Shown piece after piece: positions 1 to 64,000 of a DNA stretch of 64,000 nt (the first letter of the stretch is position 1; every line of letters starts with the position of its first letter). Made by a program: the position numbers and the translations under genes. The notes under the pieces are model-generated. The model did no database searches. It was not told the origin of the DNA and saw only the letters and a list, made by a program, of their open reading frames with translations. Location of the stretch: assembly GCF_031432975.1 (NCBI RefSeq), contig NZ_CP133838.1, forward strand, positions 1,054,001 to 1,118,000, given 5' to 3'. The stretch is from Buttiauxella selenatireducens (GTDB taxonomy: Bacteria > Pseudomonadota > Gammaproteobacteria > Enterobacterales > Enterobacteriaceae).

Positions 1-332
1 CCTTAACGGATTTTTAAGTATTAAGGGTGTACCTGAATGTACGGTAAATTAGGTGGTAGATTAAATTAACTTATTCAGTTAATAGAATGTTAATATTAAT
101 GAGGTGTTTTATTACAATGAATACAAAATACATCAAATTAATAACTAATATTAATGCCCATCACTATTTTTCATTTTCTGATATTTATGTATAACCTCTT
201 TCTGTAAAGTCAATAAATAATGAGAAGCACATCAAGTATTTTTAACGGTGACTCCTGAATAATGTGTTGGAATTTAAGCGCCAAATTATGATGTTGGAGT
301 TTTTTTTTAAACTTATCATTTAGGAAGATTCT
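1..332. other. AT-rich leader region, no gene seen
   Basis: This stretch upstream of cobA is strongly AT-rich and holds no convincing open reading frame or structured RNA. It probably contains the promoter of the cobA-cobD-dehydrogenase group, but I could not single out a -35/-10 pair. The gene to the left lies outside the window. Confidence 0.5.
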
Positions 333-1106
333 ATGAATGAAGGGAAAGTCTGGCTTGTTGGTGCTGGCCCCGGTGATGTTTCTTTAATTACCGTAAAAGG
401 GTTATATGCGATTCGTCACGCAGAAGTGATTGTTTACGACCGTTTGGTTAACCCTGAACTATTAAGACAGGCTCCCGAAGACTGTCTCATGATTAACGTT
501 GGGAAGAACCCTAATCACCACCCGATTCCCCAGGACGAAATTAATGCCATCCTGGTGGAATATGCCCGGCAGAACAAACAGGTTGTCCGTCTAAAAGGCG
601 GTGACCCTTATGTTTTTGGTCGTGGTGCTGAAGAAGTGGAACAATTGGCAAAAGAGGGGCTGGCATTCGAGGTTGTACCGGGTATCAGTTCCGCTATTGG
701 TGGCCTGGTTTACGCGGGGATCCCGGTGACGCACCGCGATTACGCCTCCAGCTTCCATGTTATTACCGGACACATGTGTCAGGGTAATGACCCGCAAAAC
801 TGGCATGCTTTTGCGCAGCTCGACGGGACGCTGGTTATCCTGATGGGCATGACCCGGCTGGTAGAAATATGCCAGCAATTAATGGCCGGCGGAAAGTCTG
901 CGGATACGCCAGCCGCCGTGGTGATGTATGCCAGCCAGACGCGCCAGCAGGTTGCGCGAGGAACGCTTGCCACGATTCACCTCGAAGTCGAGCGCCAACA
1001 ACTTCATGCCCCCGCACTGATCGTTATTGGTGACGTTGTGAATCTGCATGATGTACTGGCATTTTCGGCTACCCAGCTAGAAATTGACCAGGAATTTGTC
1101 TGCTAA
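333..1106 (+). CDS. cobA: uroporphyrinogen-III C-methyltransferase (SUMT)
   Basis: This is the SAM-dependent enzyme that methylates uroporphyrinogen III at C2 and C7 to give precorrin-2, the branch point to siroheme and cobalamin. The 257-residue protein carries both SUMT signatures: GAGPGD at residues 10-15 and KGGDPYVFGRG at 88-98. The length fits a single-domain SUMT, without the dehydrogenase half found in CysG. The start has an AGGA Shine-Dalgarno about 7 bases upstream. It is followed by cobD and a separate precorrin-2 dehydrogenase, so this locus supplies the upper part of the pathway in split form. Confidence 0.95.
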   Translation: MNEGKVWLVGAGPGDVSLITVKGLYAIRHAEVIVYDRLVNPELLRQAPEDCLMINVGKNPNHHPIPQDEINAILVEYARQNKQVVRLKGGDPYVFGRGAEEVEQLAKEGLAFEVVPGISSAIGGLVYAGIPVTHRDYASSFHVITGHMCQGNDPQNWHAFAQLDGTLVILMGMTRLVEICQQLMAGGKSADTPAAVVMYASQTRQQVARGTLATIHLEVERQQLHAPALIVIGDVVNLHDVLAFSATQLEIDQEFVC

Positions 1107-1133
1107 TGCGCGGGTTTTCTGTGAGGCAGACCC

Positions 1134-2207
1134 ATGAGTGAACATGGCGGGAACAGTGTCGAAGTCGCACAACAACTCAGTATTGCCCCAGAATCCCTGC
1201 TGGATTTCAGCGCAAATATCAATCCTCTGGGTTTATCAGAGCGCGTCAAATCGCTGATTACCTCTCATCTGGATGTTATTGAGCGCTATCCGGATATTGA
1301 ATATCGCCATCTTCATCAGGCGCTGGCAATGGCTAATCAGTGTGATGTTGAGCAGGTGATTGCTGGAAACGGCGCCACGGAGCTGATTTATGGCCTGGTG
1401 CGGGCGTTATCGCCACGTCGCGCAATGCTTCTGGTGCCCGGTTTTGCTGAATATCGCCGGGCACTGGTGCAGCATGGCTGCGAGGTGATTGAATATCGGT
1501 TAAATGAGGAGCAGGGCTTCCAGCCGGACAGACAACTCCTCGAAGCCGTTCGTCAACGAAGGCCCGACTGTCTATTTATTGCCACGCCGAATAACCCAAC
1601 AGGATTGATGCCTGAACCTCAGCTGTTAATCGAACTGGCGGAATTGTGTGAAACGCTCCAGATAGCGCTGATAGTGGATGAAGCTTTTATTGATTTTCTT
1701 CCCCATGGATCAAGCCTGGCCTTACGTTTGACGCACTCGCGTTATCTCTATCTGCTGCGTTCGCTGACCAAATTTTTTGCCATCCCAGGTCTTCGTCTGG
1801 GCTATTTGCTCAGTGGTAACAGGGCGAGAATCCGTCAGCTGAAAAATAACCGCGAGCCCTGGTCGGTCAATGCACTCTCGTCACTCGTCGGCCAGTACCT
1901 GCTCAATGATGACGATTACATTAATGTCAGCCATAAGTATATTGCCCGGCAGCGGGATTATTTATGGCAGGCCCTGAGCCAGTTTGCGTCGTTGCTGGTC
2001 TGGAAACCGACCGCCAACTACCTGTTTTTCAAATGCATCAAAAAAGATATTGATCTGAAAGCCGCGCTGTTAGCGCATCGTATTCTGATTCGCCACTGTG
2101 AAAATTATCCCGGTCTTGATAGCCGTTACTATCGGGTGGCAGTGCGTACGGAAGATGAAAACAGGACGTTGATTCAGGCGTTAACCCAGATATTAACGCG
2201 TGACTGA
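1134..2207 (+). CDS. cobD: threonine-phosphate decarboxylase
   Basis: A PLP enzyme that decarboxylates L-threonine O-3-phosphate to (R)-1-amino-2-propanol phosphate, the linker that CbiB attaches to the corrin ring. The 357-residue protein is a class I/II aminotransferase fold: DFSANINPLG near residue 24, the PLP aspartate in DEAFIDF at 182-188, and the Schiff-base lysine K213 in SLTKFFAIPGLRLGY. A GAGG Shine-Dalgarno precedes the start. It works with PduX (threonine kinase), encoded convergently just downstream. Confidence 0.93.
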   Translation: MSEHGGNSVEVAQQLSIAPESLLDFSANINPLGLSERVKSLITSHLDVIERYPDIEYRHLHQALAMANQCDVEQVIAGNGATELIYGLVRALSPRRAMLLVPGFAEYRRALVQHGCEVIEYRLNEEQGFQPDRQLLEAVRQRRPDCLFIATPNNPTGLMPEPQLLIELAELCETLQIALIVDEAFIDFLPHGSSLALRLTHSRYLYLLRSLTKFFAIPGLRLGYLLSGNRARIRQLKNNREPWSVNALSSLVGQYLLNDDDYINVSHKYIARQRDYLWQALSQFASLLVWKPTANYLFFKCIKKDIDLKAALLAHRILIRHCENYPGLDSRYYRVAVRTEDENRTLIQALTQILTRD

Positions 2208-2254
2208 CACTATCCGCCGGGCACACTTACCCCCCAACTCACACCCACGCCACG

Positions 2255-2896
2255 ATGGACTACTTTCCACTATTTTGTGATCTGAAAGGCAAGCGCTGTT
2301 TGATTGTTGGCGGCGGCCAGGTTGCCACGCATAAAGCCCGTGGCCTGTTGCTGGCGGGGGCGACGTTGCGCCTGGTCGCACCGTCGATCACTTCTGAGCT
2401 CGAGCTGCTTTGTGCAGAACACGATATCGAGTGGCTACCCGTTCCATTGATAAAACAGCATCTTACGGGGTGTTGGCTGGCGATCGCGGCAACCAATGAC
2501 GCTGCGGCTAATCGCCTGGTCAGTCAATGGGCAACGGCTGAACAGAAGTTCTGTAATTGTGTAGATGACCCTTCGTGCGCATCATTTATTACCCCTGCCA
2601 TTATCGATTGCTCTCCGGTGATCATTGCCGTGAGTTGTGGGGGGCATGCGCCGGTTTACAGCAAAATCCTCAAACAACATCTGTCTGAGCAACTTCCTGC
2701 TGGTATGCGTGAGATGGTGTTACTGGCGGGCGTGTTGCGGGAGCGGGTAAATCAATCTTGTGATAGCCGCGAGAGAAAACGGGCATTCTGGACGATGTTT
2801 TTTCATCATGCGCCTCTGCGGCAAGCCGTGTCAGAGAACAATACTGATGAAATTCACCAACAGGTGGAGAGCCTTTTCCAGAACGCTCTTTTTTAA
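2255..2896 (+). CDS. stand-alone precorrin-2 dehydrogenase (CysG N-terminal-like)
   Basis: It matches the N-terminal half of CysG, which oxidises precorrin-2 to sirohydrochlorin with NAD and can insert metal. The dinucleotide-binding loop is LIVGGGQVATHKAR near residue 16, and the catalytic aspartate (CysG D104) is kept in NCVDDP at 101-106. The residue equivalent to the phosphorylated Ser128 of Salmonella CysG is Cys (VSCGG). The 213-residue length is that of the module alone. The start aligns with CysG Met1, but no Shine-Dalgarno is visible. It ends 6 bases from the convergent pduX stop. With CbiK as cobaltochelatase it may serve the cobalamin branch. Confidence 0.88.
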   Translation: MDYFPLFCDLKGKRCLIVGGGQVATHKARGLLLAGATLRLVAPSITSELELLCAEHDIEWLPVPLIKQHLTGCWLAIAATNDAAANRLVSQWATAEQKFCNCVDDPSCASFITPAIIDCSPVIIAVSCGGHAPVYSKILKQHLSEQLPAGMREMVLLAGVLRERVNQSCDSRERKRAFWTMFFHHAPLRQAVSENNTDEIHQQVESLFQNALF

Positions 2897-2902
2897 CCGT
2901 CG

Positions 2903-3769
2903 CTACTGTAAGGTCGCGCCGCCCTCGACCATCTTCAGCAAGTGATGCACCGGCCAGTGTTGGTTTAAGCGTGATTCCGTCAATAACCCTTTCACAAGGT
3001 CAACGTCATGTTTATTGCGGTCCAGCAGTAACCCCACCACGCTTCCACTGTGAGCAACATTGATACCGTAGAGATCGCACTTTTCTACCAGCGATAACAA
3101 AGACTTAAACTCGGGTTTGGGCAGAATATTCTGGCTCGCCTGCGCGCTAAGCGTTGCGCCTTCGCCCATCAGTCGCGGATTGTTCTGCTCACAGGCTTGC
3201 TGAATTTTTCCCCAGGCGCTCTCCAGTGCGGTGACATGCCTTTGCAGCAAGGTGTTTCTCTCCATGCGGTGATAATCTGCCGTACGCAACGTTAATGGGC
3301 TTTCTAGCACCAGCAGATCCAGCTCCGGTTGCGGGTGACAGGCAATCCGCGTCGTCCCTTTGTTATGATCGAACAACGACAGGCTGCGAAAAATAGTGCT
3401 GTCGGTGGGTTCGAGCGAAACACACAACGCCGCCAGCGCCTCTTCACCGAGTTCATGACCTAAATAATGGGCGGTGGCGAGCGCCGTGGCGGCAATATCC
3501 GCGGTGCTACTGGCCATCCCTTTGGCTACCGGAATAGTAGAGTGACGCTCAATACGAATTTCACGGCTCAGATCTGCCGGATAGTGCCAGTGAGAAAGAA
3601 GCTGTTTCACCATGGCGCGTGAGAGAGGAAGTTCATTCTCCAGCGGGGCACCTGCGGTGACTTCAACGGTGCTGTACCAGTCCACAGGACAAGACACCAG
3701 CTTTTCGCTGCCGAGGATCCACCCCTGGATAAGTTCGCCGCAGGATGCGGGGCATTGGGCTATTGCCAC
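2903..3769 (-). CDS. pduX: L-threonine kinase (GHMP kinase family)
   Basis: PduX phosphorylates L-threonine to threonine phosphate, the CobD substrate. The protein begins VAIAQCPASCGELIQGW, close to Salmonella PduX, and has the GHMP ATP loop IPVAKGMASSTADIAATA. I choose the GTG at 3767-3769 because GAGG lies about 8 bases upstream and it fits the family N-terminus (289 residues). The frame stays open to a TTG at 3820, which would add 17 residues encoded mostly by a palindromic repeat. It is convergent with the dehydrogenase gene and divergent from the cbi operon. The gene is better known from pdu clusters; here it sits with cobalamin genes. Confidence 0.92.
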   Translation of the reverse strand: MAIAQCPASCGELIQGWILGSEKLVSCPVDWYSTVEVTAGAPLENELPLSRAMVKQLLSHWHYPADLSREIRIERHSTIPVAKGMASSTADIAATALATAHYLGHELGEEALAALCVSLEPTDSTIFRSLSLFDHNKGTTRIACHPQPELDLLVLESPLTLRTADYHRMERNTLLQRHVTALESAWGKIQQACEQNNPRLMGEGATLSAQASQNILPKPEFKSLLSLVEKCDLYGINVAHSGSVVGLLLDRNKHDVDLVKGLLTESRLNQHWPVHHLLKMVEGGATLQ

Positions 3770-3784
3770 GTTCACCACCTCGTT

Positions 3785-3840
3785 TATCCCCTCATACTTC
3801 GAGTTGTCGCCTTGCTGCAACTCGAAGTATGAAGGGGATA
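3785..3840. repeat. short ERIC-derived palindrome at the pduX 5' end
   Basis: A 56-bp near-perfect inverted repeat: arms built on TCATACTTCGAGTTG and its complement, with TATCCCC and GGGGATA ends. The ends resemble those of the 127-bp ERIC at 58611-58737 with the centre missing. It lies 16 bp upstream of the chosen pduX start and would form a hairpin in its leader. Confidence 0.75.
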
Positions 3841-4250
3841 GTTAATTAGAATTTGCGCGATAGTGACACGGCACTAAATGGCTTTTATTGATTTGTCACA
3901 ATATAGTTTTATCCACTGGTTTAGCAATAAAAATAAATATCACACTGAATGCAGAATATGTGTTACCGACAGGGCGTATTTGTTATTTGATTTATTATCA
4001 TGTTATTGTGATTTATTTTCATGAAGTTATTGGCGTATTTACTGCAACTATTTTGACGTTTAAAAATGAGAGAAAAGAGTGTTTTGTTATTGCATGAACA
4101 AAAAGGGTATTAATTGTGGAGTGTGTCAAAGTAAGTGAATTTAATTGGTCTGATAAATTGTCGTAGCGCAAGAATTTAATTCGTTAGTGGCTATAACCTG
4201 TGTCGAGTTTTTATTTGGTGATGTTCTGAAGCGTTTTTAAATTATGTCTC
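3841..4250. other. AT-rich divergent promoter region between pduX and the cbi operon
   Basis: About 410 bases with no credible gene. A 69-codon frame at 3888-4097 has neither a ribosome site nor recognisable content. Promoters for pduX and for the riboswitch leader should lie here, but I could not assign hexamers. Confidence 0.4.
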
Positions 4251-4311
4251 TATACCCGTCATCCTTCAAGTTGCAGGGGGGTTGGCTGCAACTCGAATGA
4301 TAAAGGGTATA
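4251..4311. repeat. second short ERIC-derived palindrome
   Basis: A 61-bp imperfect inverted repeat running from TATACCCGTCATCCTTCAAG to the complementary end AAAGGGTATA. Its ends are those of ERIC, and its core is shortened. It lies just upstream of the cobalamin riboswitch. The two mini-elements bracket the pduX-cbi intergenic region. Confidence 0.75.
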
Positions 4312-4359
4312 TGTATGAAGACGCGTGAATTAATTCCATGCGCGACTAACTGTAATGCT

Positions 4360-4512
4360 AACTGATATACCACCTTGTGTGGTTGGGAAGGGGGTTTAAA
4401 TCCCCCGCAGCCCCCGCTGCTGTGATGCTGACGAACCCGTAATGCCACTGATCGCAAGATTGGGAAGGGCGGGTGAGAGTGACGCTAAGCCAGAAGACCA
4501 GTCTGTTAGCCA
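4360..4512 (+). promoter_or_regulatory. cobalamin riboswitch ahead of cbiA
   Basis: The leader has the conserved parts of an adenosylcobalamin riboswitch: a G-rich hairpin around GGGAAGGGGG at 4384-4393, the GCAGCCCCCGCTGC core near 4406, a second GGGAAGGGCGGG block near 4462, and a B12 box GCTAAGCCAGAAGACC ending near 4499. A further GGTCGAAAGACC hairpin near 4556 lies between it and the cbiA start at 4617. In this family, ligand binding in the leader lowers expression of the downstream operon. The exact edges are approximate. Confidence 0.9.
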
Positions 4513-4616
4513 AAAACAACAACTTCGGTGGGAAGTGGGTTGCTCAGATGCGTCTGGTCGAAAGACCGGGTAACCGCACTTCCTGACAGCCCGACCACCC
4601 TGAACAGGATTGGGGT

Positions 4617-5996
4617 ATGGCAGTCAGGAAACGGACATTCATTCTTGCAGGCACCTCCAGCGGATGTGGAAAAACCACGGTCACGCTGGGTTTGCTTAGC
4701 CTCCTCAAACAGCGCGGATTGCGCGTTCAGCCTTGCAAAGTGGGGCCTGACTACCTTGATACCGGCTGGCATCGCGCCGTGACCGGCACATGTTCCCTGA
4801 ATCTTGACCGCTTTATGTTGCCCGTCTTCACGTTAAATGCCCTGTTTGCTGAGCGTATGCAGCATGCGGATATTGCGGTGATTGAAGGCGTGATGGGGCT
4901 GTTCGATGGCTATGGCACCGATCCTGATTATTGCAGCACGGCGGGGATGGCAAAGCAGCTTAACTGCCCGGTCATTCTGCTGGTCGACGGAAAAGCCGTC
5001 TCGACCTCGATTGCCGCGACCGTCATGGGGTTTCAACGTTTTGATCCTGCGTTGCCGCTGGCGGGTGTGATAGTCAACCGCGTCAATAGCGAAAGCCATT
5101 ATCAGCTACTGAAAAGCGCGATTGAGCGCTACTGCAACGTGCCTGTATTGGGCTACGTTCCCCGCGTGGAAGGGGTTTCGCTACCGGAAAGGCATCTGGG
5201 GCTGGTGACCGCACGCGAGTCCGTCGTCAATTCGCAACCATGGACAGACTTCGCCAACGTGCTGGAAAACACGCTGGATATTGACCAACTGCTGGCACTG
5301 AGCGTCTGCGATGCGCTCCCTTCAGGAGCGTGGCCCGAATTACCGTCTGCAGATTGCGGCAAAGGATTAACGCTGGCACTGGCGGATGACGAGGCGTTTA
5401 ACTTCTACTACGCCGACAATATTGCCCTTCTTGAACGCGCAGGCGTGCGCATCGTGCGCTTCAGCCCCCTGCATGACAGCCAGTTGCCGGAGTGCCAGAT
5501 GATCTGGTTCGGTGGCGGCTACCCGGAACTCTACGCGCAAAAGTTGTCCGCAAATCATGCCATGCGCGCGCAAATCCTTGCCGCCCATCAACAGGGCGTG
5601 GCGATTTATGGCGAATGCGGCGGGTTGATGTACCTCGGAAGCTCACTACAAGACAGCCACGGCGTGACTTATCCGATGGTCGACGCCATCCCCGGCCATA
5701 GCGCGATGGGCAAAAAGCTAACCCGCTTTGGCTACTGCGAAAGCCGCGCGCTGGTGCCAACGTTGCTGGCCGACGCAGGCGAAACGCTGCGGGGCCACGA
5801 GTTTCATTATTCAGATTTTACGCCGGAAACTCCGGCGGTCATGGCGAGCAGTAAAACCCGCGACGGCGCGGTTCTTCAGACGTGGTCGGGCGGCTGGCAG
5901 GTGGGGAATACCTTCGCCAGCTACCTGCATATTCATTTTGCCCAGCGTCCCACTCTGCTTAATCGCTGGATCTGCGCGGCCAGGAGGGCGAGATGA
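4617..5996 (+). CDS. cbiA: cobyrinate a,c-diamide synthase
   Basis: CbiA uses ATP and glutamine to amidate the a and c carboxylates of cobyrinic acid. The 459-residue protein has a P-loop AGTSSGCGKTT at 11-21 and a class I glutamine amidotransferase domain with nucleophile C334 in GECGGLMYLG. It closely follows Salmonella CbiA along its full length. It is the first gene of the operon behind the riboswitch, and its stop overlaps the cbiB start as ATGA. Confidence 0.96.
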   Translation: MAVRKRTFILAGTSSGCGKTTVTLGLLSLLKQRGLRVQPCKVGPDYLDTGWHRAVTGTCSLNLDRFMLPVFTLNALFAERMQHADIAVIEGVMGLFDGYGTDPDYCSTAGMAKQLNCPVILLVDGKAVSTSIAATVMGFQRFDPALPLAGVIVNRVNSESHYQLLKSAIERYCNVPVLGYVPRVEGVSLPERHLGLVTARESVVNSQPWTDFANVLENTLDIDQLLALSVCDALPSGAWPELPSADCGKGLTLALADDEAFNFYYADNIALLERAGVRIVRFSPLHDSQLPECQMIWFGGGYPELYAQKLSANHAMRAQILAAHQQGVAIYGECGGLMYLGSSLQDSHGVTYPMVDAIPGHSAMGKKLTRFGYCESRALVPTLLADAGETLRGHEFHYSDFTPETPAVMASSKTRDGAVLQTWSGGWQVGNTFASYLHIHFAQRPTLLNRWICAARRAR

Positions 5997-6952
5997 CTCT
6001 ACTGGCCTGGGCGGTGGCGTGGATTCTGGATTATCTGCTGGGCGATCCTCACCACTGGCCGCACCCGGTGCGCTGGATTGGCGCGCTGATTACCTTTGTA
6101 CAACGACTCGTCAGACGTTGCTGTCGCAGCGAAACCGCCTTGTCCATCGGAGGCGGTTTGATGTGGCTAAGCGTCGTAGGGATCACGTGGGGCGTGGCGT
6201 GGGGGCTGCTGCATATTGCCAATGCCATTCACCCAGCTTTCGGATGGATTGTCGAAGTCTGGATGATTTTCACGGTGCTTGCCGCCCGCAGTCTGGATGA
6301 CGCCGCGCGTGACGTAGAGCAGCCGTTACGTGCGGGCAACCTCGAAGAAAGCCGCAAAAAACTCGCCTGGATAGTCGGGCGGGACACTTCTCAACTGCAC
6401 ATGCCGCAAATCAATCGTGCCGTGGTGGAAACCGTCGCGGAGAACACCGTGGATGGCGTGATTGCGCCGCTGTTTTTTCTGCTGCTGGGCGGAGCGCCAC
6501 TGGCGATGGCCTATAAAGCCGTCAATACGCTGGATTCGATGGTGGGCTACAAACACGAAAAATACCGCGCGATTGGCAAAGTCAGTGCGCGAATGGACGA
6601 CCTTGCCAACTTCATTCCGGCGCGTATCAGCTGGTTGTTACTGAGCCTTGCCGCGTGGCTGTGCCGAAAAAATGCCGTGGACGCGCTGCGTATTGGTTGG
6701 CGCGATCGCTATAACCACAGCAGCCCCAACTGCGGTTGGTCTGAGGCCACGGTGGCGGGGGCGTTAGGTATTCGTCTGGGCGGGCCGAATGAATACTTTG
6801 GGCAACGGATTGACAAACCCTGGCTCGGGGACGCTTCCCGCGAGATAGCCGTTGACGATATTTCAGGAACGATTCAATTGATGTGGGTGGCTTCCACGTT
6901 GGCGCTGATGCTGTTTGCGCTGGTGCGGATTATCTGGTCTGGGGCTTTCTGA
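5993..6952 (+). CDS. cbiB: adenosylcobinamide-phosphate synthase (membrane)
   Basis: CbiB joins aminopropanol phosphate (made by PduX and CobD) to adenosylcobyric acid. The 319-residue protein starts LLAWAVAWILDYLLGDPHHW, the family N-terminus, and has several hydrophobic segments plus the conserved NTVDGVIAPLFF and NTLDSMVGYK motifs. It overlaps cbiA by 4 bases. Confidence 0.95.
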   Translation: MTLLAWAVAWILDYLLGDPHHWPHPVRWIGALITFVQRLVRRCCRSETALSIGGGLMWLSVVGITWGVAWGLLHIANAIHPAFGWIVEVWMIFTVLAARSLDDAARDVEQPLRAGNLEESRKKLAWIVGRDTSQLHMPQINRAVVETVAENTVDGVIAPLFFLLLGGAPLAMAYKAVNTLDSMVGYKHEKYRAIGKVSARMDDLANFIPARISWLLLSLAAWLCRKNAVDALRIGWRDRYNHSSPNCGWSEATVAGALGIRLGGPNEYFGQRIDKPWLGDASREIAVDDISGTIQLMWVASTLALMLFALVRIIWSGAF

Positions 6953-6962
6953 GGGCAATATG

Positions 6963-7592
6963 ATGAATTACATACAACAACCACAAGCGATTGAAACCAA
7001 GAGTTTCGAGATTATCGGCGAGATCGTGCGGGAAACCCGGCCGGAATACCGTTTTGCCAGTGAGCTGCATGAAGCGGTGATTAAAAGGGTCATCCATACC
7101 ACGGCAGATTTCGACTGGCTGGATATCTTATGGTTTTCCGAGCATGCGCTCGACAGCCTGTGCGCCGCGTTGCGCAGTGGCTGCACGGTTTATACGGACA
7201 CCACCATGGCGCTCTCCGGGATCAATAAATCGCTGTTGGCCAGTTTCGGTGGCGAGTGCCGTTGCTATATCAGCGATCCCCACGTTGTGCGCCAGGCGAA
7301 AGAGCATGGGATAACGCGTTCCATGGCGGCGGTGGATCTGGCGCTGGAAGACGAAGGCGAGAAGGTCTTTGTTTTTGGTAACGCGCCAACCGCGCTGTTC
7401 CGCTTGCTGGAAAAGGACACCCCGGTTCGCGGCGTGGTTGGCGTTCCGGTGGGGTTCGTCGGTGCGGAGGAATCAAAAGAGGCGCTCACGACCAGCCATC
7501 TGCCAGCCATTGCGGCGCGCGGGCGCAAGGGGGGAAGCAACGTCGCGGCCGCCATCGTCAACGCCATGCTGTACCACATGCGGGAGGCGTGA
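6963..7592 (+). CDS. cbiC: cobalt-precorrin-8 methylmutase
   Basis: CbiC moves the C11 methyl to C12, giving cobyrinic acid. The protein has the family motifs HTTADFDW and [12 protein letters not shown], and the GVPVGFVGA and [11 protein letters not shown] segments. An earlier in-frame start at 6915 lies inside cbiB. The second of two tandem ATGs, at 6963, best matches the Salmonella start MHYIQQPQ and has GAGG about 8 bases upstream. It would be 209 residues. Confidence 0.95.
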
Positions 7593-8728
7593 TGAGCGAC
7601 TCCTTCGATGCGCCGGTATGGCATAACGGCAAAGCGTTACGCAAAGGATATACCACCGGCTCCTGCGCGACGGCGGCAGCAAAAGTTGCGGCGTTGATGG
7701 TCCTGCGCCAGCACCTGATTCATCAGGTTTCTATTACTACGCCTTCCGGCGTGGCGCTGTGTCTGAATGTTGAATCGCCGCAAATCGAAGGGCAGCAAGC
7801 CCTTGCCGCCATCCGTAAAGACGGGGGTGATGATATTGACGCCACGCACGGCATGCTGATTTTCGCCCGAGTCGCGCTGAATGATTCTGGTCAGATAACC
7901 CTTTGCGGTGGCGAAGGTGTAGGAAAAGTCACGCGCAAAGGTATCGGCCTGCCGGTCGGAAGCGCTGCTATCAACCGGACACCGCGCCAGACGATCGAGT
8001 CAGCCGTACGTGAGGTGATTGGGCCATCGCGTGGCGCGAGTGTGGAGATCTTCGCCCCCGAAGGGGAGATTCGGGCACAAAAAACCTATAACGCTCGGCT
8101 GGGCGTGATCGGTGGCATCTCTATCATCGGCACCACGGGCATTGTGACCCCGATGTCAGAAGAGAGCTGGAAGCGTTCGCTGGCGCTGGAACTGGAGTTG
8201 AAGCGCGCAGCTGGGCTGGATCGCATCGTGATGGTGCCAGGGAATCATGGCGAACGTTTTGTACGCGAGCGGCTTGGGGTGGATAGCCAGTCCATCGTCA
8301 CCATGAGCAACTTTGTGGGTTACATGATTTCGGAAGCGGTGCGCCTGGGATTCCGCCACATCGTGTTGGTCGGGCATCCGGGGAAACTTATCAAGGTCGC
8401 CGCCGGGATATTTCATACCCATAGCCATATTGCCGACGCCCGCATGGAAACGCTGGTCGCGCACCTGGCCCTGCTTCACGCGCCTTACGAATTACTCACC
8501 GCCGTCAGCCAATGCGACACCACCGAGGCGGCGCAAGAGCACATCGACGCCTGGGGTTTTCAGCACATCTATAACCACCTTGCCGAACGCATTTGTCTGC
8601 GTGTTGCCCAGACGTTGCGCTTTACCAACCATCCGCCAGTTTGTGATGCCGTGATGTTCTCTTTTGATAATCAACTGCTGGGCAGCAATCGCCCGTTGCA
8701 GAACATCGCGGAGGAATTGCAATGCTGA
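7592..8728 (+). CDS. cbiD: cobalt-precorrin-5B C1-methyltransferase
   Basis: CbiD methylates C1 of the cobalt corrin after CbiG has opened the delta-lactone. It has the typical [17 protein letters not shown] start, [11 protein letters not shown], and the GNHGERF and [12 protein letters not shown] motifs. The ATG at 7592 overlaps the cbiC stop by 1 base and has GGAGG upstream; the GTG one codon earlier is less likely. The gene is intact at 378 residues, although its presumed substrate supplier cbiG is missing from the operon. Confidence 0.95.
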
Positions 8729-9327
8729 CGGTTGTGGGGATGGGGCCTGCGGGCCTGCATCTGATGACGCCCGTTGCAAGCCGGGCTGTCGCTGAAGCTG
8801 AGTTTCTGGTCGGCGGGAAGCGCCATCTGGCGCAGTTCCCTGATTTCTGCGGTGAAACGCGTGAACTTGACGCCGATATCCCCGGTTTACTCGACTGGAT
8901 TGAACGCCGGTTATCGCACCGTGTGGTGGTGTTGGCTTCCGGCGATCCGCTGTTTTATGGCATTGGCACCCGGTTGGTCGCGCATTTCGGTATTGAGCGC
9001 GTGCAGGTGATCCCTGGGATCAGTGCGGTGCAATACCTGTGCGCCAAAACCGGCATTGATATGAATGATATTTGGTTGACCAGCAGCCACGGCAGAACTG
9101 TCGATTTCGATGCGCTGATTCGCCAGCACAAAGTGGCGATGGTGACAGATAAATGGTGTGGCCCACGAGAAATAGCCGCTGAGCTTAACGCCCGAGGGGC
9201 CGGGCAACGCTGGCTGGTGATCGGTGAAAACCTGGCGATGGAAAATGAACGCATCCACCGGCTCCGCGCCTGTGATGTCCGAGCTGAGTACGACATGAAT
9301 GTCCTGGTGATCCTCAATGAAAGATGA
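8722..9327 (+). CDS. cbiE: cobalt-precorrin-7 C5-methyltransferase
   Basis: A SAM-dependent tetrapyrrole methylase that acts with CbiT on precorrin-6B-type intermediates. It shows [13 protein letters not shown] at the N-terminus and [12 protein letters not shown] in the middle, the two family signatures. It is 201 residues, with starts and stops overlapping cbiD and cbiT. Confidence 0.94.
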
Positions 9328-9886
9328 GCTGTTTTTACGCGGGGCAAAAGTCCCGATGACGAAGGAAGGGGTGCGGACGTTGGCACTTGCCAGGCTGGAT
9401 CTCCATCGGGCCAGCCATTTTATCGATGTTGGCGCAGGCACAGGCAGTGTCTCAATTGAAGCCGCGCTCAGCCACCCTGAACTTCGGGTGACGGCAATCG
9501 AACGAAACCCCGCGGCGCTGACACTGCTGGCGGAAAATCGCGGCCATTTTGATTGCCGAAATATTGAGATTATCGCCGGTGAAGCCCCGCTGGCGCTGGG
9601 GGAAAAAGCCGACGCTATTTTTATCGGCGGCAGCGGCGGCAACCTGACGCAGTTAATTGACTGGGCATTGAACCAGCTCTGCCCGGAGGGGCGTCTGGTG
9701 CTGACGTTTATCCTTCAGGAGAACCTTACCGCCGCACTTCATCATCTCTCTTCCCGCGGCATTCACGATTTTGATTGCCTTCAGTTGCAGATTTCCGAGT
9801 TAACCACACTGGGGAACGGGCATTACTTCAAACCCAATAACCCCACTTTTATGATTTCCTGCCAGAAGGAAAAAAATCATGGCTAA
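9317..9886 (+). CDS. cbiT: cobalt-precorrin-6B C15-methyltransferase (decarboxylating)
   Basis: A Rossmann methyltransferase that methylates C15 and decarboxylates the C12 side chain. The SAM-binding motif [14 protein letters not shown] lies near residue 37, followed by the acidic loop AIERNPAAL and the [10 protein letters not shown] segment. It has 189 residues and overlaps both cbiE and cbiF, as in Salmonella. Confidence 0.95.
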
Positions 9887-10652
9887 GACTTTTGATCCCC
9901 ATTGCGTCTGGTTTGTTGGCGCGGGGCCCGGTGACCGTGAACTGATTACGCTCAAAGGCTACCGTTTGCTGCAAGAAGCGCAGGTGGTGATTTACGCCGG
10001 GTCGCTCATCAACACTGAGCTGCTGGAATATTGCTCGAAAGAAACAGAGTGCCACGACAGCGCAGAGCTGCACCTGACACAAATTATCGACCTGATGGAA
10101 GAAGGGATTAAAGCCGGTAAAACGGTCGTCCGCCTGCAAACCGGCGATGTGTCGCTCTACGGATCAGTTCGCGAACAAGGCGAAGTGCTGGCGAGCCGTG
10201 GTATCCCGTGGCAAGTGGTGCCGGGCGTCAGTGCTTTCCTGGGCGCGGCGGCGGAGCTGGGCGTGGAGTACACGGTGCCTGAAGTTTCGCAAAGCCTGAT
10301 CATCACGCGTCTGGAAGGGCGCACGCCAGTGCCGCCGCTTGAGCAGATTGAATTGTTCGCCAGCCACCAGACATCCATGGCGATTTACCTCTCCGTTCAA
10401 CGTATCCACCGCGTCGCCGAAAGGCTGATTGAGGGCGGATATCCCGCGTCGACGCCGGTCGCGGTTGTCTATAAGGCGACCTGGCCGGAAAGCATGACCG
10501 TGCGCGGTACCCTGGCGGATATTGGCGACAAAGTCCGTGACGCGGGCATTCGCAAAACCGCGCTGATTCTGGTCGGCGCGTTCCTCGGCGAAGAGTTCCA
10601 TTATTCGCGGCTTTATGCAGCGGATTTCAGCCATGAATACCGTAAAGCCTGA
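9879..10652 (+). CDS. cbiF: cobalt-precorrin-4 C11-methyltransferase
   Basis: CbiF methylates C11 of cobalt-precorrin-4 to form cobalt-precorrin-5A, the substrate that CbiG would act on next. Signatures are [16 protein letters not shown] at the N-terminus and [12 protein letters not shown] near residue 86. It has 257 residues and ends [11 protein letters not shown] as in Salmonella. The remains of cbiG start inside its last 20 bases in another frame. Confidence 0.95.
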
Positions 10653-10679
10653 GTTAATCACACTGGGAGTTTCACACTG

Positions 10680-10680
<1 letters not shown>
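10633..10680 (+). pseudogene. cbiG: cbiG deletion scar (15-codon mini-ORF)
   Basis: In the other cob operons I know, cbiG (about 350 codons, cobalt-precorrin-5A hydrolase) lies between cbiF and cbiH. Here 27 bases separate them. An ATG inside the cbiF end opens a 15-residue frame, [15 protein letters not shown]. From memory, Salmonella CbiG begins MNTVKPE and ends TLGVSH. So nearly the whole gene has been removed in frame, keeping its start, its stop and the TGATG coupling to cbiH. The comparison with CbiG is from memory. The tiny frame itself is plain in the sequence. Confidence 0.85.
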
Positions 10681-11401
<721 letters not shown>

Positions 11402-11405
<4 letters not shown>

Positions 11406-12190
11406 AATTCGGCGATGTGTTGGTCGTCGGGGGCACGAGCGATGCCCGAGCGCTATGCCGACAACTGGATGACGCAGGGGTTGCGTACACCCTGTCGGTC
11501 GCGACACCGACGGGCGAACACCTCGCGGGAGACATCGCCGGAGCGGTGCGCTGTGGGCGCATGGATTTTCAACAAATGACCGCCTGGTTGCGCAAACAGG
11601 GCACGAGCTGGGTGATTGATGCTTCACACCCGTACGCGGAAGTTGTCAGCGAAAACCTGGTGCGCGCCTGCCGGGAAACCGGCGTGCTGTTAAGCCGATA
11701 CCAGCGGCCAGAGCAATGTGCCGAAGTGGAACATCCACTGCTTTATTGCGTTAAGAGCATCGATGAGGCCTGCCAGGTTGCTGCGACCTTGGGTGAGCGC
11801 ATTTTGCTGACGACAGGGAGCAAAGACCTCGCCGCCTGGCGCGCAGGGTTGGCGGGAAAAACGCTGATGGCCCGTGTGCTGCCGGTCGCGGAAGTGCTGC
11901 AACAGTGCGCTGACCTGGGATTTGGCGTGAATCAAATCTTCGCGCTGTGCGGCCCCTTCAGTGCCGAATTCAATGCCGCCTTTTACCAACAGTGTCGGGC
12001 AGATCTGGTAATCACGAAAGCATCAGGCGCGGAAGGCGGGTTCCTCGAGAAAGTTCAACCCTGCCTGGAAGCAGGGATCCCCTGCATTGTCATCATGCGC
12101 CCGGCACCTCTGGTGCAGGGTTCTGAATTACTGGAAAGCCAGACGGCATTTTCACAACGTTTGTCACGCTGGCTGAAACAAAAGGATTAA
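11402..12190 (+). CDS. cbiJ: cobalt-precorrin-6A reductase
   Basis: CbiJ reduces the ring of precorrin-6A with a nicotinamide cofactor. The 262-residue protein has the N-terminal VVGGTSDARALCRQL loop, DASHPYAEVVSEN, LLTTGSKDLAAW and ITKASGAEGG, all family hallmarks. It starts with GTG overlapping the cbiH stop. Confidence 0.94.
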
Positions 12191-12193
12191 ACG

Positions 12194-12988
12194 ATGAAAA
12201 AAGCGCTTCTTGTCGTGAGTTTTGGCACCAGCTACCACGACACCGGTGAAAAAAATATTGTGGCGTGTGAACGCGATCTGGCTGCCAGCGTTCCCGATCG
12301 CGATCTTTTTCGTGCTTACACCTCAGGGATGATCATCCGAAAGTTAAAACAGCGTGATGGCATCTCTGTCGATACGCCGATGCAGGCGCTACGAAAGCTT
12401 GCCGATCTTGGGTATCAGGACGTGGCGATCCAGTCGTTGCACATCATCAACGGCGATGAGTATGAAAAGATCGTCCATGAAGTGCAGATCATGCGGCCCT
12501 TGTTTTCACGGCTGGTGATTGGTGCGCCTCTGCTCAGCAGTTTCGATGATTATTCGACGCTCATGGCGGCACTGCGCCAGCAAATGCCCGCACTGGGTGA
12601 ACGGGAAGAAGTGGTGTTTATGGGCCACGGCGCCAGCCATCACGCGTTCGCCGCTTATGCCTGTCTTGATCACATGATGAAAGCGCAACAGATCCTCGCG
12701 AGAGTGGGCGCGGTAGAAAGTTACCCGGAGGTGAGCCAGCTGATTGACAACATGCTTGCCGAAGGCGTTCGCGCCGTACACCTGATGCCGTTAATGCTGG
12801 TGGCTGGCGATCACGCCATCAATGACATGGCTTCTGACGAAGCCGATTCGTGGAAATCTCAATTCTGCGCCGCAGGGATCCCAGCTACACCGTGGTTGAA
12901 GGGGTTGGGTGAGAACCCGGCGGTGCGTGCGATGTTTGTCGCACATTTGCAGCAGGCAATTAAAAGCGCAATGAAGGAGGCAGCATGA
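12194..12988 (+). CDS. cbiK: sirohydrochlorin cobaltochelatase
   Basis: CbiK inserts cobalt into sirohydrochlorin, the committed step of the anaerobic route. The residues known to hold the metal in Salmonella CbiK are present: E89 in GDEY, H145 in MGHGASHH and H207 in AGDHAIND. Length is 264, and it lacks the signal peptide seen in periplasmic relatives. The dehydrogenase at 2255-2896 makes its substrate. Confidence 0.96.
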   Translation: MKKALLVVSFGTSYHDTGEKNIVACERDLAASVPDRDLFRAYTSGMIIRKLKQRDGISVDTPMQALRKLADLGYQDVAIQSLHIINGDEYEKIVHEVQIMRPLFSRLVIGAPLLSSFDDYSTLMAALRQQMPALGEREEVVFMGHGASHHAFAAYACLDHMMKAQQILARVGAVESYPEVSQLIDNMLAEGVRAVHLMPLMLVAGDHAINDMASDEADSWKSQFCAAGIPATPWLKGLGENPAVRAMFVAHLQQAIKSAMKEAA

Positions 12989-13701
12989 CGGGAAAACTCT
13001 ATGCAATCAGCACCGGACCTGGGGCAAGCGACTTAATCACCGTGCGGGCATCACGCGTACTGGCCACGCTGGATGTGGTGTATGCCCCAGCCGGGCGTAA
13101 AGGCGGCGATAGCCTGGCCCTTTCCATCGTCCGTGAATATCTGGGTGAGCACACGCAGGTCTGTTGCCGTCATTTCCCAATGAGCGCTGACAGTGCTGAA
13201 AAAGAGGAAGTGTGGGATGCGGTTGCCGCCGAACTGCAAAGCGATGTCGAGTCAGGAAAACGGGTCGGCTTTATAACCCTCGGCGATGCCATGTTGTTCA
13301 GCACCTGGGTCTTTTTGCTCAAGCGGTTACAGAATCCTGACTGGCTGGAAATCATCCCCGGCGTGACCTCTTTTTCCGCGATTGCTTCACGTTCTGCCAC
13401 GCCGCTGGCGATGGAGACGCAATCGCTGGCCGTGATTTCCTGTACTGCGCCAGAAGCCGAGATTCGTCGGGCGCTGGAGCAGCATGACAGCCTGGTATTA
13501 ATGAAAGTGTATGGCCGCTTTGCGCGCATTAAATGTCTTCTGCAAGAAGCGAATTTGCTGGATTGCGCCTTGATGATGGCGGAAGCCACGCTACCGGGGG
13601 AGCAGTGCTGGCGGGAACTGAGCGCCATAAATGACGAGAACCCACTGCCGTACTTCTCAACCATTCTGATTAATAAACAGTGGGGCAGAGAAAGAAAATG
13701 A
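12985..13701 (+). CDS. cbiL: cobalt-factor II / precorrin-2 C20-methyltransferase
   Basis: CbiL methylates C20 of cobalt-factor II. It shows [18 protein letters not shown] at the N-terminus and [12 protein letters not shown] as the second methylase motif, with 238 residues. AGGAGG stands upstream of the ATG, which overlaps the cbiK stop (ATGA). Confidence 0.95.
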
Positions 13702-14435
13702 GTCTCGAAAAACAGCTTAAACAGCTTTCGTTCAGCGGCCTGGCAGCGGCGCTATTGTTGATGGTGGTGCCAGAGCAGGCGTTTGCGATGCACATTATGG
13801 AAGGGTTTTTACCGCCGATGTGGGCGCTGGCCTGGTGGCTGCTCTTTTTACCTTGTCTGTGGTACGGCCTGGTGCGTTTACGCCAGATTGTAGCCGAGGA
13901 CAGCCATCAGAAAGTTCTCCTGGCGCTGTGCGGCGCATTTGTTTTCGTCTTGTCGGCACTGAAAATTCCGTCGGTCACCGGGAGTTGCTCGCATCCCACG
14001 GGCGTTGGGTTGGCGGTGATTTTGTTCGGGCCGGGCGTGGTGGCGATCCTCGGCGCGGTGGTGCTGTTGTTCCAGTCTCTGCTATTGGCTCACGGCGGTT
14101 TGACGACGCTTGGCGCTAACGGAATATCGATGGCGGTGATGGGGCCGGTTGTGGGTTATCTGGTGTGGAAACTGGCTTGCCGTGCAGGGTTGCGTCGTGA
14201 TGTCGGCGTCTTCTTATGCGCCATGCTGGCGGACTTGACCACCTATTTTGTGACGTCGGTACAGTTGGGGGTCGCGTTCCCGGATTCGGAGGCAGGCATG
14301 ATGGGATCGACTCTCAAGTTTATGAGTATTTTCTGTTTGACGCAGATCCCGATCGCGATAGCTGAAGGGCTACTGACCGTATTGATCTACGACCAAATAA
14401 CGAAACGTCGGTTGATAACGGTAGAGGGGCACTAA
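13698..14435 (+). CDS. cbiM: cobalt ECF transporter substrate-binding membrane subunit
   Basis: CbiM is the S-component of the cobalt energy-coupling-factor importer. After a signal-like N-terminus it has the metal-binding MHIMEGFLP segment and several transmembrane helices, with [16 protein letters not shown] as a conserved loop. An in-frame start at 13680 exists, but the ATG at 13698 overlaps the cbiL stop as ATGA and matches the Salmonella start. Confidence 0.95.
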
Positions 14436-14437
14436 CG

Positions 14438-14719
14438 ATGAAAAAGACAATTATTTTGCTCGGGATGGTCATTGCGCTGGTGATACTGCCCTTCTTCGTT
14501 GACCACAATGGCGAGTATGGCGGTTCCGACGGTGAAGCAGAAAGCCAGATTCAAATCATCGCCCCGAATTACACACCGTGGTTCCAGCCGCTGTATGAAC
14601 CCGCAAGCGGCGAAATAGAAAGCTTACTGTTTACCTTGCAGGGCGCTTTGGGCACGGCGGTGATTTTCTACATTTTCGGTTACTGGAAAGGGAGACAACG
14701 TGCAACTGACCGGGCTTGA
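14438..14719 (+). CDS. cbiN: cobalt ECF transporter auxiliary subunit
   Basis: A 93-residue protein with two transmembrane segments, one at each end, enclosing the periplasmic YGGSDGEAESQI and PNYTPWFQPLYEPASGEIES segments typical of CbiN. It assists CbiM in cobalt uptake. It has GAGGGG upstream and overlaps cbiQ. Confidence 0.95.
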   Translation: MKKTIILLGMVIALVILPFFVDHNGEYGGSDGEAESQIQIIAPNYTPWFQPLYEPASGEIESLLFTLQGALGTAVIFYIFGYWKGRQRATDRA

Positions 14720-15383
14720 CCGAATCAGCTATCAGAGCCGCTGGTATCACGTTTCACCGGTCCGCAAGTTCTGGCTGTGGCTGGCGATGATGGTGCTGGC
14801 GTTTGTCCTGCCGCCGTCTGGCCAGGCTTGTCTGCTGGCGCTGGTGGCGGCGCTAACCTGCTGGTTACTGCGCATTTCGCTCAGGCGTTGGTGCCGTTGG
14901 ATGGCGCTGCCTTTTGGTTTTTTGCTGGTGGGGGTTGTCACTATTCTTTTCAGTATCAGCCACCAACCTGGGGCGCTGCTATGGAGCGTGCCGGTGGGCA
15001 GCGTCTGGGTTGGTATCAGTCATGACGGCTTGCTGATGGCAAATGCCACCTTCTGGCGCAGCCTGGCGGCGCTGGCGTCAACCTTCTGGCTGGTACTGAA
15101 TCTGCCTTTTCCGCAATTGATTGTGTTGCTGCAACGGGCGCGGGTGCCGCGTTTAATGACCGAACAAATTCTACTGACATGGCGCTTTATTTTTATTTTG
15201 CTGGAGGAGGCGCTGGCTATCCACCGCGCTCAGACGTTGCGCTTTGGTTATCGCCGTCTGCCGCAGGGATACCGATCGTTTGCGATGCTGGTCGGACTGC
15301 TTCTCACCCGCGTGATGATGCGTTATCAGCAAATGGTGACGGTGCTGGATATCAAATTGTATCAGGGTGATTTTCACCTGTAA
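14700..15383 (+). CDS. cbiQ: cobalt ECF transporter transmembrane coupling subunit
   Basis: CbiQ is the T-component that links the ATPase CbiO to CbiM. The 227-residue protein has about five hydrophobic helices and the conserved coupling segment RAQTLRFGY in the C-terminal half. It starts with GTG (GGGAG upstream), overlapping cbiN by 20 bases. Confidence 0.94.
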   Translation: MQLTGLDRISYQSRWYHVSPVRKFWLWLAMMVLAFVLPPSGQACLLALVAALTCWLLRISLRRWCRWMALPFGFLLVGVVTILFSISHQPGALLWSVPVGSVWVGISHDGLLMANATFWRSLAALASTFWLVLNLPFPQLIVLLQRARVPRLMTEQILLTWRFIFILLEEALAIHRAQTLRFGYRRLPQGYRSFAMLVGLLLTRVMMRYQQMVTVLDIKLYQGDFHL

Positions 15384-15391
15384 GGAGCGTC

Positions 15392-16207
15392 ATGCTAGCC
15401 ACTGAATCTCTCTGGTTCCGCTACCAGGATGAGCCGGTACTCAAAGGTGTTTCGCTGGATTTCTCACGCCATTCGGTCACCGGGTTAGTGGGGGCGAACG
15501 GTTGCGGAAAATCGACATTATTTATGAACCTGAGCGGCATTCTGAAGCCGCAAAAAGGGGCGGTGCTGTGGCAGGGAAAACCGCTGGATTACAGCAAACG
15601 CGGTTTACTGGCGTTGCGACAGCAGGTGACCACCGTTTTCCAGGACCCGGAACAGCAGATTTTCTACACCGATATCGACAGCGACATTGCGTTCGCGCTG
15701 CGCAATCTCGGGATAGATGAAGCAGAGATTGCGCGGCGGGTAGAGGAAGCGTTGACGCTGGTCGACGCGCACGCCTTCCGTCATCAGCCGATTCAGTGCC
15801 TGAGCCATGGGCAGAAGAAACGTGTCGCCATTGCGGGCGCATTGGTACTCCAGGCGAAATATCTGTTACTGGACGAGCCGACGGCGGGGCTGGACCCGTC
15901 AGGGCGCATGCAAATGATTGAAATCATTCGGCGCATCGTCGCTCAGGGCAACCATGTGGTGATCTCCAGCCACGACATCGATTTGATTTACGAGGTGAGC
16001 GACGCGGTGTATGTGCTCAACCACGGTGAGGTTTTGGCGGAAGGGACGCCGGAAGCGGTCTTTTCCCGTCATGCCTGTATTCAGCAAGCGGGGTTAACGC
16101 AGCCATGGTTGGTCAAGTTGCACCTCGAGCTGGGATTGCCGCTTTGTAAAAATGAGGCGGATTTTTTTGCCCGGATGCGGGCGACATACATTCAGGAGGC
16201 GTCATGA
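15392..16207 (+). CDS. cbiO: cobalt ECF transporter ATPase
   Basis: The ATP-binding A-component of the cobalt importer, 271 residues. Walker A is GANGCGKST, the Q-loop TVFQDPEQQ, the signature [12 protein letters not shown], and Walker [16 protein letters not shown] precedes the ATG, and its stop overlaps cbiP as ATGA. Confidence 0.95.
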
Positions 16208-17727
16208 AGCGGGCAATCATGCTACAGGGAACGGCATCTGATGTCGGGAAAAGTGTTCTGGCTGCGGGGCTTTGCCGTATTTTCCATCAGGATGGATGGC
16301 GAACCGCACCGTTTAAATCGCAGAACATGGCGCTGAATTCCGGCATCACGCCGGAAGGTAAAGAGATGGGGCGGGCGCAAATATTCCAGGCCGAAGCGGC
16401 GGGAGTTGTGCCGGATGTGCGAATGAATCCGGTGTTGCTGAAGCCGACCAGCGATAGCAAGGCGCAGGTGGTACTGATGGGGCAGGTGGCCTGCAACATG
16501 GATGCCGTCAGTTACCACGAATACAAACCGCGTCTGCGCGAACAGGTGACGGCGGCTTATAACAGCCTTGCGCAGGAATATGACGTGCTGGTGCTGGAGG
16601 GGGCGGGTAGCCCGGCGGAGATCAATTTGCGCGACCGCGATATCGTCAATATGGGGATGGCGGAAATGGCAGGATGCCCGGTTATCCTGGTGGCGGATAT
16701 CGATCGTGGCGGCGTTTTCGCCTCTATTTACGGCACGCTGGCGCTGTTGCAGGAGCACGAACGCTGGCGCGTAAAAGGCGTCATCATTAATAAATTCCGG
16801 GGTGACGTGGCGTTGCTTAACCCTGGGATTGAACAGATTGAGTCGTTAACGGGAGTCCCGGTGTTGGGAGTGATGCCGTGGCTGGATGTCGATCTGGAAG
16901 ATGAAGACGGCGTGGCGCTCCAGCGGGGTAAATATTTGCGCACCGAAAAGCGCGATATCGACATTGCCGTGGTGCAATTGCCGCACATTTCCAACTTTAC
17001 GGATTTCAATGCGCTGGCGGCGCAACCGGATGTGCGGGTGCGATATGTTCGCCATCCCGAAGATCTGGACGGTGTGGACCTGGTTATCTTGCCGGGCAGC
17101 AAAAACACCCTTGGCGATCTGACCTGGATGCAGGAGCACGGGCTGGCCCAGAAAGTGCTGGAGTTACATCGATGCGGCGTGCCGATCATCGGCATTTGCG
17201 GCGGTTACCAGATGCTGGGCGATACCATTATCGACGAAGTGGAATCCGGGCTTGGCACATTACCGGGGCTGGGGTTGCTCAATACCGTGACCCAATTTGC
17301 CAGCAGCAAAACCACCACCCAGGTGACGGCTGAAATCGCCGCCTCATTGCCCGGTTGGCTGGCGCAGGCGTCGGGGATTGTGGTACGCGGCTATGAAATC
17401 CACATGGGGGAAACGCGTTTAACGACGGGTTGTCGTCCGGCATTGTCGCTGGAAAAAAACGGCGGGACGGTGGCTGACGGCGCGATCAGCGATGATGGGC
17501 TGGTTTTTGGTACTTATCTGCATGGATTATTCGACAGCAACGCCTTCACGCGGGCGGTGGTGGATGGTCTGCGGGCGAGGAAGGGATTAGCCGCGCTGAC
17601 CAATACCGTGGATTACGCGAGTTACAAAGCCCAACAGTTTGATCTTCTGGCCGCCGCCATGCGGCAAAACATTGATATAGAAAAAATTTATAACGTCATG
17701 CGTGAACACCAGGAGGCAACGGAATGA
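16204..17727 (+). CDS. cbiP: adenosylcobyric acid synthase
   Basis: CbiP amidates the b, d, e and g carboxylates of adenosylcobyrinate diamide, using ATP and glutamine. The 507-residue protein has the P-loop-like [19 protein letters not shown] at the N-terminus and a GATase domain with nucleophile C332 in [11 protein letters not shown]. It overlaps cbiO and cobU by 4 bases each. Confidence 0.96.
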
Positions 17728-18275
17728 TTCTGGTCACGGGGGGCGCACGCAGCGGAAAAAGCGCCCATACAGAACGGCTGGCCGCACAGCATTGTGACCA
17801 CGTTTTATACATTGCCACCTCTCTGGTTACGGATGACGAGATGGCATTGCGCGTGGCGAAACATCAAGCGCAACGGCCAGAACACTGGCGTACCTGGGAA
17901 GGATTCCGCGATGTGGGCGACGTGATTCGCCACCATTTGCAGCCTGGAGAAGGCGTGATGCTGGAGTGCGTCACCACCATGCTTTCAAACCTGCTTTATG
18001 AAGAAAGCGGAGGCGCTGACCCTGAAACGCTGGATTTTCCTGCGCTGGAAGCGTTCTTGTACCGTCAGATTGACGACCTCATCGCGGCATGCCAACAGTC
18101 TTCAGCCCCGATCTTCATTGTGACTAACGAACTGGGCATGAGCATCACGCCGTCTAATCGCCTCGCGCGCCATTTTGTGGATATCTCCGGCAGGGTAAAT
18201 CAAAAGTTGGCGCAGGCGGCAGAAGAGGTGTGGTGGGTGGTGTCGGGGATTGGGGTAAAAATCAAATGTCGCTAA
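17724..18275 (+). CDS. cobU: adenosylcobinamide kinase / guanylyltransferase
   Basis: CobU phosphorylates adenosylcobinamide and transfers GMP to it, activating it for nucleotide-loop assembly. P-loop GGARSGKS at residues 6-13, the VTNELGMSI and [18 protein letters not shown] motifs, and a VSGIGVKIK tail match Salmonella CobU. It has 183 residues. Confidence 0.95.
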
Positions 18276-19024
18276 ACATGCTGGTCGCGACGATGCGATT
18301 TATTACCCGCATTCCGGTGCCAGAAAAGTGGGCTGACGGCGTTGAGTTCAGCCAGTATGGCAAGGGCGTGCCGTATTTTCCCATCGTGGGCTGTATTGTC
18401 GGCGGGATTGCCGCGTTCGTTTCGCTGCTTGTCAGCCAGAGCGGGGGCGGCATTTATATTGGCGCGCTGACCTATGTTTTGGCACTCGCTTTTCTGACCG
18501 GCGGGTTTCATCTGGATGGGCTGGCGGACACCTGCGACGGTCTTTTTTCTGCCCGAAGCCGCGAGCGTATGCTGGAAATTATGCGCGACAGCCGCCTGGG
18601 AACGCACGGTGGCCTGGCGTTGGTCTTCTGTATCCTCATCAAAACATTCGCCGTTGTTTCGCTTTCGCATTATCCCGTTAAAGAACTCTTCGCTCTGTTG
18701 ATTTGCGCGCCGGTGGCCGCCAGGTCAGCCATGGTGCTGGCGATGTACAGACAGCGCTATGCCCGCGCCGGTGAAGGAATGGGCAATGTTTACATCGGCC
18801 AGATTAGCGGCTTTCAGGCAGCAACAACCTTGATTATTGGGGCGCTGCTGGTGGTGTTGCTCGCCGGATCGCGGGGGCTTATCGCCATTCTGGTGACCTG
18901 GTGTGTGGTTTATGGCGTCGCGTCATTTATCCGCCGTCAGTTAGGGGGGCAAACCGGTGACACATTGGGTGCCTCGGAAGAAGTGGGTGAACTGGTTTTT
19001 CTGCTGGCATTGCTGTGGGTTTGA
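18266..19024 (+). CDS. cobS: adenosylcobinamide-GDP ribazoletransferase (membrane)
   Basis: CobS joins adenosylcobinamide-GDP and alpha-ribazole (or its phosphate) in the membrane. The family motif GGFHLDGLADTCDGLFSAR and the C-terminal LGGQTGDTLGA are present, with about six hydrophobic segments. I choose the ATG at 18266, overlapping the cobU end by 10 bases, giving [19 protein letters not shown] (252 residues). A start at 18230 is possible but too long. Confidence 0.94.
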   Translation: MSLNMLVATMRFITRIPVPEKWADGVEFSQYGKGVPYFPIVGCIVGGIAAFVSLLVSQSGGGIYIGALTYVLALAFLTGGFHLDGLADTCDGLFSARSRERMLEIMRDSRLGTHGGLALVFCILIKTFAVVSLSHYPVKELFALLICAPVAARSAMVLAMYRQRYARAGEGMGNVYIGQISGFQAATTLIIGALLVVLLAGSRGLIAILVTWCVVYGVASFIRRQLGGQTGDTLGASEEVGELVFLLALLWV

Positions 19025-19055
19025 ATGACGCGTTAAACAATTGAGGATAATAACG

Positions 19056-20114
19056 GTGCAAACATTAACGGATTTAGTGGCAAGCATCAGGCCGCTTGAT
19101 AAACAAAAAATGGCGCAAGCGGCTGACTATATTGAAAGTTTAGCAAAGCCGGCAAAAAGTCTTGGACGCCTGGAAGTGATGGCCACTCAACTGGCGGGTA
19201 TGCGCGGTCTGAGCCATCTGGATAATCTGCAAAAAGAGATCATTGTGATGTGCGCCGATCACGGGGTGTTTGATGAAGGTGTGGCCGTCACACCAAAAGA
19301 GGTCACCTATATTCAGGCGCTGAATATGCAGAAGGGGCTGACCGGCGTTTGCGTGTTGGCTAAAAACAGCCAGACGTCTGTTTTGCCTGTAGATATCGGC
19401 ATTGATTGTGAACCCATCGCGGATATGGTGAGCCTTAAGCTGGCACGCGGTTGCGGCAATATTGCCCGGGGGCCAGCCATGTCGCGCCAGGACGCTGAAC
19501 AACTGCTGCTGGCCAGCGCGCAGTTGGTGAAAAAGCGTGCGGAGGAAGGCGTGTCTATCTTTGGTGTCGGTGAACTGGGTATTGCGAATACCACACCCGC
19601 TTCGGCGATGATCAGCGTCTTTAGCGATTGTGATCCTCACGATGTGGTGGGCATCGGGGCCAACCTCCCACTCGAAAGGTTACAGCACAAAGAGTCTATT
19701 GTGAGAAAGGCTGTCCACATTAATCGACCTGACGGCAATGATGCGGTGGATGTGTTGGCGAAAGTCGGCGGGTACGATTTGGTGGGGATGACGGGCGTCA
19801 TTCTTGGGGCGGGGGCGTGTGGCCTTCCGGTGGTGCTGGACGGTTTTCTCTCCTACGCGGCGGCTATCGCGGCTTGCCAGATTGCGCCTGAAGTCAAAAA
19901 CTATTGTATCCCTTCACATTTTTCGGCAGAAAAAGGCGCGCAACGCGCATTAGAACACCTTAACTTAAAGCCGTATCTCTATCTGGATTTACGCCTCGGA
20001 GAAGGGAGTGGCGCGGCTATTGCGATGTCGATATTAAGTGCGGCATGCGCCATGTATTGCCATATGGGATTGCAAGCGAACAGCGGTTTTAGCCTGCCGG
20101 GTTCACCGACGTAA
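19056..20114 (+). CDS. cobT: nicotinate-nucleotide:dimethylbenzimidazole phosphoribosyltransferase
   Basis: CobT makes alpha-ribazole phosphate from dimethylbenzimidazole and nicotinate mononucleotide. The 352-residue protein has VMCADHGVFDEGVA, GVGELGIANTTPA, and the catalytic glutamate near residue 316 in RLGEGSGAA. The GTG at 19056 is preferred: it has GAGG about 9 bases upstream and gives the family start MQTL. A TTG at 19041 is in frame. This is the last gene of the operon; cobC is not in the window. Confidence 0.94.
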   Translation: MQTLTDLVASIRPLDKQKMAQAADYIESLAKPAKSLGRLEVMATQLAGMRGLSHLDNLQKEIIVMCADHGVFDEGVAVTPKEVTYIQALNMQKGLTGVCVLAKNSQTSVLPVDIGIDCEPIADMVSLKLARGCGNIARGPAMSRQDAEQLLLASAQLVKKRAEEGVSIFGVGELGIANTTPASAMISVFSDCDPHDVVGIGANLPLERLQHKESIVRKAVHINRPDGNDAVDVLAKVGGYDLVGMTGVILGAGACGLPVVLDGFLSYAAAIAACQIAPEVKNYCIPSHFSAEKGAQRALEHLNLKPYLYLDLRLGEGSGAAIAMSILSAACAMYCHMGLQANSGFSLPGSPT

Positions 20115-20146
20115 TCGTTGATAAATGCGCTGGAAGCCGCAAGCAA

Positions 20147-20179
20147 AAGGGCAGGGAAGGAACCCTGTGAAACGCCCTT
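20147..20179. terminator. hairpin between the convergent cob operon and regulator gene
   Basis: AAGGGC and GCCCTT arms enclose a further AGGG/CCCT pair, in the 77-base gap between cobT and the convergent LuxR-type gene. There is no clear T run, so it is a weak terminator candidate at best. Confidence 0.4.
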
Positions 20180-20191
20180 GCGCCCGCAGCC

Positions 20192-20785
20192 TCAGAATAT
20201 AAACGAACGGAATCCGCTGAGGTTTTGATAAAGCTGAGCGCTGTTGCGAAACCCCAGTTTGCGTACAGCGTTCATCTTATGGCACTGCGCAGTTTTGTAG
20301 TTGATAGCCAGTTGCTGCGACACGTGGCGAATATCTGAACCTTCAAGCAGCAACCGCAGAATGCTCTTTTCCATCTGCGTCAGCTTACCGCGCTCCCTTG
20401 ATCGGGAGCTAACAATGCCTGGGTTCATCACCATCTGAAGCAGCGTTAAATGCAGCTGCGCCAGCCGGGCATTGTCGGCAACCATCTGAACATGCTGCAA
20501 CAGCAACTCCGGTATCAGTGATTTGTGCTGGTGTTTTAACAGCAACGCAATCTGTTTTCCCTTCACATCTTCCACATGGTGATTCAGCCAGAGGATTTTT
20601 TCTGTGGGGGAATAACTGCTGTCCAGCAGGCTAATCAGCAACGGTACAGTGGGATCGGCCTCCAGCACAAATTCCAGCTCTGCCGTCGTGCTTACAAAGA
20701 CAGGCTCCAGTCCTGATTCGGTAATCGCTGAATGAAGGCCCGCCCCCATGAAATCCATGGCGCTCCAGACGATAATACTTTTCAT
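20192..20785 (-). CDS. LuxR-type regulator, MrkI-like
   Basis: A 197-residue protein with a C-terminal LuxR/FixJ-type helix-turn-helix around residues 135-190 (LTQMEKSILRLLLEGSDIRH, then a recognition helix in NYKTAQCHKMNAVRKLG). The N-terminal half has no phosphoacceptor receiver motif that I can see. It follows the PilZ gene by 41 bases on the same strand. This PilZ-then-LuxR pair beside fimbriae is the arrangement of mrkH-mrkI in Klebsiella, where they switch on type 3 fimbriae. That it is the true MrkI orthologue is inferred from context. Confidence 0.75.
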   Translation of the reverse strand: MKSIIVWSAMDFMGAGLHSAITESGLEPVFVSTTAELEFVLEADPTVPLLISLLDSSYSPTEKILWLNHHVEDVKGKQIALLLKHQHKSLIPELLLQHVQMVADNARLAQLHLTLLQMVMNPGIVSSRSRERGKLTQMEKSILRLLLEGSDIRHVSQQLAINYKTAQCHKMNAVRKLGFRNSAQLYQNLSGFRSFIF

Positions 20786-20826
20786 CGGTGTTATTTCTCT
20801 TTAAAAACGAAAAGCCAGCGGCCGCC

Positions 20827-21528
20827 TTATAATCGGTGCAGTCGTTTCTCTTCAAGGAGTAATTTAACAATGATATTGTCCAGTTTTCGCAGCGTACTTT
20901 CTGTCATTCGCTTGAACTGGCAGGAGAGATGAACGACGTCACGATAGCTCTCATCCTCGTCGGGTTCTATTATCGGCTCTACGTTGATCACGTGAAGATT
21001 AGAAACCAGAGTGCCTATATCATTAAAATCAAATTCAACATTGCGTAATGTCGTGCCACAAAGTGAATTAATATGCTCATCATTTTCAACAATCAGTGCA
21101 CAACCACCGTGGGAAATATCCTTAATTCTGTAGTGGTATTTACGCCCATCATTAAACTTGCCGTAGCACTGAAAGTTATGTTTGTTTGCCAGAGTTAAAC
21201 GCGAATGCATTCGTCGTTGCGTCACTTTGACGCTGACGGGAAAACAGACGTATAAACAATTGACGTTATTAACGATGGCGGCTTTTGCTTTTGTCGTTTT
21301 AAAATCGTATTTGCCGTTGTCATCCTGGATAACAAAATTCAAAGCATTGCGCTTTTTCGCCAATTCTTCGTCCCACGGGATAAAGAACCCTGCGGAATCT
21401 ATTTTTTGAATACGGCTGGCAATGACCCCTGTTTTATCATGGACATCGACACGGCTTCCCTTTTTTACTGCCTCACGCATAATCGCAATGATTTCAAACA
21501 TATCCTGTTTGACGTAGGCGTCTTCCAT
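20827..21528 (-). CDS. PilZ-domain c-di-GMP effector, MrkH-like
   Basis: A 233-residue protein with a YcgR-like N-terminal domain and a C-terminal PilZ domain. The cyclic-di-GMP motifs are present: QRRMHSR near residue 104 (RxxxR) and DISHGGCAL near 138. Length and order match MrkH of Klebsiella, a cyclic-di-GMP-dependent transcription activator; flagellar brakes of the YcgR family are the alternative. The divergent position from the fimbrial operon and the LuxR-type partner favour a MrkH role. AAGGA precedes the ATG. Confidence 0.82.
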   Translation of the reverse strand: MEDAYVKQDMFEIIAIMREAVKKGSRVDVHDKTGVIASRIQKIDSAGFFIPWDEELAKKRNALNFVIQDDNGKYDFKTTKAKAAIVNNVNCLYVCFPVSVKVTQRRMHSRLTLANKHNFQCYGKFNDGRKYHYRIKDISHGGCALIVENDEHINSLCGTTLRNVEFDFNDIGTLVSNLHVINVEPIIEPDEDESYRDVVHLSCQFKRMTESTLRKLDNIIVKLLLEEKRLHRL

Positions 21529-22162
21529 TTTGTAATTATCCTTCTGATACGAATATCAAAGTGCTAACAGTTTGCTAATGGGGGGGAATAAAATTGTTAT
21601 CTGAACCTGGCGGAGTGACGTCACTCTGCTTTATTTAATAACAATGGTTGTATCTGCAAAGTCATTAATTTCCCACTGGAAATATAATCAACTATTACCA
21701 GAGAGTAATAGTGGCCTTGCGTTAATAATATCATGGTAAGCTTATAACTCTGTTGGCATTAAATGTAGCATAAAAATCCAAAATAAAACAAATCCTAAGA
21801 TTAAGTATCTCAGTTGTCTGTCATGGTTGATTTATCGTGTTGCAATCAACGTAAAACACAGAATGTAAGACTGTAAAACCAAAAAATTACTTAATTAAAA
21901 CAACAAGTAACCATTTTGCTTCTCATCGCGCACCAAAATATAGCCCCTGGCTGATCACAAATTCATCTCTCCGGCAAATGTAACAATCTATTAATTTCTG
22001 TTTATTAAGTCGTGAAAACAATCAATCTATGTAAATTCCTGGTGTAAATTTCCCTCGCCCAATCAGTCCAACCGGACGTTGTCGATAGAGCAATCCCATT
22101 AATAACCAGAGGCGTTTATTTGCCTCCTAATCGTTATTTTCTAATCAGTACATGGAGTCACA
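21529..22162. promoter_or_regulatory. divergent intergenic region between the MrkH-like gene and fimbrial operon 1
   Basis: It has 634 AT-rich bases and no gene. It should hold the promoters of both transcription units. A 7-bp inverted repeat GTTGATT / AATCAAC with an 11-base spacer lies at 21826-21850 and is a possible regulator site. I see no fim-switch-like flanking inverted repeats. Confidence 0.5.
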
Positions 22163-22693
22163 ATGAAGAAGATTTTACTGCCTGCCGCTGCACTAATTCT
22201 GTCAGCAACAGCAATGAATGCCTATGCAGTCAATGGCAAGGTTGAATTCACCGGTGAGATCGTGAAATCCACCTGTAACGTCGTTTCTGGCGACCAGGAT
22301 AAACAAGTTTTCATTGGTAAATACCCAACAACTGCATTTACCAACGTCGGTGACGTAACGGCTTCTAAAGCATTCACCATTCAGCTTGAAAAATGTGAAG
22401 CGGGCGATTACTCCCTGCGTTTTGATGGCCAGACTGTTGCCGGTCACTCAAACCTGCTGACGGTTAACCCAGCTAAAGATACCAGTCTGGCTGATGGTGT
22501 TGGTATCGAAGTTCTTGATAACAACGAGCAAATCATTCCTGTTAACCAGTCCGCTGATGCTAACAGCCCGTGGGTCACTATCGCGGCTGATGGTACTGCC
22601 ACTTTCAACCTGAAAGCGCGCTACAAATCTTTCGATACCGTACAAGCTGGTCCTGCAAACGCGAATGCCACTTTTACCATCGAATACAAATAA
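22163..22693 (+). CDS. major fimbrial subunit, operon 1 (type 1-like pilin)
   Basis: A 176-residue pilin with a cleavable signal peptide of about 22 residues (ending AYA), a cysteine pair typical of FimA-like subunits (STCNV and LEKCEAG), and a C-terminal beta zipper ending in FTIEYK. It is polymerised by the chaperone and usher encoded next. It is not similar to MrkA despite the MrkHI-like regulators upstream. A GGAG site precedes the ATG. The downstream gap of 58 bases has no strong terminator. Confidence 0.9.
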   Translation: MKKILLPAAALILSATAMNAYAVNGKVEFTGEIVKSTCNVVSGDQDKQVFIGKYPTTAFTNVGDVTASKAFTIQLEKCEAGDYSLRFDGQTVAGHSNLLTVNPAKDTSLADGVGIEVLDNNEQIIPVNQSADANSPWVTIAADGTATFNLKARYKSFDTVQAGPANANATFTIEYK

Positions 22694-22751
22694 GCCACGG
22701 AATGTGGAATCTGGACCACGGATGGTCTGCGTGATTAATTGGATTGAGTAA

Positions 22752-23438
22752 ATGAAAAAGCGACTGGCATCATTATTACTTCTTATATCTTTACAGGCCT
22801 CTGCGGGCATTCAGGTCGGAGAGACTCGGGTTATTTATAACGGCAACCAAAAGTCTGCCGCCTTATCTATTCACAATGACACCGATGAAACCTGGATGGT
22901 GCAGACCTGGCTTGATAATGGCGATGCCAGCAAAACGCCAGCTAATTTACCCATGCAGGTTATTCCGCCCATTTTGAAACTGGCAGGAAATAAAGACGCT
23001 ATTCTGCGCTTTATTTACTCCGGCAACGGCCTGCCTACCGATAGAGAATCCGTTTACTGGATTAACGTTCAGGAAATCCCCCCTTCGGCCAAACAAGAAA
23101 ACGTACTGCAAATTGCGGTTCGTACTCGCGTGAAACTCTTTTATCGCCCAACCACGGTGAAAACAACGCTTCTGAAAGAAGCTGAAGCGCTCACCTGGCG
23201 CAAACAGGGCAATGACCTTGTGGTCACCAACAACGGCCCATTGCACGTCACTTTTGGGGTGCTGACCCTCAAAGGCAGCGGCGGAAAAACCTGGAAAACC
23301 GAAGCCGATATGGTGAAACCAATGGCTTCTCTGCGTATTGCGCTCCCTGCCGGTGCGTCTGCGGCCAATAACCTGTCATTTACATTCATCAATGATTATG
23401 GCGGTCACACAGAAATAAAAGATACACGCATTCAATAA
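22752..23438 (+). CDS. periplasmic fimbrial chaperone, operon 1
   Basis: A PapD-like chaperone of 228 residues with a signal peptide ending at ASA. It has the family patterns TRVIYNGNQKSAALSIHN (G1 region), VYWINVQEIPP and LQIAVRTRVKLFYRP. It donates its G1 strand to pilins in the periplasm and delivers them to the usher. It belongs to the short-loop FGS group by its overall look. Confidence 0.92.
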   Translation: MKKRLASLLLLISLQASAGIQVGETRVIYNGNQKSAALSIHNDTDETWMVQTWLDNGDASKTPANLPMQVIPPILKLAGNKDAILRFIYSGNGLPTDRESVYWINVQEIPPSAKQENVLQIAVRTRVKLFYRPTTVKTTLLKEAEALTWRKQGNDLVVTNNGPLHVTFGVLTLKGSGGKTWKTEADMVKPMASLRIALPAGASAANNLSFTFINDYGGHTEIKDTRIQ

Positions 23439-23459
23439 TTCAGCTTAGGAATGAACAGC

Positions 23460-26063
23460 ATGGCTCGCAATAAACAAATGGACCTGTTACCACGGCGTCT
23501 GGCTTATCACATTCGATGCGCTCTATGTGTATCAGCAATGCCATTGTTAGTCGCGCCGTTATCTTATGCTGATGAGCAATTTAACACTTCGTTTATTCAT
23601 GGTGAGGATAACGTCACGCTGGTTAAGGATCTTGCTAATGGCGATGATATTTTACCCGGGCGTTATCCGTTCGATATTTACGTGAATAAAAAGCGTGTCG
23701 ATCACCGTGAAATTGAATTTAAGAAATTACAGCCCAATACCCAAGGGACGTTTTGCCTGTCCGCTGATGAATACCGCGAATACGGGATCTTAGTGGCAGA
23801 CACTGCGGGTAGCCGTTCCTGTTATGACATCGTAAAAGCCATTCCGGGCAGCTCGATGAGCTGGAATGCCGCACTACAGGAACTGGATATTTCCGTGCCG
23901 CAGACCCACATGGAGCCGCTCCCGCAGGGCATGATTTCACCCCGCGTGTACGAGAACGGCATCAACGCGGCCTACGTGAACTATTCGTTCAGCGGCGATC
24001 ACAACCGTTTTTCAGACAATAACAACACCCGTCAGGGCGATTACTATTTCTTGTCGCTGAATAACGGGGTTAACCTCGGCCCGCTGCGTTTTCGTAATAA
24101 CTCTACGCTGTCGAAACAACCGGGTGAAAAAGAGGAATGGACGCCCGTCTCTTCCTGGGTGGAAACCGATATTATTCCCTGGCGTAGCCGCGTCCAGATG
24201 GGGCAGAGCAACACCAACAACAACGTCTTCGACAGTTTCCAGTTCCGCGGGATGCAGATCTCCAGTATTCCTGAGATGCTGCCAGACAGCCTGCGCGGTT
24301 ATGCACCAGTGGTGCGCGGCGTGGCTAACACCAACGCCCGTGTGGAAGTTCGCCAGAACGGTTATACCGTCTACAGTACGATGGTGTCGCCGGGGCCGTT
24401 TGCCCTTAACGATATCTATCCGAGTAACCTCAGCGGTGACCTTGATGTGACGGTTATCGAAGCTGACGGCTCGCGCCATAGCTTCAGCATTCCTTACTCT
24501 TCCGTACCGAATATGCTGCGCGAAGGGATGTGGGAGTATCAGGTCACCGCCGGTAAATATCATGATGGCTCAAGCAGTTATCAACCAAAATTCGTCCAGG
24601 CGACGGTTTCTCACGGTACGAAATACGATCTGACGCCATACGGCGGCCTGCTGTTGGCTGAGAACTATCGCTCTGGGGTTGTTGGGGTCGGCACCAACTT
24701 TGGTGAATGGGGCGCGGCGTCCGTCGATGCGGCCTGGTCCGACACCGACCTGGCTTCCGGTGACAACAAACGCGGCGCCAGTTTCCGATTCCTGTATTCC
24801 AAATCCCTCAATAGCCTGGGAACCGAGTTCCAGCTTGCCGGGTATCGTTATTCTACCTCTGGCTATTATGACTTCTCAGACGCTATCAATGAGCGGGCCA
24901 GTTGGGATAACGGCTTATACCACACACAGTATTACGATCAGGACAACAACCAGAACGGCGTACCGGACTGGGCAACGAACGAGCGCAAATACTACGACAC
25001 GCTGCGTTATAACAACAAACGTCAACGCGTGCAGATATCCGTTAACCAGCATATCGCTGGCGCATCGCTTTACGCGGTCTTGTCACGCCAGAACTACTGG
25101 GGCACTTCGGCCTACGACCGCACCGTCCAGACCGGGATCAGCTCCTCGTGGAAGCGCATCAACTACGGCATGTTCTACCAGAACAGTCGCAGCAACTACG
25201 GCTACACCGACAACAGCATCAACTTCAACCTGTCGATTCCGTTCAGCGTCTTCGATGCTAACCGTGATATGACCGCAAGCTTTAGCGCAACCCACAGCAA
25301 ACAGAGTGGCGACGGTTTCAGCACCGGCTTGAGCGGGACGTTGCTCGATGACAACCGCATGAACTACTTCCTGCAAACCGGTCATACCGAGAATGGCGGA
25401 AGTACCAGCCTTGCGAACCTCGGTTATCAGGGAAGTTACGGCAACATCGAGGTAGGCCACAGCTATAACAGCAACTATCAACAGACCTCGCTTAACGTTT
25501 CCGGTGGCATCGTGGCGCACTCGGGCGGCATCACTCTGTCACAGCCGCTGCAAAATACGTTTGTGCTGGTTGAAGCCAAAGGTGCGCAGGGCGTTCGTCT
25601 TGAAAACCAACCAGGCGCGGCCATCGACACCTTCGGCTATGCGGTGCAAACCTCCGCCATGCCGTATCGCCATAACCGTGTGTCGCTGCGCACATCCGAC
25701 ATCGGCAACGGCCTGGATATTCCGCTGGCGGCCAAAGATATCGTTCCAACTAACCGCGCGATTGGCAAAGTGGTGTTTGAAACACATCTCGGCCAGAGCC
25801 TGCTGATTCACTCAAGGCTTGATACCGGCGACATGCCGATGATTGGCGCCAACATTTTCAACGGCCAGGGCACCAGCATTGGCGTGGTCGGGACGCAGGG
25901 TAAAGCCTACGTTTCAGGCGTTGAAAGTGGTGAAAAACTGAAAATGAAATGGGGCGACAGCGCAGACGATGCTTGCATGATGACCGTGCCGCAGTTGCCG
26001 CTAATTGATACTGATAAACCGGGTGGTTATCAGGAAGTGACTCTGACCTGCAGCACAAAATAA
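23460..26063 (+). CDS. outer-membrane fimbrial usher, operon 1
   Basis: A FimD/PapC-family usher of about 867 residues. It has an N-terminal periplasmic domain (FNTSFIHGEDNV), a 24-strand barrel with plug (RGYAPVVRGVANTNARVEV), and C-terminal domains ending in a cysteine pair (DACMM, LTCS). The ATG at 23460 has GGA about 9 bases upstream; one at 23451 is too close to it. The protein has a long signal region with a basic start (RRLAYHIRC). Confidence 0.92.
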   Translation: MARNKQMDLLPRRLAYHIRCALCVSAMPLLVAPLSYADEQFNTSFIHGEDNVTLVKDLANGDDILPGRYPFDIYVNKKRVDHREIEFKKLQPNTQGTFCLSADEYREYGILVADTAGSRSCYDIVKAIPGSSMSWNAALQELDISVPQTHMEPLPQGMISPRVYENGINAAYVNYSFSGDHNRFSDNNNTRQGDYYFLSLNNGVNLGPLRFRNNSTLSKQPGEKEEWTPVSSWVETDIIPWRSRVQMGQSNTNNNVFDSFQFRGMQISSIPEMLPDSLRGYAPVVRGVANTNARVEVRQNGYTVYSTMVSPGPFALNDIYPSNLSGDLDVTVIEADGSRHSFSIPYSSVPNMLREGMWEYQVTAGKYHDGSSSYQPKFVQATVSHGTKYDLTPYGGLLLAENYRSGVVGVGTNFGEWGAASVDAAWSDTDLASGDNKRGASFRFLYSKSLNSLGTEFQLAGYRYSTSGYYDFSDAINERASWDNGLYHTQYYDQDNNQNGVPDWATNERKYYDTLRYNNKRQRVQISVNQHIAGASLYAVLSRQNYWGTSAYDRTVQTGISSSWKRINYGMFYQNSRSNYGYTDNSINFNLSIPFSVFDANRDMTASFSATHSKQSGDGFSTGLSGTLLDDNRMNYFLQTGHTENGGSTSLANLGYQGSYGNIEVGHSYNSNYQQTSLNVSGGIVAHSGGITLSQPLQNTFVLVEAKGAQGVRLENQPGAAIDTFGYAVQTSAMPYRHNRVSLRTSDIGNGLDIPLAAKDIVPTNRAIGKVVFETHLGQSLLIHSRLDTGDMPMIGANIFNGQGTSIGVVGTQGKAYVSGVESGEKLKMKWGDSADDACMMTVPQLPLIDTDKPGGYQEVTLTCSTK

Positions 26064-26075
26064 AGGAACCTGACA

Positions 26076-27116
26076 ATGTGCTTTTTCAATAAACTACCCC
26101 GGGCCGGATTGATCCTTTTCTCCCTGCTGGCGGCCTTGTTTTCAACAAACAGTTTTGCGCTGTCGTGTAAGGATGCTTTCACCGGCAGTGCGAAACAGAT
26201 TATCTCTTTGGATCAGCCTATCAACGTGTCGACGGCTAATTTGCAGCCAGGCCAGTTGCTTTGGCGTTCCCAGACTTTCTCCTCCACCTTTAAGTGCGAG
26301 GATACGGATGGTTTCCCAAAAGGGGAAAACGCCTATCTGTGGTGGGACCCGACCAAATTGGTACAGAGCATCCACAATTCGCTGCAAGTGGGCGTCACCT
26401 TTAAAAGCGTTGACTACAATCCGGTCGCGCAACAAAACACCCTGGTCGGGCCGGGTACCACGTGCCGCCCTAACGGACGTGGCGGCTGCCAAAGCCCGGC
26501 ACAATCCCAGACGGTGAAGGTTGAATATTCGGTTTATATCAAAGCAACCGGTAACGCGCCGCCGCAAAGCGGCCAGATAACCGATAACAATCAGTATGCG
26601 TTGTTCCAGGTTGATGGCGTGGGCGGTCTGAACTCGCGCCCGGACAGTAACTTCCGCTCCTACATTACTGGGCTTGGTAACATCCGTTTTATCTCCTGTA
26701 ACCCACAGATAACCGTGGTGGCTAACAACGGGAGCACCGTGAACTTCGGCAAGATCCCGGCGCGTAATGCGGTGGTGGGGAAAATCGAAAAACAGATGCC
26801 GTTCTCCGTTGAGGCCAACCTGACTGGTGCCGGGCAGGATTGCCAGGGGAAAACGCTGATGGCAAGTTTTAGCTCCACCTATCCGACGCAGGATACCACC
26901 ACCATTTTACCGACCAGTGACAGCGGTTTCGGGATTGTGATTTCTAAAGCGGATGCCCCGCTCACGTGGATCCCGATGAATACCCCGCAGACTCTGGGTT
27001 ATATCAACGGCAGCGTTATCAGCACTAATTTCCTGGCGAGCCTGAAATGGCTGAGTACCACGCCGAAAGAGGGCACGTTTAAAGCCTCTGCGAATATTGA
27101 TGTCACCTTTAAATAG
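26076..27116 (+). CDS. two-domain fimbrial tip adhesin, operon 1
   Basis: A 346-residue protein with a signal peptide ending at SFA, an N-terminal domain of about 190 residues with several cysteines, and a C-terminal pilin domain with a cysteine pair (ISCNPQ and GQDCQG) and the end zipper ASANIDVTFK. This is the design of FimH-like tip adhesins, and it is the last fimbrial structural gene of the operon. The receptor is unknown. AAGGA precedes the ATG. Confidence 0.82.
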   Translation: MCFFNKLPRAGLILFSLLAALFSTNSFALSCKDAFTGSAKQIISLDQPINVSTANLQPGQLLWRSQTFSSTFKCEDTDGFPKGENAYLWWDPTKLVQSIHNSLQVGVTFKSVDYNPVAQQNTLVGPGTTCRPNGRGGCQSPAQSQTVKVEYSVYIKATGNAPPQSGQITDNNQYALFQVDGVGGLNSRPDSNFRSYITGLGNIRFISCNPQITVVANNGSTVNFGKIPARNAVVGKIEKQMPFSVEANLTGAGQDCQGKTLMASFSSTYPTQDTTTILPTSDSGFGIVISKADAPLTWIPMNTPQTLGYINGSVISTNFLASLKWLSTTPKEGTFKASANIDVTFK

Positions 27117-27138
27117 ACCAGCGCGGTAATGTCGCAAT

Positions 27139-27906
27139 ATGTCACTGATAACAACTAAACCAACCGGGATGCGCTATGTCTTTCAGCCGATGTTCGATCG
27201 CGAGGGGAAACTCATTGCGGTGGAGTGCTTGTCACGGCTCGATCCGCTGAAGCATGGCCACTCTGCTAACGTGGAACAGTTCTTCAGTCATGCACCGCTG
27301 ACGTTACGCACGGATATTCTGCTGGAGCAAATCGCGCTGGTGGCGCAATACCAGTCCTGGTTTCGCGACAACAACGTGATGGTGACGTTAAACATCGACG
27401 AACAGACGCTGATGGCGCTCGATGACGAGTTGATCTCGGAATGTGTCAATGCAACGGGTTGCCTGCACTTTGAGATCAACGAGTTCTCCCGGACACTCAC
27501 CTGCCATAACCCGACATCCCTGGCATTAAGCGAGAAATACTCGCTCTGGCTGGATGATTTTGGCTCCGGGTATGCGGGCTTTAGCGCTCTGTCGGTTCAG
27601 CCGTTCCGCTATATCAAGACCGACAAGTGCCTGCTGTGGAGTCTGTTTGAGAAGAATAATGGCCAGGAACTGATGTCATCCCTGCTGAGCTATTTTAATG
27701 CGAACCATTATCTGGTGATCGTTGAAGGCGTGGAGACACTGGAGCACCGACGGTGGCTTGACGGCATGTCATGGTTTGCGCTTCAGGGGATGTTGTGGCA
27801 AGAGTGCAGCATCAAAACGCTGATGGCCAGAGCACCGGTTTATTCATTCCAGGGGGATGGCAAACAGGTGTGTAACGCTCAGGAAATCACGGGATTTTTA
27901 CAGTAG
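27139..27906 (+). CDS. EAL-domain c-di-GMP phosphodiesterase, operon 1 (MrkJ-like)
   Basis: A 255-residue single EAL domain with no sensor or membrane segment. The metal and substrate residues appear complete: E in VECLSRL (the EAL site), N in TLNIDEQ, E in HFEINEFS, DD in WLDDFGSG, K in YIKTDK, E in IVEGVE and Q in ALQGML. It should hydrolyse cyclic-di-GMP, giving feedback on the PilZ activator upstream, as proposed for MrkJ beside mrkABCDF. It lies 22 bases after the adhesin gene, so is probably co-transcribed. Confidence 0.85.
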   Translation: MSLITTKPTGMRYVFQPMFDREGKLIAVECLSRLDPLKHGHSANVEQFFSHAPLTLRTDILLEQIALVAQYQSWFRDNNVMVTLNIDEQTLMALDDELISECVNATGCLHFEINEFSRTLTCHNPTSLALSEKYSLWLDDFGSGYAGFSALSVQPFRYIKTDKCLLWSLFEKNNGQELMSSLLSYFNANHYLVIVEGVETLEHRRWLDGMSWFALQGMLWQECSIKTLMARAPVYSFQGDGKQVCNAQEITGFLQ

Positions 27907-27910
27907 TGCC

Positions 27911-27956
27911 TTTCTTATGCAGCGCCGCGATGATATCGGCAGTGTGCCAGTCTTGT
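27911..27956 (-). pseudogene. fragment of a Ner/Nlp-like regulator gene
   Basis: About 46 bases are nearly identical to 38417-38463, codons roughly 15-30 of the intact Ner-like gene. It has no start or end and abuts the EAL stop. It is a leftover of duplication or recombination. Confidence 0.75.
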
Positions 27957-27958
27957 TT

Positions 27959-28037
27959 GGTGGGTGCTCAGGCGGAGTTTGCACTACCGGTCACAACGGA
28001 TGCCGGCCAGTCCGAAGACTGCCCCGCCTGAGCCACC
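27959..28037 (-). ncRNA. partial second copy of a C4-like structured element
   Basis: This is homologous to 38558-38636. The outer stem is kept and even improved (GCTCAGGCGG against CCGCCTGAGC), with base changes on both sides of the stem. The region corresponding to the presumed target ahead of the Ner-like gene is missing, so it is probably non-functional here, or acts in trans. Confidence 0.5.
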
Positions 28038-28065
28038 ATTGATATATTGCGTTATTACGTGGAAT

Positions 28066-28126
28066 TCGAAGGTGTTAACCAACCCGCTAATGAACGGAAT
28101 GCGAGTTGTTTTCCAAAGATATTTTT
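28066..28126. repeat. 61-bp repeat, copy 1 (pairs with 38791-38851)
   Basis: The block from TCGAAGGTGTTAACC to a run of T is repeated almost exactly at 38791-38851. Together with the gene fragment and C4-like copy, it shows that the sequence behind both EAL genes has a common origin. Confidence 0.85.
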
Positions 28127-28408
28127 AAAATTGAATCTATCAATAAACCTGAAACAAAATATCCTCTATTTATTTATGGGTGACTTCATCTGAAAACCCG
28201 TCACTGAATATATTGTTAGTTAGAGAAATAGAACAAATATTTACCATGATTCGCTCTAACCATTCCAGGGGTAATACATTAGAAATATCACTAACGGCTA
28301 AAATTTGAGGCCAGAAGACTGGTTCATTTCTTACTGGTGGTGGGATTGTTTGGCGTTTATTGAAGCAGAGGTTTTGGGGAATTGAACACGGCTTTGATAT
28401 GGCAGCAG
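28127..28408. other. AT-rich spacer with no gene seen
   Basis: It lies between the repeat and the stop of the first IprA-like regulator. I see no frame, hairpin terminator or RNA signature. Confidence 0.4.
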
Positions 28409-29050
28409 TTAATATTTTTTTGGCAAAGAATTAATTTTGATTAGCTTTCCTCGTTCTAATTCGATATATCCTCCCGCTTTAAGTGACGCAAGAATTTTCA
28501 TAATCATACTACGTGAAAGATTGGTTTTAAGACGAATATAATTTTCTACGGTAGTTGAATTTTTGATCGTTTCATTTTCGCTTATCAGTTCCAGTAATTG
28601 GGCACGAATAATCTCATAGGTTGTCGGTGCGGAGAGCTGTTGTCCGATGGTAAATAATTTCCCTCCGATGATGAGCAGATGCTCTGCAAGTGGTCGCCAT
28701 AAATTCTCACGTTCTATAATTTCAAAAAGTTGATGAGTAGGTATTATGCCTATTTCACAGGTTGTGATCGTCCTGATATAGCTACCGATATACATTTGGG
28801 TCAAATTGCCCAACCCAAGAATAACAGGGGCGTTACCAAAACCGACAATACGGTCATCGTTCTGGCGATGCAGCACAAAACTGCCTTTCGAAATTAAATA
28901 ACAAAAATGTGCATTTTCACTTGAAAGGGTTAAAGTGCGCCGTGGTGGGTAGTTTTTTTTTACTGAAAAAGGCAGCAGTTTAGTCACCAGTTCGAGTACG
29001 AAAGGTGAGGGGAGAGATAACAATGTTGGAATGGTATCTTTGGCATTCAT
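28409..29050 (-). CDS. IprA/YaiV-family transcriptional regulator, copy 1
   Basis: A 213-residue protein with an N-terminal cyclic-nucleotide-binding-like beta barrel (CYLISKGSFVLHR) and a C-terminal winged helix around residues 165-205 (NYIRLKTNLSRSMIMKILAS), ending GKLIKINSLPKKY. The ending and pattern resemble E. coli YaiV/IprA (GKLISINRLP). It is a paralogue of the next gene. Its place between two fimbrial operons suggests, but does not show, a role in their control. Confidence 0.78.
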   Translation of the reverse strand: MNAKDTIPTLLSLPSPFVLELVTKLLPFSVKKNYPPRRTLTLSSENAHFCYLISKGSFVLHRQNDDRIVGFGNAPVILGLGNLTQMYIGSYIRTITTCEIGIIPTHQLFEIIERENLWRPLAEHLLIIGGKLFTIGQQLSAPTTYEIIRAQLLELISENETIKNSTTVENYIRLKTNLSRSMIMKILASLKAGGYIELERGKLIKINSLPKKY

Positions 29051-29154
29051 AAGCGCACCGGGTCTATAACAACAGTAATCTACTATTAACTATAGATGCA
29101 TTGGGGATGAAAGCGAAGAGTATTTAACTGCCAACAGGCTTCCTGACGCGAGAT

Positions 29155-29838
29155 TTAGTATTTCTGGGGGAGCCGATTGACACTCATTAAAATTCCTCTG
29201 TTTAGTGTAATACATTCAGCATCACGTAATTGGGAAAGGATTTTCATCACACCGCTACGTGACAGATAAGTTCTGTTTTGTATGTAGTTTGCTGCGGTCA
29301 CATTTAACCGGATACGCTCTGGCTCTTGCATTAACTCCTGAAGTTGAATTTTGATAATTTCATAAGAAGATAACTGCGAGTGTAATGTACAATTTTCATA
29401 AACCCGGGATGCGGTATACATAATCAAATAGCACAAACTTTCCCAAAGTTTTTCTCTCTCCAGTAATAGATACAGTCTTTCTGTTGATAAGCGGTACATT
29501 TTCGCATCGGGTGTAGCCCGGACATATAAATGATCATGGTGACCCCGCAGGCCGCTGACACCCAGTAAAAAAGGGGCTTTCTCCGAATTCAGGATCATGC
29601 CGTCACCACGCCGATAAAGTGTGGCGCTGCCTTCAGTGATTAAATAACAAAATCTCTTATTATTTTGCAGATAACGTATCGCCTCGCCCTGCGTTGGTGT
29701 GAAGGGCTCTGTGAAAGGTTCAATTGCATCGATAATTTTTTGAATATGGTCTATGGGTTTAGTTGCGGAAACCGGTATAAATGTAGGCATATTCTCTAAA
29801 GCTATTCTGGAATTCATATTATTTTTCCAAACATCCAA
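29155..29838 (-). CDS. IprA/YaiV-family transcriptional regulator, copy 2
   Basis: A 227-residue paralogue of the preceding gene: the same barrel (CYLITEGSATLYRRGDG) and winged helix (NYIQNRTYLSRSGVMKILSQ), ending GILMSVNRLPQKY. It may start at the internal ATG of residue 8. It is transcribed away from fimbrial operon 2, whose promoter region it shares. A 104-base gap separates the two copies. Confidence 0.78.
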   Translation of the reverse strand: MDVWKNNMNSRIALENMPTFIPVSATKPIDHIQKIIDAIEPFTEPFTPTQGEAIRYLQNNKRFCYLITEGSATLYRRGDGMILNSEKAPFLLGVSGLRGHHDHLYVRATPDAKMYRLSTERLYLLLEREKLWESLCYLIMYTASRVYENCTLHSQLSSYEIIKIQLQELMQEPERIRLNVTAANYIQNRTYLSRSGVMKILSQLRDAECITLNRGILMSVNRLPQKY

Positions 29839-30370
29839 TCTTTCCTATTATAAGACTCCCAATGATTATCCCTTAAGAGTAATCATAGTAAATAATTAAA
29901 TGATCTTAATGTGGACTCTGATTTTAACATTGAAGCAACATTGCGTTTTTGATAGAAATAAGATTATTCCCAGGGCTAATTAGCATGTAAAAATTAAATG
30001 AAGCTTAAATGTAAAATGCGTCTAAGCTTTTGTTTTACATAAGGGATAAAGAAAGCCTTATAAACAATGTGTCTTAATTGTTAATAAAGCAGTCCACGAT
30101 TACGCTTAAAATTGATTGTGTTGTATACAGGGTTTATTTAGATTTATCCCCAGCAAGACAACGATACTTAATCAGGTCGCTTAATAAAGAATTCCAACTT
30201 TTTAGGTTTCCGGAAGTTCGTACTTATCAAGTGATGATGATATCTGTCTGCAATTAGAAAGTATTAAACAAAGAAAACCTGAATAAATACCTGCCATCGG
30301 CACTATTAATAATATAGCGGCCTGTGAGGGATTTACAGGGACAACAAATATATACTCAAGGAATTAGTAA
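29839..30370. promoter_or_regulatory. promoter region of fimbrial operon 2
   Basis: It has 532 AT-rich bases between the divergent IprA-like gene and the second pilin gene. AAGGA stands just before the pilin ATG. No invertible-switch repeats or gene were recognised. Confidence 0.45.
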
Positions 30371-30901
30371 ATGAAAAAGAATCTCATCGTTGTTGCTTTC
30401 GCTGCTGTTACTGCGTTGTCTGCCTCTAATGCCATGGCATCTGCTGGCACCGTTAATTTCACCGGCCAAATTCTGGATGCAGCATGTAATGTTGACGTTG
30501 CTTCTCAGAACCAGACCGTTGCGCTGGGTTCTTACTACAAGACTGAATTTGTTAACACAGGTGATGTGACTGCTGCTAAGAAATTCACCATCGTACTGAA
30601 AGATTGCCCTTCTACTGTAACTGCGGCACACGTGATGTTCGACGGTACGCCAGAAACAACTGACGCGACTCTGCTGGCAATCGACAGCACTGTTCCAGGT
30701 GCTGCAACTAACGTCGCTATCAACCTGAAAACTGCTGATATGGCTGACCTGGCACTGCACGGTGATAACGGTTACCGTTATTTGCTGAGCAGCACCCAAG
30801 ATAACAACCTGGATTTCTACGCTCAGTATAAATCTACTGCAATGCCTGTAACTCAAGGTCCTGCAAACTCTGTAGCCAGCTTCTCTGTAGTCTATAACTA
30901 A
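30371..30901 (+). CDS. major fimbrial subunit, operon 2
   Basis: A 176-residue type 1-like pilin with a signal peptide ending AMASA, a cysteine pair (DAACNVD and LKDCPST) and the terminal strand ASFSVVYN. Its overall plan is like the pilin of operon 1, but the sequence is clearly different. A hairpin with a T run follows it, which would make it the most abundant product of the operon. Confidence 0.9.
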   Translation: MKKNLIVVAFAAVTALSASNAMASAGTVNFTGQILDAACNVDVASQNQTVALGSYYKTEFVNTGDVTAAKKFTIVLKDCPSTVTAAHVMFDGTPETTDATLLAIDSTVPGAATNVAINLKTADMADLALHGDNGYRYLLSSTQDNNLDFYAQYKSTAMPVTQGPANSVASFSVVYN

Positions 30902-30922
30902 TTTCCTTCCGGAAATAACAGG

Positions 30923-30945
30923 GGGCCGGATATTTCGGCCCTTTT
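30923..30945 (+). terminator. partial terminator between pilin and chaperone genes
   Basis: GGGCCG / CGGCCC arms around a 6-base loop are followed by TTTTT. It lies within the 60-base gap after the major pilin, so it probably reduces transcription into chaperone and usher rather than ending the operon. Confidence 0.8.
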
Positions 30946-30961
30946 TCATAAAGGTAAAAAA

Positions 30962-31639
30962 ATGAATTTCCTTCGTAAAACTTTAATTGCTCTGCTGTTA
31001 ATTAACGCAGGTGTTTCCTCCGCCAGTGCCGGTATTATTATCGGTGGCACCCGTGTTATTTATGATGGCAATAAAAAGGAAGCATCTATTGGCGTTAATA
31101 ACCCGGACAGCACTGCCTATTTGATTCAGTCCTGGATTGACACGCAAAATGGCGGCACGGAGAAAGCTCCTTTTGTTATCACTCCACCTCTTTACCGTCT
31201 GGACCCAACGCAACAGAACGTTGAGCGCATTATTTTAACCGGTGCGGTACCGCAGGATAAGGAAAGCCTTTACTGGCTGAATATTAAAGCTATTCCGTCT
31301 GCGCCGAAAGCAGCAAACAGTTTGCAGATTGCGGTGAAAACCAGCATTAAATTAATTTATCGCCCGGCTGCAATTAAAGGCACTACGCCAGAGGAGCAGG
31401 CAGATAAATTAACCTGGTCCATTAGCGGTAATAAAATTCAGGTGACTAATCCAACGCAATTTGTGATGAATTTTAATGAAGTGACTGTTGGCGGTAAAAA
31501 GCTCGAAAACGTCAGTTATGTTTTGCCAGGTTCAACGGCAGCCTTTGATTTACCCAAAGATATTCGCGGTGGGAAGGCAACGTTCACGGTGATTAATGAT
31601 TATGGCGGCCCCGGTAAAATACATAACGCCAGCCTTTAA
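30962..31639 (+). CDS. periplasmic fimbrial chaperone, operon 2
   Basis: A PapD-like chaperone of 225 residues with a signal peptide ending SASA. Family patterns are TRVIYDGNKKEASIGVNN, LYWLNIKAIPS and LQIAVKTSIKLIYRPAAIKG. It serves the pilins of operon 2 in the periplasm. AAAGG precedes the ATG. Confidence 0.92.
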   Translation: MNFLRKTLIALLLINAGVSSASAGIIIGGTRVIYDGNKKEASIGVNNPDSTAYLIQSWIDTQNGGTEKAPFVITPPLYRLDPTQQNVERIILTGAVPQDKESLYWLNIKAIPSAPKAANSLQIAVKTSIKLIYRPAAIKGTTPEEQADKLTWSISGNKIQVTNPTQFVMNFNEVTVGGKKLENVSYVLPGSTAAFDLPKDIRGGKATFTVINDYGGPGKIHNASL

Positions 31640-31679
31640 AAGAATAAGACCGCAATAATATGCAAGGATTTAAGGGTTA

Positions 31680-34211
31680 ATGATGATGAGACAAAAACAT
31701 AAAGTTTTCCAGCCTGCCAGGATGGCCATTTTTATTGCGGTCGCGTTAAGCAGCGGAGCTCAGGTTGCGAACGCCCGCGATACTTTTAACCCTGAATTGC
31801 TTGAAGTGGGAAACCCCGGTGCGGGTAAAACTGACCTCTCCGTTTATGAAGCAGGATCTCAGGCACCGGGCGTATATCACGTTGATATTATTCTTGACGA
31901 ACAACTGGTTGATACGCGTGACGTTGAGTTTAAAGCAGTCGCAGATAAAAGCGGAGAAGCCAACTTACAGCCCTGCATCAGTCTCGATACGCTTAAAAGC
32001 TGGGGGGTAAAAACCGATCTGTTTCCGGAACTCGCAGCCGATGCGCAGTGCATAAACCTGGCTGTTATTCCTCAGGCTTCAGCAGACTTTCAGTTCAGTA
32101 CCCAGCGATTAGTCATCAGTATTCCTCAGGCGGCACTAATACCTCAGTCGCGTGGCTATGTCCCCCCTGAAAAATGGGACGAAGGCATAACGGCAGGGAT
32201 GTTGAACTATAGCCTCAGCGGCGACAACAGCCGGGGGCGCGGTGCCAATAGCAGCACAACGAATTCGCAGTATGCCAACCTGCGACCAGGTCTGAACATC
32301 GGGCCGTGGCGTTTGCGCAACTACTCGACCTGGAGCCGTGACAGCAACGGCCAGGATAAATGGGATACCGTTTATACCTATCTTCAGCGCGATATTATTC
32401 CTTTGAAGGCGCAGCTGACCGCAGGCGATAGCTCCGCTCCGGCTGATATTTTCGACAGCATGCCGTTCCGTGGTGCTCAGCTTGCGTCCGATGACGATAT
32501 GCTGCCGGATTCAATGAAGGGCTATGCGCCCGTTGTGCGTGGTATTGCTCGTACCAACGCCCAGGTCGTCATTCGACAGAATGGTTACCAGATTTATCAG
32601 AGCTATGTCGCGCCAGGTGCGTTTGAAATCACCGATATGTATCCGACAGGTGGTGCAGGGGATCTGGATGTCACTATTAAGGAAGCGGACGGCAGCGAGC
32701 AACACTTCAGCGTGCCGTTTGCCTCGTTACCCCTGTTGCAGCGTGAAGGGCGTCTGAAATATGCGGTCACCGGTGGGCAGTATCGCTCTTATGACGGCAG
32801 CGTAGAGAAAACACCTTTCGCCCAGATGACCGCTATTTACGGTTTACCGAAAGGTTTCACGGTTTATGGCGGCGTGCAGGAATCCAGCAAATATCAGTCT
32901 TTGGCTTCCGGTGTTGGCAAGAATATGGGCGATTTGGGTGCGGTTTCTGTTGACGTCACCCAGGCCTGGTCTAAACCGCAGGATGATGTTAAGTCGAGCG
33001 GGCAATCATGGCGTGCGCGTTACAGCAAAAACTTTGTCGATACCGGTACCAACTTTGCGATTGCGGGTTATCGCTACTCTACCCGTGGCTATTACGGCAT
33101 GCAGGAGGTGCTCGACTCCTACAGCGACAACAGAATAATGCAGGATCGCCGCCGTAACCGTATGGAACTGACCATGAGCCAATCGCTTGGCGGCAGTCTC
33201 GGTTCGGTTATGGTGGGGGCTGTGCGTGAAGACTACTGGAATGATGGAAAAACCATGGAGTCCTACACCGCGGGCTATAACAACTCGTGGCACAGCATTA
33301 GCTACGGAGTCACCTATACCTACAGCAAAAACGGTGCATCTGACGGCTACAGTGAATCCACCCGTTATGACAAAGACCAACAGATTGCACTGAACGTGAG
33401 TATTCCGCTGGACCACTTCCTGCCGGGAACATGGGCTAGTTATGCCATGAATTCCAGCAAAACCAACGGCACGACGCACTCTGTTGGCCTGAGTGGTGTG
33501 GCGCTGGAAAATAACGCGCTGAACTGGAACGTACAGCAGGGTTATGGGACCAACGATATTGGCGCGACCGGCAACATGAATGCTGACTATAAAGGCACCT
33601 ACGGGGAAATGACGGCGGGCTATGGCTATGACAAAAACAGCGATCGCCTGAACTATGGCTTGCAGGGCGGCATTCTGGCCCATGCTGATGGCATCACGCT
33701 CTCGCAGCCGTTGGGCGAAACCAACGTCCTGATAAAAGCACCGGGCGCGAAAGGCGTGGGGATTCAAAACCAAAGCGGGGCGAAAACGGACTACCGCGGT
33801 TATACGGTCATCAGTAACGCCACGCCATTCCGTAAAAACGATGTGACGTTATCCCCGGATATGATGCCGGATGATGTAGAGCTTGATTTGACGACCGCAA
33901 CGGTTATTCCAACGCGCGGTGCGGTGGTTCGGGCTAATTATGTGGCGAACGTCGGGATGCGGGTTCTGATGACGCTGTTACAAGCTAATGGGCAGCCAGT
34001 GCCATTTGGCGCGATTGTGAGCAATGCCAGCAATAAAGGCCAGGGCTCCATTGTTGGCGACCAGGGGCAGGTATTTTTGACGGGGTTAGATAACAGCGCA
34101 AAATTGTTCGTCAAATGGGGAGATGCGCCGAAAGACCAATGTCAGGTTGAAGTATCTTTACCGCCAGCGGATGCAAAGAATATTCAGAATATCAATGCAA
34201 TTTGCCGGTAA
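31680..34211 (+). CDS. outer-membrane fimbrial usher, operon 2
   Basis: An 843-residue FimD-family usher. The N-terminal domain begins DTFNPELLEVGNPG, the plug region has KGYAPVVRGIARTNAQVVI, and the C-terminal domain ends with a cysteine pair (DQCQV, NAIC). Three ATGs in a row open the gene, and AAGGG stands just upstream. It is a different usher type from operon 1, so each operon is self-contained. Confidence 0.92.
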   Translation: MMMRQKHKVFQPARMAIFIAVALSSGAQVANARDTFNPELLEVGNPGAGKTDLSVYEAGSQAPGVYHVDIILDEQLVDTRDVEFKAVADKSGEANLQPCISLDTLKSWGVKTDLFPELAADAQCINLAVIPQASADFQFSTQRLVISIPQAALIPQSRGYVPPEKWDEGITAGMLNYSLSGDNSRGRGANSSTTNSQYANLRPGLNIGPWRLRNYSTWSRDSNGQDKWDTVYTYLQRDIIPLKAQLTAGDSSAPADIFDSMPFRGAQLASDDDMLPDSMKGYAPVVRGIARTNAQVVIRQNGYQIYQSYVAPGAFEITDMYPTGGAGDLDVTIKEADGSEQHFSVPFASLPLLQREGRLKYAVTGGQYRSYDGSVEKTPFAQMTAIYGLPKGFTVYGGVQESSKYQSLASGVGKNMGDLGAVSVDVTQAWSKPQDDVKSSGQSWRARYSKNFVDTGTNFAIAGYRYSTRGYYGMQEVLDSYSDNRIMQDRRRNRMELTMSQSLGGSLGSVMVGAVREDYWNDGKTMESYTAGYNNSWHSISYGVTYTYSKNGASDGYSESTRYDKDQQIALNVSIPLDHFLPGTWASYAMNSSKTNGTTHSVGLSGVALENNALNWNVQQGYGTNDIGATGNMNADYKGTYGEMTAGYGYDKNSDRLNYGLQGGILAHADGITLSQPLGETNVLIKAPGAKGVGIQNQSGAKTDYRGYTVISNATPFRKNDVTLSPDMMPDDVELDLTTATVIPTRGAVVRANYVANVGMRVLMTLLQANGQPVPFGAIVSNASNKGQGSIVGDQGQVFLTGLDNSAKLFVKWGDAPKDQCQVEVSLPPADAKNIQNINAICR

Positions 34212-34364
34212 ATATTTCGTACTCAAAAAATATTTTATCGTTTGTTTTTATAATTCGTCTTGTAGCTACTCATTAGCTCTCTATTTTAAAAGTAATCAAT
34301 GAGAGTGGTTCTTATTTTCCTTGCGCCTGTATGAGATGCTCGTAAATTGAGGTAGGTATTTTTA

Positions 34365-35309
34365 ATGAAACGTATTTTAAATATTTTATTGATGTTATTA
34401 ACAGTAACCAGTTTTTATAGCGAAGCGTCATGTGTAGTTAACCAAACCGTCCGAAAGACTATTCAGTTTAGTTCAATAGTGGTACAGCGTGATACCGCAA
34501 TAGGTTCTACTATTGCAACGGTTACATCCTATCCGAGTAATATCCAGACCGGAGGATGCAGCAATGGTGGGTATGAGTATGAGAAAATGATGTATTTAGG
34601 TGGCGTATCATCTGTCATACCTAAAGTTTATAACACAAATATACTGGGCGTGGGTATTCAGGGCAATTTTGATGGCGCAACCTGGACTTTTCTGAACCCT
34701 CCAAACCCTGTTTATATTGGGAGCACGACGGGAACCTACGATGGAGGAACTGGGCAAAATTTCCAACTCATTAAAACCGGAAATATTGTTTCAGGTAGTT
34801 TATCTAGCGGCCTCGCGGCTATAGTTTATTATGATGGTAATAGCACGAATGCTGTTGAAATAAGCCTCGCGACGTCCACTGTAACCCAGGTTGCCTGTGC
34901 CATTACCACCCCCAATTTAACATTCTGGATTGGCAATATATTAACTTCAACTTTTGGTACCAGCGTAGGCACGACGCCAGCGGGTGCATCAAATACACAA
35001 AACTTGGGGTTAAACTGCGACCCGCAGGCCAATATAAATGTCAGTTTGTCAGGCACGCAGAATCCCGATGTTCCGACAACTAGCGTACTGGCATTAACCG
35101 GGCAGGGCGGCGCTAACGTGGCGAAAGGTGTCGGGGTGCAAATTTTATATAATAACTCGCCGCTGGCGTTAAATAGCCGAATTGTATTAAAAACGTCATC
35201 AGGCGGGCAAGAAACATTCCCCCTGACCGCTCGTTATTATCAAACTAAAACAACCGTTACAACGGGCACTGCCAATGCATCCGCAACCCTGAATATCACC
35301 TATCAATAA
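34365..35309 (+). CDS. tip adhesin A, operon 2
   Basis: A 314-residue, two-domain adhesin: a signal peptide ending near EAS, an N-terminal receptor-type domain to about residue 195, and a C-terminal pilin domain (VACAITTPNLTF ... ATLNITYQ). The last 90 or so residues are nearly identical to those of adhesin B (36152-37108), while the N-terminal domains are only distantly related. It lies 153 bases after the usher. The DNA is more AT-rich than the usher gene. Confidence 0.85.
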   Translation: MKRILNILLMLLTVTSFYSEASCVVNQTVRKTIQFSSIVVQRDTAIGSTIATVTSYPSNIQTGGCSNGGYEYEKMMYLGGVSSVIPKVYNTNILGVGIQGNFDGATWTFLNPPNPVYIGSTTGTYDGGTGQNFQLIKTGNIVSGSLSSGLAAIVYYDGNSTNAVEISLATSTVTQVACAITTPNLTFWIGNILTSTFGTSVGTTPAGASNTQNLGLNCDPQANINVSLSGTQNPDVPTTSVLALTGQGGANVAKGVGVQILYNNSPLALNSRIVLKTSSGGQETFPLTARYYQTKTTVTTGTANASATLNITYQ

Positions 35310-35322
35310 ATTGGAGTTAAAA

Positions 35323-35832
35323 ATGAGAATTAATCATATCGCGGCTGTTTGTTTGCTGATGGGAATGACTTCTTTATGCCAGGCCGATCCGGTCACCCTT
35401 AATATCACCGGTAATATTGTCGCCTCACCTTGCCAGATCAGCAGCGACAGCGTGACAAAGGCGGTTGACCTTGGGCAAAACATCCAGGCTTCCGACTTGC
35501 AGACGGGTGGGTTAGCAACTACCTGGATCCCCTTCACCATTGACTTAACTTCCTGCCCGGGGGGGACGACAAAAGTCATTATGACGATGCATGGCTCAGC
35601 GGATCCCGTCAACCCGAACGACATGTATCACAGTACCGGGACGGCACAAAATGTTTCTGTGCAACTTCAAAGCCAGGCCGCCGACCTGATGGGTGATGGT
35701 AAATCCCTTTCAGGCAATATTGCCAGTAACGCTTATTCCTATCAGATGCGTGCGCGTGCCTATACCCAGAATGGTGGTGTAACACCGGGAACGATTGTTG
35801 CAACGGTCACCGCGACATTTGTTTATAACTAA
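35323..35832 (+). CDS. minor fimbrial subunit, operon 2
   Basis: A 169-residue FimF/FimG-like pilin with a signal peptide ending CQA, a cysteine pair (SPCQIS and LTSCPGG) and a terminal strand ATFVYN. The ATG at 35323 is preceded by GGAG at 7 bases; a TTG four codons earlier is unlikely. It probably joins the tip adhesin to the rod. A degraded second copy lies at 37122-37197. Confidence 0.88.
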   Translation: MRINHIAAVCLLMGMTSLCQADPVTLNITGNIVASPCQISSDSVTKAVDLGQNIQASDLQTGGLATTWIPFTIDLTSCPGGTTKVIMTMHGSADPVNPNDMYHSTGTAQNVSVQLQSQAADLMGDGKSLSGNIASNAYSYQMRARAYTQNGGVTPGTIVATVTATFVYN

Positions 35833-35895
35833 TATTATAAATATTGAATTTTCTTTCTAAAATGGCCGTTATTGTTATCAATAACGTCATTTTTT

Positions 35896-35990
35896 ATATC
35901 CGATGCTTGATAAAAACTTCATAAACATTTCATTGGAGTGTTTGTTTTTGCGGGCTTCTCACTGTTGCGATGTTTAGAATGATTTTATTC
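35896..35990. repeat. 95-bp repeat, copy 1 (pairs with 37201-37293)
   Basis: Sequence from ATATCCGATG to ATGATTTTAT is repeated before and into the start of the EAL gene at 37275. Here the EAL start codon context ATGTTTAGAATG at 35972 leads nowhere. It marks the right edge of the duplication. The rest of the gap to 36151 shows nothing else. Confidence 0.9.
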
Positions 35991-36151
35991 AACAATGCCA
36001 CGTTAGTTTTACACTTCCGAAAATAGAGTCGAATAAAGATATTGTATCTTCAACGTTAGTCTGTAAGTTGACATTAAGTTGCAGTCAAAAAATAAACCGG
36101 TATGCACAGTAGTTTCTTTATCAATTTAAAATTTCACGCATGGTATTTATA

Positions 36152-37108
36152 ATGAAAAGTTTTATAAAAATTATATTATTTTCTCTGTCTGTAACCAGTT
36201 TTTATTGTCACGCCAACTGCACTCTTAATGGATCAACAATAACACAGACAGTTTCGCCTACGAGTTTTACTGTTCAGAGGGATACGCCAATCGGGTCGGT
36301 TGTAAAAACAATTGATCTGCCATTGAGTAATCAGCAAATGGGTGGGTGTAGCAGTGGCGCAGCAACGAACTATTATAGATTTATATATAATGGTGCGCAA
36401 CCCTCAGGATATCCGCACTATTATAAAACACCTGTTGTGGGTATTGCAATGTCAGCAACAACAACGGGTATGAATGGTGGTTTATTTGGATATTATGACA
36501 ATCCACAATTTGTTGATAGTTTCTCTGGCCCGATAGGAATATATACAGGAACCAAAACAACAATTTCCTTTATTAAAATAGCGGATGTTGTTCCGGGGGT
36601 ATTGCCAGCGGGGCAGATAGGAACATGGACTGCCGATAGCGGCAGTACTTTTATGAATTTATTTATGAATAGCCTGTCAATATCACAAGTTGCGTGCTCA
36701 ATAAATACACCAGCGCTCATTTTTCCGATTGGTAACGTATTAGTTTCATCATTTGGCTCCAGCATTGGGACGACCCCGGCAGTTGCTCAGAATACCCAAA
36801 ACCTAGGATTAAATTGCAATCCCGGTGCCAATATCAACGTCAGCTTGTCAGGCACGCAAAATCCCGATGTTTCGACAACCAGCGTACTGGCACTGACCGG
36901 GCAAGGCGGCGCAAACGTGGCAAAAGGTGTCGGGGTGCAAATTTTATATAATAGTTCACCGCTGGTATTAAATAGCCGAATTGTATTAAAAACGTCATCA
37001 GGCGGGCAAGAAACATTCCCTCTAACCGCACGTTATTATCAAACTAAAACAACCGTTGCTACGGGCACTGCCAATGCATCCGCAACGCTGAATATCACCT
37101 ATCAATAA
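36152..37108 (+). CDS. tip adhesin B, operon 2 (diverged duplicate)
   Basis: A 318-residue paralogue of adhesin A. The signal peptide and the start of the mature N-terminal domain keep a common frame (VQRDTPIGS, GGCSSG), but most of the N-terminal domain differs. From about residue 185 the pilin domain is closely similar, and near identical over the last 90 residues (also at DNA level, about nine bases in ten). The ATG at 36152 fits the copy A start; one at 36140 is in frame. Confidence 0.85.
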   Translation: MKSFIKIILFSLSVTSFYCHANCTLNGSTITQTVSPTSFTVQRDTPIGSVVKTIDLPLSNQQMGGCSSGAATNYYRFIYNGAQPSGYPHYYKTPVVGIAMSATTTGMNGGLFGYYDNPQFVDSFSGPIGIYTGTKTTISFIKIADVVPGVLPAGQIGTWTADSGSTFMNLFMNSLSISQVACSINTPALIFPIGNVLVSSFGSSIGTTPAVAQNTQNLGLNCNPGANINVSLSGTQNPDVSTTSVLALTGQGGANVAKGVGVQILYNSSPLVLNSRIVLKTSSGGQETFPLTARYYQTKTTVATGTANASATLNITYQ

Positions 37109-37121
37109 ATTGGCGTTAAAA

Positions 37122-37197
37122 ATGAAAATTAATCATGTCGCGGCTATTTGTTGATGGGAATGACTTCTTTTATTGCCACGGTTACCGCGACATTTTT
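37122..37197 (+). pseudogene. remnant of a duplicated minor pilin gene
   Basis: The first 50 or so bases match the start of the minor pilin gene at 35323, including its start codon and the spacing from the adhesin stop. A 4-base loss makes a frameshift and an early stop. The sequence then jumps to the last 25 bases of that gene (CCACGGTTACCGCGACATTT). The middle, more than 400 bases, is gone. Confidence 0.88.
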
Positions 37198-37200
37198 GTT

Positions 37201-37293
37201 ATATCCGATGTTTGACAAAAACTTCATAAACATTTCATTGGAGTGTTTGTTTTTGCGGGCTTCTCACTGTTGCGATGTTTAGAATGATTTTAT
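37201..37293. repeat. 93-bp repeat, copy 2 (pairs with 35896-35990)
   Basis: It is nearly identical to copy 1, apart from a 2-base indel and two substitutions. It includes the first 19 bases of the EAL gene, which shows that the EAL gene originally followed the minor pilin directly. Confidence 0.9.
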
Positions 37294-38117
37294 GGAATAA
37301 AGGCCGCAAGGTGAATGAACGTATAGTATCAACATCTTCTTTTACTGCTAATAACATCGAGGATATCTCCCTTGATAGTTATTTAATGAGTATTAGTCAG
37401 GTGTCAGGCTTACGTTTTCAGCCGATTGTTTTCCTGAATAATGGGCAAGTTATTGCGCATGAAGTCCTTTCCGCGATATCGGGCGATCCTGCTTTATTCT
37501 TCTCATCTCTTTGTGAAGAACTTCACCTTGCCATTTTTTTGTGGCAGCTCGAAGAAGTACGTCATCTACCAGAGTCCTGTTGGTTTAATTTACCTGTGGC
37601 AGTGTTCAGTGAACCTTATTTAATCAGTGAGCTTATTGCAGCGGGGCCGGCAATGGAAAATATTTCGATTGAGCTACAGGACCCGGAAAATATCCAGCAT
37701 CTGAATCCATTACAATTTAATCGCCTGCGTTCGGGCGTTCGTCGGTTACAACAGCATGGCTGGAATATCATTCTTGATGATTTGACGAGTACTTGCGCTC
37801 CGTATCTAAATGAAAATGATTTTAAGTTTGCAGCGGTTAAATTTGATCGCACTGAATTGCGCGGCAATCCGGATTTAGAGCAACAAATTCATCATGCCCG
37901 ATCTCTTTCTTCTGTCATCGTTCTGGAGGGGATAGAAACAGCCGAAGACCTGAAGATCGCCAACACTTGTAAAGCCGATGCGGGGCAGGGCTTCCTGTGG
38001 CCTGAGAGGAAAGTAAATTGTTATGTGCCTGAAGTTGTAGCACGTAGAGCTTTGCTCTGGGGCCAACGGCTTGAACATATTCGCAAGCAACGCGTTGCCG
38101 TTAACGCTCACCTGTAA
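37275..38117 (+). CDS. EAL-domain protein, operon 2
   Basis: A 280-residue protein with one EAL domain and no membrane segment. Metal-site residues can be matched: E in AHEVLS, N in WFNLPV, E in SIELQD, DD in ILDDLTST, K in AVKFDR, E in VLEGIE, Q in GQGFLW. The DDFG loop is changed to DDLT, so activity may be lowered or lost. It ends operon 2, as the first EAL gene ends operon 1. The start is uncertain: ATG at 37275 or 37284, or GTG at 37311 after a purine-rich stretch. Confidence 0.8.
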   Translation: MFRMILWNKGRKVNERIVSTSSFTANNIEDISLDSYLMSISQVSGLRFQPIVFLNNGQVIAHEVLSAISGDPALFFSSLCEELHLAIFLWQLEEVRHLPESCWFNLPVAVFSEPYLISELIAAGPAMENISIELQDPENIQHLNPLQFNRLRSGVRRLQQHGWNIILDDLTSTCAPYLNENDFKFAAVKFDRTELRGNPDLEQQIHHARSLSSVIVLEGIETAEDLKIANTCKADAGQGFLWPERKVNCYVPEVVARRALLWGQRLEHIRKQRVAVNAHL

Positions 38118-38199
38118 AGACTCAAGAAAGCAATAATATCTGGAGGGTTAAGCGCCACCCGCACGGGAATTGACTGGATGGCGCGGTGGTCTGTTGGCT

Positions 38200-38505
38200 T
38201 TACGAACTTGAATCTCGCTTCTGGCGAGGTGAGTGCATCAGGCGCACGATGGGTTTACGTGTCTTTTCATCAAAATAGCGGCTCGGCCAGATGGTTTCGG
38301 CGGGTACGCCAATCGCAAGACTTATCAGCATTTCCCCTTTTGCCCATGGGCGTGTCAGCGCATTGGCAAGTGTCGAAGAACTCAAACCCGCAGCACGTGA
38401 TTCTGCTGCCAGTGAAGTTCCTTTCTTATGCAGCGCCGCGATGATATCGGCAGTGTGCCAGTCTTGTTGAAAGGGCAGGAAGGTAGGGCTGTGTGATAGT
38501 GTCAT
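38200..38505 (-). CDS. Ner/Nlp (SfsB)-like DNA-binding protein
   Basis: A 101-residue protein with the Ner-type helix-turn-helix: DWHTADIIAALHKKGTSLAA then SRAAGLSSSTLANALTRPW. It resembles E. coli SfsB/Nlp and phage Mu Ner. AGGAG stands 6 bases before the ATG. A structured leader (38558-38636) and an ACAGTT/AACTGT palindrome at 38652-38666 lie upstream. The phage-type family and the site beside ssrA suggest a prophage or island origin. Confidence 0.88.
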   Translation of the reverse strand: MTLSHSPTFLPFQQDWHTADIIAALHKKGTSLAAESRAAGLSSSTLANALTRPWAKGEMLISLAIGVPAETIWPSRYFDEKTRKPIVRLMHSPRQKRDSSS

Positions 38506-38557
38506 TTACATCTCCTTGTAGTAATAACGACTACCACCGGAGCTGCGAAACTCTTTG

Positions 38558-38636
38558 GGTGGTAGCTCAGACAAGGTTCGCAGTACCGGCCTACAAGGAC
38601 ACCGGCCAGCCCGAAGGCTGCCCTGCCTGAGCCACC
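38558..38636 (-). ncRNA. candidate C4-type antisense RNA upstream of the Ner-like gene
   Basis: Read on the minus strand, a 79-base segment folds into an outer stem (GGTGGCTCAGGCAGGG with CCTTGTCTGAGCTACCACC), enclosing a CAGCCTTCGGGCTG hairpin and a CCGG/CCGG hairpin. Two single-stranded or end segments, CTGCGAA and CTACCACC, recur as exact complements (TTCGCAG at 38549-38543 and GGTGGTAG at 38538-38531) between the element and the ribosome site of the Ner-like gene. That is the known plan of phage P1/P7 C4 RNA and its target. The identity is my inference. Confidence 0.6.
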
Positions 38637-38873
38637 ATTGAAGTTGTTAGTACAGTTTTGAACTGTTCATACAACAGGTGTGCGGAGACATTGACACTCA
38701 ATGCATAACATCAAGTGTATCCTTATAGTTTTATCAGGCTGCGAAACCCGGCTGCGGATTTTGCCGCAGCGGGGCTGACTATATCGTAAATCGAAGATGT
38801 TAACCAACCCGCTAATGAACGGAATGCGAGTTGTTTTCCAAAGATATTTTTTGATTTGCAGGCGTTGCAGACA

Positions 38874-38909
38874 CAAAAAAGCCCGCATAACTTTCGCTAT
38901 GCGGGCTTT
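38874..38909 (-). terminator. copy of the ssrA terminator at the island's far end
   Basis: AAAGCCCGCATA and its complement around a short loop, with an A run on the left (a T run on the minus strand). It is identical in its stem to the terminator at 44552-44586. It probably represents the original ssrA terminator, now displaced by the island. Confidence 0.85.
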
Positions 38910-38946
38910 CGGCTTTATCGGGTGGCTTTGGTACCCACAGATGGAT

Positions 38947-38967
38947 AATTTTGGTGGAGCTGGGGGG
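38947..38967. other. attachment-site repeat, distal copy
   Basis: This 21-bp stretch ending in GGAGCTGGGGGG is identical to 44624-44644, which covers the last 16 bases of ssrA. It defines the distal end of an island integrated at the tmRNA 3' end. The surrounding 98 bp are also similar between the two ends. Confidence 0.88.
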
Positions 38968-39059
38968 GCTGAATAATCACCTTAGTTTGTTGTTTATAAT
39001 GATTTTTCATTAATTCAACTTTCGTTGGTATACCTAAACGTATACCAATTGGAAAAGAC

Positions 39060-40418
39060 TTACACGAAAGCATCAGAATGATTTGTGCCTAAGTCATTGG
39101 GATCTTGATCTAAACTCGTTCTTATCGATACGATAATTTCTAAAGTGAAGCCCCCATTGTTACTTACAAAATCTTCTCTCGTAATCAGTACGTTATGGCA
39201 GTCCTTTTGAATTGAAACAGGAAGTTTGTTAAACAATTTATTAATGTCAAAGCTACTCATTCCGACTGACTTTGACAGCAATTCAATCGTCAAATTATTA
39301 ATAGTCTTTTTCGATATTTCGGATACTGGTGTTTGATTAATATGAATTCGTAATTTTAATTTGTTAACTAAATGCTCATTTCCATATGTATAATAAGTAA
39401 TATTATCTTGAAGGAAATTATCATCACCAATCTCAACCATTTTACTGCAAGATAACCATGTGTCATAACTGAAGTGATAGTCATTGGTTTTATATCCCTT
39501 GTTGGCAAGGAATTCTTTTGCTAAGAATGGTGACCATCCATATTTATGAGGTATTGTTGGTGGGTTGGATTCAAGTTTTTTTCTTAATTTAACATTTCTA
39601 ATGTAGGCTTTAAGTTCTACTTTTGTCTTTACTCTATCGGTGTGTACGTTTCTTACCCAGCGATTTAAACCATCAAGATCAGTTCTAAAGGAGTAGATGG
39701 CTAAATTTCTGGCGTACTTAAAAATGCTGTCATCATCGAAATATATTTTTAAACTAACTAGTTTTCTTTCATAGGCCTGATACAAGTAAAGGATGTAAAT
39801 GAATGGCATGAAGGAAAACGATAGTAAAATCGGTGTTAAAAGCTCTGTGAGATTTGTCCAAGAAAAAGTGTCTTTCATTGATATAATTGAAAGGTATAAA
39901 GAATGTGTAAAGTAAAATATCACTACAGTGGCTAATATTATATTTATTGTTACGCTGATTTGTTTTGTTTCTGTTTTCATTCCGCCTACGACGGAAAGTA
40001 GACTTAAGAATGTAATAATAGGAAACATTATAAATTCTACTGTAAATGAGAAGCTATGCAGTTCTAGGATGAATGTTAGCAGAGTGCTTATTCCGATTGT
40101 TTCTTTTAGTTGAGATTTGAAAAAATATTTACTATTTTCAATTTTATTAACTTCAAATATTGTTACGAAGGCATATGTAACCATCCAAACTAAAGTTGTC
40201 TTCAAATTACTTGATGACCATAGCCCAATCTCATAAAACAAAGCAACACAAGCTGTCACCCAAATAACTGCGAGGCCTAATACTGTTAGTATCAGCCGGT
40301 GTTTGAAAAACTTAATAAGTTGAAAGAAAGAATCTCTAATGTCTTTTTTGACGTTAAGTGTAATAACTATGAAAACCATCCATATAATGAACGCGTACTC
40401 TCTGCCATTAATATCCAT
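39060..40418 (-). CDS. unrecognised membrane protein, island cargo
   Basis: A 452-residue protein I do not recognise. The first 225 residues hold about six hydrophobic helices; the rest is soluble, basic and rich in Lys/Asn, with a segment of regular polar character (YRKTND-like, residues 290-430). It is AT-rich like the rest of the island. A terminator separates it from herA, so it is a separate unit with its own promoter in 40419-40647. The ribosome site is weak. Membrane proteins with large cytoplasmic tails occur in anti-phage islands, but no function can be assigned. Confidence 0.8.
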   Translation of the reverse strand: MDINGREYAFIIWMVFIVITLNVKKDIRDSFFQLIKFFKHRLILTVLGLAVIWVTACVALFYEIGLWSSSNLKTTLVWMVTYAFVTIFEVNKIENSKYFFKSQLKETIGISTLLTFILELHSFSFTVEFIMFPIITFLSLLSVVGGMKTETKQISVTINIILATVVIFYFTHSLYLSIISMKDTFSWTNLTELLTPILLSFSFMPFIYILYLYQAYERKLVSLKIYFDDDSIFKYARNLAIYSFRTDLDGLNRWVRNVHTDRVKTKVELKAYIRNVKLRKKLESNPPTIPHKYGWSPFLAKEFLANKGYKTNDYHFSYDTWLSCSKMVEIGDDNFLQDNITYYTYGNEHLVNKLKLRIHINQTPVSEISKKTINNLTIELLSKSVGMSSFDINKLFNKLPVSIQKDCHNVLITREDFVSNNGGFTLEIIVSIRTSLDQDPNDLGTNHSDAFV

Positions 40419-40647
40419 TTATAAATACCATTATTAATTTATAAAAATAATGCTTGGAATCTGCAAGATTCTATCTTGAAATTTGGAAGTAAGGGAATGC
40501 AACTTGAGGTTGTACAAAAAAACTTTTTTTCCGTTTAACTACTCACTTTGTTCACCTTGATATTTTATCATTTAAAATCATTATGATAGGTGGTGATTAA
40601 AGGGTGAGGAGTGAAGAGTCCATTGTTCATCTTTACCTCCTGAATGT

Positions 40648-40671
40648 GAAAAAACCGGCTTGCGCCGGTTT
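40648..40671 (-). terminator. terminator downstream of herA
   Basis: ACCGGC-gcaa-GCCGGT followed by TTTTTT on the minus strand, about 65 bases after the herA stop. It ends the sir2-herA unit. Confidence 0.85.
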
Positions 40672-40737
40672 ATGAGGTTACATCGCGAGTGTGTCATCGC
40701 ACTTTGGTAGCCAGTCTCTAGTGTAAGAGGTTTATAC

Positions 40738-42513
40738 CTACCAAAATGTATCAAGATCAATTGTATCGCTTTCTGGCGCTAACTCAGATGGTAGGCGTTG
40801 AACTTGAATGATCATTGGTGTGTGAAATGCAGTTCCTGAGACAACACAAGCACCTGATGGCAAGATCGGTACTAACGCGCGTGATGAATTATCAAGATTG
40901 CTTATAGAGTTTTTAAGTAAGAAAAGATCATTTTCATTAACTAAGCGATGTAGGAAATAATTATGGATTTGGGATATTAACGTAGGTGATATATCAGCGG
41001 GGCGCTGACTTGCAATTGTAACAAAATAGCCGAATTTCCTTCCTTCTTTGATTATCTCTTCAAACAACTCAAGTCGATAGTCTTTCCAAGTTTCTGATTC
41101 GCGATTTGAGGTTTCCGAAAGAATGTTATGGGCTTCATCAATGATAAGGTGAAAGCTGTTCTGCGCAGTATCTTTTCTTTTGTGCTCAAGAAAAGAACAT
41201 TTGGCAATTAGCATTGGTATTGTTTTTTTTGTTTCTTGATTGCAGTTTTTTAAAGATATAAATAATAATGGTTTAGGTTCTAGTGCTACATCATCAATAA
41301 TCTCAATTACTTTTTCAAGCGAGTTGGTTGATGAATTCATTTTGTTTATTAAAGGACTGATGTGTTCATATTGCACATAGTTTCTAGAAACCGACATGAT
41401 TAGTTGGAGGGTCGCTCTAACAATTATTTGATCAAAAGCTGATAACTTAGAAATGTCAATATCACTACTTACAAGATGGGGTAGATGAGCTAAATACTCT
41501 TCCGGTGTATTGAAATATGAATTGTTTCTATAATATTTATTGTTGTCTCCCCTTGAGTACCAACTAAATTCAGATAGCTCGGCATTAATTTCCTTTGTCT
41601 TTTCTGGGTTGATAATGCTTATTATAGAGCGTAATACACTTATGGTTTCTCTATGTTGGTTTTGACCAAACATGATGTTTAATGTGTTATGGAAGTAATC
41701 ATCAAGCTCATCACCATGCTTGTGTCTATTCCTTGCCAATATATTAAGAAATGGTTTTTGAGTTTTTTCTGTGGCGGAGAAAAGAACTGAAAGTAATTCA
41801 GAATCCCAGAACTCAGATTTTTTAATCTTTAGCTTGTCATTGCCATCTTTTTTTTGTGTATCAAGTTCAAGATATATACTTTTGCTTTCAAATTGATTGT
41901 GGATAGGTTTGTATTCACCATTAAAATCAATAAAAACAAAAGTGGATTTTTTGAATATATTGTCACCGTTGCTGGAGAAAAGCTCACTGTAAATCTTAGC
42001 TAATGAATTCGATTTTCCACTGCCAGTGTTTCCAAATATTCCTATGTGAGAATTAAATATACCATTAACTGGTATGTGAACTGGGATGTCTTCTAATAAA
42101 GATGTTCCTATTAATATTTTCTTTGAGTCAACTTTGCCTTCGAATGTATATATTGCTGATATTGATTCGTCAGATATTAAGTGTAATTAATCTTGAATCA
42201 TTGGTAGGTATTTTATTCCAGAGTGGAACTTGTTATTTAAAATATACCCAATGATTTTTATGTCTATAAATCTATCAAATTTTTCATAGTTAGGCTTCGA
42301 ATCATCGAAGTTTTTTTTCTCTAATATTTCTTCCCCTTCTATCTTGCCTATAATGTCATGATACCCTTTTCTAATTACGATGAATTCATTAATGGCAACT
42401 CCCCTGTACAAACAGCCATCATGTATGTATGTAGTTTGATAGAGGTTTGGATGCACGATTGCACGCACAGAAGTACCTCTAACTGCTGTAACATATCCGA
42501 TTATAAACTGCAT
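40738..42513 (-). pseudogene. HerA-type ATPase gene interrupted by an in-frame TAA
   Basis: One continuous frame of 591 sense and stop codons is broken only by TAA at 42189-42187 (codon 109). The first part (108 residues, MQFIIGYVTAVRG ... YLPMIQD) looks like the HAS-barrel domain. The second has Walker A GIFGNTGSGKSNS, FVFIDFNGEY, Walker B HLIIDEAHNIL, TIASQRPADIS and HNYFLHRLV, all typical of HerA. The second part has no ATG, GTG or TTG until 41739, which lies after the P-loop, so neither product should be active. A single base change would restore it. GAGGG precedes the start, which overlaps sir2 by 13 bases. Confidence 0.88.
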
Positions 42514-43652
42514 ACTAATCCCTCAGTAGAATCTTTGCCAATAGTTGGAAAGATGCAATTAATAAACCTGTCAATATTAATCACGTTTTCGCTATCGTCA
42601 TTATCAGGATGGATGAATATAATTTTTTTATTACTTACTAATTTTTTTATTTCTGCTTTGTCATCTTTTTTATAGCAAAAGATATATACTATTAATGATG
42701 GGTTGCTTAGAGAGCGAGAAATTATTTCTCGAATATGTTCGTCTTTAAAAGAGAATCCAAAGCATACAAGTACGGTTTGTGGTTTTTCTAGTTCATAACT
42801 TAAAAGTCTTAGTGATTGGTAATAATGCTGTTGAAATACAGTCTCTTCAAATTTAGCTTTTGTTGGATTTACAATAGCTAGTTTGTTATATTCTTCACGG
42901 AAGTTTTGAAGGGCTGATTCATCTTCACTTGAAAGGCTTAAAATTTCCTCTGCTGTATATTTTGATGAGTGTTCTTCAATATTATTAACTGTTTCTTTTA
43001 TGTCGTTTGTGGTTATTTCTAGCTCTAAACCATTAGGGTAGTCGCTTGGGTAGTTGACTTCTATTTTATCTTCGCTGATTTTTTTCCATGAGACTGAACC
43101 ATGCATTTTAATGAGGTTGATTGTAGGTATTTCAAATTTATACAAATCATTGGTTCCCTGATGCCACGTAGATGTGTGGAAGTTACTGATTTGAAGATAG
43201 CGCTTGCTAAGACCTCTTGCCCCATCATTGAAAATAAAGTTTGCCGACTTACGTAGCAATCTGTCAGATGCTTTTTCGAAAAAAAGATCGTAATTTGTAG
43301 TGAATATATTTGCGCGTCGAATCTGATTCGCGCCTTTTCTATTTATCAGGCTTACGATGTTTTCTATTAATTCTTCATAAGAGGTTAATGTCTCCCTGCG
43401 TTTTTTTCGTGATAGTGAACCTAGAGGCACAAGGCAAAAACTTTTCCTTAGAATATTTTTATAATATTGGTGATAAACGTAGTTTAGTATCTCAGAGTAA
43501 TCACTATCAGTGAGTATATCTTCATATGTTTTATCATCATTAATCCTAAGAGTAGGTATGTATGAGGCTGAAGCTCCTGACCCAATAAGGAAATTGATGT
43601 TTTTATCAAGCAAATCAGATGCTTTGAATGCTTTGAATAGTTCGTTTGCCAT
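42501..43652 (-). CDS. SIR2-domain NADase of a SIR2-HerA defence pair
   Basis: A 383-residue protein with the SIR2 fold: NFLIGSGASASYIPTL near residue 19, IFTTNYDLFF near 116, the catalytic histidine in LIKMHGSVSW near 185, and VCFGFSFKDEHI near 300. SIR2-HerA pairs are known anti-phage systems in which SIR2 consumes NAD upon infection in complex with HerA. Here SIR2 looks intact, but its HerA partner is interrupted. GGAG stands 9 bases before the ATG. It starts 15 bases after the reconstructed integrase end. Confidence 0.9.
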   Translation of the reverse strand: MANELFKAFKASDLLDKNINFLIGSGASASYIPTLRINDDKTYEDILTDSDYSEILNYVYHQYYKNILRKSFCLVPLGSLSRKKRRETLTSYEELIENIVSLINRKGANQIRRANIFTTNYDLFFEKASDRLLRKSANFIFNDGARGLSKRYLQISNFHTSTWHQGTNDLYKFEIPTINLIKMHGSVSWKKISEDKIEVNYPSDYPNGLELEITTNDIKETVNNIEEHSSKYTAEEILSLSSEDESALQNFREEYNKLAIVNPTKAKFEETVFQQHYYQSLRLLSYELEKPQTVLVCFGFSFKDEHIREIISRSLSNPSLIVYIFCYKKDDKAEIKKLVSNKKIIFIHPDNDDSENVINIDRFINCIFPTIGKDSTEGLVCSL

Positions 43653-43666
43653 GTGAGTCTAGCTCC

Positions 43667-44498
43667 TTATTTATTAGCGTTATTCACAAATATTCCCCAC
43701 CAAGAGTTAAATATTTTATTTTTTTTCAAAATAGGTTGATCGATTATAAGTTCGGCGTACTTCGTTTTTATCACTATGTGTTAAAGCTGCCTCAATAACA
43801 TCTGAACTTAGACCCGTTTCATTCATTGCAGTGCTGGCGATAGAGCGTAATCCATGTGCAACTAACTTAGCACCAAAACCGATTCGTTTTAAAGCAACGT
43901 TAGCCGTCTGGCTGTTCATTGCTTGCTTTGGATCATTTCTGCTTGGAAATACATGTTCCCGGTGAGCGCTGATAGGTTTCATTATCTCCAGAATATCTAA
44001 TGCCTGAAGAGATAAAGGAACAATGTGCTCACGTTTGCCTTTCATCCGTTCTGCTGGAATAGTCCACTGCATGGTATCGAGATCGATTTCTTCCCATCTA
44101 GTACCGGAAGCCTCCGCAGGGTGCACAAGTGTTAGGAGCTGCCATTCAATCAAACAACGAGTCGAAACAGACAGATTAGACATAACCAGAGAACGCATTA
44201 GCTTTGGCAGTTCTTTTGGTCGCAGGGTTGGCATGTTTTGCTTTTTAGGCCTCTCAAAAGCCATACCAACACCGGATGCTGGGTTTAAATCAATCAAACC
44301 GGTGTTAACTGCATAAATCATAATTTCGTTTATGCGTTGTACCAGACGGCGAACTGTCTCCAGTGCTCCACGTGCTTTGATAGGTTCAAGTGCTTCAACT
44401 AACGTTCTGGCTTTGATTTCCTGAACAGGGATCTCCCCAATGGCTGGGAACACGTCTTTATCCAGAGAACGCCAAATATCTTTCGCATAATCCCATTC
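43667..44498 (-). pseudogene. P4-type tyrosine integrase, degraded
   Basis: It aligns with CP4-57 IntA (which also uses ssrA) from WDYAKDIWRSLDKDVFPAIG to the C-terminus. The N-terminal 150-180 residues are missing. In the first catalytic motif, VRPAEA reads VHPAEA, so Arg is replaced by His. The end stops early after YFEKK in a run of A; removing one A restores a family-like tail KNKIFNSWWGIF to 43667. The H/R box AHGLRSIAST and the tyrosine region TYNRS remain. It is almost surely inactive, so the island is fixed in place. Confidence 0.88.
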
Positions 44499-44551
44499 TC
44501 ACTGGGTTCCACAGAATCTTCTCGGATAGTTACGGACAAACCCCCAGACAC

Positions 44552-44586
44552 AAAAAAGCCCGCATAACTTTCGCTATGCGGGCTTT
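44552..44586 (-). terminator. ssrA terminator, proximal copy
   Basis: GAAAGCCCGCATAG ... TATGCGGGCTTTTTT on the minus strand, about 45 bases past the tmRNA end. It now serves ssrA. Confidence 0.9.
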
Positions 44587-44623
44587 CGACTTCATCATGT
44601 GGCTCTGGTAACCACTGACGGAG

Positions 44624-44644
44624 AATTTTGGTGGAGCTGGGGGG
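44624..44644. other. attachment-site repeat, ssrA copy
   Basis: These 21 bp overlap the last 16 bases of ssrA (its CCA end is at 44629) and are repeated at 38947-38967. They mark the proximal boundary of the island. Confidence 0.88.
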
Positions 44645-44992
44645 AGTTGAACCCCCGTCCGAAATTACTACGCCGTCGGTACTACATGCTTAGTCGTATC
44701 TTTACATTCGCCGGTTAGCTGCGGATAGACACGCCACTAACAAACTATCCTGATTAGTTTTAGTGCTTCAACCCCAGGCAAGGTTTACACACGATCTCTT
44801 TTGGGTTTGACTTCTCTTGATCCCCGTCTTAAGAGCGGAAGCTAGGGAGAGAAGGCTCTAAGCAGGGTATTAAGCTGCTAGTGCGTAGTTTTCGTCGTTT
44901 GCGACTATTTTTTTGCGGCTTTTTACGAGGCAAACCGCCCCTCGGCATGCACCTTGGGTTTCGCGAATCCCGTCGAATCCAGAATCAGCCCC
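44629..44992 (-). ncRNA. ssrA: tmRNA (transfer-messenger RNA)
   Basis: A 364-base tmRNA, from GGGGCTGATTCTGGATTCGA at its 5' end to AGCTCCACCA at its 3' end. The tag frame encodes ANDENYALAA followed by two stop codons (45 bases around 44880). It rescues stalled ribosomes together with SmpB. Here it is separated from smpB by the 13.6-kb bap locus, the position of SPI-9 in Salmonella. Its 3' end serves as the integration site of the island at 38947-44644. Confidence 0.98.
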
Positions 44993-45637
44993 ACAAGTGT
45001 TGAATGAAGTATAACAGAACCTGATGCTGACGCGCCAGTCCATATCTCTGATGCTTTTGTATGAGTGCTCAAAGCCGTGCGGCACGAAGGAGTGAGTTGC
45101 ACAATGATTGTACATAAAACAATCTGTTGCCACGAACATAACCCACATTTAATTAAGGGATATTTGTGGTGCCTTTAATAACCCTGGTTAAATAAAGGTT
45201 TCCGCGTGCGTGACTATAAATGAAAAATTTAATTTAGGGCGAATGAAGAGGACCATCAATTTTTAATTTTCATTTGTTATTTTTTATATTTCACGATGTA
45301 AGTTGCACAATACTAAATGTTCGCCTACGCCATATATTATTCCTGCCTCATGTAAAACCAACGCCTACCTTGTCAAATTACTCTTATTTGTTGTTCTACA
45401 TTGCTGAAAGGCAAAATGTTGTTTATACATTTTTTATTAAGAAAGTTTTCTCCAATGCATTTGTTTTGTGAAATTCAAATAAAAACAATGCATTACTTGG
45501 TTTTGTTGTTCTGGTTCACGTTTTTATACACAGCAGTTTTTCTGGGCGATTTATTACCCGGAATGAATTGAGATACTTCACATTTTTATTAAACGCATAA
45601 TGAACTAAAACTGCGATTCTGTGCGAGGAAAAGAGCA
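44993..45637. promoter_or_regulatory. divergent intergenic region between ssrA and bapA
   Basis: It has 645 AT-rich bases with no gene. A TATACT at 45013-45008 on the minus strand is a plausible ssrA -10 box, some 8 bases before the start of a precursor. The bapA promoter must lie to the right, but no clear hexamers were found. Confidence 0.45.
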
Positions 45638-48600
45638 ATGGCGACGCAAAATAATCTTCCCGGCTCCGTCCGTATTACTGGATTCGATAATGGTGAGTTG
45701 ATCAGTCAATTCTCTGGTGGTAGCGACCGTGTCGTGAACCTCACTAAACCCAGTATTGTGCGGGTGCAAGCCTCCCCGGAAAGCGTTAATTATTATGAGC
45801 GTCAGGGTGATGACCTGATTGTCCATATGAAAGATGGCAGTACCGTTCGTTACCAGCACTTTTTTACTCTGGATGCCAACGGGCACCACAGTGAATTGTA
45901 TTTTGATGATCAAACCGGAAGCCATCACGCATTATTCCCATTTGCCAATGAGGCTGGCCCTGCAACGGCTCAAACTGTTGTGCCGACTTATGCCGACAGC
46001 GCTGTCGTCGCCGCGGCAAGTGAAGAGGGCAGTAATAATGCCTTGCTGTGGATTGGCGCTGGGCTGTTAGCTGCGGGCGGCATCGCCCTTGCCGCAGGTG
46101 GTGGTGGCGGCGGAGGTGGAGGCGGCGGAAGTGACAATAACAATGGCGGTGGCGGCCAGGGCGGAAATGTCGGCAATGCCAATGGGGACAGCAACAACGG
46201 GGGCAACAACAACGGGAGTAACAGCGGTGGAAATGATCCCGCCGCGCAACCGCAGGTGTCCACGTTAACGATTAATCCTTTTGCGGGCGACAATGTTGTC
46301 AGTGCGGTAGAAACTCTTGAGAGCCAGATTGTTAGCGGCAACACGCAGGCATTTAATGCCGGTCGCACAATCAGTATCACAATAGAGGGCCAGACCTGGA
46401 CCGGGACTGTTAACAGCGACGGGTCATGGAATATTAGTATTCCAGCCGGCACGTTGCAGCAACTTGCCGCCGGTACGCATACCCTTACCGTTACGCTGGT
46501 TGATGTAAACGGTGTCACCCTGACGCAGACCCAAGATTTCACGGTGGATCTCACCGTTCCCGCGCCGACCATTGATACCCCATTTGGCGACGGTTTTTTA
46601 AACCTGGCCGAGCAAGGGCAGGACCAAATTATTACCGGTAAAACCGGGATCACCGGGCCGGGCCAGGGCGTTGTGCTGGAATTTAATGGCCAGTCTTACA
46701 CCGCGACGGTGGATGAAAACGGGAATTGGCAGGTCACGATACCCGCAAGTGCGCTGCAGGCGGTGCCGGATGGTGTTGCCCAGATGACCGTCAGCGTAGT
46801 GGATGCCAATGGAAATGTAGCCGAACAAAGTATCGATGTTACGGTCGATACCGTCGCTCCTGCGTTGGCGATCACTGACATTGGTAATAACGGCGTCATT
46901 GATGGATTGATGATAAATAGCGGTCAGGATCAGATTGTTCGCGGCACGTCAGATGCGAAAGAAGCGGGCGATAAGGTCACGGTGACTTTCAACGGTAAAA
47001 CGTATGACACCACGGTTGACCAGAATGGGAATTGGCAGGTCAATATTCCGGCGGCAGATCTAGCCGGCAAAGAAGGGAACAACACCGTTAGCGCGGTGAT
47101 TACCGATCCCGCAGGAAATACCGCCGCAGCCAGTAAAGATTTCTCGCTTACAACCGCCGTTATCACCCTCAATAATTTTGCTGGCGACAACGTGCTGGAT
47201 GGCGCAGAAATGCAAATCAACCAGATACTCAGCGGCACAACTGAAAATATTCCGGTTGGGACGACCGTCGTTATCAATTTTGCGGGAACAACCTATAACG
47301 TTTTGGTGGAAACGGGGGGCGTCTGGCATTTAGATCTCACGCCTGCGCAATTAGCCTTAGCGGATGGCTCATATACCATTTCCGTCACCGTTCCTGGCTA
47401 TGTTAATACTGCCGTTAGCGAAAGTTTCACGGTAAATACCACGCAACCTGCTATTGCGATTGAGATTATCTCTACCGACGATGTTCTGAACGCCAGTGAA
47501 ATCCAGCAGCCGATTACCATCAGCGGCGTCACCACGCTTTTGGGCGCAGCCATTACCGTCACATTCAATAATAAAACTTACGTGTTAGTTGCAGATGGAG
47601 CGGGGAGATGGAGTGCGCAAATCCCTGCGGAAGATTTAGCTGGCCTGAAAGATGGCCCGTTTGATGTGCAGGCTCAGGCAACGCTTGGCGGTCAAACAGC
47701 TAACGTGTCTCACACGTTTGTGGTCGATACCACCGCGCCGGTTGTCACTATTGATGCGGTCACGCCTGACAATATCGTTAACGCAACTGAAGCCGGTGCG
47801 GCACTGACCATCACCGGTAAGGTCACGCCACTTGATGTGAATTTTGCTCACCAGGTCACGGTGACCATTAACGGTAAAACTTTCACGGGTAACGTCAATA
47901 GCGACGGAACATGGAGCGTCCAGGCCGATGCGAATGTGCTCAACGGCGTGCAGGATGGCGATGTCACTATCAAGGCTTCGGTTAATGATGCGGCGGGAAA
48001 TACGGGTAATGCCGACCATTTATTAACGCTGGACACCACACCGCCAGCGCTAACTATCGATACCGGCTTCTTGCAAGACGGCAAACTCAATTTTAATGAA
48101 TCACAAGCTGACCAGATATTGAGTGGCCAGACCGAAGCAGGGGCGAAGGTGTCGCTGGTCATTAATGGCAAAACGCTTCAGACGCTCGCCGATGATAGCG
48201 GCCACTGGTCGTTGACGTTGTCATCTGGCGACTTAAAAACCCTGAAGCAAGGGGCGAACTCGCTTGAGTTAACGGCCACAGATGTGGCGGGAAACAACAC
48301 TGACGGCTCCGTTTCGATTGATGTCAAAACCACCGGGCTGCCGACTCTGACGCTCGACACGCTCTTTGGCGATGGCGCGGTTAACTCATTCGAGGCTCTT
48401 GATGGCGGGAAGATAACGGGAACCGCACTCAACCTGCCGACGGGGACGGAAGTCACGGTGGTGATTGGCTCCCCGCCTAAGCAAGTTACCGTATCCGGCA
48501 CGGTGGATGGCACCGGGCACTGGAGCGCCACGGTGCCGCCAAATGACATGAAGATATTGTCTGACGGGCAGTGCAACGTGACCGTCACGGCTTCAGATTC

Positions 48601-51600
48601 TTACGGCAACGTCGGTACTGCAAGTGGATCGATGGAGATATTGATTCATCAGTTGCCGCACGCGGTGCTGACTCCGCCACTGTTTGTTGATGGTTATTTA
48701 AATCTTGCCGAAGCGCAGGCAGGCCAGGCGCTGACCGGAAACTCAGGGATAATAGGCGGTGGGCAATTCGTCACTGTGGAGATAAACGGTAAGCCCTTCA
48801 AAGGGGACGTGGATAGTAACGGAAACTGGACCGTCCATCTCCCGCCGAATGTGCTGCTGGCACTGGCTGATGGCACCAGCACCATTCAGGTGATTCTGAC
48901 AGACCGTGCATCCAATATTGATGTTAGTCCTGATTACAGCTTCGAGGTTCGCACCCATGTGTTACCGAATCCAGGGCTGGATAAACCCTTCGGCGACGGC
49001 GTACTGAACGCCATTGAAGCGAGCACGGACGAAACGATTGGCGGTAAAACCGGGTTTGCCACTAATGCCGGGCAGACCGTCATGGTCAGCGTCGATAATG
49101 GAGCAGCTCGCGCGGCTTCGGTGAAAGCCGATGGTAGCTGGGAATTAACGTTAACCTCCGCTGAATTGAAAGCTTATCCCGATGGTAATGTGCCGGTAAA
49201 AGTCACCGTGACGGATATCGCCGGAAACGTCGGTGTGGCGAACGGCAGCTTCACCGCTCAGACCCATAACGTGCCGGTGCTGACCATCAACACCCCGTTT
49301 GTCGATGGCGTGCTGAACTACGACGAAGCCCACGCCGTGGGCGGGCAGGTGATTACCGGCAGCACCGGGATTTCTGGTGCAGGGCAAATTGTTAAAGTCA
49401 CGATCGGTGGTTTAACCGTCGATGCCGTGGTTCAGGCCAATGGAGACTGGAGCGCTACGATTCCAGGCTCGAAGCTCACGGATTTGGTTAACGGAGAAAA
49501 TTATCCCATCAGCGTGACCGTCACGGATTCGGTGGGAAATACCGATACCGAAAGTGCGAGTGCAGTGGTTCACGTGAAGAAACCTGAACCGACCATCGAT
49601 CTGCTGTTTGGCGATGAGATCCTCAATATCAGCGAGGCGGCAGGGCCGCTTACCCTTTCTGGCACCACGGGTCTGACGGGCGGCGGGCAGGCGGTCAAAG
49701 TCACCATCGATCTCAATGGGGTAATTTATAATGCCGATGTGACGACTGGCGGCGTCTGGACGCTGAATTTACCCGCTGGCGCGTTGCAGGGGTTAACCGG
49801 AACGTCGCATGGTATTTCTGTGACCGCAACGGATGCTTATGGCAACAGCGCGACGGTAAACGATGGTTTTACCACGGCATTTACCGCGCCGACCGTTACG
49901 CTCACTACGCCGTTATTTACTGACAACATCGTCGGCACCGCAGAAGCAGGCGTGGCGCAAATCCTGAGCGGAACGTTAACTACGGCAACAACAGGCACTC
50001 CGGTGGTGCACGTGATCATTGGCGGCAAAGATTTTACAGCCACCGTGACGGGCAATACCTGGACCTTAGATCTCACGGGTTCGAGTGACTGGGTTGGCGT
50101 CGCGCAGGGCGTGCAAAATGTGGTGGTCACCATTAGCGATACCGCGCACAACACCGGTTCGACCAGCGCACCGCTGACGATTTTGACGCTTGCACCGACT
50201 CTGACGGTTGATGCGTTTGCAGGTAATAACGATCTCAGTTACGAAGAAAGCCAGCACGGCGTCACGCTGACGGGTTCTTCTACTCACCTTTTAGCCGGGC
50301 AGCAAATTAACGTGGAGCTTGCCGGGAAGACGTTCACCACCACCATTCAGGCGAATGGTTCCTGGTCAGTCATGCTAACGCCGGAACAGCTCGCAACGCT
50401 CGATGAAGGTGGCCAAACGCTTAAAGTCACCGCGACGGATAGCGCGGGTAATAACGCGTCCACACCAGGCGTCCCGGTGACCATCGACCACACCGCACCG
50501 CCGGAAAGCGTCTCCATCAATACCATTGGCGGTGATGGCTATCTGAATATTGATGAATTAGCCGGAACGGTGACGATTAGCGGGAAAGCGACCGGAAGCA
50601 CGACTACGGTCACGGTAACGTTGAATGGCACTGAAGTGGGAACGGCGACGGTGGCAGGCGGTATCTGGAGCCTGACGCTGAGTCCAGCAAATAAAGATTT
50701 ACTGGCTGAGGGGGTAAACGCCATTACCGCCACCGGACAGGGCGCGCAGGATTCCATCACCGTTACCGTTGATAGTTCACGCCCAACGATTACCGTCGAT
50801 CCCTTTGCAGACAACGATATTGTTGATGTCAATGAATCCAAAAGCAGCCAGCTATTAAGCGGCACGGCGAGCGTTGAGGATATTGGCCGTGATATTACCA
50901 TTCAGCTAAACGGCAAAAACTATTTTGCCACGGTGCTGGCGGGCGGGAACTGGTCGGTTTCTATTCCACAAGCGGATGTGGCGAATTTGCCACAGGATCA
51001 ACAAAACATCACCCTGACGCTAACCGATGCGGCGGGCAATACTAAGACGGTTACGCACGAAATAACCGTGGCAACCGTTGCGCCATTGCTCGAAGTGGAT
51101 GCGCTGGGCGTGGGCAATTTGTTGACCGCCGTCGAGATTATTGGGGGCCTGCCGTTAGGTGGGCGGGGTGACCCTGGCGACACGGTTCATATTACTCTTG
51201 GGCCGATTTCTTTAACTGCGTTGGTCGATGAAACCGGTCACTGGAAAGTTCAGCTTCCGGAAGTCGATCTCGGAAAATTAACTGATGGCGCGCAGGTTAT
51301 TGGCCTCAGCGTATCGGATCAAAATGGCAACGTGACGACCGCTAATGTGGTGCTAAACGTCGCGATTAACAAAGACCTTGGCGTGTTAATACCAGATTTG
51401 TTTGCCACTGACGGGATACTCAATGTTGCTGAATCACTGGTGACACAAGTCATTACCGGCAAAGCAACAGGGGATTACCGCGATGCCACAGTGACGGTCA
51501 CACTGCTTGGCTTTACGGTTACAGTGCCTGTTTCTGCGGATGGTTCATGGAGTGTGTCTGTCCCACCGAGTACCTGGATTGGCCTCACGCAAGATACCGC

Positions 51601-53857
51601 CGGACTCGATGTTTCCATTAAAGATATCAATGGGAATACGACAAACACACTGGTGAATATTGACCTCGCATTGACTGATTTGCCTGTGGTGGGCAACGTT
51701 ATCGCCTCGGTCGACAACATTATTAACAAAGCCGATACCGCCGTGGCTCAAACCGTCACGGGCGTAGTGCAGGGCGTTGAGGCAGGGACAGAAGTGCTGT
51801 TGAAAATCGGTGGTAGCGTTATATCAACCACGGTTGACGCCACCGGGCACTGGATTGCTTCTCTTCCGCCTGCTTTGCTGGCAGCACTGCCGGACGGTAC
51901 CGCAGCGTTAAAAGTCAGCGTGACCGACAAATTCGGCAACCTCGTCGAAAGCAACGTTAATCTCACCGTGCTTTCCCACAATTTGCCGACGATTACGCTT
52001 AACCCGCTATTTGGTGATGGGGTGCTGAGCATTGTTGAACTGGTTAATGGCGTCATCAGCGGCACCGCAACAGGGCTGAATGGACGAACGATCTCTCTGA
52101 GCATTAACGGCGCGCAGCAATTAACTGCGACCGTCGATGCCAACGGGAAATGGAGTGCGGCACTGACACCGGATGTTATTGGCATTCTACAGGGGCTTGG
52201 CACCGGAAATGTCTCGGTATCGGCAAGCGCTACAGACCTGGTCGGTAACCCGGCGGCTTCTGCAACCGTGGGCTTGAAACTCGACCTTATCGCGCCGGTG
52301 CTTAACTCCGTCACGCTGTTTGGCGATGGTTTATTAAGTGCCGTTGATGCCACCCTGGCGCAAACCATTACCGGTTCCGTAGGCCATGCGCCATCAGGTT
52401 CTGTTGTCACGGTGGCGCTGGGAGGCAAAACCTTCGATGGCACCGTGGCCAGTGACGGCAGCTTTAAAATTAACCTCTCGCCGAGCGATTTGCTCGGGTT
52501 GAGCGACGGCAATTTAATCCCACGCGTCACGATAACCACCATCGACGGTAATACCTCGTCGGTGAACCTGCCTGCCGTTACGGTGGCGGTCGCCAATCTA
52601 CCAAAAGTGATTATTGATTCGGTGTTTGGCGGCGATGGTTATCTGAATGTCAGCGAAGCAGGTTCAGGCCAGACGTTAACCGGGAAGATTACCGCCGGGA
52701 TCACGGATGGCGCGAAAGTGGTGGTGACCATCGGTGGAACAAACTACGACACGACGGTCGCGGCGAATGGAACCTGGTCGCTGCCAGTCCCTAATACCGT
52801 GCTTAAAGGCTTGCAGAATGGCGCACTGCACATTGGTGTGACGGTAACCGACAAGGTGGGGAACACCAATACTGACGGCGCGAACACCATTGTGAAACTG
52901 ACGACGCCGGGGCTGAGTTTTAATGCGCTGGCCACTCTTAATATTCTCACTTTATTGACTAAAGGGCTGACGTTAAGCGGCGGTTCTACCAATCTCGGCA
53001 GCGGTGCGGTGGTTCATATTGGGCTGTTGAATAACACCGTGAGCACCACGGCTATCACCGACAGCAACGGGAACTGGACGGCTACCATTGGCCTGGGCCT
53101 GAATCTGTTGGAATTACTCTCTTTGAGCAGCGCCGTGAATCTTTACGCCTCGGATCTGGCGGGGAATACCGGTTATCTCAACGTTGGGCTGGGCGGCGAC
53201 ATTATTTCCACCACGCCACCGGCGGCACCCATGATGATGATGGCTTCAATGTCGGAAACCAACACCACCGGTGATGAAACCAGTACCACTCATTCCACTT
53301 CTACAACCAGCAATAACACGACGGAAACCACGGAACATTCCGCTGACACAAGCGGCGATGCGGCGGCTTACACCATCGGCGGTTTGAGCATTGATCTCGC
53401 CGACGGCACCACCGTTAGCGGCGACACGCTACACGGCAGCACCGGGAATGACACCGTTCATCTCTCAACGCTTGGGTTTGTGCAGATTGATGGCGGTGCA
53501 GGCATCGATACGCTGGTGCTGGATGGCGTCAACATGACCCTCGACCTGGTGGCGGAAGGCAGCAAAATCCAGCATATCGAAATCTTCGATTTGGGGCTTT
53601 CCGGCACCAACTCGATAACCCTTAACCTCAACGAAGCGCTAAATATCACCGACAAACCGGAAGACGACCTGCTGATTAAAGGGGCGAAAGGTGACCAGGT
53701 GAATTTGGTTAACGGCACTGGCGATGTATGGGAAGTCGCCGGGCAGCGGGAAATCAACGGTGTGGAATACGACGTTTATCACAACAGCTCACAGCTCAGC
53801 AGCAACACGCTGGGTGATGTGCTGATTCAGCAGGGGTTGCATGTGAATCTGGTTTAA
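45638..53857 (+). CDS. bapA: giant biofilm adhesin, BapA-like
   Basis: A 2739-residue secreted adhesin. The N-terminus (residues 1-115) is the BapA prefix domain; a hydrophobic segment (LLWIGAGLLAAGGIALAAG) and a poly-Gly, then Gly/Asn linker follow. From about residue 205 to 2510 there are some 23 Ig-like repeats of about 90-105 residues with the recurring marks DGxLNxxEA, INGKTFT, NGNWSV and VTDxxGN. The C-terminal 300 residues hold a Ser/Thr linker and an RTX-like TGNDTVHLSTLG ... GGAGIDTLVLDG module, then the type I export signal. Salmonella BapA (about 3800 residues) is longer. GAGGAAA precedes the ATG. Confidence 0.93.
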   Translation: MATQNNLPGSVRITGFDNGELISQFSGGSDRVVNLTKPSIVRVQASPESVNYYERQGDDLIVHMKDGSTVRYQHFFTLDANGHHSELYFDDQTGSHHALFPFANEAGPATAQTVVPTYADSAVVAAASEEGSNNALLWIGAGLLAAGGIALAAGGGGGGGGGGGSDNNNGGGGQGGNVGNANGDSNNGGNNNGSNSGGNDPAAQPQVSTLTINPFAGDNVVSAVETLESQIVSGNTQAFNAGRTISITIEGQTWTGTVNSDGSWNISIPAGTLQQLAAGTHTLTVTLVDVNGVTLTQTQDFTVDLTVPAPTIDTPFGDGFLNLAEQGQDQIITGKTGITGPGQGVVLEFNGQSYTATVDENGNWQVTIPASALQAVPDGVAQMTVSVVDANGNVAEQSIDVTVDTVAPALAITDIGNNGVIDGLMINSGQDQIVRGTSDAKEAGDKVTVTFNGKTYDTTVDQNGNWQVNIPAADLAGKEGNNTVSAVITDPAGNTAAASKDFSLTTAVITLNNFAGDNVLDGAEMQINQILSGTTENIPVGTTVVINFAGTTYNVLVETGGVWHLDLTPAQLALADGSYTISVTVPGYVNTAVSESFTVNTTQPAIAIEIISTDDVLNASEIQQPITISGVTTLLGAAITVTFNNKTYVLVADGAGRWSAQIPAEDLAGLKDGPFDVQAQATLGGQTANVSHTFVVDTTAPVVTIDAVTPDNIVNATEAGAALTITGKVTPLDVNFAHQVTVTINGKTFTGNVNSDGTWSVQADANVLNGVQDGDVTIKASVNDAAGNTGNADHLLTLDTTPPALTIDTGFLQDGKLNFNESQADQILSGQTEAGAKVSLVINGKTLQTLADDSGHWSLTLSSGDLKTLKQGANSLELTATDVAGNNTDGSVSIDVKTTGLPTLTLDTLFGDGAVNSFEALDGGKITGTALNLPTGTEVTVVIGSPPKQVTVSGTVDGTGHWSATVPPNDMKILSDGQCNVTVTASDSYGNVGTASGSMEILIHQLPHAVLTPPLFVDGYLNLAEAQAGQALTGNSGIIGGGQFVTVEINGKPFKGDVDSNGNWTVHLPPNVLLALADGTSTIQVILTDRASNIDVSPDYSFEVRTHVLPNPGLDKPFGDGVLNAIEASTDETIGGKTGFATNAGQTVMVSVDNGAARAASVKADGSWELTLTSAELKAYPDGNVPVKVTVTDIAGNVGVANGSFTAQTHNVPVLTINTPFVDGVLNYDEAHAVGGQVITGSTGISGAGQIVKVTIGGLTVDAVVQANGDWSATIPGSKLTDLVNGENYPISVTVTDSVGNTDTESASAVVHVKKPEPTIDLLFGDEILNISEAAGPLTLSGTTGLTGGGQAVKVTIDLNGVIYNADVTTGGVWTLNLPAGALQGLTGTSHGISVTATDAYGNSATVNDGFTTAFTAPTVTLTTPLFTDNIVGTAEAGVAQILSGTLTTATTGTPVVHVIIGGKDFTATVTGNTWTLDLTGSSDWVGVAQGVQNVVVTISDTAHNTGSTSAPLTILTLAPTLTVDAFAGNNDLSYEESQHGVTLTGSSTHLLAGQQINVELAGKTFTTTIQANGSWSVMLTPEQLATLDEGGQTLKVTATDSAGNNASTPGVPVTIDHTAPPESVSINTIGGDGYLNIDELAGTVTISGKATGSTTTVTVTLNGTEVGTATVAGGIWSLTLSPANKDLLAEGVNAITATGQGAQDSITVTVDSSRPTITVDPFADNDIVDVNESKSSQLLSGTASVEDIGRDITIQLNGKNYFATVLAGGNWSVSIPQADVANLPQDQQNITLTLTDAAGNTKTVTHEITVATVAPLLEVDALGVGNLLTAVEIIGGLPLGGRGDPGDTVHITLGPISLTALVDETGHWKVQLPEVDLGKLTDGAQVIGLSVSDQNGNVTTANVVLNVAINKDLGVLIPDLFATDGILNVAESLVTQVITGKATGDYRDATVTVTLLGFTVTVPVSADGSWSVSVPPSTWIGLTQDTAGLDVSIKDINGNTTNTLVNIDLALTDLPVVGNVIASVDNIINKADTAVAQTVTGVVQGVEAGTEVLLKIGGSVISTTVDATGHWIASLPPALLAALPDGTAALKVSVTDKFGNLVESNVNLTVLSHNLPTITLNPLFGDGVLSIVELVNGVISGTATGLNGRTISLSINGAQQLTATVDANGKWSAALTPDVIGILQGLGTGNVSVSASATDLVGNPAASATVGLKLDLIAPVLNSVTLFGDGLLSAVDATLAQTITGSVGHAPSGSVVTVALGGKTFDGTVASDGSFKINLSPSDLLGLSDGNLIPRVTITTIDGNTSSVNLPAVTVAVANLPKVIIDSVFGGDGYLNVSEAGSGQTLTGKITAGITDGAKVVVTIGGTNYDTTVAANGTWSLPVPNTVLKGLQNGALHIGVTVTDKVGNTNTDGANTIVKLTTPGLSFNALATLNILTLLTKGLTLSGGSTNLGSGAVVHIGLLNNTVSTTAITDSNGNWTATIGLGLNLLELLSLSSAVNLYASDLAGNTGYLNVGLGGDIISTTPPAAPMMMMASMSETNTTGDETSTTHSTSTTSNNTTETTEHSADTSGDAAAYTIGGLSIDLADGTTVSGDTLHGSTGNDTVHLSTLGFVQIDGGAGIDTLVLDGVNMTLDLVAEGSKIQHIEIFDLGLSGTNSITLNLNEALNITDKPEDDLLIKGAKGDQVNLVNGTGDVWEVAGQREINGVEYDVYHNSSQLSSNTLGDVLIQQGLHVNLV

Positions 53858-53869
53858 TGGGGCAAGATT

Positions 53870-55222
53870 ATGGGGCGAAACGCTAAAAGGCAGATGGGGC
53901 CAGCACTGGCGATTATCGCCAGTTGCCTGGCAAGTGTGCCGCTCATGGCCGCCGAGCAATATAACTGGCAGGCCGCACCGAGCGAGCAATTACAGGCCCA
54001 ATTAACCATTAAAGAGGCGATTTTGCGGGCGTTTGCCCGCAATCCAAAAATCGCGCAGGCGGCGGCGCAAATCAGCGTCGGCAAAGCGAATCTCGATGAA
54101 GCGCAAAGCGCCTGGTTTCCGCAAATTGCATTACAGGGCGGCCTTGGCCGCTCACATACCACGGATTCTGCCGGGTCATTAAACAGCAATGCCTCGGCAG
54201 GGGTTAATCTTAAACAGTTGTTGTGGGACTTTGGCAGAACGGGCGGCAGCGTCGACGAACAAGAGAATTTGTCGGACGCTTACCGCTTTCAGCTTTACGA
54301 CACGCTAAACAGTGTGGGGCAACAAACGCTACAAACCTACCTGCAAGTCAAACGTTATCAGGCGTTGTCAGCCGCCGCTGAGCGCAATGTTCGTTCACTC
54401 AATAACGTGCTTGAGATGGCGAACCTGCGAGCGAACGCGGGGTTAAGCTCGCAGTCGGATGTTCTGCAAGCGCAAAGTCGGATTGCCGGCATGAATGCCT
54501 CGCTTGAGCAATATCGCGCGCAAACGCGTTCAGCTCAGGCGGCACTCAGCGTGCTAACCGGCGTGGTGTCCGACAACCTTCCTGATTTACCAGAAGATCT
54601 TTTGCGACAGAAGATTTCTCTGCAATCCCTTCCGTATGAACAAAACAGCGCAGTGCGCAGCGCACAGGCGAAGCAACTGGCAGCGGAACAAAAAATCCGC
54701 CAGGCCCAGGCGCAGCATTACCCGACATTCTCTGTGCAGGCCGGGCGCACACGTTATGAGAACGACCATGGAGATTACTGGGACGACCAGGTGCAACTCG
54801 TCGTTGATGCGCCGGTTTACCAGGGCGGCGCCGTGAGCGCCCGAGTGGATGCGGCTGAAGGGGAACGCAGAAATGCACAGGCCGAGGTGGAAGCCAGCAA
54901 GCTGGATGTAAATCAAAAAGCAGCCACGGCGTGGGCAGATTTGACTGGCGCACAACAGCGCCAGCAGGCGGGGGAAATGCAGTTTGCGGCGGCGGGCAAA
55001 GCGCGAGAAGTGTATGGCGATGAGTACCGGTTAAGCAAACGCAGCCTGAATGATTTGTTGAGCGTCGAACAAGATGTTTTCCAGGCGGATAGCTCGTCGA
55101 TCACCGCTCGGTATGACGCCTGGGATGCGGCGGTGCGTTACGCCGGGGCTGTGGATAATTTATTGAATATGCTCGGGATTGAGCGGCAGCAACTCACTGG
55201 GGATACGTTACCAGCACTTTAA
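53870..55222 (+). CDS. bapB: TolC-family outer-membrane channel of the Bap secretion system
   Basis: A 450-residue outer-membrane efflux protein with a signal peptide (ending LMAA), two repeated coiled-coil halves (LTIKEAILRAFARNPKIAQA; ANLRANAGLSSQSDVLQAQS), and an RLSKRSLNDLLSVEQDVFQA segment that is typical of the LapE/TolC group. It forms the outer exit for BapA. It begins 12 bases after bapA. Confidence 0.92.
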   Translation: MGRNAKRQMGPALAIIASCLASVPLMAAEQYNWQAAPSEQLQAQLTIKEAILRAFARNPKIAQAAAQISVGKANLDEAQSAWFPQIALQGGLGRSHTTDSAGSLNSNASAGVNLKQLLWDFGRTGGSVDEQENLSDAYRFQLYDTLNSVGQQTLQTYLQVKRYQALSAAAERNVRSLNNVLEMANLRANAGLSSQSDVLQAQSRIAGMNASLEQYRAQTRSAQAALSVLTGVVSDNLPDLPEDLLRQKISLQSLPYEQNSAVRSAQAKQLAAEQKIRQAQAQHYPTFSVQAGRTRYENDHGDYWDDQVQLVVDAPVYQGGAVSARVDAAEGERRNAQAEVEASKLDVNQKAATAWADLTGAQQRQQAGEMQFAAAGKAREVYGDEYRLSKRSLNDLLSVEQDVFQADSSSITARYDAWDAAVRYAGAVDNLLNMLGIERQQLTGDTLPAL

Positions 55223-55237
55223 TAAAAGGAGTATTGC

Positions 55238-57373
55238 ATGTCTCAACTGCCTGATACTGAATGCTGGATTGCCGCGATGGTCCGTGCCGCAGGGCGTTTT
55301 GGTTTACCTGCGGATGCGCCGGCGGTGCGTCAACAAATGCGCTGGTTTGAAAATCTTCCGCTGCCTCATCGCCTGGAACGGTTAAGCGGGTTGATGGGAC
55401 TGCAAATGCGCATCATGCCGAAAGAAAAAGTGCGCTGGCATACGCAAACGCTGCCCGTCATTGTGCAACTCGATAGCGGCGCACTGATTCTGTTGGAAGC
55501 CTTAAGCGCGGAAGGGACGGTCAGTTATTGGTTGAGCGATGGGGGCGACCTGGTGCGAGAAGAGTCGCTGGAAACCTTGCTGGCACGTGTGGAAGCGGAC
55601 GTGGTGTTATTGGGAATTGCAGCGCGTAGCAGTGACGCCCGCATAGACGATTTCACTAAGCCCTGGGAGCCACACTGGTTCTGGCAGCATTTCCGTCATG
55701 CCGGTCGCAAGCTGGTTGAGATTTCCCTCGCGTCCGTAGTGGGTAACGTGCTGGCGTTGGCGGGGATTTTGTTTTCGATGCAGGTCTATGATCGCGTGAT
55801 CCCGGCGCAATCGATCCCGACTTTATGGGTACTGTTTTTCGGCGTGTTATTTGCTGCTTTTCTGGAATTTTTCATCCGTCTTTCCCGTACCCATATTTCC
55901 GACATTATGGGCAAACACATCGATTTACACGTTTCCTCCCTGTTCTTCGCCCGGGCAATGGCGATTAAAAACGATGCCCGCCCGAAATCGACCGGATCGT
56001 TTATTTCCCAGTTGCGCGAAATTGATCAAGTGCGTGAGTTACTGACCTCCACCACCGTGGGGGCAGCAATGGATATGCCATTTGTCCTGCTGTTCCTCGG
56101 GATCATGGCGCTGGTGGGGGGTGAGCTGGTGTTGATCCCATTACTGGCGATCCCGCTGATCGTTATTCCTGGCATTCTGGTGCAGTGGCCGATGGCAAAA
56201 CTGGCCAAAGAAGGGATGCGTGAAAGTGCGGTGCGTAACGCGGTGCTGGTGGAATCCATCGAAGGGGTGGAAGACATCAAAGCTTTGCAGGCGGAACCGT
56301 ATTTTCAACGCCAGTGGGAACACTCTCATTCGGTTGGCGCAAATATTGGTATGAAGCAGCGAATCTGGGGGGCTCGGCTAAGTGGTTGGGCGTCTACGGT
56401 GCAGCAAATTACTTACGCCGGAATGTTGGTGTTCGGCAGTTATCTGGTGCTGGCAGGGGACATTACCACCGGGACGATGGTCGCCTGTAGCCTGTTATCT
56501 TCCCGCACCATCGCACCGTTGATGCAACTGACAATGGTCTTTTCCCGCTGGCAGCACGCCAAAACGGCGATGACTGGCCTGAATGAATTGCTGAAGAAAC
56601 CACTCGATAAAGATCCTCAGCGCAAGATGGCCCATTGCCCAGTGCTGGCGGGCCATTACCAGTTCCAGGATGCGCAATACAGCTACGATGTTGAAAAGGG
56701 CGAGCAGGCGCTGGCGATTTCTTCTCTTGAGATTAAACCCGGCGAGCGCGTGGCAATACTGGGCAAAGTGGGCGCGGGGAAATCGACGTTACTGAAATTG
56801 CTCTCCGGCCAGGCTAACACCAGCAAAGGCAAGCTGATTATTGATGGTGTGGATATTGCCCATATCGACCCGGTGGATGTGCGCCGCCAGATTGGTTTTC
56901 TTTCTCAGGATTCGCGTTTGTTCTTCGGCACTTTGCGCCAGAACCTGATGCTCGGGCACCCGCACGCCAGCGAAAGTGAGTTACTCCAGGCGCTGCGCAT
57001 TAGCGGCGCGTTGTCGATGGTGCAACAAGACGCGGCAAGTCTCGACCGCATCATCAACGAAGGCGGGCGGGGATTATCCGGCGGGCAACGGCAAATGGTG
57101 CTGCTGAGCCGCCTGATTGTGCGCAATCCACAAATCGTTTTGTTAGATGAACCGACGGCTTCTATGGATGAGCAACTCGAGGCTTATGTAATTCGGCAAC
57201 TGCACAACTGGCTTACGGGGCGCACTCTGGTGCTGGTGACGCATCGCCCGGCGTTGCTTAAATTGGTCGACCGAATTGTGGTGATGGAGAACGGCAAAGT
57301 GGTGGCTGATGGGCCGCGCGACACCATTCTTAATCAGGCTCAACGCAACAGCAATGTGGCTTCTATCGCCTGA
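55238..57373 (+). CDS. bapC: type I secretion ABC transporter for BapA
   Basis: A 711-residue HlyB/LapB-type exporter. A C39-like domain (residues 1-130) lacks the N-terminal cysteine context of true bacteriocin peptidases, so it is probably a substrate-docking domain. About six membrane helices follow, then an ATPase with Walker A GKVGAGKST, signature RGLSGGQRQM and Walker B IVLLDEPTASMD. It powers export of BapA. GGAG precedes the ATG. Confidence 0.93.
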   Translation: MSQLPDTECWIAAMVRAAGRFGLPADAPAVRQQMRWFENLPLPHRLERLSGLMGLQMRIMPKEKVRWHTQTLPVIVQLDSGALILLEALSAEGTVSYWLSDGGDLVREESLETLLARVEADVVLLGIAARSSDARIDDFTKPWEPHWFWQHFRHAGRKLVEISLASVVGNVLALAGILFSMQVYDRVIPAQSIPTLWVLFFGVLFAAFLEFFIRLSRTHISDIMGKHIDLHVSSLFFARAMAIKNDARPKSTGSFISQLREIDQVRELLTSTTVGAAMDMPFVLLFLGIMALVGGELVLIPLLAIPLIVIPGILVQWPMAKLAKEGMRESAVRNAVLVESIEGVEDIKALQAEPYFQRQWEHSHSVGANIGMKQRIWGARLSGWASTVQQITYAGMLVFGSYLVLAGDITTGTMVACSLLSSRTIAPLMQLTMVFSRWQHAKTAMTGLNELLKKPLDKDPQRKMAHCPVLAGHYQFQDAQYSYDVEKGEQALAISSLEIKPGERVAILGKVGAGKSTLLKLLSGQANTSKGKLIIDGVDIAHIDPVDVRRQIGFLSQDSRLFFGTLRQNLMLGHPHASESELLQALRISGALSMVQQDAASLDRIINEGGRGLSGGQRQMVLLSRLIVRNPQIVLLDEPTASMDEQLEAYVIRQLHNWLTGRTLVLVTHRPALLKLVDRIVVMENGKVVADGPRDTILNQAQRNSNVASIA

Positions 57374-57383
57374 GGAGTTTCCC

Positions 57384-58553
57384 ATGAGTCAATTAAGTCT
57401 TCAGGATGACCTCGCTCGCCAGGGACGCTTTTATTCATCGGTGGTCTGGTTAACGTTATTTGGGTTGTTGGGTTTCGCGGGATGGGCGTGGTTTGCCACC
57501 CTCGACGAAGTGACGGTGGGAACCGGGAAAGTGACGCCATCGAGCCATGCGCAGCTGATTGAAAGCCTGGACGGCGGGATTGTTAGCGCGTTGTTGGTTC
57601 ACGAAGGCGATATCGTCAATAAAGGGCAAATGCTGGCGCGACTTGATCCTACCCGTTTTCAGTCTAACTACGGTGAAGCCGCCGCCAGGGCGTTGGCTCT
57701 GCGGGCATCTTCTGAACGTTTGCGTTCTGAGTTAACCGGTGAGCCGTTGCGTTTTAGCGCAGAGTCATTGCGTGCGCCCGATTTAGTGGCGCGTGAAAAG
57801 CAACTCTATGATTCGCGCCGTCGTAATCTGGATGAAACGGTCGCCAATTTGCAAAGCTCTTACAAGCTGGTGATGGAAGAACTGAGAATGACGCAACCGC
57901 TGGTGGCGAAAGGGGCGGCGGGGGCCGTTGAGGTTATCCGTTTGCAGCGCCAGGCGACTGAGTTGAAAGGCAAAATCGACGATGCGCGTAACCAGTTTGC
58001 GGTTCGAGCTCGTGAAGAGCAGGTGAAGAATAACGCCGAGCTGGATGCGCAGTTGCAAGTGATGGCGGGTAAAGCGGATCAACTGGACCGCGCGTCACTC
58101 TTTTCGCCCGTGCGTGGGGTAGTGAAAGATGTGCAGGTGACGACCGTCGGCGGTGTTTTGCCTCCGGGCGGCAAACTGATGGAAATTGTGCCGCTCGAGG
58201 ATCAGTTGCTGATCGAAACGCGTATCAACCCACGAGACATTGCCTACATCAGGCCAGGACTTGCGGCAACGGTGAAAATCACCGCTTATGATTCATCTAT
58301 CTATGGAAATTTGCAGGGTACGGTTGAGGTGGTTTCGCCGGATACTTTGCAGGATGAGGTGAAGCGTGACCAGTATTATTACCGGGTTTATGTGCGCACC
58401 CAAAACGCGGAGTTGCATAACCGCAACGGCAAGCGCTTCCCCATTTTACCGGGCATGGTGGCGAGTGTAGAAATCAAAACCGGGCAAAAAACGGTAATGG
58501 ATTATCTGGTGAAGCCGCTGAACAAGGTGAAAGAATCACTGCGTGAGCGGTAG
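57384..58553 (+). CDS. bapD: HlyD-family membrane fusion protein of the Bap secretion system
   Basis: A 389-residue adaptor with one N-terminal membrane helix (VVWLTLFGLLGFAGWAWFA), a lipoyl half-motif (SLDGGIVSALLVHEGDIV), a coiled-coil hairpin and the HlyD end (YYRVYVRTQNAE ... LPGMVASVEIKTGQKTVMDY). It bridges BapC and BapB. The ATG at 57384 has GAGGAG 7 bases upstream; earlier in-frame codons lie inside bapC. Confidence 0.93.
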   Translation: MSQLSLQDDLARQGRFYSSVVWLTLFGLLGFAGWAWFATLDEVTVGTGKVTPSSHAQLIESLDGGIVSALLVHEGDIVNKGQMLARLDPTRFQSNYGEAAARALALRASSERLRSELTGEPLRFSAESLRAPDLVAREKQLYDSRRRNLDETVANLQSSYKLVMEELRMTQPLVAKGAAGAVEVIRLQRQATELKGKIDDARNQFAVRAREEQVKNNAELDAQLQVMAGKADQLDRASLFSPVRGVVKDVQVTTVGGVLPPGGKLMEIVPLEDQLLIETRINPRDIAYIRPGLAATVKITAYDSSIYGNLQGTVEVVSPDTLQDEVKRDQYYYRVYVRTQNAELHNRNGKRFPILPGMVASVEIKTGQKTVMDYLVKPLNKVKESLRER

Positions 58554-58580
58554 TTTGAGGAAATAGTTTGAGGGCTTTAG

Positions 58581-58601
58581 TGGATGGCGCGTTGCCATCC
58601 A
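58581..58601 (+). terminator. hairpin behind bapD
   Basis: TGGATGG and CCATCCA arms enclose a 7-base loop, 28 bases after the bapD stop. The T run is weak, so it is a possible terminator of the bap operon. Confidence 0.5.
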
Positions 58602-58610
58602 TCAAATATT

Positions 58611-58737
58611 TATACCCAAAATAATTCGAGTTGCTTAAAGGCGGCAAGGTCGTAAACCCCCAGGAGCTTACACAAGTAAGTGACTGGGGTGAGCGGGAGT
58701 AGCCAACGCATAAGCAGCTTGAAGTATGACGGGTATA
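58611..58737. repeat. full-length ERIC element (127 bp)
   Basis: It runs from TATACCCAAAATAATTCGAG to GACGGGTATA and contains the central AAGTAAGTGACTGGGG core used to define ERIC. Its length is exactly the canonical 127 bp. It ends 3 bases short of the smpB stop codon, between the convergent bapD and smpB, and would form a long hairpin in transcripts of either. Confidence 0.95.
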
Positions 58738-58740
58738 AGC

Positions 58741-59223
58741 TTAACGACCTGCGTGTTTCATAATGCGGGCTTTATCAACCGCCCATTCTTTGTCTTTCAC
58801 ATCATTACGCTTGTCGTGCTGTTTCTTACCTTTTGCCACGCCGATTTTCACTTTGCACCAGGCATTTTTCCAGTACATCGACAGGGCGACAACGGTGTAA
58901 CCTTCACGGTTAATACGCCCGTAAAGGTTATCAAGCTCACGTTGGTTAAGCAGGAGTTTACGGGTACGTGTTGGGTCGCAGACTACATGACTTGAAGCCA
59001 CATTTAACGGGGTAAAGTTGGCACCAAACAGGAATGCTTCGCCGTCTACCAAAATGACGTAGCTATCACCGATGTTGGCCTTCCCGGCACGCAGAGATTT
59101 TACTTCCCAGCCTTGTAGCACGAGTCCCGCTTCAAACTCATCTTCGATAAAGTATTCATGGCGGGCGCGTTTGTTTTGCGCAATGGTGGCTGAACCTGGT
59201 TTGTATGCTTTTTTCTTTGTCAT
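58741..59223 (-). CDS. smpB: tmRNA-binding protein SmpB
   Basis: SmpB (160 residues) binds tmRNA and places it in the empty A site of stalled ribosomes. The family start [20 protein letters not shown] and the basic tail ([17 protein letters not shown]) are present. It is on the same strand as ssrA but 13.7 kb upstream of it in transcription order, because of the bap insertion. Confidence 0.97.
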
Positions 59224-59377
59224 AGTGCTGCTCAGTATAAGTAATCCAGGAGTTCAAATACACCCCGCTTCGCTGCGAGGATGAAGGCATATCTTAGCAC
59301 GGCTCTGGGCTAAGAGTTTTTCTTTGCATGATGATAAATGGTATTATTTGCGTGTTTTGTGACTCTCAGGAAATGCT

Positions 59378-59815
59378 ATGCCTCAGATTACCCGTACTGC
59401 GCTGGTGCCTTATAGCGCGGAGCAGATGTATCAATTAGTTAACGATGTGAAATCCTACCCTGACTTTTTACCGGGTTGCACTGGCAGCCGGATCATTGAC
59501 GCGTCGCATGATCAGATGACGGCGGCGGTAGATGTTTCCAAAGCGGGGATCAGCAAAACTTTCACCACGCGTAACTCGCTTACCAGCAATCACAGTATTC
59601 TGATGCATCTTGTCGATGGGCCATTTAAGTCATTGATGGGAGGCTGGAAATTTACACCGCTGAGTGCGGAAGCCTGCCGTATCGAGTTCCAGCTCGATTT
59701 TGAGTTTACGAATAAACTTATCGAGTTGGCTTTTGGTCGTATCTTTAAAGAGTTAGCGGGAAACATGGTTCAGGCGTTTACCGTTCGTGCCAAAGAGGTC
59801 TACAGTGTCGCCTGA
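59378..59815 (+). CDS. ratA: RatA/PasT, START-domain ribosome-associated protein
   Basis: A 145-residue START/polyketide-cyclase-like protein. In E. coli it is described as hindering 70S assembly (RatA) and as the PasT persistence factor. It matches along the whole length: [20 protein letters not shown] and [14 protein letters not shown]. It is divergent from smpB and overlaps rnfH. Confidence 0.95.
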
Positions 59816-60095
59816 TATCACGGTTGAAGTCGTTTATGCGCTGCCTGAAAAGCAGTATTTGCTCAAGGTTAGAGTTGCAGAGGGCACAACGGTTGAGCAG
59901 GTAATTACCAGGTCAGGCATTCTTGAACTGCGCACGGATATCGATCTGGCGAAGAATAAAGTTGGCATTTTTAGCCGTCCGGTAAAATTGACCGACACGG
60001 TTAATGAGGGTGATCGGGTGGAAATTTATCGCCCACTGATTGCCGATCCTAAAGAGCTCAGACGCCAACGAGCAGAAAAATCCGCTAAGAAGTAG
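59805..60095 (+). CDS. rnfH: RnfH/RatB family ubiquitin-like protein
   Basis: A 96-residue beta-grasp protein of unclear role ([39 protein letters not shown]). The GTG at 59805 has AGAGG upstream, overlaps the ratA end and fits the family length; a start at 59787 is less likely. Confidence 0.93.
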
Positions 60096-60097
60096 CC

Positions 60098-60126
60098 AAA
60101 AAAAAGGTGCCATCGGCACCTTTTTT
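60098..60126. terminator. bidirectional terminator between rnfH and bamE
   Basis: An A run, GGTGCC-atc-GGCACC and a T run lie 3 bases after rnfH and 6 bases before the convergent bamE stop. It can end transcription from both sides. Confidence 0.93.
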
Positions 60127-60131
60127 GTTGG

Positions 60132-60473
60132 TTATTCGTTTTCCAGCTTCGGCTTGTTGTCGATGTTGGTCAGCACACCACTGCTGTTGAAAGTCAGCGT
60201 CAGCGTTTGCTGAGTCACTTTTTCATGGCCTGGTTGCTGGCGGAAGACATAGAACCAGGTATTTGTACCGAATGGATCAGTCATCATTGGCGTACCCAGA
60301 GCATACGCAACTTGCTGTTGAGTCATGCCAGTACGGATCTTTGACACATCGTTCTGTGTCAGGTAGTTCCCCTGGTTAATGTCGGGGCGGTAAACCACTC
60401 GCTCCAGAGTGGAACAGCCTGCGGTCAGCATAAGAAGAACCGCTGCGGCAGCAGTCAGCGTTTTACAGCGCAT
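60132..60473 (-). CDS. bamE: outer-membrane assembly lipoprotein BamE
   Basis: BamE (SmpA, OmlA) is a lipoprotein of the BAM complex. A lipobox LTAGC follows the signal peptide, and [14 protein letters not shown] and [14 protein letters not shown] are the family core. I choose the ATG at 60473 (MRCKTL, 113 residues) as in E. coli; a start at 60509 is in frame. Confidence 0.95.
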
Positions 60474-60697
60474 AGTGATTTGATTCCTTTTCGGGCCCGA
60501 GCAGCACATGGCTCATTCATAATATGCCGATGATAATAAACCTTTACGCAGTTTAAAACATTAAGGCGCTTAACTCTGACCCTGGTACGGCAAAAAAGTT
60601 GGCTTAAAACATGCTCAATTAACAATATGCTGACTGAGCGATTGTTTTTTGAACGATTAACCGATCAACTTTTGGGATGTATATTTAACAATCGCCT

Positions 60698-62359
60698 TTA
60701 AGCCGCCAACAACTCTTTTGCGTTGGCAAGCGTGTTACGAGTGACTTCGCTGCCACCGAGCAAGCGAGCCAGTTCTTGCAGGCGTGAGCGTTTGTCCAGC
60801 GGCTGCATGTGAGTTTCAGTCATCTCGCCATCGGTTTCTTTACTGACAAAGAAATGATGATGCCCGCACCCAGCAACCTGCGGCAGGTGCGTTACGCACA
60901 TGACCTGAGTGGACTCACCTAACTGACGTAATAATTTACCGACAACGGCTGCCGTTGGGCCGCTGATCCCGACATCCACTTCATCGAAGATGAGCGCGGG
61001 TGTTTCCATTTTGCGCGCGGTGATGACCTGAATGGCGAGGGCGATACGTGAAAGCTCGCCGCCGGAGGCCACTTTTGCCAGCGGCTGCAATGGTTGGCCA
61101 GGGTTAGTACTGACGCGGAAGTCGATACGGTCTGCCCCTTCAGCGGTCAGGTGGTTTTCATTAAATTCAACATCAATGGCTAGCTTACCGTGTGGCATCG
61201 ACAACGAATGCATGCTTGCGGTAATCAATTGGCAAAGCTCTGCTGCATAATGCGCACGGCGCTGATGCAGCTCCTGCGCAATGCTCAGTGCTTGTTGGTG
61301 ATGGAGTGTTACCGCCTGCATTAATTCATCTTGCGAACTGGCTTGATCATCAAGCTGCTGTAGTTCTTCGAGGAGCTGTTGATGGAACAATGGCAGTTCT
61401 TCCGGCGAAATGTGGTGTTTACGGGCCAACGAGATTTGCCTGGAGATGCGTTGCTCCAGTTCGTAGAGACGATTAGGGTCGAGATCCAGACGGTCACAAT
61501 AATGACGCAGTTCATCGCTGGCTTCCGTAATCTGAATAGTGGCCTCTTCAAGCATTGTTAAAACACCTGAAAGTTTGCTATCCATCCCAACCAGTTCTTC
61601 CATTAAATGACGCGCGGTATACAACTGGCTTTGCAGGTTGTTGTCTTCGCCATCAGCGAGGATCGCTAACGCTTGCTGGCTGACGGAGATCAATTGCCCA
61701 CTGTTCGCCAGACGTTTGTACTCTTCATCAATCTGCTCAAATTCACCTGCAATCGGGGAAAATTCATTGAGTTCTTTCAGTTGATACTGAAGCAGTTCAG
61801 AGCGGGCTGCACGTTCCTGAGCCAGTTGTTGATGTTGCGCCAGGGTGCGACAGCTTTGATGCCATGCGCGGTAGCTTTCTGCCATTTTTGCAAGCAGAGC
61901 AGATTCACCCGCATAACCATCCAGCAGGTTTTTTTGATGTTCTGGTTTCAGCAAAAGCTGATGTGCGTGCTGGCCATGAATTTGAATCAGCATTTGACCG
62001 AGGTCGCGCAACTGGGAAAGGGGAACCGCCGTTCCGTTGATGAAGCCGCGTGAACGTCCATCGCTGCTGATAACGCGGCGTAGCAGACATTCACGCCCAT
62101 CATCGAGCTGGTTTTCTTCGAGCCAACGCAGGGCTGCGGGAGTATCTTTTAAGGAAAAGCGGGCGCAGAGATCGGCACGAGTAGCGCCCTGGCGGACCAT
62201 ATCGGCTTCTGCACGACCACCCAGACACAACCCTAAGGCATCAATAGCAATGGATTTACCGGCACCTGTTTCACCGGTAATGGCGGTCATGCCGTGGTGA
62301 AAATCAATTTCCAGTTCACGAACGATGGCGAAGTTACTGATGGTGAGTTGTGCCAGCAT
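60698..62359 (-). CDS. recN: DNA repair protein RecN
   Basis: A 553-residue SMC-like ATPase acting in double-strand-break repair. Walker A is [10 protein letters not shown] near residue 30; a coiled coil fills the middle; the C-terminal signature LSRIALAIQ and Walker [14 protein letters not shown] follow. It has the E. coli length. Two LexA boxes lie just upstream (62388-62425), so it is SOS-induced. Confidence 0.97.
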
Positions 62360-62387
62360 AATTGCTTTCCTGTATGAAAAGACATGA

Positions 62388-62403
62388 CTGTGTTTTCATA
62401 CAG
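62388..62403 (-). promoter_or_regulatory. LexA box 1 of recN
   Basis: CTGTGTTTTCATACAG, a perfect CTGT-N8-ACAG, 28 bases before the recN ATG. Confidence 0.9.
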
Positions 62404-62409
62404 TATAAA

Positions 62410-62425
62410 CTGGTTTTATATACAG
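62410..62425 (-). promoter_or_regulatory. LexA box 2 of recN
   Basis: CTGGTTTTATATACAG, one mismatch from the ideal half-site, close to the E. coli recN operator. It would overlap the promoter. Confidence 0.85.
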
Positions 62426-62445
62426 TAAAGAGGCTGGGCTACTTT

Positions 62446-63324
62446 TTAGAACAATTTTTTTGACCAGCCGAGTTTTGAGCTCAATGTATTGAAATAGCTG
62501 TAATCTTTTGGATGAATAAGATTGAGGTGGTAATCGCAGCGGCGGATCAATACGTCTTCACCTTCCTGAATCGGTAGCGCAATCTGGCTGTCACAACTGA
62601 TTTCCAGGTCGTTACGCATATGCGAAAAGCGCAGGCGAATGGTGCTGCTACTGTTGATGACCAGTGGGCGCGCAGACAGCGTGTGCGGGAACATCGGCAC
62701 CAGGGTAATGGCATCAAGTGACGGAGTAAGAATTGGCCCGCCGGCGGAGAGCGAATAGGCGGTAGAGCCGGTCGGTGTTGAAATAATCAGACCATCGGAG
62801 CGTTGCGAAAATGCGAATATCTCATCAATATAGACTTCGAATTCAATCATGTGCGCCACTTTGCCAGGGTGCAGCACGACTTCGTTAATCGCGGTACTCA
62901 GGCGCGTCGGGGTATCCTGTTGGCACACCTGGGCTTCCAGCAAAAAGCGGCGCTCGGCAATGTAGTGTCCTTCAAGCACATCTGCGAGTTGCTGTTGTGC
63001 GTTGTCTGGGTCAAGGTCGGTGAGAAAGCCGAGATTGCCGCGGTTGATGCCAATGACTTTGATATCATAACGAGCAAGAACGCGGGCTGCGCCAAGCATA
63101 TTGCCATCACCACCTACAACAACCGCGAGATCAGCCTGTTGGCCTATTTCCGCCAGCGTGCCGGTTTTCACGTTATTGAGATTAAGTTCCTGGGCAATTT
63201 GCTGCTCGACAATGACGTCGTAGCCTTTGGTGCAGAGCCAGCGATACAGCATTTCATGCGTGGTTAGGGCCGTAGGGTGACGCGGGTGCCCGACAATACC
63301 AATGCAGTTGAAATGTTTGTTCAT
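62446..63324 (-). CDS. nadK: NAD kinase
   Basis: NadK phosphorylates NAD to NADP. The 292-residue protein has [25 protein letters not shown] and [20 protein letters not shown], and is nearly the same as E. coli NadK. It lies upstream of recN on the same strand, and divergent from grpE. Confidence 0.97.
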
Positions 63325-63382
63325 TATGCTGATGGTCCTTATGCGCAGTGATGCAGTCGTTTATGACAATATGTCACGTTCC

Positions 63383-63408
63383 CTTGAATCCCGGAAACTG
63401 ATCCCCAT
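63383..63408 (+). promoter_or_regulatory. heat-shock (sigma-32) promoter of grpE
   Basis: CTTGAA at 63383 and CCCCAT at 63403 are separated by 14 bases, the sigma-32 pattern, about 45 bases before the grpE ATG. Confidence 0.85.
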
Positions 63409-63453
63409 AATAAGCGAACCAGCGAGATGAATGCTAAAAACGCGGAGAAATTC

Positions 63454-64000
63454 ATGAGTAGTAAAGATCAGAAAACACCAGACGAGCAAGTCTCGGACGA
63501 AATTGCAATGGAAAGCCACGAAGAAGTCGAGGCCGTAGAGGGTGCCGAAGTGGTTGATCCGCGCGATGAAAAAATTGCCGATTTAACAGCGCAACTGGAA
63601 GAAATTCAGCAGCGCGAGCGTGACAGCGTGTTACGCAACAAAGCGGAAATGGAAAACCTCCGTCGCCGTACTGAGCTCGATATCGAGAAAGCGCACAAGT
63701 TCGCTCTGGACAAATTTGTCAACGAGCTGCTTCCGGTGATTGATAGCCTGGATCGCGCTTTGGAAGTGGTAGACAAGTCCAACACCGACTTAGCCGCCAT
63801 GATTGAAGGCATCGAATTAACTCAGAAATCGATGCTTGATGTGGTACGTAAGTTTGGTGTGGAAGTGGTTGGCGATACCAATGTGCCGTTCAACCCGGAT
63901 GTACACCAGGCGATTGCCATGGTTGAGTCTGAAGATGTTGCTCCAAACCACGTACTGATGGTGATGCAGAAGGGTTACACCCTGAATGGTCGCACGCTGC
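63454..64000 (+). CDS. grpE: GrpE, DnaK nucleotide-exchange factor (3' end outside window)
   Basis: The frame is open to the window edge (182 codons; E. coli GrpE has 197). It has the acidic N-terminus ([12 protein letters not shown]), the long helix ([20 protein letters not shown]), [18 protein letters not shown] and the beta domain [13 protein letters not shown]. It releases ADP from DnaK. GGAG stands 8 bases before the ATG. Confidence 0.96.

Follow-up and report, generated by a model that had tools for sequence, protein, structure and literature searches.

Cobalamin operons and glutamate-fermentation clusters

The anaerobic cobalamin operon of the Salmonella type has the gene order cbiABCDETF(G)HJKLMNQOP-cobUST behind a cobalamin riboswitch. 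The 64,000-nucleotide stretch of Buttiauxella selenatireducens DNA that was analysed here (the window; genome G000, 5.2 Mb in one contig) carries an operon with this same order, as in the relatives mapped, and a riboswitch in front, but it differs in that cbiG is represented by a 15-codon fusion and in that the genome has another such operon. CbiG is described in the consulted part of PMC7242693 as opening the ring-A lactone of cobalt-precorrin-5A, a step that follows CbiF and precedes CbiD.

A second related system is the methylaspartate cluster of enterobacteria, whose genes, including SUMT, are named in the legend to Figure 5 of PMC4682846. The Buttiauxella island shares with it GlmS, MutL, GlmE, Mal, a DUF1446-like protein, a symporter, glutaminase, class I fumarase, a corrinoid adenosyltransferase, a LysR regulator and, by resemblance, SUMT, and differs in that an almost complete cob operon adjoins it, an operon that the passages drawn on from PMC4682846 do not mention. 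Precedent for partial, complementary gene sets comes from Geobacter lovleyi, where, according to the excerpt of PMC3403914 used here, plasmid pSZ77 carries 15 of 24 cobalamin genes, cbiG included, such that the cobalamin genes lie over two replicons with a few of them duplicated; in Buttiauxella, by contrast, cbiG is gone from the spare operon, and it is the main one that has the full set.

This loss is not described in the titles and abstract openings of literature on cbiG with Buttiauxella or on Buttiauxella cobalamin, nor among the matches listed for duplicate cob operons, glutamate mutase with cob genes, or missing cbiG, which does not prove it unpublished; the consulted parts of PMC3521468 and PMC7680753 have no bearing on cbiG. 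The case is ordinary in kind and its pattern mildly novel, the point of interest being island-borne cob operons that are partly reduced yet conserved.

The cobalamin operon of the window

The riboswitch lies upstream of cbiA on the forward strand (4346..4520; RF00174, 94.4 bits against a gathering threshold of 31.5), and is followed on the same strand by cbiA, cbiB, cbiC, cbiD, cbiE and cbiT (4617..9886), an intact cbiF (9879..10652; NF012017, 502 bits, cut-off 408), an intact cbiH (10680..11405; NF012022, 520 bits, cut-off 425), and cbiJ, cbiK, cbiL, cbiM, cbiN, cbiQ, cbiO, cbiP, cobU, cobS and cobT (11402..20114), assigned from open reading frames and NCBIfam models. All 19 retained proteins from CbiA to CobT score above a curated NCBIfam cut-off for their enzyme (CbiE passes TIGR02467 only, falling 3 bits below NF004454), in keeping with the initial annotation, which had called the other genes intact. 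The operon thus holds 19 of 20 genes in standard order and with intact frames, cbiG being the one absent, and the list of open reading frames leaves no unexplained gene-sized gap between cbiA and cobT. Ahead of the riboswitch stand a uroporphyrinogen-III methyltransferase gene, SUMT-like by resemblance, that lies beside glutamate mutase genes in relatives (333..1106, forward), cobD for threonine-phosphate decarboxylase (1134..2207, forward; TIGR01140, 332.9 bits, cut-off 290.55), a gene that we take to encode a siroheme-synthase N-terminal-like protein (cysG-N; 2255..2896, forward), and, from the list of open reading frames and the island comparison, what is presumably a pduX-like kinase gene (2903..3820, reverse).

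The cbiF-cbiH junction and the remnant of cbiG

In the sequence of the window, an ATG...TGA frame of 15 codons on the forward strand (10633-10680) bridges cbiF and cbiH: the cbiF stop (10650-10652) falls inside it, and its own stop overlaps the cbiH ATG (10680) as TGATG, so that 27 nt separate the cbiF stop from that ATG. Frame, gap and coupling geometry all read as first annotated. The same interval is 1035 nt in relatives (13 loci and the main operon of Buttiauxella G009, among 23 stretches compared, six of which lay on the opposite strand and were excluded from the count, five giving -1043 and one -1112), 1034 nt in the main operon of G000, where cbiH is frameshifted, and 1089 nt in two main operons of genus g150. 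The deletion therefore amounts to 1035 - 27 = 1008 nt, or 336 codons in frame, against an earlier estimate of about 335.

The remnant consists of the first seven to eight codons of cbiG fused to the last seven; codon 8 (TTA) is an exact match to neither side, and the exact base of the joint is thus unplaced. At 15 codons, it lacks what defines CbiG, a protein of about 350 aa with CbiG_N and CbiG_C domains (PF01890, PF11760, NF004463). The ends that the initial annotation had given for CbiG, MNTVKPE and TLGVSH, are both exact in 6 of 13 loci, where cbiG starts MNTVKPES and ends TLGVSH; the others differ by at least one residue at one or both ends. Ten nucleotides 5' of the cbiH ATG lies GGGAG (10665..10669, forward), a putative ribosome-binding site kept from the 3' end of cbiG, with the same bases in relatives that have cbiG. 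Because the deletion falls between the cbiF overlap, which holds the front of the remnant, and GGGAG, which is held in its back, both neighbouring genes are unbroken. The loss of cbiG from the window is real and beyond chance: an in-frame loss from an otherwise complete operon is what the junction, the sister genomes and the relatives all support.

The intact cbiG of the main operon

The second cob operon of G000, here called the main operon, lies about 0.72 Mb from that of the window and holds an intact cbiG (C1:1787932-1788993), of which no second copy was found in the genome. PF01890 (CbiG_C) has a single match in G000 (C1:1788622-1788972), as does PF11760 (CbiG_N), and the main-operon CbiG is a protein of 353 aa that scores 628 bits against the cobalt-precorrin-5A hydrolase model NF004463 (cut-off 546). 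The 19 proteins common to the two operons are 54-85% identical, and a cobalamin riboswitch (RF00174) is found on both operons of G000 and on the G009 island. All 20 genes from cbiA to cobT are present in the main operons of G000, G060 and G009, the sole defect being a frameshift near codon 9 of cbiH in G000 (L001 ~1870-1910, C1 ~1789000). Since cbiH is intact in G060, which is of the same species, and also in G009, the frameshift may stem from a sequencing slip. Were it real, the island would hold the only intact cbiH of G000, and neither of the two operons would be complete by itself.

A single cbiG per genome is also the pattern in the family. In the sample of 392 genomes, 92 have a PF01890 match, and never more than one (that of G062 being a fragment). 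CbiD likewise occurs in 92 of the 392, and comparison of the two lists by eye shows these to be the same genomes. Two full-length CbiD proteins are found in G000, G261, G328 and G387, with one CbiG in all four; the several CbiD matches of G062 and G332 are fragments of one gene. PF11760 has a single match in 16 of 16 genomes, including all six with two cbiD-bearing operons, and none of the genomes searched has two cbiG matches. Of the ways out that had been offered for the missing step, supply of cbiG from elsewhere is the one that fits, as the genome-wide search that had been proposed returned the main-operon copy, which would act in trans. The gap in B12 synthesis implied by the window operon is not supported, and on gene content the pathway is probably unbroken; the removal of this apparent hole is a caution against inferring pathway gaps from one operon.

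Age of the loss and selection on the retained genes

A cbiG-less operon is found together with a main operon in 3 of 12 genomes of the genus (G000, G060 and G009), the other nine having the main type only. Comparison of the junction in these sister genomes, as had been suggested, shows the same deletion in G060 and G009. A pattern scan of genome contigs for a short cbiF-cbiH junction returned two stretches only, both with the deletion of the window, by a strict pattern that the g150 junction would escape; megablast against E. coli genomes gave no match. The remnant differs between G000 and G009 at 1 of 48 bases, as opposed to about 10% across the surrounding 1527 bases. The G009 island additionally lacks cbiJ and cysG-N. 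By eye, near-identical direct repeats of about 85-90 bases replace cysG-N between cobD and pduX in G009 (L037/L038). In G000, G060 and G009, cobD is found once more outside the island.

Between G000 and G009, simple Nei-Gojobori counts made with our own script give a dN/dS of 0.034-0.182 for 21 island genes (ratio of means 0.091) and of 0.019-0.142 for 20 genes of the main operon (ratio of means 0.063), so that the island value is somewhat the higher. Mean dS is 0.57 for the island cob genes (n=21) and 0.34-0.53 for nine upstream genes, as compared with a mean of 0.92 for the main operon and 0.28-0.84 for five of its neighbours. The aligned parts of the 21 genes of the G000 and G009 islands contain no stops or frame breaks. 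The retained island genes are under purifying selection, and the low dN/dS indicates that the genes of the operon have been conserved since cbiG was lost. A recent loss, one of the options first raised, does not agree with a deletion common to G060 and G009 and with a dS of about 0.57 for the retained genes between G000 and G009.

The glutamate-fermentation island and its origin

Upstream of the window, the island carries, in order, genes for a LysR regulator, a corrinoid adenosyltransferase, class I fumarase, glutaminase, a dicarboxylate symporter, a DUF1446/AtuA-like protein, methylaspartate ammonia-lyase, GlmE, MutL and GlmS. The three glutamate mutase genes thus adjoin that of methylaspartate ammonia-lyase, and the domains PF06368 (718 bits), PF13941 (451), PF02310 (50.5), MAAL_N and MAAL_C were found; by gene content, the island is the methylaspartate cluster known from enterobacteria, with glutamate fermentation as its predicted role. 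Of the 392 family genomes, 36 have GlmE, and none of these is among the five other members of the genus in that sample; glutamate mutase is linked to a second cob operon in G000, G060, G009 and genus g150. Seven further regions were compared. In G239, G167, G179 and G213, which have a single cob operon, the cluster directly adjoins a complete operon with cbiG; in G118, which also has the cluster, pduX and cbiA are about 19 kb apart. Glutamate mutase is absent from the G095 stretch, and the island of G160 is reduced.

A tree built from ten cbi proteins puts the Buttiauxella island with G118, G095, G032 and G019, apart from the main operon of the genus, a placement that points to acquisition of the island operon from outside the genus. 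In the cobT tree the island pairs with G118 (97/96), and G095 falls among main-operon types, which suggests that the tail of the operon has a different history in G095. The main-operon DNA tree of Buttiauxella does not resolve the sisterhood of G009 and G000/G060, so that the island may have entered by one gain or have been transferred between species.

A second case in genus g150

Another example of a second, glutamate-mutase-linked cob operon is found in 3 of 4 genomes of genus g150 (G261, G328 and G387), where it is partial: 12 genes are present, and cbiA, B, C, E, G, J, K and cobU are missing (in G387 as read from a stretch that breaks off within cobS). In the fourth, G160 (L103/L104), the cob genes of the island are reduced to SUMT, pduX, cbiP, cobS and cobT, so that of cbiA-cobT only the last three are kept. 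The cbiF-cbiH junction of g150 is unlike that of the window, and in the tree its second operon groups with G167, G179, G213 and G239. A common origin of both cbiG-less operons was rejected, as placing them in a single clade is 671 log units worse (p-AU 9.8e-08), in a tree test in which G239 was flagged as a long branch. The rejected clade and the differing junctions argue that cbiG was lost at least twice, independently, in two genera.

Across 14 island genes, the ratio of means of dN/dS between G261 and G328 is 0.058, so that a pathway too incomplete to be expected to work by itself is conserved all the same. All three main operons scanned (G000, G261 and G160) have a cobalamin riboswitch, whereas none was found at the G261 island or in the scanned stretch of the G328 island (L072). 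In G328, the aligned pduX of the island contains a stop. At the main locus of that genome pduX has one too, and the reading frames of cbiH and cbiJ are broken; this assembly may be error-rich. The aligned cbiM was also flagged for stops in the main operons of G387 and G160. The island CbiD of G261, G328 and G387 scores 255-263 bits as against about 320 for the main copies, and is thus the more diverged.

No preference for losing cbiG emerges from the two cases: as g150 lost 8 of 20 genes, a shared loss of cbiG has a P of 0.40, and a shared loss of cbiG and cbiJ together (P 0.147) is likewise within chance. Reciprocal loss between operons was also considered and rejected. The g150 main operons have no cobS between cobU and cobT (L070, L074/L079, L075/L076, L078), but a further cobS lies elsewhere in 4 of 4 g150 genomes; in Buttiauxella, the island cobD is duplicated elsewhere and the cbiH frameshift of the main operon is absent from G060.

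Why a cob operon without cbiG may be retained

The reading that we regard as very probable is that the window operon is redundant, is carried by the island as a supplement to dosage, and relies on the main operon for its CbiG. This second anaerobic cobalamin operon is part of a predicted glutamate-fermentation island with glutamate mutase, methylaspartate ammonia-lyase, a class I fumarase-like gene and a corrinoid adenosyltransferase. The 1008-nt deletion took 336 codons of cbiG from it in frame, but neither the end of cbiF nor the ribosome-binding-site-like sequence of cbiH. We take the enzymes around the CbiG step to be soluble, so that the CbiG of the main operon could serve intermediates of both enzyme sets in the same cytoplasm. 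B12 for glutamate mutase would be raised by additional copies of other steps, or by expression linked to the island, and the spare operon would probably add capacity when that enzyme demands coenzyme B12. It is tempting, though doubtful, to see in such second operons linked to glutamate mutase a recurrent 'satellite' type, in which selected partial pathways would boost slow steps and shed those, such as CbiG, that a single copy serves. If partial operons are real dosage supplements, they would mark the B12 steps that limit flux in nature, which matters for B12 production.

That the operon has no present function and is decaying gradually, with cbiG the first gene to go and the rest to follow, is unlikely, although a graded series leads from G000 and G060 without cbiG through G009 without cbiG, cbiJ and cysG-N to G261, G328 and G387, which lack 8 of 20 cbiA-cobT genes, and G160, which keeps 3, and although the riboswitch was not found at the g150 islands scanned. 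Neutral decay would give a dN/dS near 1 and frame breaks, and it is weakened by the intact frames of the G000 and G009 islands, by a dN/dS of at most 0.18 at a dS of about 0.57, and by the ratio for the 14 g150 genes; the losses of cbiJ and cysG-N in G009 and the larger ones in g150 could still reflect slow decay. Use of another enzyme for the delta-lactone step, or of a CbiG-independent corrinoid route, would suit purifying selection on an operon without this step if the operon were self-sufficient. It is nevertheless highly improbable, as 92 of 92 sampled genomes with CbiD also have a CbiG match, the list of open reading frames has no unexplained gene-sized gap within cbiA-cobT, and CbiG is described as the lactone-opening enzyme in the part of PMC7242693 consulted; the suggestion that another enzyme does the step found no evidence and is superfluous given the cbiG of the main operon. 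An error of assembly or sequencing at the cbiF-cbiH junction, which would have undone the loss itself, has next to no probability and is refuted, as G000, G060 and G009, each assembled separately, have the same deletion.

Compatible with a dosage supplement served by the main-operon CbiG is the further suggestion that the 15-codon remnant is kept as a translational coupler of cbiF and cbiH, as its ATG overlaps the end of cbiF, its TGATG overlaps the start of cbiH, and it is far less diverged between G000 and G009 than its surroundings. We hold this only tentatively, since overlap with cbiF constrains its first part and the ribosome-binding-site-like sequence its last, so that no peptide is needed to explain its conservation, and the g150 junction differs; retention of GGGAG before cbiH would account for the clean junction equally well.

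Elsewhere in the window

C4 antisense RNA genes lie at 27956-28043 and 38555-38642, and a tmRNA gene at 44629-44992, all on the reverse strand. C4 RNA belongs to P1/P4-like phages, and its presence here suggests satellite elements near the tmRNA gene.
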